A DNA stretch of 64,000 nt from a delta proteobacterium MLS_D (GTDB lineage: Bacteria > Desulfobacterota > Syntrophia > Syntrophales > UBA2210). The notes beneath the pieces are model-generated. The model was given only the letters and a program-made list of their open reading frames with translations. It was not told where the DNA came from and did no database searches. The DNA lies in NCBI GenBank assembly GCA_002030015.1, contig LQBH01000013.1:1-64000 (forward strand), written 5' to 3'. Of this stretch, positions 1 through 64,000 are shown piece by piece (positions within the stretch are counted from its first letter, which is position 1; each line of letters opens with the position of its first letter). Both the position numbers and the translations under genes were made by a program.

Positions 1-292
1 AAAAAACTCGCACCGGGTTTCATAGACCGGCTTCGACGATGATAGCTTCCACTGACCATCTTTCATCTTTCGGCCTTTTGCCGAACCTTTCCTGATCATT
101 TTTTTCTCCGAATCGTTTTCTCCGAATTTGTGAACCGAGTTACTTCGGGGTGGGCGCATACGGGTACCCATTGGCGGTGCGCGTCGGGTTCGTGTTGTCG
201 AAACGGGGCGGACTCAGGCGCGTCCCGTGGGTTCCGGTAGCGCCCGGAGGGCCTGTGGTCGAACGAACTGTTAACCGAGTGAGGAGGGAAAG

Positions 293-577
293 ATGAAGCA
301 TTTCAAAGTTGTTATGTCTGTTGTTGCCGTTTTGTCGTTAATTGTTTTTTGCGCGCCGGCCTTCTCGGCAGGCGATGTGGCTGGAAAGATCAATATCAAC
401 ACCGCTACGGCGGAAGAGCTCGCGACGCTCAAATACGTGGGCGAAAAACTGTCACAACGGATCGTTGAATACCGCGAAGAGAACGGAGCTTTCGAAACGG
501 CCGAAGATATCACGAAGGTTTCCGGTGTCGGCCCAAAGGTCCTGGAGTTGAATCAGGACATTATGACGGTGGAATAA
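293..577 (+). CDS. ComEA-like helix-hairpin-helix secreted protein
   Basis: Signal peptide followed by INTATAEELATLKYVGEKLSQRIVEYREENGAFETAEDITKVSGVGPKVLE, a typical ComEA HhH repeat; gaggagggaaag RBS upstream. Confidence 0.9.
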   Translation: MKHFKVVMSVVAVLSLIVFCAPAFSAGDVAGKININTATAEELATLKYVGEKLSQRIVEYREENGAFETAEDITKVSGVGPKVLELNQDIMTVE

Positions 578-619
578 CCGGAAACACAATCGCGATAAAG
601 AGCGATCACAGGTACCTTG

Positions 620-1522
620 TCATGACCGGCGCTCCCGGGTCCCGCTTGTGGCCCGGGGGACCGGTTTTCCCTTTCCCTGCTTCCCGTTGCTTGTCAGGTA
701 GTCAGCCGAAATTATTTTCCGTATCACCCGACCGTCGCCGTTTTCGGGGGGGACGAAATCGAAAACGATGCGCAGAAAATCCATTATAATGCGGAGGGTT
801 GCGCCCCAGAGAATGTCTTCCTCGTCGCCGTGACTCCGGCGGATGAGGCAGGGCGTTGTGAACGGCGGGGACTCGCCGCTGAAACTGTTGTCCACGCAAT
901 ACATGCCGTAGGAATCTTTTCTGAAAAAGTCGGCAAGGGGAATTTCCACCACTCGTTCAACTTCTCTGTTCGGCCTGAATTTCCACTCCCGTTTGACATG
1001 GCCCGCCACCGGAAAAATGGTTCTCGTCATCATCAGCAGGTCCTGGCAGGGCAGGGGGCCGAGGAAATCGACGTTCAGCGGATTGAGACCGATTTCTTCC
1101 CACGATTCGCGGAGCGCGTTGGCAAGAAACAGTGAAACAATGGAAAGTTCCGTTTTTCCCTTTTGTTTCGCGGCTGCTTTTGCGTATCTCCTCAGTATGG
1201 GTGTTACACCCAGAAGTAGCGGAAGACGGAGAATGCGATCGAAGCGGGAGGATAACATGCCGCCGGGACCGCTGATGTCGCCGGACTGCTTCACGGCGGA
1301 CGACCTTCGTATCAACTGGAGCACGAACCCGCCTCTACCGTCCTCCACACTTTTTTTGTAGCACAGGGGGATCAGAACGCCCGCCGCCCGCCAATCCTGG
1401 CCACTTCGGTTATACGAACGGATAGCGGCCACCTGCCGGGCATATCCCGCGTCCGTAACGGCGAGCCGTGTCCTGATACGCTCCAGGACCTGTTCTTTAT
1501 TGTGAATGTCGATGTGCTTCAT
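620..1522 (-). CDS. NUDIX hydrolase (CoA pyrophosphatase-like)
   Basis: SGDISGPGG and ALRESWEEIGL motifs of a Nudix box, with an insertion between them. Confidence 0.8.
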   Translation of the reverse strand: MKHIDIHNKEQVLERIRTRLAVTDAGYARQVAAIRSYNRSGQDWRAAGVLIPLCYKKSVEDGRGGFVLQLIRRSSAVKQSGDISGPGGMLSSRFDRILRLPLLLGVTPILRRYAKAAAKQKGKTELSIVSLFLANALRESWEEIGLNPLNVDFLGPLPCQDLLMMTRTIFPVAGHVKREWKFRPNREVERVVEIPLADFFRKDSYGMYCVDNSFSGESPPFTTPCLIRRSHGDEEDILWGATLRIIMDFLRIVFDFVPPENGDGRVIRKIISADYLTSNGKQGKGKPVPRATSGTRERRS

Positions 1523-1564
1523 TGCAACAGGGAATGAGGCATTACGCCGCCCGCCTTCCTCGGG

Positions 1565-2116
1565 CTATCGCCGGGATATGGCACGAAGATTCTTTTCGAG
1601 GTCCGCGAGTGAAGCGATTCCCACGATTGTTTCGATGAGGATCCCTTTTTTGAAAAGCAGGTAGGCGGGGGTTTCCTCCACCGAGTAACGCGCGGCGAGC
1701 TCGTAATTTTCAATAACATTCAGCCGGTACAGTTTCAAATTGCCCAGGTATTTCGGCGCGAGCTTGGTGAGCGCCGGCATTGCCCTGCGGCATAGATCGG
1801 AATCCGGGGTCCAGCAGCACACGAGGATTGTTTCGTCGCGTTCGAGGACTTCCCGTTCAAAGTTTTCTTCCGACAGGTCGAGCACATAGTCGGTATAGAG
1901 CGGGGCTCCGCATTTACCGCAGCGCGGCAGGTCGTGAACCTGTCCTTCGGGAATCCGGTTGATGCGCCCGCACCTGAGACACTGGATGTAAATTTCGTCG
2001 AGCGATGCTCCGCAGCGCCCGCAAAAGGGCCTGTCGCCCAGATGTTCGCGGCTGATCCTGTTTTTCTGGCCACACTTGAGGCAGCGTACGATCAGATCCT
2101 GTTTCGGCACGTTCAT
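1565..2116 (-). CDS. Thioredoxin-fold protein with two N-terminal zinc ribbons
   Basis: CLKCG..FCGRCG and CLRCG..RCGKCG ribbons, then a thioredoxin-like C-terminal domain ending in VEETPAYLLFKKGILIETIVG; start taken at MNVPKQ rather than the longer ORF start at 2260. Confidence 0.8.
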   Translation of the reverse strand: MNVPKQDLIVRCLKCGQKNRISREHLGDRPFCGRCGASLDEIYIQCLRCGRINRIPEGQVHDLPRCGKCGAPLYTDYVLDLSEENFEREVLERDETILVCCWTPDSDLCRRAMPALTKLAPKYLGNLKLYRLNVIENYELAARYSVEETPAYLLFKKGILIETIVGIASLADLEKNLRAISRR

Positions 2117-2165
2117 GTGAGATCCTCGATGATTCGCGGCATAGTTACTCGCTGCCGGGGGGCAT

Positions 2166-3188
2166 TCAGGTCTCCTGCGGCATGGCGATCTTGATCGTGC
2201 CGCCGCGTCCAAGGATGTCATGAAGGTGAACGGAGCCTTCCAGACATCCCTGCCCGTCAACCACCGCCAATGTGGTGATCTCGTGTTTCTGCATGATTTC
2301 GACGGCTTCTCCGAGAGTGGCGCCCGAGCTGATGGTGCGCGGCGACCGCGTCATGAAATCGTCAACTTTTTTCCCGTTGAACTCCGCTTTCTGCCTGATA
2401 AATCTCCGCAAGTCGCCATCGGTGAGAATGCCGAGCAACCGGTTGTCAGGTCGGGTGATCAGCACGAAGCCAAGGTTTTTTTCATCCATTTCGCGCACGG
2501 CTTCGGAAACCGGCGTTCCCGTGGGTACGGCGGGCACCCGGTCATCCGTTGTCATAGCCTCCCGCACCTTTGCCAGGAGCCTGAGGCCCAGTGTTCCACC
2601 GGGATGAAACTTGTAGAAGTCTTCCTCGGTGAAACGTTTTTTCTTGACCAGCGCAACGGCGAGAGCGTCCCCCATGGCAAGCGTCGCCGTTGAACTCGAC
2701 GTCGGCGCAAGGTTGAAGGGACATGCTTCGCGTGGAACGCCCACGTCGATGCAGCAATCGCTTGCCCGTGCCAGCGAAGAAGATGTGTTGCCCGTAAAGG
2801 CGATGAGCGAGAGGCCCATATCGTGAAAACGGTCGATAAGAACGTTCAGCTCCTGCGTCTCGCCGCTGTTTGAGATGGCGATGACCACGTCATCCCGGGT
2901 CACGATGCCAAGGTCGCCGTGTACCCCTTCCACGGGATGAAGAAAAAGTGACGGAGTTCCCGTACTCGTGAGAGTCGCCACGATCTTTTTTCCGATGAGG
3001 CCCGATTTGCCGAGTCCGGTGACGATAACCCGGCCGCGACATGATGAAATGATATCCACGGCTTTCCTGAAATCATCCCCGATTCGGTCGATCAGCGAAA
3101 TGATACTGTCCGCTTCTATTTTGAGAACTTCCCGGGCATGCTCCACGGGATCATTCGTGCCGCCGTTGTACACCTGATTATTTTCCAT
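2166..3188 (-). CDS. kdsD: Arabinose-5-phosphate isomerase, KpsF/GutQ family (SIS + two CBS domains)
   Basis: GRVIVTGLGKSGLIGKKIVATLTSTGTPSLFLHPVEGVHGDLGIV plus CBS repeats. Confidence 0.92.
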   Translation of the reverse strand: MENNQVYNGGTNDPVEHAREVLKIEADSIISLIDRIGDDFRKAVDIISSCRGRVIVTGLGKSGLIGKKIVATLTSTGTPSLFLHPVEGVHGDLGIVTRDDVVIAISNSGETQELNVLIDRFHDMGLSLIAFTGNTSSSLARASDCCIDVGVPREACPFNLAPTSSSTATLAMGDALAVALVKKKRFTEEDFYKFHPGGTLGLRLLAKVREAMTTDDRVPAVPTGTPVSEAVREMDEKNLGFVLITRPDNRLLGILTDGDLRRFIRQKAEFNGKKVDDFMTRSPRTISSGATLGEAVEIMQKHEITTLAVVDGQGCLEGSVHLHDILGRGGTIKIAMPQET

Positions 3189-3409
3189 TCTCTTTCCTTA
3201 AGCGAGGAACGAGTCGTCCCGTTCGTTTTTCTATTACCATCGCTGCCTTTTAATATGTTTTGCATCGATTGACAAGAGAAGAGGGAATTTTAAAATAATT
3301 ACCCTGCTTCGCCTGACCCTTCCCATGACGGGGACGTCTTCCGACGTTATGTTCCCTCCACCGAGACGGGTTTTAATGCCGTGCCTCGGGCATACTATAT
3401 TTTTCCTTC

Positions 3410-3815
3410 CCCCTGAGGGAGAGGTCAGAACTAATTGTTTTCCTCCCCCCTTTACGGGAGTGAACAGTAGTTATTGTTTCCCTCCTCCTTGAGGGGGGTG
3501 GACAGCACTAATTTATTTCCCTCCCCCTTGAGGGGGGAGGGTCAGGGTGGGGGTGCTGGTTTTTGCATGAAGGATCTGCGAGAGAGGCAAAGGAAAGAAT
3601 ATACTACTTGATGTGGCAGACCCCCCTCCCCTTAATCCCCTCCCTCCAGGGGAGGGGAAAGAAAACAAGGAAGAAGGATAGCTCTGCCCGGGGAGGGGAA
3701 AGAAAACAAGGAAGAAGGATAGCTCTGCCAGGGGAGGGGAAAGAAAACAAGGAATAAGGATAGCTCCGCCAGGTAGAGGGGAAAGAAAAAAAGCGGAAGT
3801 AGCCACACCAAGGGA
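3410..3815. repeat. GC-rich repeat cluster A: ccctcccccttgagggggg-type modules followed by a 41-bp tandem repeat (units near 3649, 3690, 3731, 3772)
   Basis: Repeated ggggaggggaaagaaaacaaggaagaaggatagctctgcc units at 41-bp spacing; ORFs here are low-complexity artefacts. Confidence 0.9.
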
Positions 3816-3860
3816 AAGGGGAAAAGATATTGTCGACTCCTTTTTGCCCGGTCTATCCTT

Positions 3861-4052
3861 TGACAAGGCCTGTCCTGAGCTTTCCCCAGGCCCCGTTCAT
3901 CCTGAGCCTGTCGAAGGATGAACGGGGCCTGGTGCTGCAGGTCCACCATCCGTACTTCGACAGGCTCAGTACGAACGATATCTTAAATTCACCGTCCTTA
4001 CTTCGACAGGGTTCTCATGAGCCCTTTGACGGATCTCAGGACAGGCCTTGTC
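3861..4052. repeat. Palindromic repeat island (18-bp outer inverted repeat, 17-bp perfect inner inverted repeat, several cttcgacaggctcag cores)
   Basis: GACAAGGCCTGTCCTGAG (3862-3879) vs CTCAGGACAGGCCTTGTC (4035-4052); CCAGGCCCCGTTCATCC (3886-3902) vs GGATGAACGGGGCCTGG (3916-3932). Confidence 0.9.
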
Positions 4053-4475
4053 GAAGGCCAGGCGTCTGCACCATCTCTGTTATATCCTTTGACTTTGAAT
4101 ACTGATGAGTGGATAACGTGCTCTACAGAAAATGAATCGCGGATTTTGGGTTCCCACATGATGATATTATCACCTGTCAGCAAATCCGGTCATTTTCCTT
4201 GACAGGGGGGAAAAATCTGCTAAAAATCACGAGCAGTGCAGAATCATATCTCCTTCCGACTCCGGTTAACGGGGACTCTGCGATTCCTTTTTTTCTAACT
4301 GATTCCTCCCAACAGCTTGAAATGTAAATAAAAAAGTGTTGCGTGAAGCGCAATCCCGCCGCCGTGCGATAACGCGGGAAAGTCGTTCTTTCTTCGCGTA
4401 TCAGCGGCGAAGGAGCGTTTTTGTACATCTATTCAGGAAAGATAATTACAGGGTCACAAGAAGGAGGAATCAGTC

Positions 4476-7400
4476 ATGGAACAGGCACGCAAACAACTCT
4501 TAACCGGCCTCCGGTACGGGGCTATCCTGGCGGTACTCCTGCTGGGCCTGGTATCCATTGTCGGTACCGGCGGGGGCGACGCGACACCCGGCGGCGGCAG
4601 CCCCCCCAGTTCGGGGGTGTTCGTGAACAGTCCCGTCGAAGGACTCTATTATGTCGCGGATCCTTCAGGTCTCGAGGGGTATACCGATGAAGACGGTACC
4701 TTTGATTATGAGCCCGGTGACACGGTGGACTTTTACATTGGTGATCTTCTGCTGGGATCGTCCGACGGCAAGGATCTGGTTACGCCGGTGGACATCGTTC
4801 CAGGCGCCGCCGGTACGGCGGACCAGGCGGTCACCAATATAGCGCGGTTCCTTCAGACGCTTGATGACGACGGTGACCTGAGCAATGGTATTAAGATTAC
4901 CGAAGAAACCGCGGAATCTGTATCGGCGGCCGTGCCCATCGATTTTGACCAGAGTCCGGACGATTTCGAGGCTGATCCGAACGTGGCCGGGTTGATGGCG
5001 GAACTGGGCCTGATACTCAAGACCGCCGATGAAGCCAGAGAGAACCTGAACGCGGGTCTGCAGGTACGGGGCGTTGTCGAAACCATGTACGGACTGCTGC
5101 GAGCTTCCGGCCCGACGGATGACACCTGGCAGTGGCTGGGCGTTCCCTATGCGAAGCCCCCTGTAGGCGATCTCAGATGGCGGCCGCCACAGGCTCCCGA
5201 CGTATGGGAAGGAATCCGTGAAGCCACGGCCTGGGGAGATCAGGCGGCCCAGAACCCGAAGTACCAATCGGGGGGCGAAGGCGGTATGAGTGAAGACTGT
5301 CTGTACCTGAACATCACGGCGCCACGCGACGCCGAAGACCTTCCCGTCATGGTCTATTTTCATGGCGGCGGGTTCACCATTCTTACCGGCAATACCCTTG
5401 CCTTTAATAATCCCGAATCGATGCCCACGAAGGACGTGATCCTGATCACCGTCAACCATCGCCTGGGACCCTTCGGATACCTGGCCCATCCTGATCTTAT
5501 CGCGGAATCAGCGGCTGAGTCGGGGTATGCGGGCGCCGGAAACTACGGCCAGATGGACCTCGTGGCGGCCCTGGAATGGGTTCGGGACAACATCGAGGCC
5601 TTCGGCGGCGATCCGGACGACGTGACCATCTTCGGCGAATCCGGCGGCGGCGGCAAGGTACAGCATCTGCTCGCGTCTCCCGATGCGGCGGGATTGTTCC
5701 ACAAGGCGATCATACAAAGCGGCATGTACCCGCTGGATACAACGTCGCTGGAGGTTGCCTGCGCGGGAGGCCTGGCGCTCCAGGAAGAGTTGGACGTTGA
5801 AAGCCTCGAGGACATGCGGGAGGTGCCCTGGGAAGACATCGTGAGTGCCGCCGAAACGGCCGTGGTCGATCTGGAAGTCGTCGAGATGCCCCTGTCCACG
5901 CTGATCGGACCTAATGTCGACGGTGGACATCTGCCCAAGGCACTGATCGATGCCACAGAAGAAGGTGACTATATCGATGTGCCGCTTATTTCCGGCATGA
6001 ACCGTGATGATATATTCATGCCCGCCACGGAGACGACCGGCGGGTTCGGCGCTCCCCGTCTGGTGGAAGATATGGGATTCTACGCGGATCTTTTTGAATC
6101 AGACGTGTATGTGTACGTGTTTGATCATGTCATGAGCGGCTGGGCGGCCGAGGGCGGTGTCGCCTACCACGGTGTTGAACTGGTTTACCTGTTCAACTAT
6201 CCCGAAAGCGCCTATTCTCATCACCTCCTGGGTCTTACCGGTCTTCCTCCCGGAGATCCTCCGCCGATCGACTGGAGTGAAACGGACACAGAGGTCGCCG
6301 ACACCATGATGACCATGTGGACCAACTTCGCTAAAACGGGTGATCCCGATCTCGGCTGGGAGCCTTATACAAGCACCGTCAAGGAATACCTGGAAGTTTC
6401 ACAGGGCGGAATTCTTACCATGAGGGATCCGCTGACGATCGACGTCTTTCCTCATGACGGTGTTTTAGCGCATGAAGGTCCCATGGCCGGCCTGTATTAC
6501 GTCGCCGCGGCGCCCGAAGGGGCGAGAGATCGTTACGGCTACACGGACGAGGACGGCGCCTACGTGTATTTCCCGGGCAGGGAGATTACCTTCTACTTCG
6601 GCGGTCCCGACGGGATTGAGATCGGAAGCGGCACGGCCGTTGCTTCCATGGGGCTGGATGATATTTCCGATGAAGACATGCGGGTGGATGCGTTGATTTT
6701 CAACGCCCTTGACACCGACAACGATCCCTCCAACGGCACAACATTCCCGGGTGTGGACTTTCCGGGAGACCTGGAAGATTTCCAGGCGGACGTGACCACC
6801 TTCGAAAACGACGTGGGATTCGCAGTGAATAGTGGCAGTATTGGAGCCTTGCGCACCGCCATCGAAGATTTCCGTGACGTGTTGCAAGAAGCGGGAGTCG
6901 CCGTCGGAACGGCAAATATTCCCGACGCTGTCGCAACCACCTCGGGAGATATCGTCGGCTATGAAGTGCCCGCCAGAATGAATGTCTGGAAGGGTATTCC
7001 CTACGCGGCGCCGCCGGTGGGAGAATTGCGATTTGCACCGCCCGCAGTGTACGAAGCCGAAGAAGGGGATATCGTCATCGCCACCCGGTTTGGTGACAAG
7101 TGTATTCAGGATGACGGATGCGGCAACGAGGACTGCCTGTATCTGAATGTATTCGCGCCACTGGAAGGCGACGATCTTCCCGTCATGGTCTGGATTCACG
7201 GCGGCGCGCTCATTCAGGGTTCCGCGTGCAATCCCGGCTATGACATGCCCGACCTGGTACACGAAGACGTGATCGTCGTGACCATCAACTACCGCCTCAA
7301 CGCCTTCGGCTTCCTGCCGCACCCGGCGCTTGAGGATCCGACGGGCAACTTCGGCCTGAAGGACCAGGTGGCGGCGCTCCAGTGGGTGCAGGCCAACATT

Positions 7401-8507
7401 GATAATTTCGGCGGCGATCCGGGCAATGTCACCATCTTCGGCGAGTCCGCCGGCGGGCACAGCGTGCTGTCGCTGATGGCGTCTGAGGCGCAGGATGACG
7501 GTTTGTTCCATAAAGCCATCGTCCAGAGCGGTTCCTACAGTCCGGAGCAGACGGCTTTGGATACCGGGTTTTTTATTTTAGGAGAGCCCTTTGCCGATCT
7601 GGATGTAGAGATTCCCAGTGACGGTCCCTGCGGAGGAACCAATGATGCAGGTGAAATACGGACCTGTTTGAGAGGTTTGTCTGTTGAAGAGATCATGACT
7701 ACACAAAATGATGCTCCCGGCTGGGCCTGGTTTACACCTGTGTACGCAGAGGGTACATTCCTGCCACAGTCCATTAACGATGCCCTTGATTCGGACGAGG
7801 TTGCCGATATTCCCGTCATGATCGGCAGCAACCTGAACGAAGGAACGCTCTTCGCGGGGCTCTTTCTTCCCGATTTTAACCTGATGTATACTGAACCCGA
7901 CTATTATGACGGAGTGCGGGAGCTCCTGAATCCGACCGATGAAGAGGGAGGGGATGCTTTTGCAGATGCGGCAGCCGATTATTATCTCACCGTGGCGCCG
8001 GGCACGGATAACCTGTACCGAAACGCCTACAGCATGATCTGGACGGACGCGACCTTTACCGTCAATAACTTCGTACAGTGGATGCAGTTGAACGGCAGGG
8101 AACAACCGAATTACGCCTACTGGTTCACCGACGAGGACGCGCCGATCAATCCCACCTACGCGGAGCTTGGCGCTCTTTCGCCGCTGCTTGACTTTGGTGC
8201 ATACGGTCTGGGCGCCTCGCATTCGTTCGAAATCCAGTATGTCTTCGGATCCCTGCAGGATCAACCTGCCGCGACGGCGGGGCAGAAAGCCCTGTCCGAC
8301 AGGATAATCGCCTACTGGGCGAACTTTGCTAAACAGGGAGACCCCGGCACTGCCTGGTATCATATTGCGAGCGAGGAGTGCGCCGGCGACGGCGAGTGCA
8401 TCATGGCGCTTCACCCCGATGGAGATGCCATGGTCAGCTTTGACGATTTTGCTGAGGCGCACCATATTGAGTTCTGGATGGGATTGCTAGAACCAGAAGT
8501 AAGGTAG
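4476..8507 (+). CDS. Secreted double-domain type-B carboxylesterase
   Basis: Two carboxylesterase modules in one ORF (GVPYAKPPVGDLRWRPP..FGESGGGG and GIPYAAPPVGELRFAPP..FGESAGG), each preceded by a GLYYV..GYTDEDG module; N-terminal hydrophobic signal. Confidence 0.9.
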   Translation: MEQARKQLLTGLRYGAILAVLLLGLVSIVGTGGGDATPGGGSPPSSGVFVNSPVEGLYYVADPSGLEGYTDEDGTFDYEPGDTVDFYIGDLLLGSSDGKDLVTPVDIVPGAAGTADQAVTNIARFLQTLDDDGDLSNGIKITEETAESVSAAVPIDFDQSPDDFEADPNVAGLMAELGLILKTADEARENLNAGLQVRGVVETMYGLLRASGPTDDTWQWLGVPYAKPPVGDLRWRPPQAPDVWEGIREATAWGDQAAQNPKYQSGGEGGMSEDCLYLNITAPRDAEDLPVMVYFHGGGFTILTGNTLAFNNPESMPTKDVILITVNHRLGPFGYLAHPDLIAESAAESGYAGAGNYGQMDLVAALEWVRDNIEAFGGDPDDVTIFGESGGGGKVQHLLASPDAAGLFHKAIIQSGMYPLDTTSLEVACAGGLALQEELDVESLEDMREVPWEDIVSAAETAVVDLEVVEMPLSTLIGPNVDGGHLPKALIDATEEGDYIDVPLISGMNRDDIFMPATETTGGFGAPRLVEDMGFYADLFESDVYVYVFDHVMSGWAAEGGVAYHGVELVYLFNYPESAYSHHLLGLTGLPPGDPPPIDWSETDTEVADTMMTMWTNFAKTGDPDLGWEPYTSTVKEYLEVSQGGILTMRDPLTIDVFPHDGVLAHEGPMAGLYYVAAAPEGARDRYGYTDEDGAYVYFPGREITFYFGGPDGIEIGSGTAVASMGLDDISDEDMRVDALIFNALDTDNDPSNGTTFPGVDFPGDLEDFQADVTTFENDVGFAVNSGSIGALRTAIEDFRDVLQEAGVAVGTANIPDAVATTSGDIVGYEVPARMNVWKGIPYAAPPVGELRFAPPAVYEAEEGDIVIATRFGDKCIQDDGCGNEDCLYLNVFAPLEGDDLPVMVWIHGGALIQGSACNPGYDMPDLVHEDVIVVTINYRLNAFGFLPHPALEDPTGNFGLKDQVAALQWVQANIDNFGGDPGNVTIFGESAGGHSVLSLMASEAQDDGLFHKAIVQSGSYSPEQTALDTGFFILGEPFADLDVEIPSDGPCGGTNDAGEIRTCLRGLSVEEIMTTQNDAPGWAWFTPVYAEGTFLPQSINDALDSDEVADIPVMIGSNLNEGTLFAGLFLPDFNLMYTEPDYYDGVRELLNPTDEEGGDAFADAAADYYLTVAPGTDNLYRNAYSMIWTDATFTVNNFVQWMQLNGREQPNYAYWFTDEDAPINPTYAELGALSPLLDFGAYGLGASHSFEIQYVFGSLQDQPAATAGQKALSDRIIAYWANFAKQGDPGTAWYHIASEECAGDGECIMALHPDGDAMVSFDDFAEAHHIEFWMGLLEPEVR

Positions 8508-8585
8508 AGGATACCGGATAATTCCGACATGACACTCTGTGAGACTTCGGTTGCTGTTGAATCGGGGACAGGGTGAAACGAACCA

Positions 8586-8621
8586 GGGGATGACCCGCAT
8601 GGGTCATCCCCTTATTTTTAT
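8586..8621 (+). terminator. Rho-independent terminator downstream of the carboxylesterase gene
   Basis: GGGGATGACCC-GCAT-GGGTCATCCCC perfect 11-bp stem followed by TTATTTTTATAATTTTT. Confidence 0.85.
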
Positions 8622-8699
8622 AATTTTTCCCCCGGCGGGGTTTAATGCCCCGGGCATGGTAAGAGAGCCAGGATGGAGGTGAAGCCTCCCGAACGATCG

Positions 8700-9120
8700 T
8701 TCCCTCCCCCGTGATTGAGAGGTCAGAACTAATTGTTTCCTTCTCCCCTGAGGGGTTCTAATCCTTTATCTCCCTCTCCCTTGAAGGGAGAGGGTCAGAA
8801 TTAATGGTTTCCCTCCTTCTTGAGGGGAGTGAACAGCAGTTATTTATTTCCCTCCCCCTTGAGGGGGGAGGGTCAGGGTGGGGGTGAATAATGCCGTGTC
8901 TAGAGCATGTCCGGGCCCCCTCCCCTTAATCCCCTCCCGCCAGGGGAGGGGAAAGAAAAAAAGGAAGAAGGATAGCCCCGCCCGGAGAGGGGAAAGAAAA
9001 AAGGAAGGAGAATAGCCCCATCCGGAGAGGGGAAGAGAAAAGGGGAAGAGAAAAGGGGAAGAGAAAAGGGGAAGAGAAAAGGGGAAGAGAAAAGGGGAAG
9101 AATAGCCTTGTCAGATGAGG
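8700..9120. repeat. GC-rich repeat cluster B, related to cluster A, with a 13-bp tandem array
   Basis: Shares gagaggtcagaactaattgttt, ccctcccccttgaggggggagggtcagggtgggggtg and ccctccccttaatcccctccc modules with cluster A; (GGGGAAGAGAAAA) x5 plus partial at 9029-9101. Confidence 0.88.
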
Positions 9121-9155
9121 GGGGAAGAAAAGGAAGGTGGTCTCGGGGCCGACGT

Positions 9156-9848
9156 TCAGCGAAGGTCGGTGTCCGGAACCCACCGGCGAATTTTTTCCAT
9201 GATGACTTCGAAGGCTTCGTCGTCGTATGTTCCTTCGTTCATGAACGCCGGGTCGAGTGTTTTTGACGGAACGAATTTTTGCAGAATATACCGCTTCGCG
9301 CCCGCGATGGTACGGGCGGTTTCTTCCAGGTCGTCGTGGGAAAGCAGTGACCTGGCGACGGTTGTCCTGAATTCGTAATCCGGCGCTGATGTCATGATAA
9401 GTTCGATACTCCGCCTGATACTTTCGATGTCCACGTTTACGCAGGTGAGCCGACTGTATGCGTCGAGGGGGCCCTTGACGTCCATGGCGATATAGTCGAC
9501 CAGATGTTCGTCAATCAGGTTTTTCAGAACGTCGGGCATGGTCCCGTTAGTGTCGACTTTCACAAGAAGTTCCTTCTCCTTTACCGCTGCGGCGAACCGA
9601 AGCAGCCGGTCCCCGTGAATCGTCGGTTCGCCGCCGGTAATGGTGACGGCCTGCAGTTTTCCCCGGCGCTTTTCGAGAAAGTCCAGCACGTCGTCGGTAG
9701 TCGGGGATGCATCGGAGGGCGGCCCGATGACGAGTTCCGGGTTATGGCAGTAGGGGCATCTGAAGTTACACCCTCTCGTGAAGAGTGTCGCGCAGATAGA
9801 GCCGGGATAGTCGATGAGCGAAAATTTTTGAAGGTAGCCGATTTCCAC
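9156..9848 (-). CDS. nrdG: Anaerobic ribonucleoside-triphosphate reductase activating protein (radical SAM)
   Basis: LFTRGCNFRCPYCHNPELV radical SAM CxxxCxxC; adjacent to nrdD. Confidence 0.9.
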   Translation of the reverse strand: MEIGYLQKFSLIDYPGSICATLFTRGCNFRCPYCHNPELVIGPPSDASPTTDDVLDFLEKRRGKLQAVTITGGEPTIHGDRLLRFAAAVKEKELLVKVDTNGTMPDVLKNLIDEHLVDYIAMDVKGPLDAYSRLTCVNVDIESIRRSIELIMTSAPDYEFRTTVARSLLSHDDLEETARTIAGAKRYILQKFVPSKTLDPAFMNEGTYDDEAFEVIMEKIRRWVPDTDLR

Positions 9849-12019
9849 TAGAGCGCCCCTGTTTTCCGTTGTGCTTCCGTGCGTTCTTCATTCGAATGAA
9901 GTTCGAACGTTTTTCGCAGGGCGAATTCCTCCTGTTTGCCCTTGTTCCACTGCTGAACCGGGCGGAGGTATCCCACGACCCTCGAATAGACCTCGCAGGG
10001 CGCGCCGCAGTGGGGACAGGTATATTGTTCGCCGGGCAGATATCCGTGGGATGAACAGATGCTGAAGGTGGGCGAAAAGGTGAAATAGGGCAGGCGGTAG
10101 TTTTCGCATACTGTTTTTACGAGAGATTTTATTGACTGCGGGTTGTCCACGCGCTCGCCGGCGAAAATGTGGAACACGGTGCCCCCCGTGTAGCGCGTTT
10201 GAATGTCATCCTGCAGGTCCAGGGCCTCGAAGACGTCGTCGGTGAAGTTCACAGGAAGCTGGGTCGAGTTCGTGTAGAAAACATCGCGGTCAAGATCGGA
10301 ACCCGGCGCCCCGGTTGAACGCCGTGTCTCGCCGTTGCCGTCTCCATTTGCGAAAATAATGCCGGGATATTTCTCAAGGTCTACCCGGGCCAGGCTGTAT
10401 GAAGTTCCTTCCGCCGGCGTGGCCTCGAGATTGAAGTTGTTGCCCGTTTCCTTCTGGAAGTCGATAAGGCGGTTCCGCATGAAGTCCAGGATTTTCACGG
10501 TGAATTCCCGGCCCCGCGGTTTGGCGATGTTTTCGCCGATGAAATTCAGGCAGGCTTCGTTCATGCCGACCAGGCCGATGGTGGAAAAATGGTTTTTCCA
10601 GTATTCGCCGAAACGTTCCTTGATGGCGCTGAGGTAGTGCTTCGTGTACGGATAGAGATCTCCCTCGGTAAAGGTTTCAAGGACCTTGCGCTTGGTTTCC
10701 AGGCTGTTTTTCGCCATGACCATGAGACGGTCCAGGCGTTCGATGAATTCGTCTTCCGTCTTCGAAAGATAGCCAATGCGCGGCATGTTGATGGTGATAA
10801 CCCCGATGGACCCCGTCAGGGGATTTGATCCGAACAGGCCGCCGCCTCGCTTTTCCAGTTCCCGGTTGTCGATCCTCAGGCGGCAGCACATGCTGCGGGC
10901 GTCTTCGGGGCTCATGTCGGAATTGACGAAATTGGAGAAATAGGGCACGCCGTACTTGGCGGTCATTTCCCACAGATATTCAAGGTTGGGGTCTTCCCAG
11001 TTGAAATCTTTCGTTATGTTGTAGGTCGGGATGGGAAAGGTGAAGACCCTTCCCCTGGCGTCGCCTTCGGCCATGACTTCCAGGAAAGCGCGGTTGAAAA
11101 GGTCCATTTCCTCCTGAAAATCCCCGTAGGTTTCGTTCATCGGTTGTCCGCCCACGACGACGTTCTGGTCGGCATAAAAAGAGGGCACTTTGACATCGAG
11201 CGTCACGTTGGTGAAAGGAGTCTGGAAGCCCACCCGCGTGGGCACGTTGATATTGAATATAAATTCCTGCAGGGCCTGGCGCACGTCGGTGTATGTCAGC
11301 CTGTCGTATCTGATAAAAGGCGCCAGCAACGTGTCGAAATTTGAAAAGGCCTGCGCGCCGGCGGCCTCTCCCTGAAGGGTGTAAAAGAAGTTGACCACCT
11401 GCCCGAGAACGCTTCGCAGGTGTTTGGCCGGGCGGCTTTCCACCTTGCCGGAGGCGCCCCGGAACCCTTCGAGAAGCAGGTCGTACAGGTCCCAGCCGAC
11501 GCAATACACGGAGAGCAGGCTCAGGTCGTGAATGTGAAAATCGCCGTTGAGCTGGGCCTGCTTTATTTCAGGGGAATAAATTTTATTCAGCCAGTACACC
11601 TTGCTTACTTCGGAGGAGATATAGTTGTTGAGGCCCTGAAGAGAAAAATCCATGTTGCTGTTTTCGTTGATTTTCCAGTCGGTTTTTTTAAGGTACCGGT
11701 CGACCAGGTCGACTTCCATGGTGTTGGTGATTTCTCGAAGCCGTGCGTGCTGGTCCCGGTAAATGATGTATGACTTTGCTGTTTTCCGGTACGACGATGA
11801 CAGCAGGACTTCCTCCACGATGTCCTGGATCTCCTCGACGCTCATAACGGTATCGTCGAATAATTTTTCGGCCAGGTTCAACACCTTGATTGTCAGGCGT
11901 TTGGCGGTTCTTCCGTCGAACTCGCCCGTCGCTTCGCCTGCCTTTGCGATGGCGGCGGTGATCTTTTCGGCGTCGAAGGGCACCTCGCGTCCGTCCCTTT
12001 TCCTGATCATCGTATGCAT
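9848..12019 (-). CDS. nrdD: Anaerobic ribonucleoside-triphosphate reductase
   Basis: N-terminal ATP-cone (MIRKRDGREVPFDAEKITAAIAKA), C-terminal CPHCGAPC and RVVGYLRP glycyl-radical motif; start placed at MHTMIRKRDG. Confidence 0.93.
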   Translation of the reverse strand: MHTMIRKRDGREVPFDAEKITAAIAKAGEATGEFDGRTAKRLTIKVLNLAEKLFDDTVMSVEEIQDIVEEVLLSSSYRKTAKSYIIYRDQHARLREITNTMEVDLVDRYLKKTDWKINENSNMDFSLQGLNNYISSEVSKVYWLNKIYSPEIKQAQLNGDFHIHDLSLLSVYCVGWDLYDLLLEGFRGASGKVESRPAKHLRSVLGQVVNFFYTLQGEAAGAQAFSNFDTLLAPFIRYDRLTYTDVRQALQEFIFNINVPTRVGFQTPFTNVTLDVKVPSFYADQNVVVGGQPMNETYGDFQEEMDLFNRAFLEVMAEGDARGRVFTFPIPTYNITKDFNWEDPNLEYLWEMTAKYGVPYFSNFVNSDMSPEDARSMCCRLRIDNRELEKRGGGLFGSNPLTGSIGVITINMPRIGYLSKTEDEFIERLDRLMVMAKNSLETKRKVLETFTEGDLYPYTKHYLSAIKERFGEYWKNHFSTIGLVGMNEACLNFIGENIAKPRGREFTVKILDFMRNRLIDFQKETGNNFNLEATPAEGTSYSLARVDLEKYPGIIFANGDGNGETRRSTGAPGSDLDRDVFYTNSTQLPVNFTDDVFEALDLQDDIQTRYTGGTVFHIFAGERVDNPQSIKSLVKTVCENYRLPYFTFSPTFSICSSHGYLPGEQYTCPHCGAPCEVYSRVVGYLRPVQQWNKGKQEEFALRKTFELHSNEERTEAQRKTGAL

Positions 12020-12046
12020 GTCATTTGCCCCCCTGGATATAATTAA

Positions 12047-12093
12047 ATACAAGATATAGTGGTCAATGCTAATACCGCCACTATATATAGTCA
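12047..12093 (-). promoter_or_regulatory. Tandem NrdR-box-like operator upstream of nrdDG
   Basis: ATACAAGATATAGTGG (12047-12062) and CCACTATATATAGTCA (12078-12093) resemble acaCwAtATaTwGtgt; corresponding bases are 31 bp apart. Confidence 0.75.
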
Positions 12094-12294
12094 AGAGAAA
12101 AAACCGGGAAAGATGATTCGGGAATGAAGTTCTGCATAATCGACTGTCGCGGGTTTCCCTGAAATAACTTGACTCGTCTCGCCCCGTCATATTATTTAGG
12201 AGCGAGATTTTACCCCGGTCCAGTCGTTTTCTGAAGAGTGAAGGCGAGAGTACCGGGAGATTCGAACAGACAATACGGCAGGGGGTGCCGACCT

Positions 12295-13608
12295 TTGATT
12301 CCCAGATACTCGCGGCCGGAAATGGTCGCTATATGGAGTCCGGAAAATCGTTACCGAAAATGGCTTGATGTGGAGTTACTTGCCTGCGAGGCGCTGGCCG
12401 AGCAGGGGAAGATACCGCGGGATTCTCTCGAAAATATACGTAAAAATGCCGCCTTCGACGTGGCGCGTATCGAGGAAATAGAGGAGACGGTCAAGCACGA
12501 CGTTATCGCTTTTCTCACCTCGGTCGCCGAAAAGGTGGGCGACGACGCCCGGTTCATACACATGGGGCTCACGTCGTCGGATGTTCTCGATACGTCGCTG
12601 GCGGTGCTTCTGAAGGAAGCGGCGGACTTGATCATCACCGGAGTGGATCGCCTGCTTGCCGTGTTGAAAGCAAGAGCATTCGAGCATAAGCACACGGTCA
12701 TGATCGGGCGGTCGCACGGCGTTCATGCCGAGCCGGTCACCTTCGGCCTGAAAATGGCGCTCTGGTACCAGGAGATGGAACGGAACCGTGAGCGCCTCGT
12801 CAGGGCCCGGGAGATTGTGAGTTACGGGAAGATTTCGGGAGCCGTCGGTACCTTCGTTTACGTGGATCCTCCGGTGGAAGCTTATGTCTGTGAAAAGCTG
12901 GGGTTGCGGCCGGCGCCGGTGTCGACACAGATCGTACAGCGGGACCGTCACGCCGAATATTTTTCAGCCCTGGCCATTTGTGCCTCGTCGATCGAGAAGT
13001 TCGCCCTGGAGATACGGCATCTGCAGCGGACGGAGGTCAGGGAGGCGGAGGAATTTTTTTCGCCCGGCCAGAAGGGGTCGTCGGCGATGCCGCACAAGCG
13101 GAATCCCGTCCTGTCGGAAAATCTGACGGGTCTTGCCAGGCTGGTACGGTCCCACGCCGCGGCCGCCCTGGAAAACATTGCGCTCTGGCATGAACGGGAT
13201 ATCAGCCATTCTTCGGTTGAGCGGGTTATTGCCCCCGATGCCACGATTCTGCTTGATTTCATGCTTCACCGCTTTACGGACATGATGGAGAAGCTCCTCG
13301 TGTATCCTGAGCGCATGGCGAAAAACCTCGCCATGACGAGAGGGCTCGTATTCTCCCAGATGATTCTGCTGAAACTGGTGGAGCGGGGCATGTCGCGTGA
13401 GTCCGCCTATGAAGCCGTTCAGCGGCGGGCGATGCAGTCCTGGCGGGAGGAAAAAGATTTCAGGGAGCTGCTTCGGAGTGACAGCGAGATAAGCGGACTC
13501 ATGTCGAGAAAGGATATTGAGGAAGTATTCAATTACGAGAATTTTCTGCCTCACCTGGACGATGTTTTCCGGCGCGTTTTTGGAGGAGACAATGCAACCG
13601 CGACATAA
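12295..13608 (+). CDS. purB: Adenylosuccinate lyase
   Basis: GSSAMPHKRNPVLSENLTGLARLVR signature; TTG start before IPRYSRPEM proposed (ORF opens at 12238). Confidence 0.92.
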   Translation: MIPRYSRPEMVAIWSPENRYRKWLDVELLACEALAEQGKIPRDSLENIRKNAAFDVARIEEIEETVKHDVIAFLTSVAEKVGDDARFIHMGLTSSDVLDTSLAVLLKEAADLIITGVDRLLAVLKARAFEHKHTVMIGRSHGVHAEPVTFGLKMALWYQEMERNRERLVRAREIVSYGKISGAVGTFVYVDPPVEAYVCEKLGLRPAPVSTQIVQRDRHAEYFSALAICASSIEKFALEIRHLQRTEVREAEEFFSPGQKGSSAMPHKRNPVLSENLTGLARLVRSHAAAALENIALWHERDISHSSVERVIAPDATILLDFMLHRFTDMMEKLLVYPERMAKNLAMTRGLVFSQMILLKLVERGMSRESAYEAVQRRAMQSWREEKDFRELLRSDSEISGLMSRKDIEEVFNYENFLPHLDDVFRRVFGGDNATAT

Positions 13609-14215
13609 TACTATTGTTATTATCGCAGCGCTTATGTCGGCGGCTTTCTTTGTAGCCGGCTGTGCTGTGGTGAAGGAATACGCTGAGTTGTTCCGTGAAC
13701 GGTCCCTGTCCACGGAGTACATTGATGCTCTCGATGAATGGACGCGGAAGAAAACGATATACAGCGAACTGGAAACGCGGGCGAAAGTGGCGGCCACCTT
13801 CAAGAGCCGCGAATTCATGAAGGTCTGGACGGCGGAATACGAAAGGATTTATCTTGTGGATTCCGATGGTTCCGACGTTCCGGCGCCGGCGGTTGAGGCA
13901 ACGGCTGAGACGACGGAATTTCTCCTGTATGTCTATGCTTCCGACAGGGACGCCATCGACCTGGCACGCAGCGGTTCTGCCTGGAAAGCCGTGCTGATCG
14001 ACGCCGGTGGTGCGAGGTACGATCCCCTTGAGATCAGGGAATTGCAGGATGCCGGTCCTCTGGTGACGGAGTTCTACCCGTACGTGAATCCTTCTTACGG
14101 AAAGATCTACCTGTTGAAATTTGACGGTGAGGCGGCGGGTGCCGCGGAGGAAACGAAACTGCCGGTTACCCTTGTGATAACGAGTGTCATAGCCCGCGCG
14201 GAACTTGTCTGGTAG
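13592..14215 (+). CDS. Putative lipoprotein of unknown function
   Basis: MQPRHNTIVIIAALMSAAFFVAGC lipobox; overlaps the purB 3' end. Confidence 0.75.
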   Translation: MQPRHNTIVIIAALMSAAFFVAGCAVVKEYAELFRERSLSTEYIDALDEWTRKKTIYSELETRAKVAATFKSREFMKVWTAEYERIYLVDSDGSDVPAPAVEATAETTEFLLYVYASDRDAIDLARSGSAWKAVLIDAGGARYDPLEIRELQDAGPLVTEFYPYVNPSYGKIYLLKFDGEAAGAAEETKLPVTLVITSVIARAELVW

Positions 14216-14261
14216 TGCGCGGTCCGCGTATCAGAGTACCGGACATTGCTGAAGGAGTCAT

Positions 14262-15101
14262 ATGATCAGCGACGAGATTGATCAGGCAAAATTACTTGAA
14301 GAACTGGAGCGGCTCGAAGGGGAACTTGTGGGGCGTTACGAGAAAAGGTCCAACGAATCTCCTGCAAAAGGGGTGCTGCTGGCCCGCGTCATTCCGAGCA
14401 TGACAGAAGAGGATTGGAACGAGAGAATCCGTGCCACCGCTTTTGATAATGCCTGGATGGCGTTTCCACTGAACGGAAACAAGATCGAGGCGCTGGCAAG
14501 GTTGAATGAAAAACTTGAGAGACTCGCCCACGCCGGAGACAGGGATTATCTTTCGGGGTTGTACAACAGGAGGTTCTTTCTCAGAGTTCTGAAGCGGGAA
14601 ATGGCCAAGGCCGAAAAATATTGTATGCCCCTCGCCCTGGCCATTGCTGATATAGATGATTTTAAGGAAATAAATGATACCTGTGGACACGGGGCGGGTG
14701 ACAGGATAGTGAAACACGTGGCGGATGTTTTCAGCAACGTGATAAGAGCGGGTGACTACGCGGCCCGCATCGGCGGGGACGAGTTCGCCTTGATCCTGCC
14801 GGGGGCTGGTGTGATGGAATCCGGAACGGTGATGCAACGTTTCCTGGATCGGGCGCGGGACATTGCCCCGCCGGTTGAGGAGAGCTGCCGGGCGATTCGG
14901 TGTAGCCTGTCTCTGGGAGCGGCCGTTTATACCGGATCTCCGCTCATGACGCCGGAGCAGCTCATTGCCTGTGCCGATAAAGAGTTATACGCCGTTAAGC
15001 GGACCGGCAAAAACAACTTCCGCGTGGTTCACGTGGACGATACTCACGGCGTTGAACCGATGGTGCGCCGGGAGGAAAAGCATTTTCTGGCACGAGGATA
15101 A
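14262..15101 (+). CDS. GGDEF-domain diguanylate cyclase
   Basis: ARIGGDEFALILPG with upstream RAGD (I-site spacing); DRDYLSGLYNRRFF. Confidence 0.9.
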   Translation: MISDEIDQAKLLEELERLEGELVGRYEKRSNESPAKGVLLARVIPSMTEEDWNERIRATAFDNAWMAFPLNGNKIEALARLNEKLERLAHAGDRDYLSGLYNRRFFLRVLKREMAKAEKYCMPLALAIADIDDFKEINDTCGHGAGDRIVKHVADVFSNVIRAGDYAARIGGDEFALILPGAGVMESGTVMQRFLDRARDIAPPVEESCRAIRCSLSLGAAVYTGSPLMTPEQLIACADKELYAVKRTGKNNFRVVHVDDTHGVEPMVRREEKHFLARG

Positions 15102-15141
15102 ACGGGACGCTTCGCGGCGTTGCCCGATGTAAAAAAGGCAG

Positions 15142-15960
15142 TTGATGGTAAAAAACAACGGAACACTCAGTTTGTCCGTTATCAGCGGAAAGGGGGGCGT
15201 CGGCAAGACGAGCCTTGCCCTCAATCTCGCGTTCGGCCTGCACAGCATGAATATGAACACCTTGCTCGTTGATTGCGACCTGGGCCTCGCGAACCTTGAC
15301 GTAATGCTGGGCGTCACGCCGGGGAAAAACATTCATGATGTTCTGAAACGCGGACTTTCTCTGGAAGAGACAGTCTGCAGGCTTGAAAAAGGGGGACTCG
15401 ACCTTATTCCTTCAGCGTCGGGAATGGTCGGCGTGCCGGAGCTGGACGAGGATCGGCGCCTCTTTATCATCGAAAAATTAAATAATTTTCTGTCGGATTA
15501 CAGGTTCCTCATCATGGACTTGGGAGCGGGAATCGGACCAACCGTCCTGTCTTTCGCGCGCATGACTCATCGCCGGGTGGTTGTCGTGACTCCCGAGCCG
15601 ACATCACTGACAGACGCCTACGCGCTCATTAAAGTTTTGTTCATGAAACACGGCGTGGCGGATTTTGACGTGCTGGTCAATATGGCGCGATCGGAAGAGG
15701 AAGCCGTAGCCGGATATGAGCGGATTCGGGCCGCCTGCGAGAAGTTCCTCGATCTGCCGGTGCGTTATCTGGGACACGTACACCGCGACGACACGGTATC
15801 TGAATCAGTGCGCAGGCAGAAAGCCCTTCTCAAGTATGCACCACAAAGCCCCGCGGCGAAAGACATTGCCCGCATTCTGGAACGACTGTCGGAAATGAGA
15901 GCGGACGCCCGAGAGGACATAGCCGGTGTGCCTCCCCTGTCGAACGACGGGACCGGCTGA
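15142..15960 (+). CDS. MinD/ParA-family ATPase (FlhG/FleN-like)
   Basis: SVISGKGGVGKTSLALNLAFGL deviant Walker A; LLVDCDLGLANLDVMLGV. Confidence 0.85.
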   Translation: MMVKNNGTLSLSVISGKGGVGKTSLALNLAFGLHSMNMNTLLVDCDLGLANLDVMLGVTPGKNIHDVLKRGLSLEETVCRLEKGGLDLIPSASGMVGVPELDEDRRLFIIEKLNNFLSDYRFLIMDLGAGIGPTVLSFARMTHRRVVVVTPEPTSLTDAYALIKVLFMKHGVADFDVLVNMARSEEEAVAGYERIRAACEKFLDLPVRYLGHVHRDDTVSESVRRQKALLKYAPQSPAAKDIARILERLSEMRADAREDIAGVPPLSNDGTG

Positions 15961-15984
15961 ATTCACGGTTCAACTTTTTCGTTT

Positions 15985-16272
15985 TCACGATTCACTGTTG
16001 AGGACTTCTTTTAATTTACGGGCGCACTTGAACGTTACCACCCGCCGGCCGTCGAGCACCAGTTCCTCGCCGGTCTGGGGATCTCTTCCGCGGCGGGGGC
16101 TTTTATTCCGCACGGACCATTTCCCGAAACCTGAAATCAGTACCGGTTCGCCTCCTGCGAGTTCGCCTTTCACGATGTCGAAAACGCTTTCCACCAGCTC
16201 GGCGCAACGTTCCAGTGAGTAACTCGAGTTGAAGTGAAGATTTTTTACGATTTCGGCTTTGGTAAGAGCCAT
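15985..16272 (-). CDS. HU/IHF-family DNA-binding protein (IHF alpha-like)
   Basis: MALTKAEIVKNLHFNSSYSLERCAELVESVFDIVK...GFGKWSVRNKSPRRGRDPQTGEEL. Confidence 0.9.
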   Translation of the reverse strand: MALTKAEIVKNLHFNSSYSLERCAELVESVFDIVKGELAGGEPVLISGFGKWSVRNKSPRRGRDPQTGEELVLDGRRVVTFKCARKLKEVLNSES

Positions 16273-16362
16273 GACGCCTTCCTTTCTTATGGGCTGTGAT
16301 CGTCTCCGTAAGCCGCCGGTGGAAGCTTCGGGCCGCATGTTTTCGGTTGTTGCTCGAACGTA

Positions 16363-17502
16363 TCAGGCCTGCAGGGACCTGCCTATCGCCAGGATCTCCG
16401 CTTCTTTCGTCCCCTCGTAAAGTTCCAGGATTTTCGCGTCCCGATACATTTTCTGAACCTTGTATTCGTCGATGTATCCGTAGCCACCGTGTATTTCCAC
16501 GGCCGCGTTGGCGCAGAAAACCGCTGTCTGTCCGCCGAAGTATTTCGCCATGGCGCCCAGGGTGTAGTCGGGTGTTTCGCTGTCGGCGGAGGCGGCGGCC
16601 TTGTAAACGAGGTTCCTCAGTGCTTCGATCCTGATCGCCATTTCCGTCATTTTCTGCATCGTGATTTGGAAGCTTCCTATGGGTTGACCGAAAGCTGTCC
16701 GTTCCCTGGCGTATTTTAATACCTCGTCTAAACATCCCTGTGAAAGTCCCAAGGCCTGGCCGGCGACCATGATCCTCGTGATATCGAAAAAGGTCATGAC
16801 CTGGTAGAATCCCCGGGTTTCTGCGCCCAGCAGGTTTTCAGCGGGTACACGGACGTCCTCGAATGAAATATCTGCGGTATCGCTGGCGCGGATACCCATT
16901 TTGCCCCTGATCTTGTTCCGCGTTACCCCCAGGGTGTCGGCGGGAACGATAATCTGGCTGAAGCGGCGGTGGCGCTTTTCGTCGGGATGGGTGATGCACT
17001 GGCAGAGCATGAAGTCACAGACAGTCCCGTTGGTGATAAACATTTTCTGCCCGTTGATGACGTAATCGTCACCGTCCCTGACAGCCCTGGTCCTGTATCC
17101 CGCCACGTCGGTCCCCGCGTTCGGTTCGGTGTAAGCTCCCGCCCAGACCGTTTCCCCGCTGCAGAACGGTGGCAGACAGGTCTTTTTCTGCTCCTCGCTG
17201 CCGAACTTGAAAAGCGATTCCAGTCCGAATCCTGCGGCGTAGATGTTGAGGCCGATACCGATGTCGACCCGCGAAAGCTGTTCGACGATAAGTGTGTTGC
17301 CCAGGATGCCCACGTCCGAACCGCCGTATTCTTCGGGAACCCAGGCTCCCACGAGACCGTTTTCGGCGGCTTTTTTCCTGATGTCCGGCGTGTAGGTCTC
17401 TTCGAGGTCACACTGGTGCGATCGGGGTGCCATCTCGGTCAAGGCGAACTTGTATGCCATGTCCTGGAGCATTCTCATTTCTTCGGATAGGGTAAAGTCC
17501 AT
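16363..17502 (-). CDS. Acyl-CoA dehydrogenase
   Basis: AYTEPNAGTDVAGYRTRA; QIHGGYGYIDEYKVQKMYRDAKILELYEGT-type signatures. Confidence 0.93.
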   Translation of the reverse strand: MDFTLSEEMRMLQDMAYKFALTEMAPRSHQCDLEETYTPDIRKKAAENGLVGAWVPEEYGGSDVGILGNTLIVEQLSRVDIGIGLNIYAAGFGLESLFKFGSEEQKKTCLPPFCSGETVWAGAYTEPNAGTDVAGYRTRAVRDGDDYVINGQKMFITNGTVCDFMLCQCITHPDEKRHRRFSQIIVPADTLGVTRNKIRGKMGIRASDTADISFEDVRVPAENLLGAETRGFYQVMTFFDITRIMVAGQALGLSQGCLDEVLKYARERTAFGQPIGSFQITMQKMTEMAIRIEALRNLVYKAAASADSETPDYTLGAMAKYFGGQTAVFCANAAVEIHGGYGYIDEYKVQKMYRDAKILELYEGTKEAEILAIGRSLQA

Positions 17503-17706
17503 GCGGTTTTCTCCCTGTCGGGCCGGATCCGGTTCGAGGCTTCGTAAGGGCCTCCGCTGCGAAGCCGGCTGTTTCTGTATCGGTTTTCAATGTAGAGCAA
17601 AATGTGCCGGTTACGAATGCACCATATAGGGGGTATTCAGGTTAATTGTCAACAAAAGAAAGACGTTCCGTACAAATATACATGCGAAAAAAACGTCAGG
17701 ATAGAG

Positions 17707-17744
17707 GGCGGCGCGACACCGTCTTTCGACGGTGCCGCGCTGCC
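17707..17744 (-). terminator. Strong hairpin, probable terminator of the hydroxyacyl-CoA dehydrogenase gene
   Basis: GGCGGCGCGACACCGTC-TTTC-GACGGTGCCGCGCTGCC; minus-strand T-tract about 12 nt downstream. Confidence 0.55.
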
Positions 17745-17762
17745 GTTGCTGCCGGCACCGGG

Positions 17763-18620
17763 TTACTTCGAGCTGTAATCGTAGACGCCCTTCCCGGATT
17801 TTTTGCCGAAACGCCCGGCACGGACGAGTTGCCGCAGGAGAGGAGACGGCCGGTATTTGTCACCCAGCTCCCGTTCAAGGCCTTCCATGATATGCAGCAA
17901 CGTATCGAGGCCGACGGCGTCTGAAAGCGCCAGCGGGCCGATGGGATGATTGCATCCAAGCGTCATGCCCCTGTCGATATCTTCGGCACTGGCGACTCCT
18001 TCCTGCAGGGCGAAGAAGGCTTCGTTGAGCATGATGCACAGCAGGCGGTTGACGGCGAAGGCCGGCGCCTCGTTGACCACGATGATCTCCTTGCCGATGG
18101 TATTTCCCCATTCCTTAGCGATTTCGAGTGTTTCGTCGGATGTTTCGAACCCCTTGATAATTTCCAGAAGCCGCATGACCGGGACGGGACTGAAAAAGTG
18201 TGTTCCGATGAACCGGTCGGGCCTCGTGGTCGCAGCCGCCATCTCGGTGATGCTCAATCCCGAAGTGTTGGTAAAAAAGAGACAATGGTCGGGTACGATG
18301 GTTTCAAGTTCGCTGAAAATTTGCTTCTTGAGATCCATGACTTCCAGTACGACCTCGACCACAACATCGGCTTCTGCGGCCGCCTCTTTCATGTCAAGTG
18401 TCGGGTTAACGCGGGCTAGCGTGGCGTCGGCAGCTTCCTGCGACGTTTTTCCCTTTTCCACCGAGCGGGCAAGGTTTTTTCGAATGTTGTTCATGCCGCC
18501 GTCGATGAAGCGTTGCTCGATGTCGCGCATGGTGACTTCATACCCCGCCTCGGCGCAGACCTGGGCTATGCCGCTTCCCATCTGCCCGGCCCCGAGGACG
18601 CATATTTTTTTGATCTCCAT
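17763..18620 (-). CDS. 3-hydroxyacyl-CoA (3-hydroxybutyryl-CoA) dehydrogenase
   Basis: KKICVLGAGQMGSGIAQVCAEAGYEV; FFSPVPVMRLLEII; start at MEIKKIC. Confidence 0.92.
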   Translation of the reverse strand: MEIKKICVLGAGQMGSGIAQVCAEAGYEVTMRDIEQRFIDGGMNNIRKNLARSVEKGKTSQEAADATLARVNPTLDMKEAAAEADVVVEVVLEVMDLKKQIFSELETIVPDHCLFFTNTSGLSITEMAAATTRPDRFIGTHFFSPVPVMRLLEIIKGFETSDETLEIAKEWGNTIGKEIIVVNEAPAFAVNRLLCIMLNEAFFALQEGVASAEDIDRGMTLGCNHPIGPLALSDAVGLDTLLHIMEGLERELGDKYRPSPLLRQLVRAGRFGKKSGKGVYDYSSK

Positions 18621-18864
18621 TTTTATTCTCCTTTCAGGTACTCTGTTTTTCATGTATTTATATGTCGTACAAACGTCGGTTGGACGCCTCCGTCATGCAT
18701 GGCGCGATCATCACAACCACAATTCCGCATAGACGCACCGGGAACCTATCACAGAGAGGTTCTTCCGACAACCGAAAGTATGACCGTACGTCACAGGAAA
18801 CAGCAGAGTGATTACTGCCTGCCGTGAGAAAAAGCGTGTGATTGAAAAAAATTATTAAAAATAC

Positions 18865-18894
18865 TTGACATGTGCTTAATTTGTGTCATATAAA
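18865..18894 (+). promoter_or_regulatory. Sigma-70-type promoter
   Basis: TTGACA (18865-18870) - 18 bp - TATAAA (18889-18894). Confidence 0.65.
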
Positions 18895-18900
18895 TCCTGA

Positions 18901-19080
18901 ACTTAGAGTTAACAGGCGTTTCCGATTCGCCACCTGACGGGGTTCGTGGTCGGAGGGGTTGCCTGCTGGAAACCGTGTATGTGGCAGTGAACCTGGATCG
19001 ACGGTGATTTCGGACTTAAAGGGGGGCTGCTGTCGGTACGGCAGGCAAGTGAAAGGGAAAATGCCTGTTACATATAATGG
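18901..19080 (+). ncRNA. Candidate structured RNA (6S-like or leader RNA)
   Basis: Long-range closing stem GTTAACAGGCGTTTCC (18908-18923) / GGGAAAATGCCTGTTAC (19055-19071); inner stem TTGCCTGC / GCAGGCAA (19041-19048); preceded by a good promoter; no ORF. Confidence 0.45.
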
Positions 19081-19228
19081 TCTGACAGTCCTGTCTTAGA
19101 TCCCGCCTCTCATTGTCACTTATACCGACGGCAGCTACGTTATTTTAAAGAGTACTTCGTTTTTCGATCGACCGCCAAACATTATCAGGCGATGCGGCGG
19201 TGGTTGAGATCATTGAGGGAAGGTTCTC

Positions 19229-21142
19229 GTGGCTTCGGAAAAGGAAATCACATCAACGGAAAAGTTGCTTGACGTCATACGCGGCGCCGAGAAGCAGGAA
19301 AGCGGAGCGGCGGATGAAGTAAAGGCGCGGGAGTCGCGTGAATCTCTTTTGACGGGGCGTTTTGCCAGGCAGAAGGGTGTCACCGTCGGTATTGACATCG
19401 GCTACTCGAGAATCCGCTTCGTCACCGTGTCGCAGAGTTCCCACAAACGGTGGAAACTTCTTGACTACGCGAGCTCCGCCATTCCAGCCGACATAGAAAA
19501 GGGGACGCCCGCGTTCACGGCATTCCTCAAGGAAAGTCTTGCGAAATACTGTGGGCCTCCCGGGAAAGTCGATCTGTGGGCCATGATGTCGGCGGCGAAC
19601 GTTGAAGTCCGCAATTTCACTGTTCCCGTGGTGGCGAAAAAAGAGCTTGAAAATGTTGTTTTCTGGTCGGCGAAGAAGGAACTCGACTTCAGCGAGTCGG
19701 AGAGCGTTTTCGACTACGAAGTGCAGGGTAAGATCGTCGAAAGCGGCATCGAAAAGCTGGGGATTCTCTTTTACACCGTTCCCCGGAAAAACGTCGAGGA
19801 CACAAGAGGGCTTTTTGCCGCGGCAGGGTATCCCCTGGCGGGACTGACCATTGCCCCGATGGCCCTTCAGAATATTTTCAGGACCGACTGGGTGCCGGCC
19901 CATGATCGTACCATTGCGTCGTTGTATATCGGGCGAGGGTGGTCGCGGATCGATATTTTTTCGGACGGCAATCTTGTCATGACGCGGGGTATCAAGGCCG
20001 GTATCAACAGCATGGTGGAATCGCTGGTCGACGAATATCCCGCATGGCGGCAAAGCGTGGACCGGGAGTCGTCTCATGCGGACGTTCCTGAGTCGGGTGA
20101 TGCCGTACTCGAACTGAGTGGTAATGGGCCGGTGGAAGAAGCACCAAACCTTGACCAGGCCCGACAACTCATAGAGCTGCTCAGTCCCGACTCGAAGCCG
20201 GAAACAGAACTTGCCGAACAGTTCGGGCTGACCGGTGAAGCGATTTTCACCCTGATTAAGCCCGCCTTGGAGCGTCTTGTGCGCCAGGTGGAGCGGACCT
20301 TTGAACATTATGTTGTTAACATGGGTCGAGAAGCGATAAGCGCCATTTACCTGTCCACGGCCATGAACGTCTGCCCGCCCATGAGCGACTATATGGCAGG
20401 CCAGCTCGATATGTCGTGCGACATTCTTGACCCACTCGACCCGTCCCACCCCTGGGTAGAAGAAGTGACGGCGGAAGAAACCGTTTCCGAACGATCAGCC
20501 TATGTTCCCGTGCTCGGGGTGGCCCTTTCGCATCAATCACGTACGCTGAACCTGATTTATACACAGGAAGATCAAAAACAGCGCAAAAAATACATGTTGG
20601 CAAATTATGTCGCCCTGGCCGTCATCGGCGTGCTTTTGTTGAGCGGTCTTGGTTGGTATGCGTGGTGCGATCGGGTGGTTGCGGGCAAGCAGGACCGTGT
20701 CGCACGTCTCGAACAACAGGTACAAAAGGGTATAGAAATCACTGAAGAATCAGTCAGAAACATGGTGGGCGATCTCAAACTGGAGCGGGAACGCGCGCGG
20801 GAAATGCGTGATCGGTACCTGTCGGCGGCTGTTTTCGGCGAAGTGTCGTCAGTGACTCCTGAAAAGATAAAGTTGATGAACATCAGAGCTGCTTTGGACG
20901 ACATGCCTGCCGGTGAAAAGGGCGGTTCCTCACGGGCTCCCCAACGGAACATGCTGATCGACGGTTTCGTAACGGGTGTTTCCGACACGCTGGACGCCGA
21001 TCTGATCGATTATGTCATGAATATTCAGTCGTCGCCGCTTTTCGAGCGGGTGGTCATCAATGCAAAGGTTCCTGAAACGATAGAGGGGCGGGAGGTCCTT
21101 CGCTTCACCCTGACGGCTTCCATGGAGGTGCCTTCAACGTGA
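19229..21142 (+). CDS. PilM-PilN fusion-like pilus inner-membrane platform protein (MshI-like)
   Basis: VTVGIDIGYSRIRFVTVS actin-like PilM N-terminus; TM LANYVALAVIGVLLLSGLGWYAW; PilN-like C-terminus; GTG-type start region. Confidence 0.82.
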   Translation: MASEKEITSTEKLLDVIRGAEKQESGAADEVKARESRESLLTGRFARQKGVTVGIDIGYSRIRFVTVSQSSHKRWKLLDYASSAIPADIEKGTPAFTAFLKESLAKYCGPPGKVDLWAMMSAANVEVRNFTVPVVAKKELENVVFWSAKKELDFSESESVFDYEVQGKIVESGIEKLGILFYTVPRKNVEDTRGLFAAAGYPLAGLTIAPMALQNIFRTDWVPAHDRTIASLYIGRGWSRIDIFSDGNLVMTRGIKAGINSMVESLVDEYPAWRQSVDRESSHADVPESGDAVLELSGNGPVEEAPNLDQARQLIELLSPDSKPETELAEQFGLTGEAIFTLIKPALERLVRQVERTFEHYVVNMGREAISAIYLSTAMNVCPPMSDYMAGQLDMSCDILDPLDPSHPWVEEVTAEETVSERSAYVPVLGVALSHQSRTLNLIYTQEDQKQRKKYMLANYVALAVIGVLLLSGLGWYAWCDRVVAGKQDRVARLEQQVQKGIEITEESVRNMVGDLKLERERAREMRDRYLSAAVFGEVSSVTPEKIKLMNIRAALDDMPAGEKGGSSRAPQRNMLIDGFVTGVSDTLDADLIDYVMNIQSSPLFERVVINAKVPETIEGREVLRFTLTASMEVPST

Positions 21143-21690
21143 TCAGCAGGAATGTTCAAAAAGTTGAATCGAGAAGCGGTATTTTTCTGATACTATTTCT
21201 CGGATTTCTGGTGCTCGTGCTGTTTTTCTTCCTATGGATCCGGCCACTAACGGCGATGTCTGAGAGGCTCGACAGGCGGGAGATGGAACTCAAGCTTCAC
21301 TATGAAAAACAGCAGCGCCTCGCGCCGGTGTATCAGCGTTTGGCAAATCGTGAGTTTCCTGCCGCTCTGGAGTCTCTGGAGGTTCCCGAAAGGGGCCCTC
21401 TGCCGGAGGTGGAGATTGCTTCCATTATTCCCTATTTCAGGATGATGGCACGGGATTCGGGACTCGTTATGCAGTCGGTGAATCCCCAGCTTGCCACCCT
21501 GGAAACGACGCCTGAATTTCTTGCCGTCGATGTCGAGATGGCAGGTAATTACCTGGCGTTCAGGGATTTTATTTTTGCGCTGGCAAAACTTCCTTACCTG
21601 GGCGGTATCGAAAAGATTTCCGTGCAGCAGGTGGGAAAGGGGGCCGATGACAAGGAGATTTCAATGAAACTCTGGCTCATCATCGGCTGA
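21139..21690 (+). CDS. PilO/GspM/MshJ-like protein
   Basis: Short N-terminus, single TM, coiled coil, position after PilM/N and before the secretin. Confidence 0.7.
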   Translation: MISRNVQKVESRSGIFLILFLGFLVLVLFFFLWIRPLTAMSERLDRREMELKLHYEKQQRLAPVYQRLANREFPAALESLEVPERGPLPEVEIASIIPYFRMMARDSGLVMQSVNPQLATLETTPEFLAVDVEMAGNYLAFRDFIFALAKLPYLGGIEKISVQQVGKGADDKEISMKLWLIIG

Positions 21691-21735
21691 TAAGCGGGAA
21701 CTAGTGCATCCAATTTCCTGAAAAGGTTCCGGACA

Positions 21736-22248
21736 TTGAAGAATATTAGCAAACGAGAAAAAATTATTCTGGCCGTCGTGGGAGTTGTTCTTCTATATGG
21801 TCTTTTTGATATTTTCATACTGCAGGGGGGTACACACAATCCGCCGACGGCCGGTCCGGTGAACGTGGAACAGCAGCTGAGGGAGACGGATGAGCTTGTC
21901 GTCTCCGCCACGTCCGCACTCAATGAAAGCGAACTTGCCACCGTCGATGTCTATATCATTGAGAGGGCAGAAAGAGCATGGCCGCGGGATCCATTTTTTG
22001 TCGGGATGCCCACGGAACGCATTGAGACGGCTGAGGGCGATAAAGCGCTTCGCGTGACCTTTACCTATTCGGGATTCATAGAGATGGGAGCAGCACAGAT
22101 GGCTATAATAAACGGTGTCGATTACCAGGTTGGAGAGGATCTTGAGATACCCGGTTACGTTCTGCGCAGCATAAGTCCTCAACAGGTCGTCATTGAGCAC
22201 AAGGAACTACGGCAGCGTGTTACCGTACCCTTCAGGGAGGATTATTAG
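21736..22248 (+). CDS. Small bitopic protein in PilP/MshK position
   Basis: Single N-terminal TM; C-terminal INGVDYQVGEDLEIPGYVLRSISPQQVVIEHKELRQRVTVPF resembles GspC/PilP/MshK pilot domains; TTG start. Confidence 0.65.
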   Translation: MKNISKREKIILAVVGVVLLYGLFDIFILQGGTHNPPTAGPVNVEQQLRETDELVVSATSALNESELATVDVYIIERAERAWPRDPFFVGMPTERIETAEGDKALRVTFTYSGFIEMGAAQMAIINGVDYQVGEDLEIPGYVLRSISPQQVVIEHKELRQRVTVPFREDY

Positions 22249-22250
22249 AA

Positions 22251-23888
22251 ATGACAGCAGGGAGGCCGGCATACAAAGGCTTTCAACTGAAAGCAGCGGA
22301 TGGGAAATGTAAAACGGGGGTAATTGCCGTTCTCGCGGTCTGCGTATCATTACTTTTCTTATGTGCGGGATGCGGACCGAAAAAGGAACTGGCGAAGGAT
22401 CCCTTCTTTGAAGAGTGGGATCTCAAAGCTGAACAGAGTGAGGGAAAATCGCCGAAGGCACGCGAACGGGTTCACGCCATTCCCGGTGACCCTTCGGAAT
22501 CGATCATGGAAGAGGCCGAGCAGCTCAAGAAAATGGATGAAAAGGATCTTCCACGAATGAAGGTGACCCTCAAAATGAGAAACGCCGATGTTCCCACGGT
22601 TCTTCGGGCGCTGGCGCGGGCGGCCGACCAGAACATCCTGATGAGAACGGAAGTAACGGGGACGGTGAGCGTCGATTTCGAAGATGTTCCATGGGACGAG
22701 GCCTTTGTGAGCATCCTCCGTTCCCGCGGGTTGAGTTACCTCTGGGAGGGCGATATCATTCGCGTGGCGACTTTCGAGTGCCTCGAAAACGATCTCAAGT
22801 GGCAGGATATTCGTGAAAAACGCATACAGCAGCAGATTATGCAGAGCCGTATGGCGCCGCTCCATACCATGGCAATCCCCGTGGACTATGCCGATGCGAA
22901 AAAACTTAGAGAAAACCTGATTGAATTCCTGACAAAAAAGGAAGAGGGCGAGCCCTACGGTTCTATTCGAGTGAACGAACACACCAATTCGCTGATTGTT
23001 CAGGCGACGCGCGCCGATCTCGAACGCATCGTCCCGCTGATCGACAAGATGGATCAGCCTACGGCCCAGATCCGTATCGAGGCCACGATAGTCGAAACGA
23101 CAAGCGACATGGCGCGGGATCTTGGCGTTCGGTGGGGAGGTCTCTACCGAAACGTTGCAGGCAGCAGGGATTACTGGATCACCCCCGGCGGCACGGGTGG
23201 GACCACGCCGTCAGATCCGGCGAGTGGCGGATATACGCCGACCGACGGCAGCTCCCGGGGGCTGAGCGGCCAGGGCATGGGCGTTAATTTCCCGGCGAGT
23301 TCAAGCGCCATGCAAGCGGCCGGCGGTTTCGGATCGCTGGGTCTCATGTACGGAACGATCGGGGGCAGTATCCTTGAACTGCAACTTCAGGCGTTGCAGA
23401 GCGAGGGGAAATTGAACATTCTTTCCCGGCCTTCGATCACGACGCTGGACAACCAGATGGCCTTTACGGAAAACGGGCAAAGAGTTCCCTTCGTGACCAT
23501 CGACGAGGACGGTGACCAGACGGTGGAATTCGAAGACGCGGTGCTCCGGCTGGAAATCACGCCTCACGTTATTGATGATGACACCATGAAAATGAAAATC
23601 CTCATCAAGAAGGACGAAGTGGATTTTAGCGTTGATGTCAGGGGTAACCCCGGCATCATCAAGAAACAGACCGACACTACCCTGATCGTCAACAACGGCG
23701 AAACGATTGTCATTTCGGGCCTGAGTAAACAACAGAACCGGAACAGCGATGCGGGTGTTCCCTGGTTGAATGAAATTCCCGTTCTGGGCTGGCTGTTTAA
23801 AAGCCAGGGACGAAGCCAGTCGATGGAAGAAGTGTTGATCTTCATCACGCCGCGCATATTGGAAACTGAGGGGGGCGCCGCCGGTTGA
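22251..23888 (+). CDS. Type IV pilus/MSHA secretin (PilQ/MshL-like)
   Basis: Lipoprotein-like N-terminus; STN-type and secretin domains; SRPSITTLDNQMAFTENGQRVPF; VPWLNEIPVLGWLFKS. Confidence 0.9.
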   Translation: MTAGRPAYKGFQLKAADGKCKTGVIAVLAVCVSLLFLCAGCGPKKELAKDPFFEEWDLKAEQSEGKSPKARERVHAIPGDPSESIMEEAEQLKKMDEKDLPRMKVTLKMRNADVPTVLRALARAADQNILMRTEVTGTVSVDFEDVPWDEAFVSILRSRGLSYLWEGDIIRVATFECLENDLKWQDIREKRIQQQIMQSRMAPLHTMAIPVDYADAKKLRENLIEFLTKKEEGEPYGSIRVNEHTNSLIVQATRADLERIVPLIDKMDQPTAQIRIEATIVETTSDMARDLGVRWGGLYRNVAGSRDYWITPGGTGGTTPSDPASGGYTPTDGSSRGLSGQGMGVNFPASSSAMQAAGGFGSLGLMYGTIGGSILELQLQALQSEGKLNILSRPSITTLDNQMAFTENGQRVPFVTIDEDGDQTVEFEDAVLRLEITPHVIDDDTMKMKILIKKDEVDFSVDVRGNPGIIKKQTDTTLIVNNGETIVISGLSKQQNRNSDAGVPWLNEIPVLGWLFKSQGRSQSMEEVLIFITPRILETEGGAAG

Positions 23889-23932
23889 GGTGACGGAGAA
23901 AGGTCGACGCGGAAGCGCAGAGATCAAGGGCC

Positions 23933-25666
23933 ATGGAATATTATCGAATTCTTAACCTGACCAGAGAGCCCTTTTCCAGCTCACCGGAACCGGATTTTTT
24001 CTATGAATCCCGGCAGCACGTGGAGTGCCTGCAGAAGCTGGAACTGGCACTGAGGCTTCGCCGGGGGTTAAGTGTCATCATTGGGCACGTGGGCGCCGGA
24101 AAGACGACTCTGTCGCGCCAGCTTATACGGAAATTCGCTTCGGATCCCGAAGTGGAAACTCACCTCATGCTCGATCCCCATTTCAGTACGGAAATGGAAT
24201 TTCTGGCATACGTGGCGGGGCTTTTCGGAGTCGCCGGAGATGACGATGGTTCGCCCGCCAGTGCATGGCAGCTGCGGGAGCGCATCAAGAACTATCTCTT
24301 TCAACAGGCTGTTGAGCGGGGCAGACTGGTGGTACTTATCATAGATGAGGGACAGAAAATTCCCGATTTTGCCATGGAAAGTCTCCGTGAATTTCTGAAC
24401 TATGAAACAAATGAACAGAAGCTCCTGCAAATAGCCATATTCGGCCAGGAGGAATTCCGTGAGAATCTCAAGTGTCATCCCGGTTTCGCCGACAGGGTGA
24501 ACCTGACATATTACTTGGGACCGCTCAACTATAAGGATACCTGTGCCATGGTTCACTTCCGTATTCATAAGGCCGCGGATGTGAACCGGGATGATGTGTC
24601 GATACGTTTTACCGGTCCGGCCCTGCGGGTCATTTACCGTGAAACGGGTGGGTACCCACGCAGAATCGTTCTACTGTGTCACCAGGTTCTGCTGGCCATG
24701 ATCATCAAGAACAAGACAAAAGTGAACCGGCGACTGGTGAAATCAGTCATTTACGGGATGAAGGATCACTTCCGCAGATCACCGCTCCTCACGCCGGCGA
24801 GGGTTTCACTTGCGGTGATACTCGTCGTCATCGCGGGGGCGGGCGTGTTTTACGGTTTGTACGGACACCGCTTTTCTCCCCCTGACGGGGGGTTTTTATT
24901 GAATTCCCGGGACAGGGCGGCGGGTGACGGTGCCAGAAATTCTGATTATGCCAGTCCGGGATCAATCGCCCTGATAGCTCAGGGTGATGAAGAAATGGAA
25001 CATTCATTTACCGCGGTGGAGGAATCGGACCGGAATGCAGGCGATGATTTCCCGGTGGCATATGCCGGTGAGCGGCATTCATCAGTGGAAGACGTGATCA
25101 GCAACGAAACTGATGATACCAAGAATATTGAGGATAAAGAAACGGTCACTTCGCGTGACGATGACCGTTCAGTAGATGCCGGGCAGTTAGAACCACCCGC
25201 TGTGCTGGGAACCGTTCGTGTCGTCAGGAATCAGTTTGTGTGCCGCATGTTGCGCGATGTTTACGGCGTCTGTAACGACAGTCTGAAAAAGGCCTTCAGT
25301 AAAGAAAACCCTCATATAGAAAACCTCGATCGCGTTATAGAAGGGCAGCTTGTTACGATGCCGGCCCTGCCCGACCGGCGATCCGACGTATATCGAAACG
25401 GTAGCTGGGTCAGCGTCGGCGAGGAGTTGTCACTGGATGACGCCTACAAACATCGTCGGATGTATGGACGATCTGCTTCGGAACTGCGGATTCTTCCCTA
25501 CTGGACGGCGGAAGAGGGGTTCCGCTTTTTGGTAATACTCGGTCGGCGATTTGACGACACTGAAGATGCTCAAAGGGCTTTGTCAAGGCTTTCTCCCGAA
25601 ATGGCCGGCGAAGCCAGGGTAGTTGAAACCTGGCCGGAAAACGCAGTGTTCTTCGGGAACTGGTAG
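23933..25666 (+). CDS. ExeA/GspA/MshM-like AAA ATPase with C-terminal extracytoplasmic region
   Basis: MEYYRILNLTREPFSSSPEPDFFYES..VIIGHVGAGKTTLSRQL; TM near residue 295; LysM-like and SPOR-like C-terminal segments. Confidence 0.85.
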   Translation: MEYYRILNLTREPFSSSPEPDFFYESRQHVECLQKLELALRLRRGLSVIIGHVGAGKTTLSRQLIRKFASDPEVETHLMLDPHFSTEMEFLAYVAGLFGVAGDDDGSPASAWQLRERIKNYLFQQAVERGRLVVLIIDEGQKIPDFAMESLREFLNYETNEQKLLQIAIFGQEEFRENLKCHPGFADRVNLTYYLGPLNYKDTCAMVHFRIHKAADVNRDDVSIRFTGPALRVIYRETGGYPRRIVLLCHQVLLAMIIKNKTKVNRRLVKSVIYGMKDHFRRSPLLTPARVSLAVILVVIAGAGVFYGLYGHRFSPPDGGFLLNSRDRAAGDGARNSDYASPGSIALIAQGDEEMEHSFTAVEESDRNAGDDFPVAYAGERHSSVEDVISNETDDTKNIEDKETVTSRDDDRSVDAGQLEPPAVLGTVRVVRNQFVCRMLRDVYGVCNDSLKKAFSKENPHIENLDRVIEGQLVTMPALPDRRSDVYRNGSWVSVGEELSLDDAYKHRRMYGRSASELRILPYWTAEEGFRFLVILGRRFDDTEDAQRALSRLSPEMAGEARVVETWPENAVFFGNW

Positions 25667-25758
25667 CTGCTCGCCGGCGCTCGGCGTTTTTATTGGCGTG
25701 TTCGCCGGATTCGGCAAAAACAATTATTGTTAAAGGCACAGAGCAAAGGGGACGGAAG

Positions 25759-27477
25759 GTGAGAATTCGCAAACGGTTGGGCGAGATGCTGATGGAGGCG
25801 GGGCTCATCGATGATGAGCAGCTCAGGCGGGCCCTGGCGGGACAAAAAAAGGCACACCTCAAGTTGGGCCAATACCTTATAAAAGAAAATATCCTGACAG
25901 AGGAGCAGATTATAGAGCAAATCAGCCTCCAGCTGAAAATTCCAAAGTATGATCCGGCTTCCTATCCTGTCGATACAAGCCTGGCGACGCTTATGCCCTT
26001 CGATATGGCGCAGAAAAACCAGGTCGTACCGGTGCGAAAACGGTTCAACCTGCTTACTGTTGCCATGGTTGATCCCATGGACATGACCGCCATTGATGCC
26101 GTTGAAGATCATACAAAACTTGAAGTGGAAGCGGTGGTTTGCTCAGAACGGGAATTTGGGGAATTGTTGAGCGCAACTTACGGCACGCAGTCAGGCATGA
26201 GTGAGTTGATGGAAACCATGGGCGATATCACGGTCGATATGCAGCCCGAAGAACAGCAGGCGGAAGCCGATCTCAAGGTAAGCTCGCTGCAGAACATGGC
26301 GGAAGAGGCGCCCGTCATCCGCCTGGTGAACTCAATTATAGCCCAGGCCGTTAGAGAAAAAGCCAGCGACGTTCATATCAGCCCGGAGGAAAAATCCGTA
26401 TCGCTGCGTTTTCGAATCGACGGAAACCTGGTGGAAATGCCGGCACCTCCAAAAGCCATGGTGTTGCCCATAATATCGCGCATCAAAATTCTTTCCCGCA
26501 TGGACATAGCCATGTCCCGAATTCCACAGGACGGCCGTTTCACCGTCAAGATCGATAACAAGGAAGTCAATGTGAGGGCGTCGGTTCTGCCAACCATATA
26601 TGGCGAGAACCTGGTCTTGCGTCTTCTCGACATGGGGGCCGGGGTATACTCACTCGAACGTCTCGGCATGTCTCCCGAGGATCAGAAAAAAATAATTCGG
26701 GCGAGTAACAGTCCCTATGGCATGATTCTCAGCACGGGTCCGACCGGTAGCGGCAAGAGCACGAGTCTTTACTCAATATTGAAGCTGGTGGCTTCTCCCG
26801 AAATAAATGTTATCACGCTGGAAGATCCCGTGGAGTATCGCGTGAGCGGCATCCGCCAGGTGCAGTTGAACAGGAAAGCGGGGATGACCTTCGCCAGCGG
26901 CCTTCGGTCAATTCTTCGCCAGGATCCCGATGTGATTATGATTGGTGAGATACGAGACGGAGAAACGGCCGGAATTGCGACCCAGGCGGCACTGACAGGT
27001 CACCGCGTTCTCAGCACTGTTCACACGAATGATTCGGCGGGTGCGGTTACGCGTCTCATCGACATGGGGATAGAACCATTTCTTGTTTCTACGGTGCTCC
27101 TTGTGTCGTTCGCCCAGCGTCTACTGAGAACGGTCTGCCCTTACTGCAAGGAGCCTTACCGGCCCCCGGAAGAAGCTCTCGCGGCGTGGGGGCTGGACAA
27201 GGTGGAGAATCCCAACTTTATGCGGGGGCGAGGCTGCGAAAAATGTATGAACACCGGTTATCGCGGCCGGACCGGTGTTTTTGAAGTGCTTTTGATCGAC
27301 GATGATATTCAGGAAATGGTTCTTCACGGCAGCTCAGCCCAGGAAATCACCCGCGCAGCCGTGGCGGCGGGAAAACTTCGCACGCTGAAAAAAGATGCCG
27401 CCGACAAAGTGGCCAGGGGTATTACGACCCTGGAGGAAGCGGCGGCCAAGGTAATGAACGTCAATGAACAACTGTAG
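25759..27477 (+). CDS. GspE/PilB/MshE-type assembly ATPase with MshEN domain
   Basis: RLGEMLMEAGLIDDEQLRRALAGQ MshEN motif; GPTGSGKSTSLYSIL Walker A; CX2C..CX2C zinc motif; GTG start proposed (ORF opens at 25693). Confidence 0.93.
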   Translation: MRIRKRLGEMLMEAGLIDDEQLRRALAGQKKAHLKLGQYLIKENILTEEQIIEQISLQLKIPKYDPASYPVDTSLATLMPFDMAQKNQVVPVRKRFNLLTVAMVDPMDMTAIDAVEDHTKLEVEAVVCSEREFGELLSATYGTQSGMSELMETMGDITVDMQPEEQQAEADLKVSSLQNMAEEAPVIRLVNSIIAQAVREKASDVHISPEEKSVSLRFRIDGNLVEMPAPPKAMVLPIISRIKILSRMDIAMSRIPQDGRFTVKIDNKEVNVRASVLPTIYGENLVLRLLDMGAGVYSLERLGMSPEDQKKIIRASNSPYGMILSTGPTGSGKSTSLYSILKLVASPEINVITLEDPVEYRVSGIRQVQLNRKAGMTFASGLRSILRQDPDVIMIGEIRDGETAGIATQAALTGHRVLSTVHTNDSAGAVTRLIDMGIEPFLVSTVLLVSFAQRLLRTVCPYCKEPYRPPEEALAAWGLDKVENPNFMRGRGCEKCMNTGYRGRTGVFEVLLIDDDIQEMVLHGSSAQEITRAAVAAGKLRTLKKDAADKVARGITTLEEAAAKVMNVNEQL

Positions 27478-27574
27478 CTAGGAGCGGATGATTATTCGGG
27501 GACGGTGTGAAAATAGCAACGGTGCGTTCCGGCCGGTTATCCATTTTTCGATACCATATTAATCGGGAGAAATT

Positions 27575-28795
27575 ATGCCCACCTATTCGTATAAAGCAAT
27601 CAGCCAGAGTGGTTCTGCAGTGTCGGGAGTAATAGAGGCCGATTCCGTCAAAACCGCTGAACTTATGTTGAACAACCAGGGGTTTATTCCTTCAAAGGTC
27701 GAGGAAGCCCGGAAGGGAGGCGCCGATTCATTCTTCCAGAAGATAGTTCTGAGCCTGACGCCGGTGAAGATGGAAGAAATAATTCTCATGACGAGACAGC
27801 TCCGGACGATGCTGGCTGCGGGGCTTTCCATGATACAGATGCTTGATATTCTCGAGAACCAGTTACAGAACGAACGATTGAAAAATATGATAGCCGCGAT
27901 TTCCATGGACATCAAAACGGGCAGCTCCCTTACAGAGGCGTTCCGTAAACACGAGAAGATTCTCTCGCCGTTGTACGTGAACATGCTGCATGCGGGAGAG
28001 ACAAGCGGGACGTTGACGGAAGTACTGGAACGCCTTATCTATCTCCTGGAACACGAGCACAAAGTAAAATCCGATATTAAGGGAGCGCTCCAGTATCCCA
28101 AAATCGTCCTGGGTGCATTGGGAATCGCCTTTTTTGTCCTCCTCACGTTCGTCATTCCCACTTTTGTTGGCATCTTCGCATCCGCCGGACTCGAACTTCC
28201 CCTGCCCACGAAAATAGCCCTGGGACTGTATCACCTGTTGAGCAATTACTGGTATGTTTTCATCATCGTTATCATAGCCGGTATAGTTGCGTACCGTCAG
28301 TACATGAAAACAACTGCGGGTCGGCTTGTTCGCGATTCTCTGTTATTGCGTGTTCCCGTTATCGGGTCCCTGATGCAGAAGGCCGCGATGAGTCGTTTCG
28401 CCAGTATCTTTTCGATATTGCAGGCAAGCGGTATATCGGTGCTTGTTTCTTTGGATATACTCGTAGGGACCATCGGCAACGAGGCGATCGCCCGGGAGTT
28501 TCGTCGAATAAAGTCGTTACTGGAAGAAGGAAGAGGATTGTCGAGTCCGCTCCGTTCGGCTAAATACTTTACGCCCATGGTGGTCGACATGGTAGCCGTG
28601 GGAGAGGAGACGGGCGCGCTCGACGAGATGCTGCACCAGGTAGCCGTTCATTACGACGACGAAGTGGAATTCGCGGTAAAGCGGCTTTCCGCTGCGCTCG
28701 GCCCCATACTTATCGTCGGCCTCGCTGTCGTAGTTGGGTTTTTCGCCCTGGCCATCTTTCTGCCCATGTGGGATCTGACGAAAGTTGTCCGGTAA
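27575..28795 (+). CDS. GspF/PilC/MshG inner membrane platform protein
   Basis: MPTYSYKAISQSGSAVSGVIEADS; GspF repeats; TM pattern. Confidence 0.93.
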   Translation: MPTYSYKAISQSGSAVSGVIEADSVKTAELMLNNQGFIPSKVEEARKGGADSFFQKIVLSLTPVKMEEIILMTRQLRTMLAAGLSMIQMLDILENQLQNERLKNMIAAISMDIKTGSSLTEAFRKHEKILSPLYVNMLHAGETSGTLTEVLERLIYLLEHEHKVKSDIKGALQYPKIVLGALGIAFFVLLTFVIPTFVGIFASAGLELPLPTKIALGLYHLLSNYWYVFIIVIIAGIVAYRQYMKTTAGRLVRDSLLLRVPVIGSLMQKAAMSRFASIFSILQASGISVLVSLDILVGTIGNEAIAREFRRIKSLLEEGRGLSSPLRSAKYFTPMVVDMVAVGEETGALDEMLHQVAVHYDDEVEFAVKRLSAALGPILIVGLAVVVGFFALAIFLPMWDLTKVVR

Positions 28796-28891
28796 GAAAC
28801 ATTCGCACCGGCCGGATCGTTGTAGAAATCACCGACAGCACCAACCGATCTGCGGGACTGTACCGACGAAACGGAAAGAACACCCTGTTTC

Positions 28892-30298
28892 ATGATCCGA
28901 ACCTACGTTGACCGGACAAAAAAATTTTTCACGGGCCAAAAACCGCCGGACGGGCGGTTTTCTGTTTATACAAGCCTCTTTATCCTGGTTCCCTTTATTT
29001 TTGCAGGTATTGCCTTTCTCGCTTTCACGGTTGCTTACCAGGGAAGAGGAGGGCCGGCTGCGGGGCATCTTTCATGGTGGTGGTGTGTTGCCGTTGTACT
29101 TTTTGCCTGCCTGGCCGGCATCGCCATAACCGTGTCCATTCTGGCACCGGTACGAAGAGTTGTCGATGCCGTCAAAAAAGCACAGGTTTTTTCCGCGTCG
29201 GACATGGAATCGACCGACAGGGCCTTGCGACGGGGCGATTTTGACCAGTTTGATTCCCTGTTTCAGGAAGTAACGAACCTTATCAGCAAGGTGGACGCCC
29301 GAGAACGTTTTCCCGAGATTGTAGGCCAGAGCGCGTCGATGCGCGGTGTTCTCAGCCGGATTATGAAAGTGGCGCCGACGGATACCACGGTGCTGATACT
29401 CGGTGAAAGCGGTGTCGGCAAGGAACTGGTCGCCGAAGCTATTTATCGCGAAAGCAAAAGGCGGAAGAGGTCCTTTGTCGCGTTGAACTGCGTGGCCATA
29501 CCGGCGGGGTTACTCGAGAGTGAACTGTTCGGTCATGAGCGAGGCGCCTTCACGGGTGCACAGGGTCGCAAAATCGGTAAATTTGAGCTTGCAGACGGGG
29601 GGACGCTTTTTCTCGATGAGATAGGCGACATGCCGCTGGAAACACAGGCAAAATTGCTTCGTGTTCTCCAGGAACGAAAGTTCCAGCGGGTCGGCGGAAA
29701 CAGCATCATCAATATTGACGTGCGATTCATTGCCGCGTCCAACAAGAACCTGGAACGAATGGTCGGCGAGGGGACCTTTCGGGAAGATCTTTATTACCGT
29801 CTGAACGTATTTACCATTTATATTCCGCCGCTTCGAGAACGGATCGAAGACATACCACTTCTGGCGCGTCACATCCTGCACGATGCGCCTGGAACACCCG
29901 AACCGACGCCTGATGCGATGAGGGAACTGGTGACATGGCACTGGCCGGGAAACGTGCGGGAGCTTAAAAACGTGATCGAACGGGCCGCCGTTATGGCGGA
30001 AGAGGGGGTCATATCGTCCTTCGGTCTTCCTCGCAGGAACTTGTCCCCGGTTATGGACGTCGCATGGAACAGCAGTTCACCCGATTTTTCAGAGGCGGAA
30101 GCCGACGATGATTTTAACCTTGACCGGCACGTGGCGGAGCATGAAAAAGACATTATTATCGCGGCGCTGAAAAAAACCGGTGGAGTCCAGGCGGGCGCCG
30201 CGCGCCTTCTCGGTATAAGCCAGCGCAGTCTCTGGCATCGTGTCAAGAAATACGGAATAGATGTCGAGGCCTTCAAAAAAAAGCGCAATAACGAATAG
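28892..30298 (+). CDS. Membrane-anchored sigma-54-dependent activator (no receiver domain)
   Basis: Two N-terminal TM segments; GESGVGKELVAEAIY; GERGAFTGA-type loop (GHERGAFTGAQ); C-terminal Fis HTH. Confidence 0.9.
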   Translation: MIRTYVDRTKKFFTGQKPPDGRFSVYTSLFILVPFIFAGIAFLAFTVAYQGRGGPAAGHLSWWWCVAVVLFACLAGIAITVSILAPVRRVVDAVKKAQVFSASDMESTDRALRRGDFDQFDSLFQEVTNLISKVDARERFPEIVGQSASMRGVLSRIMKVAPTDTTVLILGESGVGKELVAEAIYRESKRRKRSFVALNCVAIPAGLLESELFGHERGAFTGAQGRKIGKFELADGGTLFLDEIGDMPLETQAKLLRVLQERKFQRVGGNSIINIDVRFIAASNKNLERMVGEGTFREDLYYRLNVFTIYIPPLRERIEDIPLLARHILHDAPGTPEPTPDAMRELVTWHWPGNVRELKNVIERAAVMAEEGVISSFGLPRRNLSPVMDVAWNSSSPDFSEAEADDDFNLDRHVAEHEKDIIIAALKKTGGVQAGAARLLGISQRSLWHRVKKYGIDVEAFKKKRNNE

Positions 30299-30389
30299 GC
30301 CGGTTTCTCCCGAAAGTTGTGCGTGATCCCGGCAAGGAAAACGGTATGTTCACCTGCCGGGATGGCGATTCTGTGTTCGTGCCTGGAAT

Positions 30390-31715
30390 TTACGTTGCAA
30401 GACTCGTTCTGATCCGTTCGGCGATGGAACGGACCCGGTTCATAACCGCGGTCTCGTCGATGGTGAGGAGTTGCCGTTCTTCCATGACTATTTTCCCGTT
30501 GATAATCGACGTGATCACGTCGTCGCCGTTCACTGCATAGACCAGGTGCGAGTATTCGTTGTACAGCGGTGTCAGGTGGGGTTTGTCCATGTCGATTAGT
30601 ATGATATCGGCCTTTTCCCCCGGTTCGATGGACCCGGTGAGGTGATCCATGCCGAGTACTGCCGCACCGTGCCTGGTGGCCATGCGGGTCACCGTCGTAG
30701 CCGGCATGACCGTCGGGTCGAGCCGGCCCACTTTTTCCAGTTTCGCCGCCGTGTCCATCTCCTGGAACATATCGAGGTTATTGTTGCTGGCGGCGCCGTC
30801 CGTACCCAGTCCCACTATGATGCCGCGTTCCAGCATGGCGGTTATGGGTGCGATGCCCGAAGCCAGTTTCATATTGCTTTCGGGATTGTGGACCACCTTG
30901 CAGCCATGATCGGCGAGAATATCGATGTCTTCTTCGTCAACAGCGACGCAATGGAAGGCGAAGAAACGATCGTCCAGAAGACCGATATCCCGCAGAAAGG
31001 CGGTGGCGCGCATTCCGAATTTTTCTTCAAGGGATGTTTTTTCCTGCGGGTTTTCCAGAAGGTGAACAGCCAGGGAAGCATTGTATTCATCGGCGAGGGC
31101 CTTTGCTTTTTTCAGGAGCTGCGGCGAACAGGTATAAAGAGAGTGGGGTTCCACGGCGACGCTGATCAGCGAATGCCCGGCCCACTTCTCGAGGAGCATG
31201 CGGGTGTAGGCAAGTCCCTCATCAGGCGTTTTCGCGTTGGGAGAAGGAAAGTCGAAGAGACCCTCGCCGGCGAGACAGCGCATGCCGGCTTCCGATGCGG
31301 CGCGGGCCGTTTCATCCTCGAAAAGATACATGTCGCAAAAAGTGGTTGTTCCGGACCGTATCATTTCAGCGCAGGCGAGGAGGGTGCCCCAGTAGGCAAG
31401 TTCGGGATCGACATTTTTCGCTTCCGCCGGAAAAATATAATTGTTGAGCCAGTCCATGAGCTCCCTGTCGTCGGAAATGCCCCTGAAACAGGTCATGGCG
31501 GCGTGCGTGTGGGCATTGACCAGCCCCGGCATGACAAGGCAGTTCCGGGCGTCGATGGTTCTGCCTGCGCGCCAGGTGTTGTTGATATCGTCTGACCCGC
31601 CCACAGCAACTATGGTATCACCCTTCGTCACGACGGCACCGTCGTGAATGACTTGTTCCGCTTCATCCATGAGAAGCAATGTTCCGCCGGTGATGCATAA
31701 GTCGGCATCGCGCAT
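30390..31715 (-). CDS. Amidohydrolase, MTA/SAH deaminase family
   Basis: MPGLVNAHTHAAMTCFRG; VGLGTDGAASNNNLDMF; start set at MRDADLC because upstream ORF sequence is antisense tRNA. Confidence 0.9.
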   Translation of the reverse strand: MRDADLCITGGTLLLMDEAEQVIHDGAVVTKGDTIVAVGGSDDINNTWRAGRTIDARNCLVMPGLVNAHTHAAMTCFRGISDDRELMDWLNNYIFPAEAKNVDPELAYWGTLLACAEMIRSGTTTFCDMYLFEDETARAASEAGMRCLAGEGLFDFPSPNAKTPDEGLAYTRMLLEKWAGHSLISVAVEPHSLYTCSPQLLKKAKALADEYNASLAVHLLENPQEKTSLEEKFGMRATAFLRDIGLLDDRFFAFHCVAVDEEDIDILADHGCKVVHNPESNMKLASGIAPITAMLERGIIVGLGTDGAASNNNLDMFQEMDTAAKLEKVGRLDPTVMPATTVTRMATRHGAAVLGMDHLTGSIEPGEKADIILIDMDKPHLTPLYNEYSHLVYAVNGDDVITSIINGKIVMEERQLLTIDETAVMNRVRSIAERIRTSLAT

Positions 31716-31875
31716 GGTAGTTATAGCCTCCTGTTGACGTGAAAAACAATGCCGTTTTCCTATCACAGCGGTGCAGGCGGTATCAAGGACAAAGGGGGTA
31801 AACGCCGGATAGAACGCCGCCGGACTTAGTATCGTCTTGACATGATTCAGGAGACATACTATAGCCGTGAATCGT

Positions 31876-31963
31876 GCCTGGGTGGCGGAACTGGTAGACG
31901 CAAGGGACTTAAAATCCCTCGGAGCATGGCTCTGTGCGGGTTCGATTCCCGCCCCAGGTACCA
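31876..31963 (+). tRNA. tRNA-Leu (anticodon UAA), CCA encoded
   Basis: GCCTGGG..CCCAGGTA-CCA acceptor; anticodon arm AGGGA-CTTAAAA-TCCCT; GGTTCGATTCC T-loop; long variable arm. Confidence 0.97.
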
Positions 31964-31982
31964 AACTAGAAAAAAGAAAACT

Positions 31983-32013
31983 GGGTCGGTCACTGCAGAC
32001 CGGCCCCTTTTTT
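31983..32013 (+). terminator. Rho-independent terminator of tRNA-Leu
   Basis: GGGTCGGTC-ACTGCA-GACCGGCCC-C-TTTTTT. Confidence 0.85.
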
Positions 32014-32265
32014 GACAAAGTCTTTGGCGACCTTCGCGAATCTTCACAATTCTTCCCGTACACACAGAGAAAAATTTTCACCCTCGTGGTGTGAGAACCA
32101 ACAAAGTTTTTGATTCCGGGTGGTGTAATCGTTTGATCACCAATGGAAAAACGAAAAAATTTTTTACGATGTCATCATTTTTTTGTGACTTTTTGACCAC
32201 GGTGGGAGTATTCAATGTATATGTTTGTTTTTATGGGTTTATAACAGCGTCATAAGCATAAAGAG

Positions 32266-32955
32266 ATGTATGATTTACCGAGCGGAATAGTGAGAGGTAA
32301 CGAAGAATTGAAGTGTGACGACAAACACGGCGAATACGACGGCCTTGCCCGGTTCATGCGAGCGACGCCGAAGCTGAATCCTCCTGGAAACTTTACGCAC
32401 AATGTGATGGAGCGTGTCTCACGAGAAGTTTCACCTGTGAATAGGATCGTTCAGCTTCGATTTGTGCGGTTTTTAATGTCACCAATCGGGCCGTTACGTG
32501 ACGGCTCTGGTCAATGTTCATTCTGCTTTGTGTTGACCGGCTTGTTCTACTTTTTACTCGGGATAGGCATGCTGGTGGGACTCAAACTGTCGGATACATT
32601 TCCGGGCCAGTGGATTCGACTGGTTCCATGGTTCAATATAGGTGCCGCTTTCTGGCTTCTGGTACTTGGAGTGATTGTTGTCAACGGAGGCAGGTGGTCT
32701 TGGGTGGGGACGAAGGCGGGGACAATTCTCTTCGTTTTCTTTTTTATTTCCGGTACCGTAGTTTGTGCGAAGGCAAACGGTACACCCACCATGTATATCT
32801 TCGCGGCCATGTCCTGGTTATCTGCTTGCGTGGGGGTGCTGCTCTATTACCAGGTTGTGGCCTTTTCTGACCCTGAGATCGTTGTCGATAATAATACCGG
32901 AGTGACAACAAACGGTAGCAAGTTTCGGAGGGCTGAGGGAACGCCATGGCATTGA
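32266..32955 (+). CDS. Hypothetical multi-TM membrane protein
   Basis: Soluble N-terminus (LNPPGNFTHNVMERV) plus about four TM segments; overlaps the next pilin gene. Confidence 0.7.
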   Translation: MYDLPSGIVRGNEELKCDDKHGEYDGLARFMRATPKLNPPGNFTHNVMERVSREVSPVNRIVQLRFVRFLMSPIGPLRDGSGQCSFCFVLTGLFYFLLGIGMLVGLKLSDTFPGQWIRLVPWFNIGAAFWLLVLGVIVVNGGRWSWVGTKAGTILFVFFFISGTVVCAKANGTPTMYIFAAMSWLSACVGVLLYYQVVAFSDPEIVVDNNTGVTTNGSKFRRAEGTPWH

Positions 32956-33413
32956 GAAAACGCAGGAAAGCGGACGGCTTCACCATGATCGAAGTTATTG
33001 CCGTGCTTTTAATAATCGGCATAACAGCGGCTATCGCCGTTGCGAGAATAGGCGACACGAGCATTTACGACGTACACTCACAGGTTGAGGTCATTAAGAG
33101 CCATCTTCGTTACGCCCAGTCTCGGGCCATGGCAACTGGTAAAGAATGGGGAGTCAAGGTTACATCAGAAACAACCTATTATTTGTTCGACGGTGCCGAC
33201 TCTGATACGCCCGTGCGCTTTTTGGGCGAGAACGATCCGACCGTCGATCTTGCGGCCAAGCATTCAGGTGTGACTATTGCGCCGGATTCTCAAACGGTTA
33301 CCTTTGACGCATACGGCAGTCCCGGCGATACAACGCTGACACTTACCGTTACGGGTGCCGGCGGGCGGAGCATGGATATTACGGTAACAAAAAACACGGG
33401 CTATATACCGTAA
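32946..33413 (+). CDS. Type IV prepilin-like protein (GspH/MshC-like)
   Basis: KADG^FTMIEVIAVLLIIGITAAIAVARIG. Confidence 0.88.
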   Translation: MALRKRRKADGFTMIEVIAVLLIIGITAAIAVARIGDTSIYDVHSQVEVIKSHLRYAQSRAMATGKEWGVKVTSETTYYLFDGADSDTPVRFLGENDPTVDLAAKHSGVTIAPDSQTVTFDAYGSPGDTTLTLTVTGAGGRSMDITVTKNTGYIP

Positions 33414-33455
33414 GACGATGATCATGACAGAATTAAGCGAACAGAGGGATCATTT

Positions 33456-33962
33456 ATGAGCGTGCAAACCGGATCGTTTTCACATGAATATGATAATGAC
33501 AGGGCGCTGCCGGTTTCAACAGGTTTTTTGCGGAAGTGTTCCGGTTCCGGGGGATTTACACTCATAGAGGTTATTGTTTCACTTGTTGTCGCCGCCCTCC
33601 TGGGGACCCTGCTGGTTAACTTCATAAGCGGTACCGTCGCCAAGAGTGTGCAGCCGGTTCTACAGGCACAGCAAGGGTCTTATCTTTACAGCATTATGGA
33701 GAATATGACCGCGGATTACAACAATTTGTTCCTTGCCGATGACGACCCGCTCGATGAATTCCAGGACAGGGTGGGGGACGAAGACACTACGCAGACCCGG
33801 TACTCTGAAGACGGTCATGAGTATACGGTTGTTCGCAACAGGCGTATATCATTTGACGGCGCAGGTACAACGGTTACGGAACAGACCGACAGCAGCGGGA
33901 AAATACTGAAAGTGACAATCAACTATCGGGGACTTTCTCTGACATCACTTTTTTCGGAGTAA
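33456..33962 (+). CDS. Type IV prepilin-like protein (GspI/MshD-like)
   Basis: GSGG^FTLIEVIVSLVVAALLGTLLVNF with long leader. Confidence 0.87.
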   Translation: MSVQTGSFSHEYDNDRALPVSTGFLRKCSGSGGFTLIEVIVSLVVAALLGTLLVNFISGTVAKSVQPVLQAQQGSYLYSIMENMTADYNNLFLADDDPLDEFQDRVGDEDTTQTRYSEDGHEYTVVRNRRISFDGAGTTVTEQTDSSGKILKVTINYRGLSLTSLFSE

Positions 33963-33968
33963 AGCATC

Positions 33969-36900
33969 ATGGAAACTGCGCAAAGGGATCAAGTGGCGTA
34001 CCGGCGATCATGCTTGGAGGAACACTCATTTATGGGAAACAAACACTCAAGCACAAGGAATGCTCGAGGATTTACTCTTATTGAAATTGTCGTAGTCTTG
34101 GTCCTTGCGGGAATTCTGGCAGCTATGGCCGGGTTCGGAATTGTTCAGGCCGTCCAGGGATATATGTTCACCCGGGAAAATGCCGCCATTACCGAGAAAG
34201 CCCAGTTGGCCATGTCGAGAATCACTCGTGAAATTGTGGAAATGACGGACCTGGATGATGATGCTGATTCGACGTCACTTCCGGTTTACAGTCCCCGGGG
34301 AAGTCATGTCCTGGGATTCAGCAGCGAAGCCGACGCCGTGATGATAGATGATGACATTCTTATCGATAATGTTGTCGTTTTTGATCTGGCGTATCATCTG
34401 GCCGATGGAACATCCCAGGCGGAACTTGAGCAAATCGACCTGGGGCTCTTGTCGGCAATTGATATAACGCTGGAAGTAGAACGCTCCGATGGCAGCGGCA
34501 CTATGCTTTTTACCAACCGTGTCGCTCCCCGCAACATTGGATTGAAGCGAGTCGCCGGTGATCCATCAGCGCCTGCCAGCGCACCTCCGGCGGCGCCAAA
34601 CTACAATATCTGTTTTGTGGCGACTGCCGCCTGGGGCGACGGTGCCCACCCCATGGTGGTCCTGCTCAGGGATTTTCGTGATCACTTTCTCATGACCTGG
34701 AGCGGAGGACGACGACTTGTTGACCTCTATTACCTCCACGGAGCGGCGGCGGCGAATCTCATACAAGACAGACCGGCGGCCATGTGGGTTGTGCGGGTCG
34801 TGCTCGCACCCGTGGCGGCAGTGACCTTCATGGTACTCTATGCGCCTTTGATTATTCCCTTCATTCTGTTTGTGTCGGTGATTCTGACGATGACTTTGAT
34901 CGCCGCGGTCCGGCGAAAGACTGGAAAAGCAACGAGTCTGTCGCCGGCAGGACAGAAAGGCGGCATCCTCATCGGGCTGATCGTAACGATGGTAATCATG
35001 TCAGCCCTCGGCGCAGCCGTGCTTCCTCTTTTCTCCTCTTCCCAGATGACGCAGGTCTATGCCGACGCAAGCCGCAAGACCTATTTTCTGGCCGAGTCAG
35101 GTTACCGTTTCGCGGCGAGTGAATTTCTCAACGCCGCAAGCGAATCCGCGAAGTTGACGACGTTGAACGACATGGACGGGAGGACATACAATCTGCTGGA
35201 CAACAACGGTTCCTTTAACCTCCGCGTGTATCCCTACTGGTTCAAGGCCCAAGCCGCTTCAGGCGGCGACACAGCAGTTACAGCAACCGTTTACGGTACG
35301 TTGCCTCAGGAGTTTGATGGATCATTTGCGGGAGGAGAAATCAGTGTCGGCAACAAAATACTGTCCTACGACAACGGCAGTGGATCGGGATCAACGGTTA
35401 CGTTTAACCTTTCATCTGATCTTGACTCGGCAATTTCCGACGATGCGGACATTGTGACCGTCGCACGACCTTCAAGTTCTCAGACCTTTTCCAAAGGGGA
35501 CAACATTGTTCTCGATTCAACCGGTACGGGCCGCTTCCCAGAGGTGAACGGTATTTTTATATTGCAGCCCTCCGTTCCCGGTTTTGCCGGATCAGTGTTC
35601 ATGTACGAGAAGCGCTCCGGGAATGTTCTTCAGGGCATCGCGCTGGCCGATACGGAGGAAAACGCCTCGTGGACCAGTAACGTGAGTGTCGACGAGAACA
35701 CGGCGGTGGTTCTCGACAAATATCTCAAGCTTTCTTCCACCGGGACAATCGGCGGTTATTCCCGTGAAATTATGTACAATGTTCCGATAGGATGGGTTGC
35801 AGGCGGAGAAGGGGGCAAATTCAGAAAAGAACAGTATCACGATACATTCGGGTCCGATGCAAACTGGTTTACCGATGAGTCTCTGGGGGGGCACAGCGTC
35901 TCCGGAGGCGTCATGCAGGTAACCGAGATGCAAACCACTCCGCCGGATTCCGCTCCCGGCGGCGTGTTAGGCGCTATTGTAAGCTGGCTCAGCGGGGCAG
36001 GCGGCCAGTGGGCCGCGGTGGCCTTTGACTGGAGCAATGTCAACACAAACCTGGCACAGTCCTGGATGGACGCGGGAGGCTGCCTGAGTTATGACATCCA
36101 GGCGAAGGTCAATACTCCGGCACCCTATTTTTTTGCCGGCCTGGGATTTCGGATGAGGAATAACGAGGACGACTCAGACCTGTATACCTATGGGGTATCC
36201 TTCATTCGGCAGAGGCAGATACGAAACTGGTTCTTTTTTAGTCCAAGCAACTGGTCGGACAATGACGGTATCAATCCAGCCTTGCGCCCCTTTTCATCCT
36301 ACTCGTCAGGTCAGTTTATAGCAGGATCCGTATTTTTGGGGACCCAGGCTCGTTACAGCGATCCCGGCATTATTCTCTGGCAGCGTACGGGGCCTCCCGA
36401 TGGTCCGGGAACCTTCCAGCTTCTTGGTCACAAGACAATTGTCCCGGGTGACGGACTGACAACGGGAACAGGACCGGACCTTCGTCTCAATCCCTGGTCC
36501 ACCCTGATGGTTCGCCTGACAGAGGGGTATGAGCTGGAGTTCAACCAGGGCAGGGTGGATGAAAACGGAAGACATCTGAAGTACGGTGACATGATCACCA
36601 GTGAAGACGGAAGCAAAAAGGCCCGCATCATCGGAACGCCCATTACCACCACGAGCTGGGGAGTGAGTAATTCTTTTGATGGAGCGGGAACAATGCTTCT
36701 CACCAACGTGGCAGGCGGCGGTTTTTCCAGTAATGATAACCTTTACCTCTCCGGCGGTGATGCGGTAGCATATGCCCGTGCCGATTCGGACCAGGCCGCG
36801 AGCAAGACGAACTACATCATGGTTTATTTCAGCGACGATAAGGAGCCGGTAGCGGGAAATACTGTACAAACCGATAATACACGCATCGGGAATCAATGGG

Positions 36901-37601
36901 AACACGTAAACTGGCCGCCCGACGACTGGACCGACCGGGCGGGCGGTCTTCCCACGGCAACACCGCCGGGGAATGATTATTTTACGTTGGTTCAATGGTT
37001 TCCGGGTCCTCAGATAGTGCCGTCGATCTCAAGAGAAAACTGGAGCACCGGAAACGGATGGTCCATCTCGGGCGATGAATTGAGAAAAGACTCCAATGGG
37101 ACGGAAACTGCACAGCCTCGAGACAGCCTGTTTATTATGACCGGAACGACATACGATGTTACCTTCACCGTTTCGAATCACACGAGGGGCGGTTTCAACT
37201 ACACTCTCGGAGGTGTGAGCGGGAGCGCTGTGTCTGCAAACGGCACATATACAACTGTCATCACGGCGACAAGCTCGGGCAACCTCGTTTTTACGCCTAC
37301 GACGAATAACAGCAGATTTAGAATTACGAATATATCAGTGATCGGTCGGGACACGCTGAACAGGGGGGAGGCGAACTACGTGTCGGCCCTGGGCGGCACT
37401 GACTTTTATCAGGCGGTCGTTAAGACAGGCGCGCTTTTGTCTCCCGATTGGGATGGTGAAATTACGGATTTCCTGGATCGTGGCGATCATATCGCTCTTT
37501 TTACTTCCAGCAGTGCCGGAACGCTGACTCAGTACGATGACTTTGGCATTCAATTGGACCAGAAGGCCGGAACCGGTTTCCTGCCGCCGATACAGCAATG
37601 A
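33969..37601 (+). CDS. Fused prepilin - CFI-box/TM - second pilin-like segment - large C-terminal region (MshO-MshP-MshQ-like fusion)
   Basis: NARG^FTLIEIVVVLVLAG; CFVATAAWGDGAHPMVVLLRDFRDHFLMTWSGGRRLVDLYY; AGQKG^GILIGLIVTMVIMSALGAAVLPLFSSS; one uninterrupted 1210-codon frame. Confidence 0.8.
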   Translation: METAQRDQVAYRRSCLEEHSFMGNKHSSTRNARGFTLIEIVVVLVLAGILAAMAGFGIVQAVQGYMFTRENAAITEKAQLAMSRITREIVEMTDLDDDADSTSLPVYSPRGSHVLGFSSEADAVMIDDDILIDNVVVFDLAYHLADGTSQAELEQIDLGLLSAIDITLEVERSDGSGTMLFTNRVAPRNIGLKRVAGDPSAPASAPPAAPNYNICFVATAAWGDGAHPMVVLLRDFRDHFLMTWSGGRRLVDLYYLHGAAAANLIQDRPAAMWVVRVVLAPVAAVTFMVLYAPLIIPFILFVSVILTMTLIAAVRRKTGKATSLSPAGQKGGILIGLIVTMVIMSALGAAVLPLFSSSQMTQVYADASRKTYFLAESGYRFAASEFLNAASESAKLTTLNDMDGRTYNLLDNNGSFNLRVYPYWFKAQAASGGDTAVTATVYGTLPQEFDGSFAGGEISVGNKILSYDNGSGSGSTVTFNLSSDLDSAISDDADIVTVARPSSSQTFSKGDNIVLDSTGTGRFPEVNGIFILQPSVPGFAGSVFMYEKRSGNVLQGIALADTEENASWTSNVSVDENTAVVLDKYLKLSSTGTIGGYSREIMYNVPIGWVAGGEGGKFRKEQYHDTFGSDANWFTDESLGGHSVSGGVMQVTEMQTTPPDSAPGGVLGAIVSWLSGAGGQWAAVAFDWSNVNTNLAQSWMDAGGCLSYDIQAKVNTPAPYFFAGLGFRMRNNEDDSDLYTYGVSFIRQRQIRNWFFFSPSNWSDNDGINPALRPFSSYSSGQFIAGSVFLGTQARYSDPGIILWQRTGPPDGPGTFQLLGHKTIVPGDGLTTGTGPDLRLNPWSTLMVRLTEGYELEFNQGRVDENGRHLKYGDMITSEDGSKKARIIGTPITTTSWGVSNSFDGAGTMLLTNVAGGGFSSNDNLYLSGGDAVAYARADSDQAASKTNYIMVYFSDDKEPVAGNTVQTDNTRIGNQWEHVNWPPDDWTDRAGGLPTATPPGNDYFTLVQWFPGPQIVPSISRENWSTGNGWSISGDELRKDSNGTETAQPRDSLFIMTGTTYDVTFTVSNHTRGGFNYTLGGVSGSAVSANGTYTTVITATSSGNLVFTPTTNNSRFRITNISVIGRDTLNRGEANYVSALGGTDFYQAVVKTGALLSPDWDGEITDFLDRGDHIALFTSSSAGTLTQYDDFGIQLDQKAGTGFLPPIQQ

Positions 37602-37786
37602 TTTGAAAGGTCCCGGGGGGGGGGGCGTGATCATGACAGACTTTCGGCCCGAAGTTTGTCCCGCCGACCGTGGAGCTGTTTCTTACTGATCCGTAATTAT
37701 TTGCTCCCCGCCCCCAATTTTGGTACTCACTTCTTGGATGGTTTTCAAAACCATTCTTGAACTATCGTATTGGAAGGAAGCACATC

Positions 37787-38284
37787 ATGGACAGAAGGAG
37801 TCAGTGGGAGGTTTTGACCGAACAGGCGATGGAGTTACACCGTCAGGGAGAGCATGAACGCGCGCTGGCCGCGGCTGAGGAAGCCCTCCTCTACGTTGAA
37901 GACGCTTACGGTCCTGAACATCCCTCCGTGGCCGCTTCGCTTACCAACATGGCATTGCTCAATCTCGATATGGGCCGTTACGAAGAGGCGGAACCGCTGT
38001 GCCGGCAATCACTGGAAATGATGGAAAGGGGTCTCGGCCCCGATCATCCCAACGTCGCCGAGGCGGTGAACAACCTGGCGCTCTGCTGCAGCATGCAGGG
38101 GCGTTACGGGGAATCGGAAACACTTTACAAACGGGTGCTTTCCACCATGGAGAATAACTTCGGTCCCGATCACGAGCTGGTGGCGCAGGCGCTCCGCAAC
38201 CTGGCCGGGCTGTATGAAAATGCTGAACAGCCCGAAAAAGCCGCTGACTGCATCGCCCGGGCTGAAAAAATCGAAGCCCGGTAA
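37787..38284 (+). CDS. Tetratricopeptide-repeat protein (kinesin-light-chain-like repeats)
   Basis: AEPLCRQSLEMMERGLGPDHPNVAEAVNNLALC repeats. Confidence 0.88.
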   Translation: MDRRSQWEVLTEQAMELHRQGEHERALAAAEEALLYVEDAYGPEHPSVAASLTNMALLNLDMGRYEEAEPLCRQSLEMMERGLGPDHPNVAEAVNNLALCCSMQGRYGESETLYKRVLSTMENNFGPDHELVAQALRNLAGLYENAEQPEKAADCIARAEKIEAR

Positions 38285-38428
38285 GGGCGTTCAGTGCGGT
38301 GTTCACCGCGACTCGGACGCTGATTCCATCTATTTTCTTGACCGCCCGGTCCCTTTCCCCTATAAGAACCCTTCGCGAAAACGTTCGGACATGGCGCGTA
38401 TTTTATTAATTGTGGGAGGATACAAGCG

Positions 38429-39076
38429 ATGAAAATTATATTACTGGGTGCCCCGGGCGCCGGTAAAGGTACGGTGGCGAAGCTGCTTTCCGAAATCGAC
38501 GGTTCCGTCCAGATATCAACGGGTGATATTCTGAGGGCCGCCGTGAAAGAAGGCAGTGAGCTTGGAAAAGAAGCAAAGGGATACATGGACCGGGGCGACC
38601 TGGTTCCCGATTCGCTGATCATGAAGATCATGGAGGCGCGTCTTCAGGAACCGGATTGCGAAAAAGGCTTTATCATGGACGGATTCCCCAGGACGATTCC
38701 CCAGGCGGAGGAGTTAAAATCACTGTTGCAGAAGCTCTCAATCAGCCTCGATTTCGTGGTGAACCTGGAAGTTCCCCGGGACGTGATTCTTGATCGCCTG
38801 ACGACGCGCAGGACCTGCTCGAACCCCGCCTGCCAGGAAATATACAACATCAAGAGCAATCCCCCCAATCCCGACGGGACTTGCAAAAAATGCGGCAGCC
38901 CGGTCATTCAGCGGGACGACGAGACAGAAGAGGCCATTCTTAACCGGCTCGAAACGTATAACGCCAAAACAGCACCGCTTATCGGGTTTTATGAAAAGGA
39001 AGGCCTGCTCAAAAGCTTTCTGTCTCTGGAGAGCAAAAAGACGGTGGAAGAGATCGTCAAAAACCTGAAGGTGTAA
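38429..39076 (+). CDS. adk: Adenylate kinase
   Basis: MKIILLGAPGAGKGTVAKLL; ISTGDILRAAV; FIMDGFPRTIPQAE; Cys4 lid. Confidence 0.96.
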   Translation: MKIILLGAPGAGKGTVAKLLSEIDGSVQISTGDILRAAVKEGSELGKEAKGYMDRGDLVPDSLIMKIMEARLQEPDCEKGFIMDGFPRTIPQAEELKSLLQKLSISLDFVVNLEVPRDVILDRLTTRRTCSNPACQEIYNIKSNPPNPDGTCKKCGSPVIQRDDETEEAILNRLETYNAKTAPLIGFYEKEGLLKSFLSLESKKTVEEIVKNLKV

Positions 39077-39171
39077 GATGTCGGGTCAGCGGTGGCGGGC
39101 ACTTTCCGGTCAACAGCCGCCGCATTTCTTTGCCGGTGATATAAGAGGAAAGCTTTGCAGAACTCCCTTAA

Positions 39172-39245
39172 TCATCATACCGGCGCAGGCCGGTATCCAG
39201 AAAGCCATGGATAATACTGGATTCCGGTTTTCACCGGAATGACAA
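39172..39245. repeat. REP-like palindromic intergenic repeat
   Basis: ACCGGC-gcag-GCCGGT (39179-39194), ATTCCGGT-tttc-ACCGGAAT (39221-39240), ATCCAG..CTGGAT. Confidence 0.75.
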
Positions 39246-39272
39246 AAATGGGTTTTCTATAGTTGTGCAAAG

Positions 39273-41243
39273 GTGTCCATGATTGATTACAAACGTGAAC
39301 TCAATGACGAGCAGCTGCGGGTCGTAACGGCGGAAGCTGGTCCCATGCTGATCATTGCGGGCGCGGGGAGCGGCAAGACCCGCGCCCTCACGTATCGTAC
39401 CGCCTGGCTCATCGAGCAGGGCGTCCCTCCGGACCGTATACTTCTCGCGACCTTCACGAACAAGGCGGCCCGTTCCATGCTGTCCCGGGTGGAACGTCTC
39501 GTGGGGGAGCAGGCGCGTCTGGTCTGGGGCGGCACGTTTCACAGTCTCGGGAACCGAGTGCTGCGCCGCCACGGGCGGCGTCTGGGCTACGAGGGAAATT
39601 ATTCGATCATGGACCGGGAGGACGCGCGGCAGCTCGTAAGCGCGGCCGTGATGGAAGCGGGAATTACCACGAAAAGCGAAAAATTCCCGCGGTCAGACCG
39701 GCTCATGGAGATGATTTCACTGGCGGCCAACACGTCAATTCCCCTGGATGTTTTGGTGGGCGACCGCTATCCTTCCGCCGTCCCGTTTCTGACAGACATA
39801 CTCAAGGTTGCCTTCCGGTACCGCCTGCGGAAGAGTGAACTCAATGTCATGGATTTCGACGATCTCCTCGTGAAGTGGCGGGACCTCCTGGTGGAACATC
39901 CCGACGTGCGGGAGGAATATGCTCGAAAATTCGAACATATTCTCGTGGACGAATATCAGGATACCAATGTCATTCAGGCAAACATACTGGAACTCCTGTC
40001 TTCCATCCATCGCAACATCATGGTCGTGGGCGACGATTCACAGAGCATCTATTCCTTTCGGGGCGCCGATTACAGCAATATTCTCAGTTTTCCCGACCGG
40101 TACGAGGGCGCCCGGATATTCAAGCTTGAAACCAACTACCGCAGTACCCCCCCGATTCTGAACCTGGCGAATCTTTCCATCGTCAACAACCGCCGGCAAT
40201 ACCGTAAGCAACTGCGGGCCGTTCGACGGGGCGGTGTGCGCCCCGTCTATGCGGCACTGGCCGACGCGCTGGAACAGGCTGATTTCGTCGCGCAGCGGAT
40301 CATGGAACTTGTTGAAGAGGGAGTGCCGCTCAACGAGACGGCCGTTCTCTACCGGGCCCATCACCATTCCATGGAGCTGCAGATGGAACTGATACGGCGG
40401 GGTATTCCCTTTGTGGTCAGGTCGGGAATCCGTTTTTTTGAGCAGGCCCATGTAAAAGACATGAACGCCTTTTTGCGGATTGCCGTCAATCCCCTTGACG
40501 AGCTTGCCTGGAAGCGTGTGCTCGGTCTGTTCGGCGGCATCGGGCGGGTGCGGGCCGAGGCCATCTGGAAGCTGCTCGCCGGGAGCGATGATCCGAAGCG
40601 CTTCGTTTTTTCCCGTGACCTGGAGGATGGGCTTACCAAAGCGGTGCACCCGGGACTTCGAGACCTTCGGGACATGCTTCGAATCCTTTTCGAATCAGCC
40701 GAAACGGATCAGCCCTGGAACGTGATCGAACGGGTCATCGCCGGCGGATACGGGATGTTTCTTCAGAGTCGTTATGACAATCGCCGTTCCCGGGAAGATG
40801 ACCTGAGGCAGCTCGCAGCTTTTTCCCGCAACTTTGATTCTCTGGAAGAATTTTTGAGAGACCTCGCCCTTATGGCAAGCCTGGACGAAGACGACGAGGT
40901 TTCTCTGAAAGAGCGGGCGGATCCCAAAGTTGTGCTCAGCACAATTCACCAGGCCAAGGGACTGGAGTGGTCGGTGGTTTTCATGATCCGCTGTTCCGAG
41001 GGGGCCATGCCCCTGGCCCGCGCCCTGCGGGAACCGGGAGGCGTTGACGAAGAACGGCGTCTGTTTTACGTCGCCGCAACGCGGGCGAAAGATCGGCTTT
41101 ACCTCTGTCACCCCGTTATTGAAGGAAACAGGAGTGGCTGGGGACGACCCTGCGAACCGTCACGCTTCATCAGAGAGCTGGTTCAGGAGAAAGCCGCTAA
41201 AACGGGACTGCCTTTCGAACAGTGGGTCATCGACCGCGACTGA
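39273..41243 (+). CDS. UvrD/Rep/PcrA-family superfamily 1 DNA helicase
   Basis: LNDEQLRVVTAEAGPMLIIAGAGSGKTRALTYR; VDEYQDTN; VVGDDSQSIYSFRGA; STIHQAKGLEW. Confidence 0.95.
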   Translation: MSMIDYKRELNDEQLRVVTAEAGPMLIIAGAGSGKTRALTYRTAWLIEQGVPPDRILLATFTNKAARSMLSRVERLVGEQARLVWGGTFHSLGNRVLRRHGRRLGYEGNYSIMDREDARQLVSAAVMEAGITTKSEKFPRSDRLMEMISLAANTSIPLDVLVGDRYPSAVPFLTDILKVAFRYRLRKSELNVMDFDDLLVKWRDLLVEHPDVREEYARKFEHILVDEYQDTNVIQANILELLSSIHRNIMVVGDDSQSIYSFRGADYSNILSFPDRYEGARIFKLETNYRSTPPILNLANLSIVNNRRQYRKQLRAVRRGGVRPVYAALADALEQADFVAQRIMELVEEGVPLNETAVLYRAHHHSMELQMELIRRGIPFVVRSGIRFFEQAHVKDMNAFLRIAVNPLDELAWKRVLGLFGGIGRVRAEAIWKLLAGSDDPKRFVFSRDLEDGLTKAVHPGLRDLRDMLRILFESAETDQPWNVIERVIAGGYGMFLQSRYDNRRSREDDLRQLAAFSRNFDSLEEFLRDLALMASLDEDDEVSLKERADPKVVLSTIHQAKGLEWSVVFMIRCSEGAMPLARALREPGGVDEERRLFYVAATRAKDRLYLCHPVIEGNRSGWGRPCEPSRFIRELVQEKAAKTGLPFEQWVIDRD

Positions 41244-41246
41244 GGG

Positions 41247-43034
41247 TTATTCCTGGTCCCGCACCACTTTCAACCCGAGTTCCATGAGCTGTTCCATGGA
41301 AGGCGGCGAGGGTGCGTCGGTAAGCAGGCAGGTCGCCTTCTGTGTTTTCGGGAAGGCGATGACGTCCCGGATTGATTCGGCTCCCGCCATCAGCATGATA
41401 ATCCTGTCGAGCCCGAAGGCGATGCCGCCGTGAGGAGGCGTTCCGTATTCCAGGGCATCGATCAGGAATCCGAACTTGGCGCGGACTTCCTCGTCACCCA
41501 GCTCCAGCGCCTTGAACACCATGGACTGCACGTCGCTTCGGTGGATTCGAATGCTTCCGCCCCCGATTTCGGAACCGTTCAGCACCAGGTCATAGGCGCG
41601 CGCGCGCACCTTGCCAGGATCGGTCGAAAGCAGGGGTATATCCTTATCGACGGGTGCCGTAAAAGGGTGATGAGTGGCCATGTACCGTTTTTCCGTATCG
41701 CTGTACTCAAACATGGGAAAGTCGGTGATCCAGGTGAAGGAAAATGAGTCGGGTTTGATGAGTCCCAGTTTCCGTGCCAGGCGCACCCGGAGATTTCCCA
41801 GGGCCTCGTTTGCCACGGAGGGCGAGTCGGCGACGAAAAAGATCAGATCGCCCGGTGCGGCCTTGACGCGCATGTTGATGCCGGCCACTTCATCGGCCGT
41901 AAGATACTTGAAAATGGGTGACGTCCACCCGTCTTCGTTGACCCGAGCCCAGGCCAGGCCCCTGGCGCCGAAATCACTCACGTAACCGGGCAGCTCGTCA
42001 AGGTCCTTCCGTGACAGCCGTCGTCCCTCCTCGAGCCTGAGCGTTTTGACCACGCCGCCGCGCGCCGCCGTCTCGGCAAACACCTTGAAGCCGCAATGTT
42101 TGACCAGGTCGGTCACATTTTCAAGCTCCAGGCCGAAGCGCGTATCGGGATTGTCCCGCCCGTAACGCTTCATTGCTTCGGTCCAGCTCAGACGCGGAAA
42201 GGGGAGCTCCGGTTCGATACCGATGCCGGTCTTGAAAATCGTCGCCATGAGTCCCTCGATGACGGTCATGATGTCGTCTTCTGTTATGAAGGACATTTCG
42301 ATATCGATCTGCGTGAACTCGGGCTGCCGGTCGGCCCGGAGATCCTCATCCCGAAAACACTTGACGATCTGGTAATAGCGGTCCAGCCCCGACACCATGA
42401 GTAACTGCTTGAAAATCTGAGGCGACTGGGGAAGGGCATAGAACATGCCCGGGTTGACGCGGCTGGGCACGAGGTAATCCCTCGCGCCTTCAGGCGTGCT
42501 CTTGGTCAGGAAGGGTGTTTCAACCTCGATAAATCCCCGCCCGGCGAGATAATTCCTGGCGTTGTTGGCGACAGTACTTCGAAGAATCAGATTTTTCTGA
42601 AGTTTCTCCCGCCGCAGGTCGAGATAGCGGTACTTGAGACGAACCGTTTCGGATACGTCGGTCTCGGCCTCCATGACGAAAGGGGGAGTCCTCGATTCAT
42701 TCAGTATTTCAAGTTCTTCCACCATCAGTTCCACCTCCCCCGTGGGGAGCTGGGGATTGGTCATACCCTCCAGTCGTTCCCGAAGAGTGCCCCGGACGGC
42801 GAGAACGTATTCGTTCCTGATCCTGTGGGCCTCGCGGTGCGCCTCCGGTGCTGTCTCGGGGTTGAACACCACCTGCGTGATGCCTTCCCGGTCGCGCAGA
42901 TCGACGAAAATCACACCACCGTGATCTCTCCGGCGATGCGCCCACCCCATGAGGACCACCGTTTCGTCTACCTGACCTGCCCTCAACTCGCCGCAGGTGT
43001 GGGTTCGCTTGTAGTGTGTCATGAAACTAGTCAC
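41247..43034 (-). CDS. aspS: Aspartyl-tRNA synthetase
   Basis: [70 protein letters not shown]. Confidence 0.97.
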
Positions 43035-43132
43035 TTGTCGTTACCCCTTCGTTTTATATAGTTTTTAAAAACACCGATTCATTCGCGCGACCGCCGGAAA
43101 TACCATGAACGTCCGCGCCGTGCCGGATACTA

Positions 43133-44443
43133 TTACTGGTTATCGTTATTATTGCCGTGCCGCGCGGCTGGAAGTTCGTTCGCCGCGTAACGTCCCAGTT
43201 CCAGGGCCAGTTCAGCGGGATCGGTCAGCGTGACTGTCCGCTGGCCGCCTTCGATCATATCGCGCAAGGGTGCTTCTTTCCGGGCGAGCTCGTCGTCGCC
43301 GATGATGAGCGTGAACCGGCATCCAAGCTTGTCGGCCCGTTTCATGCGGCTCTTCAGTCCCCGGTCGTCAAAATCCATCTCGGTTCTGATTCCATGCTTT
43401 TTCAACGAACAGGAAAGAAGGTAGGCGAAGTCGGCGGCTTCGTTTCCCAGTGCCGCGATGTACAGCAGCGGACGTTCGGCGAAATCTTCGTCGGCGGGAA
43501 GGAGCGAAATCAGTCGTTCCACGCCGATCGCGAACCCGATGCCGGGAATGTCCGGCCCGCCGAGTTGCTCCGTCAGGCCGTCGTATCGGCCGCCGCCGGC
43601 CACGGCGTTCTGGGCGCCCAGGGCGGTGGTGGTGACTTCGAAGGCGGTTCTCCGGTAATAATCGAGACCCCGCACCATGCCGCCGTTGACGACAAAGGGC
43701 ACGTCAAGCGCCTCGAGGTAACGCTTCAAGTCAGCGAAGTGCGCGGCGCATTCATCGCACAGAGAATCGAGAATGACGGGAGCTTTCACGACCAGACGGC
43801 GGCACCCTTCGTTCTTGCAGTCAAAGACGCGAAGCGGATTCGTGTCGAGCCGGCGTCGACAGTCGGCGCAGAGATCATCCCTGCCGGCGTCCAGGAAGGC
43901 GATGACGCGTTCCTTGAATACGGGACGGCATGCCGGGCAGCCCAGTGAATTAATTTCCAGTTGCAGCCCCGGCAGCCCCAGCTCGCCGAGAAAAAGAACG
44001 AGCATGAGCAGGAGTTCGGCGTCCGTCCGCGGATCGGCGGAACCGAAAATTTCCACGTTTATCTGGTGAAACTGGCGGTACCGCCCCTTCTGGGGACGCT
44101 CACGCCTGAACATGGGACCCATGGTATAGAATTTCGATACGGTTTCATGCTGGTGAAGATGATGTTCCAGGTAGGCCCGGACGATCGATGCCGTCGCCTC
44201 GGGTCGCAGTGTCAGGGAGTCGCCACCCCGGTCCTCAAAAGTATACATCTCTTTCTCCACGATATCCGTGGTGTCGCCGATGCCGCGGCTGAAAAGTTCC
44301 GTCTTCTCGAGGATGGGAATGCGGATTTCACGCAGGCCGAACGAGGAAAAAATTCTTCTGGCCGTGTTTTCCACGTGTCGCCACCGGCCCGTCTCGTCGG
44401 GCAGAATGTCTTTGAACCCCCGAACGGAGGTAATCAATCCCAT
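43133..44443 (-). CDS. hisS: Histidyl-tRNA synthetase
   Basis: RGFKDILPDE; TLRPEATASIVRAYLEH; MFRRERPQKGRYRQFHQINVE. Confidence 0.96.
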   Translation of the reverse strand: MGLITSVRGFKDILPDETGRWRHVENTARRIFSSFGLREIRIPILEKTELFSRGIGDTTDIVEKEMYTFEDRGGDSLTLRPEATASIVRAYLEHHLHQHETVSKFYTMGPMFRRERPQKGRYRQFHQINVEIFGSADPRTDAELLLMLVLFLGELGLPGLQLEINSLGCPACRPVFKERVIAFLDAGRDDLCADCRRRLDTNPLRVFDCKNEGCRRLVVKAPVILDSLCDECAAHFADLKRYLEALDVPFVVNGGMVRGLDYYRRTAFEVTTTALGAQNAVAGGGRYDGLTEQLGGPDIPGIGFAIGVERLISLLPADEDFAERPLLYIAALGNEAADFAYLLSCSLKKHGIRTEMDFDDRGLKSRMKRADKLGCRFTLIIGDDELARKEAPLRDMIEGGQRTVTLTDPAELALELGRYAANELPAARHGNNNDNQ

Positions 44444-44506
44444 GGCTCCTGCTCTCCCCTTGATTACAAGGCGAACCTGATAACACAGATCGTGGTGAAA
44501 GGCAAT

Positions 44507-47032
44507 CTAAAGATCGCCGTTAACGCTCGACTTTCTCATAGATTTGAACGTGTGGGAGGCCGACGGCGAGGAATCTTTCGAAATAAACGGTACGACCTGG
44601 ACACGGTGTCCGTCGGAGGAGACCGTTACGGCGCCGTCGAGATCGGTTCGGTACAGGGAGGTTCCGGCCTTTTCATAACGCTTTATCACGTCGGGGCGGG
44701 GAAAGCCGAAAGGATTGTCGAATCCGGCGCTGACCACGGCGATGTCGGCGTCCACGGCCTCCAGAAAGGCTGGGCTGTTCGACAGAGCGCTGCCGTGGTG
44801 GGGAGCCTGGAGAACCGTGTTCTGCAGGGATTGGTATCGTTGGACAAGCAACGCCTCAGTTTCTCCCGGAATGTCACTCGTGAAGAGGAATCCCGTATCA
44901 CCGAACCATATTTCAAAAACAAGACCGCGGGCGTTGAAATCATGATCTTCGGGCTGAATTTTTCCTGTCCGGAAGGGCCGGCCGGGATGCAGTATCCGGA
45001 CCACGGCGTCGCTGAAAATACGGTCATCTGTACCGCTCCACACCGCTTCGTGGGGGATGTTCTTCTTCTCAATGATATCGACAAAACGGCGGTAGGCTTC
45101 ACTGTTGTTCGCTTCCCCGTTCGACCATACTTCTCCTATGTTGAAGGTCTCCAGTATGAAGGGAAGTCCGCCGACATGATCCTGGTCGGGATGGGTCAGG
45201 ACCACCACGTCGATGGTACCGACTCGTCGGCGACGCAGGTAGGGACCGACAATATTTTTCCCCACGTCGAAAGCCGGGTCGAAAAAGCCGCCGCCGTCGA
45301 CCAGCATGATCCGCCTGTCGGGGAAAACGACAACAGCGGAGCTTCCCTGTCCCACGTCGAGAAAGGTAACTTCAAGCAGCCCCGACGGGATTCTGGTCCT
45401 GTCGAGGTAGCGACCGTGGGCGATACCGCAGAGCGCGACGGCCAGGCAGGCTGCCGCCACAGTGAGAGATAACCGCCGGTCCGATCTCTTACGAAGAGTG
45501 TCCACACATTTTAGGGCCAGCCAGAAAGAACCATAGAAGCAGCAGATACCGGGAAGCCCCGGGATCGAGAGATGAACGCACGACCATGAAAGATCGGCAA
45601 GAGTGCCGATGATCGACAGCGCCGGTGCGAGAACGACGGCCGCTGTCTTGAAAAGGAAGAGTGACAATCCCGGGAAAAAGGGGGCCGCAAAGGCCGCCGC
45701 TATACCCGCCGGAAGAACGCCGAATCCGATGAGCGGCACCACGACCAGGTTGGCGATAAGGGCAACCGTTGAAACACGATTGAATGAAAGGGCGATGACG
45801 GGCGCCGTGGCGAGCGAGGCTGCGGCGGTGACGACGATAAAAAGCACGATTCGTCTGGCGATCCTGTTTTTCTCGAAGACGGCGGGGAGCGGCCTCACGC
45901 GGGGGAGCACCATGAGAATGGCGGCGACGGCGACGAACGACAGTTGAAATGAGATGTCGAAAAGCGATGACGGCACAAGCGCGAGAATAATTATCGCCGC
46001 CATTGCGAGCGCGTTCAGGAGATTGTGCGACCGTGACAGGAGAAGGGAGCAGGCGAAGACGGCGATCATAATCACGGCCCGCTGCGTGGAGACACCGAAA
46101 CCGGCCATGAAAGCATAGAACAGCACCACCGGGATTGCAAATAAGGCGGAGACCTTCTGCAGATTCATCTTCAGGAGCAGGAAGCTGTTCAGGCTCATTA
46201 CGGCTCGTACCGCCAGGAAGGTGAAAAACGCCGCCATTCCGATATGGAATCCCGATATGGCGAGCAGGTGGGACACGCCGGCCCGGTTGAACTGTTCCCG
46301 TATGTCGGGGTGAATGCGTTCCTTCTCGCCGAGGACGAGCGCGCCCAGTAGTTCCCGCAGGGGCGGGTGAGTAGCATCGGCGATGAGATTCCGCACGCGG
46401 CTTCGAAGTGTTTCAATCGTTGCCGTCACGGGATTTCCCCCGCCCCGTCTCAGTATGACGATATCGATGGGACGGCTGACCGAGGTCGTAAGTGGTACGT
46501 GACGACGCCGCAGATAGCTTTCATAATCGAAGCCGCCGGGATTATTAAAATTTTTTGGTTTCTTCAGCCTGGCGGTAAAACGGATATAATCGCCGTAACG
46601 GAACGTATCGGGAATGTTTCGAGCCGTCAGCAGGACCGTGCCTCGAAGAGGCTGTCTTTTCATTTCATCGAGAAGCGCGGTCACCGATACGATGAATCTG
46701 GATTTGGCCGGGACAACGCGGGGGCTTTCAGCGACGTACCCCTCCATGGTGCAAGGGGTTCGTTCCGCGGCAAGCGCAAGCAGAGCGTCGTTGTCGTACC
46801 TTTTTTCGATGTGCGCCGAATCCTGCACCGCGAGGAATCCCAGGGCGAACCAGGCAGCGGCGAGAACACCGACGGCGGCGACCCGGCTGATCCCGATTCG
46901 ACAGACGATCGTGACGAGTATCACGGGCACGGGTAACAGCAGAAGCGGCAAAATGCCGGGCAGGAGACACCGGTCGCCGGCCGCTATGCCGGCCATGAAG
47001 AGTACGCAGACCAACGCGAGGGGCGTTTTCAT
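44507..47032 (-). CDS. comEC: ComEC/Rec2 DNA internalization channel with MBL domain
   Basis: Multi-TM competence domain (GVSHLLAISGFHIG) plus VTFLDVGQGSSAVVVFPDRRIMLVDGGG..VLTHPDQDHVGG. Confidence 0.94.
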   Translation of the reverse strand: MKTPLALVCVLFMAGIAAGDRCLLPGILPLLLLPVPVILVTIVCRIGISRVAAVGVLAAAWFALGFLAVQDSAHIEKRYDNDALLALAAERTPCTMEGYVAESPRVVPAKSRFIVSVTALLDEMKRQPLRGTVLLTARNIPDTFRYGDYIRFTARLKKPKNFNNPGGFDYESYLRRRHVPLTTSVSRPIDIVILRRGGGNPVTATIETLRSRVRNLIADATHPPLRELLGALVLGEKERIHPDIREQFNRAGVSHLLAISGFHIGMAAFFTFLAVRAVMSLNSFLLLKMNLQKVSALFAIPVVLFYAFMAGFGVSTQRAVIMIAVFACSLLLSRSHNLLNALAMAAIIILALVPSSLFDISFQLSFVAVAAILMVLPRVRPLPAVFEKNRIARRIVLFIVVTAAASLATAPVIALSFNRVSTVALIANLVVVPLIGFGVLPAGIAAAFAAPFFPGLSLFLFKTAAVVLAPALSIIGTLADLSWSCVHLSIPGLPGICCFYGSFWLALKCVDTLRKRSDRRLSLTVAAACLAVALCGIAHGRYLDRTRIPSGLLEVTFLDVGQGSSAVVVFPDRRIMLVDGGGFFDPAFDVGKNIVGPYLRRRRVGTIDVVVLTHPDQDHVGGLPFILETFNIGEVWSNGEANNSEAYRRFVDIIEKKNIPHEAVWSGTDDRIFSDAVVRILHPGRPFRTGKIQPEDHDFNARGLVFEIWFGDTGFLFTSDIPGETEALLVQRYQSLQNTVLQAPHHGSALSNSPAFLEAVDADIAVVSAGFDNPFGFPRPDVIKRYEKAGTSLYRTDLDGAVTVSSDGHRVQVVPFISKDSSPSASHTFKSMRKSSVNGDL

Positions 47033-47396
47033 GATGGAACCCCAACATTATTGTTATAGCTGGAAGAAATAAGCGGATAAGAACCTGATCGCCGGTGTGG
47101 AAATCGGCCAGGAATGAGTATGACAATAAATTATCTACCGGTTTCACCTGCCGCTGTCAAGCCGGGCGGGCGCGAAATCCGCGATATTCGGTGCCCGGTT
47201 TCTGGATGACTGTTTCCTGGATACCCGGTCTATCCTTCGACGGGACTCTACCCCTGCGGGACACACGATGATGGCCGGGTTATGTCAGCTCGGGATGATC
47301 GTTGCCGACCGCACCGTTTCTGGACATGGTGTGGACGAAGGTGTACAATTTCGCTGCTCAAAAAGTTATAAAACGAGCAGCTGAAGGAGATGAACA

Positions 47397-49082
47397 ATGA
47401 CGACGGGAAAAACGGTGCCGGGCGACGAAGGGGTCGCACGGCTTCGGTGGCTTATATTTCTGCGTCTGTTCGTCTTGTCCTTTCTTCTCGGGATCGCCGC
47501 GCTCATTCAGTCCAGCGGTGACGAGGCGGTCTCCGACAGTTCCCTGTATCTGGTGTTCGCCATCATAGGCGTCACCTACGTCCTGTCAATCTTTTATATC
47601 GTGCTGCCCAGATTTCTTGCCGGTGCCGCGCTGAACGTATCACTCCAGGCGATCATCGACGTGACGCTTATAACAGCGCTGGTATACGTGACGGGTGGCG
47701 TGGGAAGCATCTATTCTATTCTCTATCCCCTTGTCATCATCTACGGAGCGCTCTTCATGGGCCGAAGGGGCGCCCTTCTCATCGCCTCTCTCGCCGCAAT
47801 CTGTTACGGCGGACTCCTGGACCTGGAGTATTTCGGGTACATTCATTCAATGTACGGCGACACGAATCATTACAGTTTCACCGCCGGGTATGTCTTTTCG
47901 CGGCTGTTCATACATATTGTCTTTTTTTACATTATCGCGGTCCTGGCGGCGTTCGTGGTTGAGCGCGAGCGCAGAGTTACATCGCTTCTCACGGAACGGG
48001 AAGATTCGTTCAGGCGGTTGGACCTGCTTCACAAGAGCATCATTGAATCGGTCAACGTGGGAATAGTCACCGTAGACGGGGAAGGCGCGATACGCTCATT
48101 CAACAGGGCCGCCGAAGAAATAACGGGACGGCGACGGTACCAGGTAATGAAGAGAAACATCGAGGAAGTGGTACCCGGCATCGCACGTATTCTGGCCGGG
48201 GGGGACACGGAGAGGCGGATGGTGGAAACCACGGAAACATCGGCTGACGGACGGGAAATGATAATGGGATGTTCCCTTTCTCCGCTTCTGGATTCTTCCA
48301 TGCAGCAGGTGGGAAATATTATTATTTTTCGTGACTTGACGGAGATGAAAGCAATGGAACGTGAAGTCGAGCGCAATAAAAAAATGGCCTTTCTCGGAGA
48401 AATGTCGGCTGTGCTGGCCCATGAACTGCGGAACCCCCTGGCGTCGATCAGCGGGTCGATTCAATTGCTTCGCCGCGATCTTCCTCTCGATGAGGGAGAC
48501 AGAAAACTGATGGATATCATCGAGCGGGGACGGAACCAGCTGGAAACGCTGGCCGGCGATTTTCTGCTCCTGGCCAGGTCGCGGGCTGCGATTCCCGAAG
48601 ACGACATCGACGCGTCCGTCCTTGTCGACGAAGGCCTGGAATCGGTTCGTATGGGAAACGACTGGAACGGTGATATTAACCTCGTGCGACGATACGACGA
48701 GAAATGCCGAATACGGGGAAATCGGACCGAGGTGCGCCAGGCCGTCATGAATATCATCAGCAACGCCCTTCAGGCCATGCCGGAGGGGGGTGAACTTGCC
48801 GTCGAGACGCGTTCGGCCGGAGATACCTCGTCCCGGAAGGGTGACTTTATTGAAATTGAAATCCGTGATACGGGGAATGGCATTGACCCGGGCATTCTGA
48901 AAAACGTGCGGGAACCTTTTTTCACCACCCGGGAATCGGGAACGGGACTGGGGCTTGCCATTGTGGAACGGGTCATGGAACATCACGGCGGCTATTTTCG
49001 CATCGAAAGCGCGACCGGGCGAGGAACGCGGGCGATGTTGGGATTTCCCGTTCATGATGACGCGGTCAACTCCGGGGAGTAA
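47397..49082 (+). CDS. pilS: Sensor histidine kinase PilS-like
   Basis: Six N-terminal TM segments, PAS, H-box AVLAHELRNPLASISGSIQLLRRD, GTGLGLAIVERVMEHHGG; followed by pilR and pilA. Confidence 0.88.
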   Translation: MTTGKTVPGDEGVARLRWLIFLRLFVLSFLLGIAALIQSSGDEAVSDSSLYLVFAIIGVTYVLSIFYIVLPRFLAGAALNVSLQAIIDVTLITALVYVTGGVGSIYSILYPLVIIYGALFMGRRGALLIASLAAICYGGLLDLEYFGYIHSMYGDTNHYSFTAGYVFSRLFIHIVFFYIIAVLAAFVVERERRVTSLLTEREDSFRRLDLLHKSIIESVNVGIVTVDGEGAIRSFNRAAEEITGRRRYQVMKRNIEEVVPGIARILAGGDTERRMVETTETSADGREMIMGCSLSPLLDSSMQQVGNIIIFRDLTEMKAMEREVERNKKMAFLGEMSAVLAHELRNPLASISGSIQLLRRDLPLDEGDRKLMDIIERGRNQLETLAGDFLLLARSRAAIPEDDIDASVLVDEGLESVRMGNDWNGDINLVRRYDEKCRIRGNRTEVRQAVMNIISNALQAMPEGGELAVETRSAGDTSSRKGDFIEIEIRDTGNGIDPGILKNVREPFFTTRESGTGLGLAIVERVMEHHGGYFRIESATGRGTRAMLGFPVHDDAVNSGE

Positions 49083-49086
49083 GCAG

Positions 49087-50460
49087 ATGGCACGTATATT
49101 GGTCGTTGACGACGATCAGGGCATGAGAGATTTTCTGGAAATTATGCTCGACCGTGAGGGGCACGAGGTCACCGCAGTCAAGAGCGGTCGCGAGGCGCTC
49201 GCGTGGTGCGAAAAACAGGTATTCGACCTGGTGATCACCGATCTTCGCATGCCCGGCATGGACGGCATCGGCCTTCTCAGGGCCGTCAAGGAGCGGTCGC
49301 CGGAAACGATGGTTATTCTCATAACCGCCTTCGCCTCGGGAGAAACAGCGCTCGCCGCCATGAAAGAGGGGGCCTACGATTACCTGGAAAAAAATTTCGA
49401 TATCGACCGCCTGGGAAAGCTTATCAACGAGGCGTTGAAAAAAAGGGGAGCCGGCGAGGATGAAGCGCGTTTTATGAAGGACCTGCAGCGGGCCTCCGGC
49501 TTCGGCGACATGGTGGGCACGAGTAAGGGCATGCTCAAGGTTTATTCACTGATACACAAGGTGGCCGGCACGGGGGCCAACGTCCTCATTCTCGGCGAAA
49601 GCGGCACGGGCAAGGAACTGGTGGCGCGGTCCATTCACGAGAACAGCCAGCGGCGGGACAAACCCTTCGTAGTCATCAACTGCGGCGGTATACCGGAAAC
49701 GCTTCTGGAGAGTGAACTTTTCGGTTACATGAAGGGATCATTCAGCGGCGCCTACGCCGATAAGCCGGGACTGTTCGAACAGGCCCACCGGGGGACCATT
49801 TTTCTTGACGAAATCGGTGATCTCTCGCCGGCGCTCCAGGTAAAGCTGCTGCGAGCCGTCCAGGAAAAGACCTTCCGGCGCGTCGGCGGGGCCGACGACA
49901 TTACCGTGGACGCGAGGATCATTTCCGCTACGAACCAGGATCTTGAAGCGAAGGTGCGGGAGAAAGAATTCCGGGAGGACCTGTACTACCGGCTCAACGT
50001 GATACCCGTACGTATTCCGCCCCTGCGGGAACGGCGGGAGGACATACCCCTCCTGGTGGACCACTTCATCCGCAAATACGGCAGGGAAACGGGAAGAAGC
50101 GTCCGTAACATTTCCGATTACGCCCTGGAGTTGCTCATGGACTATCCCTTTCCGGGAAACGTGCGCGAACTGGAAAATATTATCGAGCGGAGCGTGGCCC
50201 TTGAAACATCGACCATTATTCTGCCGGAAAATCTTGTTATTGCAACTCCTTCAATTCCCGATTCCGGCGGGTACACCGCCGGGTCGTTTCCCGATGAGGG
50301 TGTCGATCTGAACAGTTTTCTGGCGGACTGCGAGCGCCGCCTCATCACCGCCGCCCTGGAAAAGGCCGGAGGTTCAAAGACAAAAGCCTCCCGCCTGCTG
50401 AAGATCACCCCCGATTCACTCCGTTACCGGATGGAAAAGAACGGCGGCGAATCGTCCTGA
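49087..50460 (+). CDS. pilR: Sigma-54-dependent response regulator PilR-like
   Basis: ILVVDDDQGMRDFLEIML receiver, GESGTGKELVARSIH AAA+, Fis HTH; start at MARILVV. Confidence 0.9.
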   Translation: MARILVVDDDQGMRDFLEIMLDREGHEVTAVKSGREALAWCEKQVFDLVITDLRMPGMDGIGLLRAVKERSPETMVILITAFASGETALAAMKEGAYDYLEKNFDIDRLGKLINEALKKRGAGEDEARFMKDLQRASGFGDMVGTSKGMLKVYSLIHKVAGTGANVLILGESGTGKELVARSIHENSQRRDKPFVVINCGGIPETLLESELFGYMKGSFSGAYADKPGLFEQAHRGTIFLDEIGDLSPALQVKLLRAVQEKTFRRVGGADDITVDARIISATNQDLEAKVREKEFREDLYYRLNVIPVRIPPLRERREDIPLLVDHFIRKYGRETGRSVRNISDYALELLMDYPFPGNVRELENIIERSVALETSTIILPENLVIATPSIPDSGGYTAGSFPDEGVDLNSFLADCERRLITAALEKAGGSKTKASRLLKITPDSLRYRMEKNGGESS

Positions 50461-50476
50461 CGGCCGACGACCGAGA

Positions 50477-50512
50477 CCGTGAAAATCACGGCTAGATCCG
50501 TGAAAATCACGG
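50477..50512 (+). promoter_or_regulatory. Two perfect 15-bp palindromes, candidate activator binding sites
   Basis: CCGTGAAAATCACGG at 50477-50491 and 50498-50512, 21 bp centre to centre. Confidence 0.65.
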
Positions 50513-50619
50513 GAAATGGTGCGGACGCCCCGACGATCCGCCATTCCGGAGGTGGAACAACCCCTGTAACTATTTAAATTTACTGGATGGTAATAAATCA
50601 CACCGGGGAACACGCCTGC

Positions 50620-50635
50620 TGGTACGATGGTTGCT
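50620..50635 (+). promoter_or_regulatory. Sigma-54 promoter upstream of pilA
   Basis: TGGTACGATGGTTGCT vs TGGCACG-N4-TTGCW; correct GG-N10-GC spacing. Confidence 0.85.
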
Positions 50636-50716
50636 CACATAATTAATACATGACAAGCGGGGAAGAGCCCTGCACTAATAAACTAAAAAATTACAAAACA
50701 GAAGGAGGTACCAACC

Positions 50717-51094
50717 ATGATGCTTACAATTAACGAACGAAAGAACCAGAAAGGTTTTACCCTGATCGAGCTGATGATCGTCATAGCCATCATCGGCATC
50801 CTGGCAGCCATCGCCATTCCGCAGTTTAATGCGTATCGGGAGAGAGGCTACGACGCAACCGCCCAGTCCGACGCAAAGAATTTTTACAATGCGGCCCAGC
50901 TGGCTTTTTCTGACGATCCGGACGAGGCAGTTACAGCGGATGTAGACGGATTTAATGCGTCCGATGGTGTCGATGTAGACGTGACTGATGGCACAATGGA
51001 TGGCCTGACAGCAACATTTACACACAGCAGCGGAAGTAAAACATACACGGTAGATTTTAACGGTGATATTACCAGCGCGGAGTCTGGATCCTAA
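50717..51094 (+). CDS. pilA: Type IV major pilin
   Basis: NQKG^[39 protein letters not shown]; gaaggaggt RBS. Confidence 0.94.
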
Positions 51095-51181
51095 GGGGGA
51101 CGTAGTTAACTTAGGGAATAATTAGGGACGTAGTTAACTTATTAACTTTTTAATGTCAGTGTTGAACTTTTGAAACAGGGG

Positions 51182-51213
51182 AGCGGGAACGGATCATCCG
51201 TTCCCGCTTTTTT
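51182..51213 (+). terminator. Rho-independent terminator downstream of pilA
   Basis: AGCGGGAACGGA-TCA-TCCGTTCCCGCT-TTTTT. Confidence 0.9.
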
Positions 51214-51356
51214 GTGAAAAGTTGGTTTTCGCACCGCCGGGCGAAGATGACGTTTGACCGCCGGGGGAACATGCACGTATCGTTCACATGATTGCTTGCA
51301 ATATGGGTGGTCCTTCATTAGTATCTTACGATACTTTCGACAGGGAGGGTTGCCGC

Positions 51357-52244
51357 GTGCATGCCGGCGTGGACGATTACATACGGCATCTGGCCGTCGA
51401 GCGAGGGCTGGCGCTCAACACGCTCGAGGCGTACAGTCGTGATCTGAACCGTTACGTGGCGTTTTTCGAGGAGCGGGGCGTCAGAAAACTGGACGAGATC
51501 CGTTCGTCCGACGTTATCGGTTTTCTCGAGGATCTGCGGGCGCGGGGACTTGTGTCGAATTCAGTCAACCGTGTTCTTGCCGCCGTGCGGGGGTTCAACA
51601 AGTATCTCCTTGGCAGGTCCATCATCGCCGAAAACCCTGTGGCGCAGATCGAACTGGGCCGCGTCTGGATGCGACTTCCCGATACCCTGACGCAGGAGGA
51701 GATGGCCCGCCTGCTTGACATGCCGGGCACCGGAAGCGACCTGGGCGTGCGCGACCGTTCCATGCTGGAACTCCTGTATGCCACGGGCATGCGCGTGTCG
51801 GAACTGGCGGGCCTGGCGGTGTCGTCGATTAACTGGGATGTGGGATACTGCATCGTCGCCGGGAAGGGCGGCAAAGAGCGCATCGTTCCCATGGGAAGAA
51901 GCGCCCGGGAGTGCCTCGAACGGTACCTTGAGCGGGTGCGCCCGAAGCTGTTACGGGGACGGGCCGAAAACGCCGTTTTTCTGAACCGCTCGGGAAAGGG
52001 ACTCACCCGGCAGGGCATCTGGAAAATCGTGCAGCGTTACGCCCGCATTGCGGGACTGGAGAAAACGATTTATCCTCATACATTCAGGCATTCCTTCGCC
52101 ACCCACCTGCTGGAGGGGGGCGCCGATCTTCGCTCGGTTCAGATAATGCTCGGACACGCAGACATTTCCACCACGCAGATTTACACGCACGTCACGAGGG
52201 AGCACCTGAAGAGCGTACACCGAACGTACCATCCCCGGGGTTGA
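51357..52244 (+). CDS. xerD: Tyrosine recombinase XerC/XerD
   Basis: LLYATGMRVSELAGL; VAGKGGKERIVPMG; HTFRHSFATHLLEGGADLRSVQIMLGHADISTTQIYTHV; GTG start proposed (ORF opens at 51288). Confidence 0.92.
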   Translation: MHAGVDDYIRHLAVERGLALNTLEAYSRDLNRYVAFFEERGVRKLDEIRSSDVIGFLEDLRARGLVSNSVNRVLAAVRGFNKYLLGRSIIAENPVAQIELGRVWMRLPDTLTQEEMARLLDMPGTGSDLGVRDRSMLELLYATGMRVSELAGLAVSSINWDVGYCIVAGKGGKERIVPMGRSARECLERYLERVRPKLLRGRAENAVFLNRSGKGLTRQGIWKIVQRYARIAGLEKTIYPHTFRHSFATHLLEGGADLRSVQIMLGHADISTTQIYTHVTREHLKSVHRTYHPRG

Positions 52245-52245
52245 C

Positions 52246-54258
52246 ATGGATTATTATTTCAGGCGGGACGAACAAAAGAAACAGCAGAAGGGACATGAAC
52301 GGTATCCGCGACGCGGCCGCTTCCTGGCGGTCGTCGCGGTGCTGGCGGTCGTGCTGGTAGTCGGGGGCGCCGCCCTTGCTTACGTGGCGATGCGGTCCGG
52401 GAACGAACGTGTCGAACGCCTCGTCGACCGGGCCAGGCGGATTGTTACGGTCAACGTCATGGACGAGCTTCCCCGTCTCCATGCCCTGATCCTGGAGAAA
52501 AACGGCAAAATGGTGAGCCTCGGACCGGATTCAAAGCTGGAGATCACTTATCGCGACGAATTCATTATCAGGGGAGTGAAGACCGACGTGTTTTTCGAAC
52601 GGGGCGTCACGGCCGCCATTACCGATTCGGGCCGCGACAACGACATCGGCGCGACGTTCAGGGGGGAACCTTTCGTGGACCAGGTTATGGCCGACGACAC
52701 GAAGGAATTTTATATTACCGTACGCCGTGATAAACGGAAGATTGCCAGGATACCGCTTCAGATAGACGTCCTTCCTCAGGACTGGCTGAGAATGGCCCGT
52801 GGCACCGAAAACACCGAGTCCCGGATCGAGTTCCTCACGCAGGCCGTGAAAATGAAGCCCGACGACGTGAATGCCCGCAAGATGCTGGCCCGTCTCTATG
52901 TCGACGCCGGCAGAATGAAAGACGCCGTCGCGCAGTACCGGGCCGTGCTCGCCAAAAGGCCCGATGACGTGCATGTCCTCGGGGAGCTGACCAGGCTCTA
53001 TGAAAAGACCGAACGCCATGAAGAGGCCCTGGAGGTATACCGCAAACTGATCAGCCTCGATTCGAAAAACGCCGAGGCCTACGCGGGAATAGCGCGCGTG
53101 TATGAACATCTTGAAAACTGGTCGAGAGCGGCTGCCAATTATGTGGTGTCCCTCAGGCTCGATCCCGACGCCGTCGCCGTCAGATACCGCCTTGCCGGCG
53201 TCTATGAAAAAACGGGAGAAAAGGAAAAGGCGGCAGCCGAATACGAGGCCGTTCTCGATGCCATGCCGGGCAACGACGCCGTGGCGGGTATTCTGGCCGG
53301 CCTGTACCTCGACCTGGGCCGTTACGAAGAAGCCATCGATCTGTACAGGACTTTCATCAGTAAACAGCCGGACAATGCCGCCGCCTATGCAAATATAGCC
53401 CTGGCATATTCTGAGACGGGCGAAACGGACCGGGAAATAGCGAACCTGGAAAAAGCATTCTCCCTGGAGCCGGAAAATCACGTCATCGCCTTTAATCTGG
53501 CCGTGGCCTACGAGAAAGCGGACCGGCGGGACGACGCGATTCGAACCTACCGGCGGGTGCTGGAGTTGAAACCGGATGACACCGAAGTCCTGGAGCGGCT
53601 CGCGGGACTGTATCTCAGGGCGAAGAAGTATAAGGAAGCCGTTTCATATTATAAAAAAATCGTTGCCGTTTCGCCGCGGAACACGGCGGCTTACAGCGCC
53701 CTGGGATTTGCCTACCAGGAGTTAAAGGATCTTGAAAAGGCCGCAGCTTCCTATGAAAAGGCGTTGCAACTGGGCGTGAAGGATGCTGATATTCAGTACA
53801 ATCTTGCCGTCATCTACGATCAGCTTGGCAAAAAGAAGGAATCCCTCGCCGCCTATGAGGAGTACGCGGCAAAGGAGCCGACCGTGAACGTGCTTGCAAT
53901 TCTCGCGGACGCTTACCTGCGTGACGGTGCATACGACAAAGCCGTTTCGACGTATGAGCAGCTGATCACGATGAAACATGACAATTCCACGTTTCATCGG
54001 GGACTGGGGCGGGCGCTGTATCTCAAGGGAGAGGTGGACCGGGCAGTGAAGAGCTACAAAACGGCGCTGAAGTATGACCGGGAAGACTATCGCCTCTACC
54101 TGGAAATTGCCGAGTGCTACGAAAAAAAAGGCCTTTTCGAGGAAGCGCTTGAGGAGTATACCAACGCGTACCGCTTGAACCCCGAATCCAGGCAGGCCAT
54201 GGAAAAAATACCCGAGCTTCGTATCAAGCTGTTGCAGGAGAAACACAATAAGAGCTGA
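52246..54258 (+). CDS. Membrane-anchored TPR-repeat protein
   Basis: N-terminal TM (FLAVVAVLAVVLVVGGAALAYVAM) and at least ten TPR units. Confidence 0.9.
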   Translation: MDYYFRRDEQKKQQKGHERYPRRGRFLAVVAVLAVVLVVGGAALAYVAMRSGNERVERLVDRARRIVTVNVMDELPRLHALILEKNGKMVSLGPDSKLEITYRDEFIIRGVKTDVFFERGVTAAITDSGRDNDIGATFRGEPFVDQVMADDTKEFYITVRRDKRKIARIPLQIDVLPQDWLRMARGTENTESRIEFLTQAVKMKPDDVNARKMLARLYVDAGRMKDAVAQYRAVLAKRPDDVHVLGELTRLYEKTERHEEALEVYRKLISLDSKNAEAYAGIARVYEHLENWSRAAANYVVSLRLDPDAVAVRYRLAGVYEKTGEKEKAAAEYEAVLDAMPGNDAVAGILAGLYLDLGRYEEAIDLYRTFISKQPDNAAAYANIALAYSETGETDREIANLEKAFSLEPENHVIAFNLAVAYEKADRRDDAIRTYRRVLELKPDDTEVLERLAGLYLRAKKYKEAVSYYKKIVAVSPRNTAAYSALGFAYQELKDLEKAAASYEKALQLGVKDADIQYNLAVIYDQLGKKKESLAAYEEYAAKEPTVNVLAILADAYLRDGAYDKAVSTYEQLITMKHDNSTFHRGLGRALYLKGEVDRAVKSYKTALKYDREDYRLYLEIAECYEKKGLFEEALEEYTNAYRLNPESRQAMEKIPELRIKLLQEKHNKS

Positions 54259-54341
54259 AAATTCGGGACTGCAAAACGGTGTCGGCGGGCAGGTGGATCG
54301 GTCTTCGGTCGGTGAAGGAAAGAAAGGAAGGTAAGAAGGGC

Positions 54342-55169
54342 ATGGCGTCATTTACAATAAATGGTTTTGAGATCGGAGGAGGGCATCCTCTGGTCCTGAT
54401 TGCCGGTCCCTGTGTGATCGAAACCAGGGACATCGTGTTCAGGACGGCTGATTTCCTGAAGGAGCTTACATTCTCGCTGGAGATCCCGCTGATATTCAAG
54501 TCTTCCTACGACAAGGCGAATCGGTCGTCGAAGGATTCGTTCAGGGGGCCGGGGTTGTACGAAGGACTTCGCATTCTCGCCGACGTGAAGGAACAGTTTG
54601 ACCTGCCGGTTTTGTCCGATGTTCATCGGTTCGAGGAAATCGATGCCGCCTGCGAGGTGCTCGACGTAGTCCAGGTTCCCGCTTTTTTGTGCCGCCAGAC
54701 TGATTTCGTCATCGAAGTTTCCCGCAAGGCGGCGACCGTCAATATCAAAAAGGGTCAGTTCATGGCGCCCTGGGACATGGAGAATGTCCTGGACAAGGTG
54801 ACAAGTACGGGCTGTGAGCGGGTTATACTTACTGAGCGTGGCTACAGCTTCGGATACAACAATCTGGTCGCCGACATGCGTTCTCTTCCCCTTATGCGAA
54901 GGACCGGCTGGCCCGTGGTGTTCGACGCAACGCACAGCGTACAGCTTCCGGGAGGACAGGGGCGCTCGTCGGGCGGCGACCGCGAGATGGCGGTTTCGCT
55001 GGCACGTGCCGCCGTGGCCTGCGGCGTGGACGGACTTTTTATGGAAGTGCATCCCCGGCCGGATTCCGCCCTTTGCGACGGGCCCAACTCACTGTCCATC
55101 GACGTATTGCCGCGCCTGTTGTCGATTTTGAAGGATATCGACGCCGTCGTCCGGAGGGACGCCACATGA
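54342..55169 (+). CDS. kdsA: 3-deoxy-8-phosphooctulonate synthase
   Basis: HPLVLIAGPCVIETRD; FKSSYDKANRSSKDSFRGPGL; GQFMAPWDM. Confidence 0.96.
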   Translation: MASFTINGFEIGGGHPLVLIAGPCVIETRDIVFRTADFLKELTFSLEIPLIFKSSYDKANRSSKDSFRGPGLYEGLRILADVKEQFDLPVLSDVHRFEEIDAACEVLDVVQVPAFLCRQTDFVIEVSRKAATVNIKKGQFMAPWDMENVLDKVTSTGCERVILTERGYSFGYNNLVADMRSLPLMRRTGWPVVFDATHSVQLPGGQGRSSGGDREMAVSLARAAVACGVDGLFMEVHPRPDSALCDGPNSLSIDVLPRLLSILKDIDAVVRRDAT

Positions 55170-55708
55170 CGACGATAATAAGCGACGAACTCAGAAAAAA
55201 AATCGCTTCGGTGACGATCTTCGTGACCGATGTCGACGGCGTGTTGACTGACGGCGGCATCATCATGGATCAACGGGGGGATGAACTGAAACAGTTCAAC
55301 GTCAGGGACGGACATGGCCTGAAACTGCTTATAAGGCACGGCATTACCGTTGCCTTTCTCACGGGGAGGGAGTCGCCCGTCGTTTCGCGCCGCGCGCGCG
55401 ACCTGGGGATCGAGGAAGTGTACCAGGGAATCAAGGACAAGGGCCCTTTTATGGCGGACTACCTCGCGCGGAAGGGGCTGGCGCCGTCCGAAGCGGCTTA
55501 CGCGGGAGACGATATCGTTGACATTCCCGTGTTCAGACAGGTGGGATTCGCCGTGGCGGTGGGCGACGCGTGTCGGGAGGTCCGGGAAGCGGCGGATTAT
55601 GTCGCCGGTGAAAAAGGCGGCCGCGGCGCCATACGGGAAACCTGCGAATTAATATTAAAAGTGCAAAACAAGTGGCCCGATGTCATGCGCCGGTACGGGA
55701 TCGAATGA
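55166..55708 (+). CDS. kdsC: KDO-8-phosphate phosphatase (HAD family)
   Basis: VTIFVTDVDGVLTDGGIIMDQRGDELKQFNVRDGHGLKLL; 4-bp overlap with kdsA. Confidence 0.94.
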   Translation: MTTIISDELRKKIASVTIFVTDVDGVLTDGGIIMDQRGDELKQFNVRDGHGLKLLIRHGITVAFLTGRESPVVSRRARDLGIEEVYQGIKDKGPFMADYLARKGLAPSEAAYAGDDIVDIPVFRQVGFAVAVGDACREVREAADYVAGEKGGRGAIRETCELILKVQNKWPDVMRRYGIE

Positions 55709-55841
55709 ACGGCCGGAGCGTTCCGTAGAGATGTGTACAGCTTTCTTTTCGGCGAATGTTTTTTAGGTCGCCGCGGAGCCGGTCGGATGTTCGCCGAACG
55801 GCGGTTGCGCTTTACTTAGATGAAGAGGGGTGCTATATCTC

Positions 55842-55878
55842 AACCGTGCAGGGGCGATGCCCCTGTAACGGTTTTTTT
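55842..55878 (+). terminator. Rho-independent terminator between kdsC and lptC
   Basis: AACCGT-G-CAGGGGC-GAT-GCCCCTG-TA-ACGGTT-TTTTT. Confidence 0.85.
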
Positions 55879-55977
55879 GATGTCAGCGAAAGGAGAAGCC
55901 GGCCCGTTTTCTTCGGGTTGCTCCGATTCCCCTTTGAAGAACATGCGAGGGGGAATGCCGGTTCCGGTGGTTGATCG

Positions 55978-56559
55978 GTGCGTCGCCCATACTCGACAAA
56001 ATGGATGCTCGCGAGTGGCCTGGCGATTGTCGCGGCCGGGGCGTTTCTGGCGTGGATGTTTGTCGGCGGTGGAAAAACGGGCGACGGCGCGAAAGCCGTA
56101 CTGGATGTCGTGAGCAATGCAGCGGATCTCGAAGTGAAAAATTTCCGTTACTCCCAGGTGGGAGACCCGGATTTTCAGTGGGAAGTGACGGCGGACCGGG
56201 CCCGGTACATGAAGAAGAACGAAGAGGTTCATCTCGAGCATGTTGCGGTAAGGCTGGTGTCGAAGGCCGGCAGGGTATACCATATGATCGGAGACCGGGG
56301 CGTGCTCGACAACGGGACGGGCGACATGGAAATTACGGGAAACGTGGTTGTCGATTCTGATCGCGGCGAACGGCTTGAGACGGAAATCCTGCGATACAGG
56401 GCCGCCGAAAAAAAGGTGCGCACTGATGGCAACGTGAAAATGTACCGGGAGAATATGCGTCTTTCCGGAAAGGGTATGACCTTCACCCTCGAGAAAAACG
56501 AGATGGTCCTTTCATCAAACGTAAAGGCGGTTATTTCGAATGTATCGCTGTTTTACTGA
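55978..56559 (+). CDS. lptC: LPS export protein LptC
   Basis: N-terminal TM, LptC-like beta region (DFQWEVTADRARYMKKNEEVHLEHVAV); upstream of lptA/lptB. Confidence 0.82.
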   Translation: MRRPYSTKWMLASGLAIVAAGAFLAWMFVGGGKTGDGAKAVLDVVSNAADLEVKNFRYSQVGDPDFQWEVTADRARYMKKNEEVHLEHVAVRLVSKAGRVYHMIGDRGVLDNGTGDMEITGNVVVDSDRGERLETEILRYRAAEKKVRTDGNVKMYRENMRLSGKGMTFTLEKNEMVLSSNVKAVISNVSLFY

Positions 56560-57139
56560 GGTTCTGCGGGAGTCGGCGCCGATGCGGCGGATCATGATCG
56601 TGGTAGTGTCGGCGGCGTTCCTGGTTACGGTGTGCGTATTGCCGGCCGGGGCCTCGCCGGAGGAAAAAGCGGAAGAGCCGATAACCATTACCGCCGATCG
56701 CCTGGAAACTTTTGATGGCGGAGCGGTTATAGTTTTCTCGGGAACAGTGACCGCGCTTCGGGGCGGTGTCACCGTCAATTCCGACCGGCTTCGCATCGAC
56801 TACGTGCCGGGAGGCAATCGTGAGGAGGCTTCGGCGGAAAGCGGAATCGAAAAGATCGAAGCCGACGGCGCCGTGGTGATCACGAGCGAAAACGCCGTTG
56901 TGACCGGTGATCACGCCGTTATGGATTATGAAAAACAGACCGTGATTGTGACTGGTGATCACGCGGTTCTGCGGGAAGGTGAAAATGTCGTCGAAGGGAA
57001 CAAGATAACCTGGTTCATGGCCGAGGAGCGGGGCGTCGTGGAGGATTCAAAACGGGGACGGGTAACGGCGACAATTCAGTCCGGAACCGGCGGCCCCGGC
57101 GAATCGGAAAACGCGGAGAAAGGCGATTCCGGGGAATAA
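56540..57139 (+). CDS. lptA: LPS transport periplasmic protein LptA (OstA-like)
   Basis: [40 protein letters not shown]. Confidence 0.88.
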
Positions 57140-57168
57140 GTCAGGCGAACCGGACCCGCTACAGGGTT

Positions 57169-57891
57169 ATGATGAAACTGCAGGCGACACAACTGGTCAA
57201 GACATACAACGGCAGGGCGGTCGTCAACGGCGTCGATCTCGATATCGAGCGCGGCGAGGTGGTCGGTCTTCTCGGTCCGAACGGGGCGGGGAAAACGACA
57301 TCCTTTTACATGATAGTGGGACTCATTCGACCCGATTCCGGCACCATCACGCTGGCGGATGAAGATATCGGCACTCTCCCCATGTACCTGAGGGCCAGGA
57401 AGGGTATCAGCTACCTGCCCCAGGAAGCTTCCATATTCAGAAAGCTTTCCGTGGAGGAAAACATCCTGGCAATCCTGGAGACACTTGATCTTTCCAGGGA
57501 AGAGCGGCGGCAACGTCTGGAGGAACTGCTGGGCGAACTCAATCTTACGCATATCGCGGGAAACATGGCATACTCGCTTTCGGGAGGTGAACGGCGGCGG
57601 GTGGAGATCACCAGGGCGCTTGTTACCGCTCCGCGGTTCATACTGCTCGACGAACCTTTCGCCGGCATCGATCCCATCGCGGTCGCCGATATTCAGAGCA
57701 TCATTCGACGATTGAAGGAAAAAAGCATCGGCGTTCTTATTTCCGATCACAATGTACGCGAAACCTTGAAAGTGTGCGACCGGGCATATATCGTGAACGA
57801 GGGGACTATCCTGATGGAAGGAAATCCCGATGAAATAGCCGCCAGTGAGGCGGCGCGAAAAATATACCTTGGTGCCGACTTTGATTTATAA
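57169..57891 (+). CDS. lptB: LPS export ABC transporter ATPase
   Basis: [62 protein letters not shown]. Confidence 0.96.
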
Positions 57892-57909
57892 CACGGCACG
57901 GACCGCCGA

Positions 57910-59388
57910 TTGACAGTTGGGGAGGTCATGGTTTTTGAACTGAAACAAAACTTGAAACTGACGCAGCAGCTCATCATGACGCCGCAGTTGCAGCAGTCCA
58001 TCAAACTGCTCCAGCTTTCGAGACTCGAGCTTGTCAACGCCATAAGCCAGGAGTTGCAGGAAAATCCGATGCTCGAAGAGGAAGATGCGTTCGAGAACAG
58101 CGCTGACGCAAATGAAGCAGAAAACGGCGGTGACGTTCTCGGCGCGGAGACCGGATCGGCGCCCGAATCGGCAAAGGAAATAACCGGTGAAGGCGACGGA
58201 CGGGACGAATTCGACTGGGACGGTTATTTCGAGGATTACGGAGTGGTGGGCGTAAATTTTTCAAGTGAAAGCGTGGAAGCGCCGGCCCTGGAAAATCTTT
58301 CGTCCGGAACGGAATCGCTCACGGACTATCTGTGCTGGCAACTCAACCTTTCCCGGACCGGCGAAGACCTGAAACATGTAGCCGGGCATATCATCGGCAA
58401 TCTCGACGGAAACGGCTATCTCGTTTCGACCATCGATGAAATTGCCGGGGCGGCCGGCGTGGAAACGGACGTGGTGGACGCTGCTCTCGCCGTGGTGCAG
58501 GAATTCGATCCGCCGGGAGTGGCCGCCCGCGACCTGCAGGAATGCCTGCTGTTGCAGCTGCGGTTCATCGAGGAGACAAATCCTCTGGCGGAGAAGATCG
58601 TTGAGGATCACCTGGGAGATCTGGAGACAAATAATTACGACAAAATCGCGAAATCGGAAAAGATATCCGTCGACGAGGTGATGCGGGCGGCTTCGGTCAT
58701 TCTGAGTCTCGACCCGAAGCCTGGCCTGCGCTACAGCGGAGAGAGGGCCGCCTACATTGTTCCCGACGTGTACGTGTTCAGGGTCGGTGATGAATTTAAG
58801 ATTGTTCTTAACGACGAGGGGTTGCCCAGACTTCGGGTCAGCAACATGTACAAAAAAATTCTTGTCGAGGAAGAAGCGGGCGTTGATGGTGCGAAGAACC
58901 GTGAGTATATCAGGGAACGCCTCCAGTCGGCCCTGTGGCTTATCAAGAGCATTCAGCAGCGGCAACGAACTATCTACCGGGTTTCGGAGAGTATTCTGAA
59001 GCACCAGATCGAGTTTTTCGAGCGGGGCATCGATTACCTCAAACCCATGGTGCTGAGGGACATCGCCGAGGACGTCCAGATGCATGAATCGACCATCAGC
59101 CGCGTCACGTCGAACAAGTACATGCACACGCCGCGGGGGATTTTCGAGCTCAAGTTCTTTTTCAACAGCGGCATCAGGAGAAATGGAGGAGAATCGATTG
59201 CCTCTGAAAGCGTCAAGGAGCGGATAGCGAAAGTCATCGCCGAGGAAGACCCGCGACGGCCATACAACGACAGCCAGATCGTCGAATTACTGAAAAAGGC
59301 GGATATAAAAATTGCCAGACGGACTGTGGCCAAGTACCGGGAGATGTTGAACATTCTCCCGTCTCACAAAAGAAGAAAATATTATTGA
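57910..59388 (+). CDS. rpoN: RNA polymerase sigma-54 factor
   Basis: LKQNLKLTQQLIMTPQLQQSIKLLQLSRLEL; IARRTVAKYREMLNI RpoN box. Confidence 0.97.
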   Translation: MTVGEVMVFELKQNLKLTQQLIMTPQLQQSIKLLQLSRLELVNAISQELQENPMLEEEDAFENSADANEAENGGDVLGAETGSAPESAKEITGEGDGRDEFDWDGYFEDYGVVGVNFSSESVEAPALENLSSGTESLTDYLCWQLNLSRTGEDLKHVAGHIIGNLDGNGYLVSTIDEIAGAAGVETDVVDAALAVVQEFDPPGVAARDLQECLLLQLRFIEETNPLAEKIVEDHLGDLETNNYDKIAKSEKISVDEVMRAASVILSLDPKPGLRYSGERAAYIVPDVYVFRVGDEFKIVLNDEGLPRLRVSNMYKKILVEEEAGVDGAKNREYIRERLQSALWLIKSIQQRQRTIYRVSESILKHQIEFFERGIDYLKPMVLRDIAEDVQMHESTISRVTSNKYMHTPRGIFELKFFFNSGIRRNGGESIASESVKERIAKVIAEEDPRRPYNDSQIVELLKKADIKIARRTVAKYREMLNILPSHKRRKYY

Positions 59389-59482
59389 CTTTTTCGGGTG
59401 AATCACATAGGGAACAGGGCTTCGTTTTGCGGTCCCGTTTTTTGCTGCGATGGTTCCGCGGTTACCATTCAGAGAAAGGAGT

Positions 59483-60031
59483 ATGTCTATGCAGATTTCT
59501 TTTACCTTTCGCAACGCCGACTCAAGCGATGGGTTCAAAGATTACATAACCAAGAAACTCGGCAAGCTGGAGCGGTACATAGAGAAACCGGTCGAGGCCC
59601 GGGTCGTTCTTTCTGTCGAGAAGTACCGCAATTTTGCGGAAGTCAATCTGATCATGGCCAAGGGTGGCGCCATCAACGCGCGTGAAGAGGCTTCCGAGAT
59701 GATACCGGCCATCGATGCCGTGGTTGACAAGCTCGAACGACAGCTCAAGAAGCAGAAAGACAAGATGCGGAGTCGCAAGGAACCTCCCCAGAAGGTGATC
59801 GCCGAGGGATTGGCCGATGTCCCCGCCGAGACAGCCGACGAGGACGAACAGTACCGCGTGGTGGAAAGCCGCAAGGTTGTTCTCAGTCCCATGTCCGTCG
59901 ATGAGGCGGCCATGAACCTGGAGGAAACGGGAGACCGGTTCATGTTGTTCCGTGATTCCGCGTCGGAAAATGTTATGGTTATGTATCGTCGGGACGACGG
60001 CAGTTATGAACTGATCGAAGCCGCCGGTTGA
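59483..60031 (+). CDS. hpf: Ribosome hibernation promoting factor (long form)
   Basis: MQISFTFRNADSSDGFKDYITKKLGKLERYI..; C-terminal MSVDEAAMNLEETGDRFMLFRDS. Confidence 0.92.
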   Translation: MSMQISFTFRNADSSDGFKDYITKKLGKLERYIEKPVEARVVLSVEKYRNFAEVNLIMAKGGAINAREEASEMIPAIDAVVDKLERQLKKQKDKMRSRKEPPQKVIAEGLADVPAETADEDEQYRVVESRKVVLSPMSVDEAAMNLEETGDRFMLFRDSASENVMVMYRRDDGSYELIEAAG

Positions 60032-60056
60032 CGGTGACTGACCGGGGGTGATTCTA

Positions 60057-60521
60057 ATGAATATCAGAGAAATTATAGAACAGAATTATATTGTTGACGA
60101 ACTGAAATCAAAGACGAAACGGGAAGTACTGAAAGAACTGACACGCCCCTTCGCGGAAAATCTTTCCAATGTTGATAGTAATGGAATGGTGGAGGTATTG
60201 CTGGACAGGGAAAAGTTGGGAAGTACCGGTATCGGTGACGGCGTCGCCATTCCGCATGGTAAGATGACGGGGCTCGACCAGCTGGTGGTGTCCTTCGGAA
60301 GAAGCAGTGAGGGAGTTGAGTTCGACGCCCTCGACGGGAAGCCGGTCAATATTTTTTTCCTGCTCATGGCACCTGACAATTCGGCAGGCAAACATCTCAA
60401 GGCACTTGCAAAAATATCGAGAATGCTCAAGGATGCCGGTTTCAGGAAGGAACTCATGGAAGCCGACTCGAAACAACGCTTATATTCACTTATCGTCGAA
60501 AAAGACAAGATGTATCCCTGA
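60057..60521 (+). CDS. ptsN: PTS IIA-like nitrogen regulatory protein
   Basis: LDREKLGSTGIGDGVAIPHGKMTGLDQLVVSFGRS. Confidence 0.92.
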   Translation: MNIREIIEQNYIVDELKSKTKREVLKELTRPFAENLSNVDSNGMVEVLLDREKLGSTGIGDGVAIPHGKMTGLDQLVVSFGRSSEGVEFDALDGKPVNIFFLLMAPDNSAGKHLKALAKISRMLKDAGFRKELMEADSKQRLYSLIVEKDKMYP

Positions 60522-61415
60522 ATGAACGAACGTTTTCTTTCCGTCGATAGCCTGCTCGAGTATGGCCGGCATCGGCTCGGATTCAGGGTTGAAGAACCCG
60601 GGACGTCGTCGCGGTCTATTCTGTCAAGTTCAATCGTTTTTACCTGGAATGGCATCGGGGCCTGTTCCAGGAAAAACGTTTCGGCGCAGGCGGTGCTCAT
60701 CGTGGCGGGGAGCCGCGATCCCGCTGATCAGGGTTCGGGGGATCGCTTTTTCAGGATTCTTCAGGACCACCCCCCTTCTGTTGTTATATATCGACCTTCT
60801 GACCAGGCGGTTTCGCGTAAACGGCTTCGACAAACGGCCGCAGCGGAGGGATTCGCGCTGGTGTCTACGTTCGAGGATCCCTGTTACGCCGGAAGCCGGG
60901 TGGCCGCTTTTCTCAGGGAGAAGATCGATATCGCAGTTACTGTCCGGGGCACGCTGGTGAACGTGTCCGGGACGGGTGTTCTCATCCGTGGAAGAAGTGG
61001 TTCGGGGAAAAGTTCATGTGCGCTCGAACTTGTATCACGAGGGCACCGTCTTGTCACCGACGACGTGGTGGCGATTCGCCGCGATCCCGCTGGAAAACTT
61101 AAGGGGAATGCTCCCCCGGCGATAAAAAACTTGATTGAAATCAAGGGGATTGGTATCGTAAACATACAAAGATTGTTCGGAGGCGGCGCGGTAGTCGAAG
61201 AATCGTCGGTGGACGCCGTTTTCGATCTGTCCGCTTACGGAGAAACGACGGCGGTTTCAGACAATAAACCGGCGGTTCACACTCTTCTTGGCGTGTCTCT
61301 GCCCCGGAGTTCAGCACGGGTTGCGTCACCGGCAGCGGCCGCTGAGGCCGTTGAGGAACTAAGCGTTCGAAGAAACGGGGAAGCAGGGAGTCACCACGAC
61401 GTGAAGGTATCGTGA
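60522..61415 (+). CDS. hprK: HPr kinase/phosphorylase
   Basis: GVLIRGRSGSGKSSCALELVSRGHRLVTDDVVAIRR; EIKGIGIVNIQRLFGGGAV. Confidence 0.94.
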   Translation: MNERFLSVDSLLEYGRHRLGFRVEEPGTSSRSILSSSIVFTWNGIGACSRKNVSAQAVLIVAGSRDPADQGSGDRFFRILQDHPPSVVIYRPSDQAVSRKRLRQTAAAEGFALVSTFEDPCYAGSRVAAFLREKIDIAVTVRGTLVNVSGTGVLIRGRSGSGKSSCALELVSRGHRLVTDDVVAIRRDPAGKLKGNAPPAIKNLIEIKGIGIVNIQRLFGGGAVVEESSVDAVFDLSAYGETTAVSDNKPAVHTLLGVSLPRSSARVASPAAAAEAVEELSVRRNGEAGSHHDVKVS

Positions 61416-61436
61416 CAGAGAAAGGCTATAGTCGAA

Positions 61437-62303
61437 GTGAAAACGGTCAGGGTCGTCATCATCACGGGGTTATCCGGTTCGGGCAAGAGCACGGCGCTTC
61501 GGTCGCTGGAAGATATCGGGTTTTTTTGTGTCGACAACCTCCCGACAGTACTTCTGTCAAAGCTCCTGGAACTGCAGATGGGCGTTTCTGGCGAAGTATC
61601 GAAAATCGCCCTGGTTATGGACTTGAGGGAAAAGAATTTTCCCGAAACCTTTGTTCGCATAATCACGAAACTCAAGAAGCATGGTTACAACATCGAGATT
61701 CTGTTTCTCGACGCCGGCGATGAATGCCTGCTCAACCGTTTCAGCGAAACGAGACGATCGCACCCGTTGTCGGCGGGAAAGACGGTTCTGGAAAGTATTC
61801 TGGTCGAGCGGACGCAACTGGCGCCGGTTCGTGAAATAGCCGACAACGTGATCGATACATCCCTGTACACGGTTCACGAGTTGAAAGAACTGGTGCAGGG
61901 TTATTACCTCAATCCGCTGGAAGGCAGAAAACTGGCCGTTAACCTCATGTCGTTCGGGTATCGCTACGGGTTGCCGCCCGACGCCGATTTGGTGTTCGAC
62001 GTCCGGTTTCTTCCCAATCCCTTTTTCATCAATTCCCTGAAGGACCTGACGGGTAAAGATCCGGCTGTCGAGGAGTACGTGATGAAATGGAAGGAAACAA
62101 AGGTTTTTCTCGATAAGATATTCGACTTGCTTTCTTTTCTTGTTCCGCTTTTTGAAAAAGAAGGAAAGGCCTACCTGAACATAGCAGCCGGGTGTACCGG
62201 CGGGAAACACCGCTCCGTCGCTATAGCCAACCGGATAGCCTGTTTCGTGAAAGACCGGGGATACGGCACCAACGTCACCCACAGGGACATCAACAGGGTT
62301 TAG
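61437..62303 (+). CDS. rapZ: RNase adapter / nucleotide-binding protein RapZ (YvcJ) family
   Basis: VVIITGLSGSGKSTALRSLEDIGFFCVDNLPTVLL; IAAGCTGGKHRSVAIANRIA; GTG start. Confidence 0.94.
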   Translation: MKTVRVVIITGLSGSGKSTALRSLEDIGFFCVDNLPTVLLSKLLELQMGVSGEVSKIALVMDLREKNFPETFVRIITKLKKHGYNIEILFLDAGDECLLNRFSETRRSHPLSAGKTVLESILVERTQLAPVREIADNVIDTSLYTVHELKELVQGYYLNPLEGRKLAVNLMSFGYRYGLPPDADLVFDVRFLPNPFFINSLKDLTGKDPAVEEYVMKWKETKVFLDKIFDLLSFLVPLFEKEGKAYLNIAAGCTGGKHRSVAIANRIACFVKDRGYGTNVTHRDINRV

Positions 62304-62322
62304 GCCCCGGCTGATCAGGAGA

Positions 62323-63651
62323 TCAGGGAAGATCGGCCTTACCCAGAATGTTGTCGCGAATCCAGCCCGGATCCCACCACTCAACGGGATTGACAAACTG
62401 TTTTCCCAGAAAAATACCGAAGTGCAGGTGATCGCCGCCGGCAAGGCCCGTCATGCCGGAGCGGCCGAGAGGTTCGCCTTTTTCGACGAGAGCACCTTTC
62501 TCAGTGTCAACAGATGAGAGGTGTGCGTAGAAACTGAAAAGACCAAGCCCGTGATCGATAATGACGGTGTTGCCATAGATTCCCAGGTATTCCGCGTAAG
62601 CCACGATGCCCCTGTTGGAAGCCTCGATAACAGCGTTGACCGTCGAGGCAAGATCGACCCCGTCGTGGAGACTCCCGGTCACCTGACTGCCTTCGTAGGT
62701 GTAAGTCCGCCTGTCTCCGAACCCCGCCATGGTTGCGGCGTTGCTCATGCGCAGGAAACGCCCGTCCCAGAGCTTGCGTGGTTCACTCCTGGAACAGATT
62801 GCTTCGATTTGACGGGTGTTTTCCCTGCGGAGTTCTTCGTTGACGTAAATAAAGGCTTCAAGAGGCGAGACGTCCCGCAGCGCGGGAATAACGGTCTGGA
62901 ATTCAGGCATGGTTGCTTCGAGAAACCTGTCGCTCAGCGGCAACGTCCTGTCCCGGAATGCCGCCTTGCGCACATGGTGAGAAAAGGTGGCGAAAGATTC
63001 ATTGCCGGCCCTGTCGCATGCCGTAATACCGATCTTCATGTTGTCGTCGCGCGCGTCGACGGGGATAGCGAAAAGCACGGCGAAACGGGGACGTGATTCT
63101 TCCGAATCAAAGGGATAACCGGGAAAGAAGGTTGTGTTTACAAGGACGCCGGTTTTTTCGGCCGGTTCTGAAAGGCGGTAAACGACGAGACAAGATCCGC
63201 CGGGATTGATGTAGTGCGCGGAAGTCATCGTTGATATTCGGGGCGGCGTACGGTCGATCGTTACGGGTATGGTGACTGTAGACGAGTTTTTTCTGAGAGA
63301 ATGATCCACGGCCGTTAATATGAGTGTTGCCGGTCCTTCAGAAAGATCGAGCCCGGCCTGGTCCAGAGTCAACCGCATCGTTTTTTTCATTTCACCGGGA
63401 ACGGAAAAATCCATTCCTCCCAGGGGCTGTCTTTTGCCACCCTGATCGACAAAGGCGAGAACCTGGCGCAGGCCTCGACCCTCGTCGCTGAACCTGACCG
63501 AAAATATTGTTTCCGGTCCCACGTGCGTGATGTTGTCCGGCACGGTGACAACGGGCTTTTTCCCCTCAAGGTAGATCGAGCCCTGCCAGATTCCCAGAAT
63601 AATCACGACGACCGCCGCGAGAGCCGCGACGTATGAAGAAGTTTTTTTCAT
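62323..63651 (-). CDS. M23-family peptidase with N-terminal TM
   Basis: GNTVIIDHGLGLFSFYAHLSSVDTEKGALVEKGEPLGRSGMTGLAGGDHLHFGIFL. Confidence 0.93.
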   Translation of the reverse strand: MKKTSSYVAALAAVVVIILGIWQGSIYLEGKKPVVTVPDNITHVGPETIFSVRFSDEGRGLRQVLAFVDQGGKRQPLGGMDFSVPGEMKKTMRLTLDQAGLDLSEGPATLILTAVDHSLRKNSSTVTIPVTIDRTPPRISTMTSAHYINPGGSCLVVYRLSEPAEKTGVLVNTTFFPGYPFDSEESRPRFAVLFAIPVDARDDNMKIGITACDRAGNESFATFSHHVRKAAFRDRTLPLSDRFLEATMPEFQTVIPALRDVSPLEAFIYVNEELRRENTRQIEAICSRSEPRKLWDGRFLRMSNAATMAGFGDRRTYTYEGSQVTGSLHDGVDLASTVNAVIEASNRGIVAYAEYLGIYGNTVIIDHGLGLFSFYAHLSSVDTEKGALVEKGEPLGRSGMTGLAGGDHLHFGIFLGKQFVNPVEWWDPGWIRDNILGKADLP

Positions 63652-63871
63652 GCTCGGGGAGAATCCTCTCTGATTCTTTATCGGGGCAGTATAATAAAGA
63701 ACAGGTAAATTGCAAGCGGGACCGGTGCTTTTTCCACTAAAAAATTAATAATTATACTGGATTTGCTTGATTGACCAAAAAACCGGTATCTGATATTGTT
63801 TCGATCCTTTGCATCCAGTTCCGGCGGAACATTACGCAAGGAGGCAAGGAGGTGAGAGGAGGTGAGGGGAA

Positions 63872-64000
63872 GTGTCCGCCCTGTTCGGTATTTTTTTTTC
63901 GTCTTTTGCCGTTGCCTTTTCGGGCGCCGCGGCGCCGGGGCCTGTATTGTCGCTGACCATAGCTGAAAGTCTCCGCCGCGGATTCAGGGCGGGGCCGCTC
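63872..64000 (+). CDS. LysE/RhtB-family transporter, N-terminus only (runs off window)
   Basis: From GTG 63872: [43 protein letters not shown]; open to the last base. Confidence 0.75.

Follow-up and report, generated by a model that had tools for sequence, protein, structure and literature searches.

A single uninterrupted reading frame in the 64,000-nucleotide stretch of DNA analysed here (the window) carries two pilins one behind the other. The frame, read from the sequence, spans 1210 codons on the forward strand (33969-37601), and from sequence comparisons we judge it probable, at about 0.75, that its product is a two-pilin polyprotein separated by ordinary prepilin peptidase. That two prepilin signals lie within this ORF, joined by a CFI-box and transmembrane linker, was the original prediction, and both points held up: the frame is open, profile models match at the first signal, the second signal is conserved in homologues, and the CFI-box-CTERM model NF041770 scores above its cut-off at residues 215-282 (63.1 bits; cut-off 40), followed by hydrophobic helices and then RRKTGK. 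Release of two pilins from one precursor, also foreseen there, is supported by a conserved internal glycine, a pre-fusion state and recurrence in GspG fusions, from which we infer cleavage. The features of the locus are as follows.

19229-28795, forward: MSHA-type pilus machine (PilM_2, PilO, secretin, AAA protein, MshE-like ATPase with MshEN, PilC/GspF-like protein)
32946-33413, forward: minor pilin in the GspH position (PF12019 GspH, 34.6 bits; PF07963)
33456-33962, forward: minor pilin in the GspI position (PF07963; conserved gene order)
33969-37601, forward: whole fusion ORF, 1210 residues, likely 1189 from the ATG at 34032
34032-34070, forward: pilin 1 leader MGNKHSSTRNARG, predicted cleavage after G34 (sequence; PF07963 and TIGR02532 matches)
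34071-34590, forward: GspJ-like pilin 1, about residues 35-207 (AlphaFold2 model; Foldseek XcpW/GspJ matches)
34611-34814, forward: CFI box, residues 215-282, with invariant Cys215 (NF041770; dN/dS)
34773-34841, forward: hydrophobic helix H1, residues 269-291, marginal span (AlphaFold2 helix; dG estimate)
34851-34919, forward: hydrophobic helix H2, residues 295-317, likely out-to-in span (AlphaFold2 helix; dG estimate)
34911-34961, forward: basic tail RRKTGKATSLSPAGQKG, residues 315-331, putative leader of pilin 2 (charge; Gly and K/R conservation)
34962-35130, forward: pilin 2 N-terminal helix, residues 332-387, without Glu5 (AlphaFold2; motif common to standalone relatives)
35131-37598, forward: body of the large GspK-position protein, mostly beta domains (AlphaFold2, pLDDT 81; CBM-like matches)

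The fusion joins the J and K positions of an MSHA-type locus

The fusion ORF ends a row of minor-pilin genes in H-I-J-K order that adjoins the MSHA-type machine. The locus is of MSHA type by its MshE with MshEN, secretin, PilM and PilO, PilC-like protein and minor pilins; no major pilin MshA was seen adjoining the fusion within the window. Translation probably begins at the ATG at 34032 (Met22) rather than at the first codon, because GGAGG sits about 11 nt before it, and counted from Met22 the leader of pilin 1 has 13 residues. The first prepilin motif, G34^F35-TLIE with Glu5 present, matches PF07963 (29.2 bits; cut-off 21.2) and TIGR02532 (24.7 bits; cut-off 16.3). With a short basic leader ending in Gly, Glu5, a hydrophobic helix and a beta domain, the first half is a class III (type IV) prepilin.

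To the fold of the two halves we applied AlphaFold2 and Foldseek. The model of the first half plus linker, built from a 24-sequence input at medium confidence (pLDDT 68) and with the membrane absent, consists of a pilin helix and a beta domain. The best eleven PDB matches to the first half all contain GspJ/XcpW/EpsJ pseudopilins (including 5bw0, 5vtm, 3nje, 6utu and 3cfi), with probabilities of 0.97-1.0 but E of only about 2e-3; for 5bw0, 5vtm and 3nje the probability is 0.99-1.0 and E is 2e-3 to 2e-2. Against the NCBIfam gspJ model TIGR01711 it reached 11 bits, the cut-off being 64.85. The second half shares its signature with GspK-family tip subunits, which lack Glu5, are large and come from the final gene of their cluster (PMC5207764): none of the 24 aligned fusions has Glu there, the protein has about 880 residues, and it is the last in the cluster. 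It matched GspK neither in Pfam and NCBIfam models nor among the Foldseek matches listed, and it ends in a conserved FLPPIQQ. Foldseek matched it to CBM-type beta-sandwiches (probability 1.0, target TM about 0.4-0.5, E about 0.02-0.04, hence weakly usable), and from these modelled domains it may be an adhesin. Long Foldseek alignments of this half to unrelated multidomain beta proteins had TM values of 0.14 or less and were judged uninformative. The original prediction framed the ORF by MshO, MshP and MshQ; by predicted fold the first half is GspJ-like, and the second is GspK-like in position only.

Relatives occur in several states

Relatives of the fusion sort into fused, split and INTERMEDIATE states. 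Of 155 genomes from the source's order, 24, distributed over five families, have a CFI box that runs on in frame into the second pilin; the fusion also occurs outside the order (G170, G189) and in metagenome-assembled genomes labelled Smithella, Syntrophaceae, Desulfobacteraceae and others. The source genome itself holds a paralogue (G000:C27), and an orthologue 90% identical to the fusion (L036/L052) has an intact frame, as does a carrier with a complete chromosome (L071). Two further genomes (G011 and G016) also carry the fusion, with a linker that is shorter but has preserved the CFV.xAGF motif, a single hydrophobic span and KRHG. In split relatives the two are adjacent separate genes, and the second has a leader of its own, as in SQKG^ALMIGL and GQNG^TVLLGL. 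One locus (L075, G153) preserves the exact pre-fusion state: its pilin 1 ends in a CFI box, a hydrophobic segment and FKRRSP, and its TGA stop overlaps the ATG of the next prepilin, MRARSFPLPSPGKG^SILLGL.

These relatives bear on whether the long frame is an artefact of assembly or annotation, with a stop missed near 34900-34970. The source genome is a draft of 70 contigs, which leaves room for such an error. A stop or frameshift separating the halves had been named in advance as what would overturn the prediction, and none emerged: the frame is intact in the orthologue, the paralogue and more than 20 other independent genomes, including the complete chromosome and, for the GspG version described below, a single-contig genome (G168), and purifying selection extends across the junction. 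An artefact is thus refuted by homologues with intact frames, and we leave it a negligible chance. The recommended search for split and fused homologues found both, the split form being a genuine state with two start codons and not an error. On a tree of J plus K, fused and split states must have interchanged four times or more; the tree is compatible both with a single fusion and later splits and with multiple fusions.

The internal prepilin site is conserved

The second motif, GQKG331^GILIGLIVTMVIM (QKG^GILIGL), opens a protein of about 880 residues. Its position 5 is not Glu, and Pfam and NCBIfam profile searches returned zero pilin-model matches to it. Judged in isolation, GQKG^GILIGL might be a chance occurrence. 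We consider it more than chance because standalone relatives open identically ([KR]xG^[SAGT]xLIxLI) and the site is kept in 24 fused homologues. Since Gly-331 is followed by Gly-332 a cut could formally fall after either, and the alignment favours 331.

Class III leaders are 6-26 residues long, and their last Gly has been described as absolutely critical (PMC4471445). The tail of the fusions is 15-24 residues long, ends in Gly and precedes a hydrophobic helix, as expected of a class III leader for the second half. The residue before the predicted cut is Gly in 23 of the 24 aligned fusions and Ala in one (L071), and position -2 is K or R in 22, while no single residue exceeds 75% in the remaining tail columns. 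Spacing from the CFI Cys to this Gly is constant at 114-116 residues in 24/24. Across five close pairs, dN/dS was 0.06-0.28 in the CFI box and up to about 0.95 in the tail; the tail is loosely constrained, so the internal Gly stands out against drifting surroundings. A prepilin peptidase gene is present in the source genome (G000:C12).

Were the fusion never cleaved, it would be one giant tip protein with three spans, and its internal Gly would be a relic. A permanent tether between J and K is conceivable, as the two lie next to each other at the tip of the pseudopilus (PMC4471445, PMC5207764), and conservation of the CFI box is compatible with a structural role. A relic, however, would hardly retain Gly at -1 so widely in a drifting tail, and repeated changes between fused and split are easier if both states yield the same products. 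We regard an uncleaved fusion as unlikely. As further observations on the polyprotein, the Ala at -1 in one carrier and a second signal lacking both Glu5 and a pilin-model match count among the points against it.

A CFI box is also fused to the major pseudopilin GspG

A search of the phylum found delta-60-repeat proteins with a CFI box followed in frame by a complete GspG in five genomes of two families (G269, G321 and G168 in f35; G629 and G666 in f119), counting only fusions verified by direct translation. Open-frame lengths had suggested many more; on direct translation several proved to be separate GspG genes. NCBIfam models for delta_60_rpt, CFI_box_CTERM and GspG all score above cut-off within single ORFs of 872-979 residues, one of which (G321) is interrupted by a contig end. 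The GspG part is full-length (TIGR01710 positions 1-134 or 2-134 of 134), and the fused copy is the sole above-cut-off GspG in each of the five genomes. Two split sisters (G426, G652) have a CFI protein ending in RSRPLQ or TMQKE with a separate GspG next. The GspG fusions arose independently of the J-K fusion.

A major pseudopilin requires a free, processed N-terminus to polymerise. Release of the fused GspG is thus close to obligatory, and left uncut on a secreted protein of 680-840 residues it could not polymerise, which argues against uncleaved fusions. Of all the evidence, the GspG fusions argue most strongly that a prepilin site located internally, downstream of a CFI box, is functional.

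Both kinds of fusion also bear on whether pilin 2 could arise by internal translation initiation, the continuous frame being a by-product. In some fusions (for example L054 and L065) an in-frame ATG, GTG or TTG does fall within the last 25 codons. Against this, 8 of 24 have no start within 25 codons, the nearest in the window lie at -23 and -21, inside H2, and its basic tail (residues 315-331) contains zero in-frame start codons. Among GspG fusions, all three start codons are absent from the 45 codons preceding G^FTLIE in L207 and L208, and L170 has no in-frame start in the 22 codons before the GspG cut site. Missing starts rule out internal initiation as a general explanation, and the uniform distance from CFI Cys to Gly also speaks against it; for the fusion in the window we think it very improbable.

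Topology of the linker

The CFI box of the fusion is internal, with about 880 residues downstream. That such segments are normally C-terminal was borne out by a survey of the examined loci: among 107 distinct boxes, 75 of the 100 with closed ends are C-terminal, and the median distance from the CFI Cys to the stop is 106 residues. In thirty boxes the chain continues for over 135 residues beyond the Cys, and in 27 of these a prepilin-type site comes next, a biased count, as loci were partly retrieved with a query that included the second pilin. The other three have putative Sec signal peptides (L102, L107) or a short tail only (L093).

AlphaFold2 places H1 and H2 as separate helices of about 23 residues each, with a very short turn between them; H1 has a conserved Pro and usually an Arg at its start. 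We estimated insertion energies by a simple hydrophobicity calculation on a literature residue scale; the values are approximate. Means over 24 homologues were -0.67 for H2 and +0.57 for H1, compared with -1.2 and -1.3 for the pilin helices and +6.2 for the amphipathic part of the CFI box. The tail after the last hydrophobic helix is net positive in 24/24 fusions, and one span is predicted both in the shortened linkers (G011/G016) and in L208.

If H1 and H2 formed a hairpin, the tail and the internal Gly would lie outside the cytoplasm and the peptidase would not use the second signal. In favour of a hairpin, the model has two separate helices, and H1 is marginal, not clearly non-membrane. The uniformly positive tail and the single predicted span of the shorter linkers and L208 run counter to it, as do the new-domain extensions beyond the CFI box, all of which begin with an export signal, and the basic end of MYXO-CTERM and related tags, which stays cytoplasmic (PMC11980579). 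We consider a hairpin improbable. With both helices spanning, G331 would be on the periplasmic side, which is a point against the polyprotein.

An odd number of crossings is favoured by the single-span linkers, the basic cytoplasmic end of related CTERM tags and the export signals behind extended CFI boxes, and the internal G^ would then face the cytoplasm. A topology with the internal G^G outside the cytoplasm had been named in advance as the other outcome that would overturn the prediction, and the evidence points away from it. A return of the chain to the cytoplasm through the CFI/TM segment, as predicted, is supported by the positive tail, the single-span short linkers and the export signals that follow 29 of 30 extensions; its weakest step is H1, whose crossing in the full linker is ambiguous.

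A proposed route to two pilins

According to the polyprotein model, pilin 1 would insert N-in/C-out through its own class III signal and be cut at the cytoplasmic face after G34. Its CFI-box segment would remain periplasmic, and the next hydrophobic segment would take the chain back across the membrane, so that the RRKTGK tail ends up cytoplasmic and serves as the leader for another class III signal. By this signal pilin 2, in the GspK position, would insert N-in/C-out, and the same prepilin peptidase would cut after G331. Insertion would thus run in-out, out-in and in-out, with the peptidase acting at both cytoplasmic G^ sites and equal amounts of two adjacent tip subunits as the likely outcome. 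If retained, the C-terminal anchor of pilin 1 would bar it from entering a filament, so it would have to be removed. The CFI Cys motif, retained even in shortened linkers, is a natural second cut site; our guess, by analogy with MYXO-CTERM/myxosortase, is that a CTERM-type sorting protease may free pilin 1 from the linker there.

More tentatively, and at somewhat less than even odds, the CFI box, membrane segment and basic tail may form a general re-entry linker. One chain could then carry several exported proteins, each with its own prepilin or Sec signal, and be cut on both membrane faces, with a CTERM-type sorting protease acting on the CFI motif and prepilin or signal peptidase on the internal signal.

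Prepilin peptidase is known for trimming short leaders from protein N-termini. Should it also act within a polytopic chain, pilins could be delivered as polyproteins, the 1:1 ratio of adjacent tip subunits would be fixed and their insertion coupled. For the GspG fusions this would mean one precursor for both a secreted surface protein and the major pseudopilin of a type II secretion system. The CFI box also gains a testable topology, in that the C-terminal end of the segment must be cytoplasmic.

Comparison with known systems

Taken singly, class III signals, CTERM tags and membrane polyproteins all have precedents; in the open-access literature searched we found no description of a pilin polyprotein or of CFI-box function. 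The fusion follows the H-I-J-K order of GspH-I-J-K minor pseudopilins and MshB-O-P-Q-type minor pilins, and its J half is modelled with an XcpW/GspJ-like fold. It differs from them in that J and K are one polypeptide and the second half has no GspK sequence or fold match. With CFI-box-CTERM segments (NF041770) the linker shares the invariant Cys motif, hydrophobic segment and basic end; here these are internal, where usually they are C-terminal. MYXO-CTERM and rhombosortase-type tags likewise comprise a Cys (in MYXO), a membrane helix and an Arg-rich end in the cytoplasm (PMC11980579). Unlike the fusion linker, these tags of the same tripartite plan are terminal, with nothing after them.

One example of a bacterial membrane polyprotein cut at an internal signal is FbcH; a literature search on this precedent turned up nothing relevant. 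In Bradyrhizobium, FbcH is a single precursor of cytochrome b and c1 with an internal export signal, at which type I signal peptidase cuts from the periplasm and frees the second protein. The pilin fusion shares with it a precursor containing an internal export signal; the enzyme proposed here is prepilin peptidase instead, acting on the cytoplasmic side.

A second fusion and variation among homologues

The genome that carries the window fusion (G000) has a second J-CFI-K fusion on contig C27, and these two were the only CFI-box proteins found in it.

G000:C27 (L033:4227-7844): second J-CFI-K fusion, same genome as the window

This paralogue is among several homologues that lack the CBM-like stretch at about residues 1025-1130 of the fusion (window 36990-37400 region); homologues without the stretch still have the conserved C-terminus FLPPIQQ. 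At the internal site, the fusion on a complete chromosome (L071, CP070652.1) reads SNNNA^NVLVGL and is the sole fusion without Gly there. Either the site can function with Ala, or cleavage of this copy has been lost.

Gene neighborhood

A membrane protein gene precedes the minor pilins.

window 32266-32955: membrane protein gene (given with L033:3472-4032)

In relatives, its homologue comes after an ECF-type sigma factor gene. The window's minor-pilin cluster lacks this sigma factor gene, but the paralogous cluster on C27 has one next to it, an arrangement suggesting that the minor pilins may be under sigma/anti-sigma control. Elsewhere, window 4476-8507 holds a 1343-aa ORF with apparently two tandem carboxylesterase-like copies.

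CFI boxes followed by a Sec-like signal

Two other proteins carry a Sec-like signal behind the CFI box.

L102:4175-7183: Oligoflexia CFI-box protein
L107:2407-4236: deltaproteobacterial CFI-box protein

In the latter, a fibronectin-like part leads into the CFI box and RRRRAGR; behind these lie the Sec-like signal (..FFLVHGPAAA^ESP) and one more domain, for which Pfam gave no match. The Oligoflexia protein runs from a metalloprotease-like domain (HEMGH) through CFI box, basic tail and Sec-like signal to a barrel-like C-terminal domain. The stretch MIITFFIFMSGSSNSYA, in frame after the basic tail, looks like a Sec signal peptide; an internal ATG may possibly serve as a start within this ORF.
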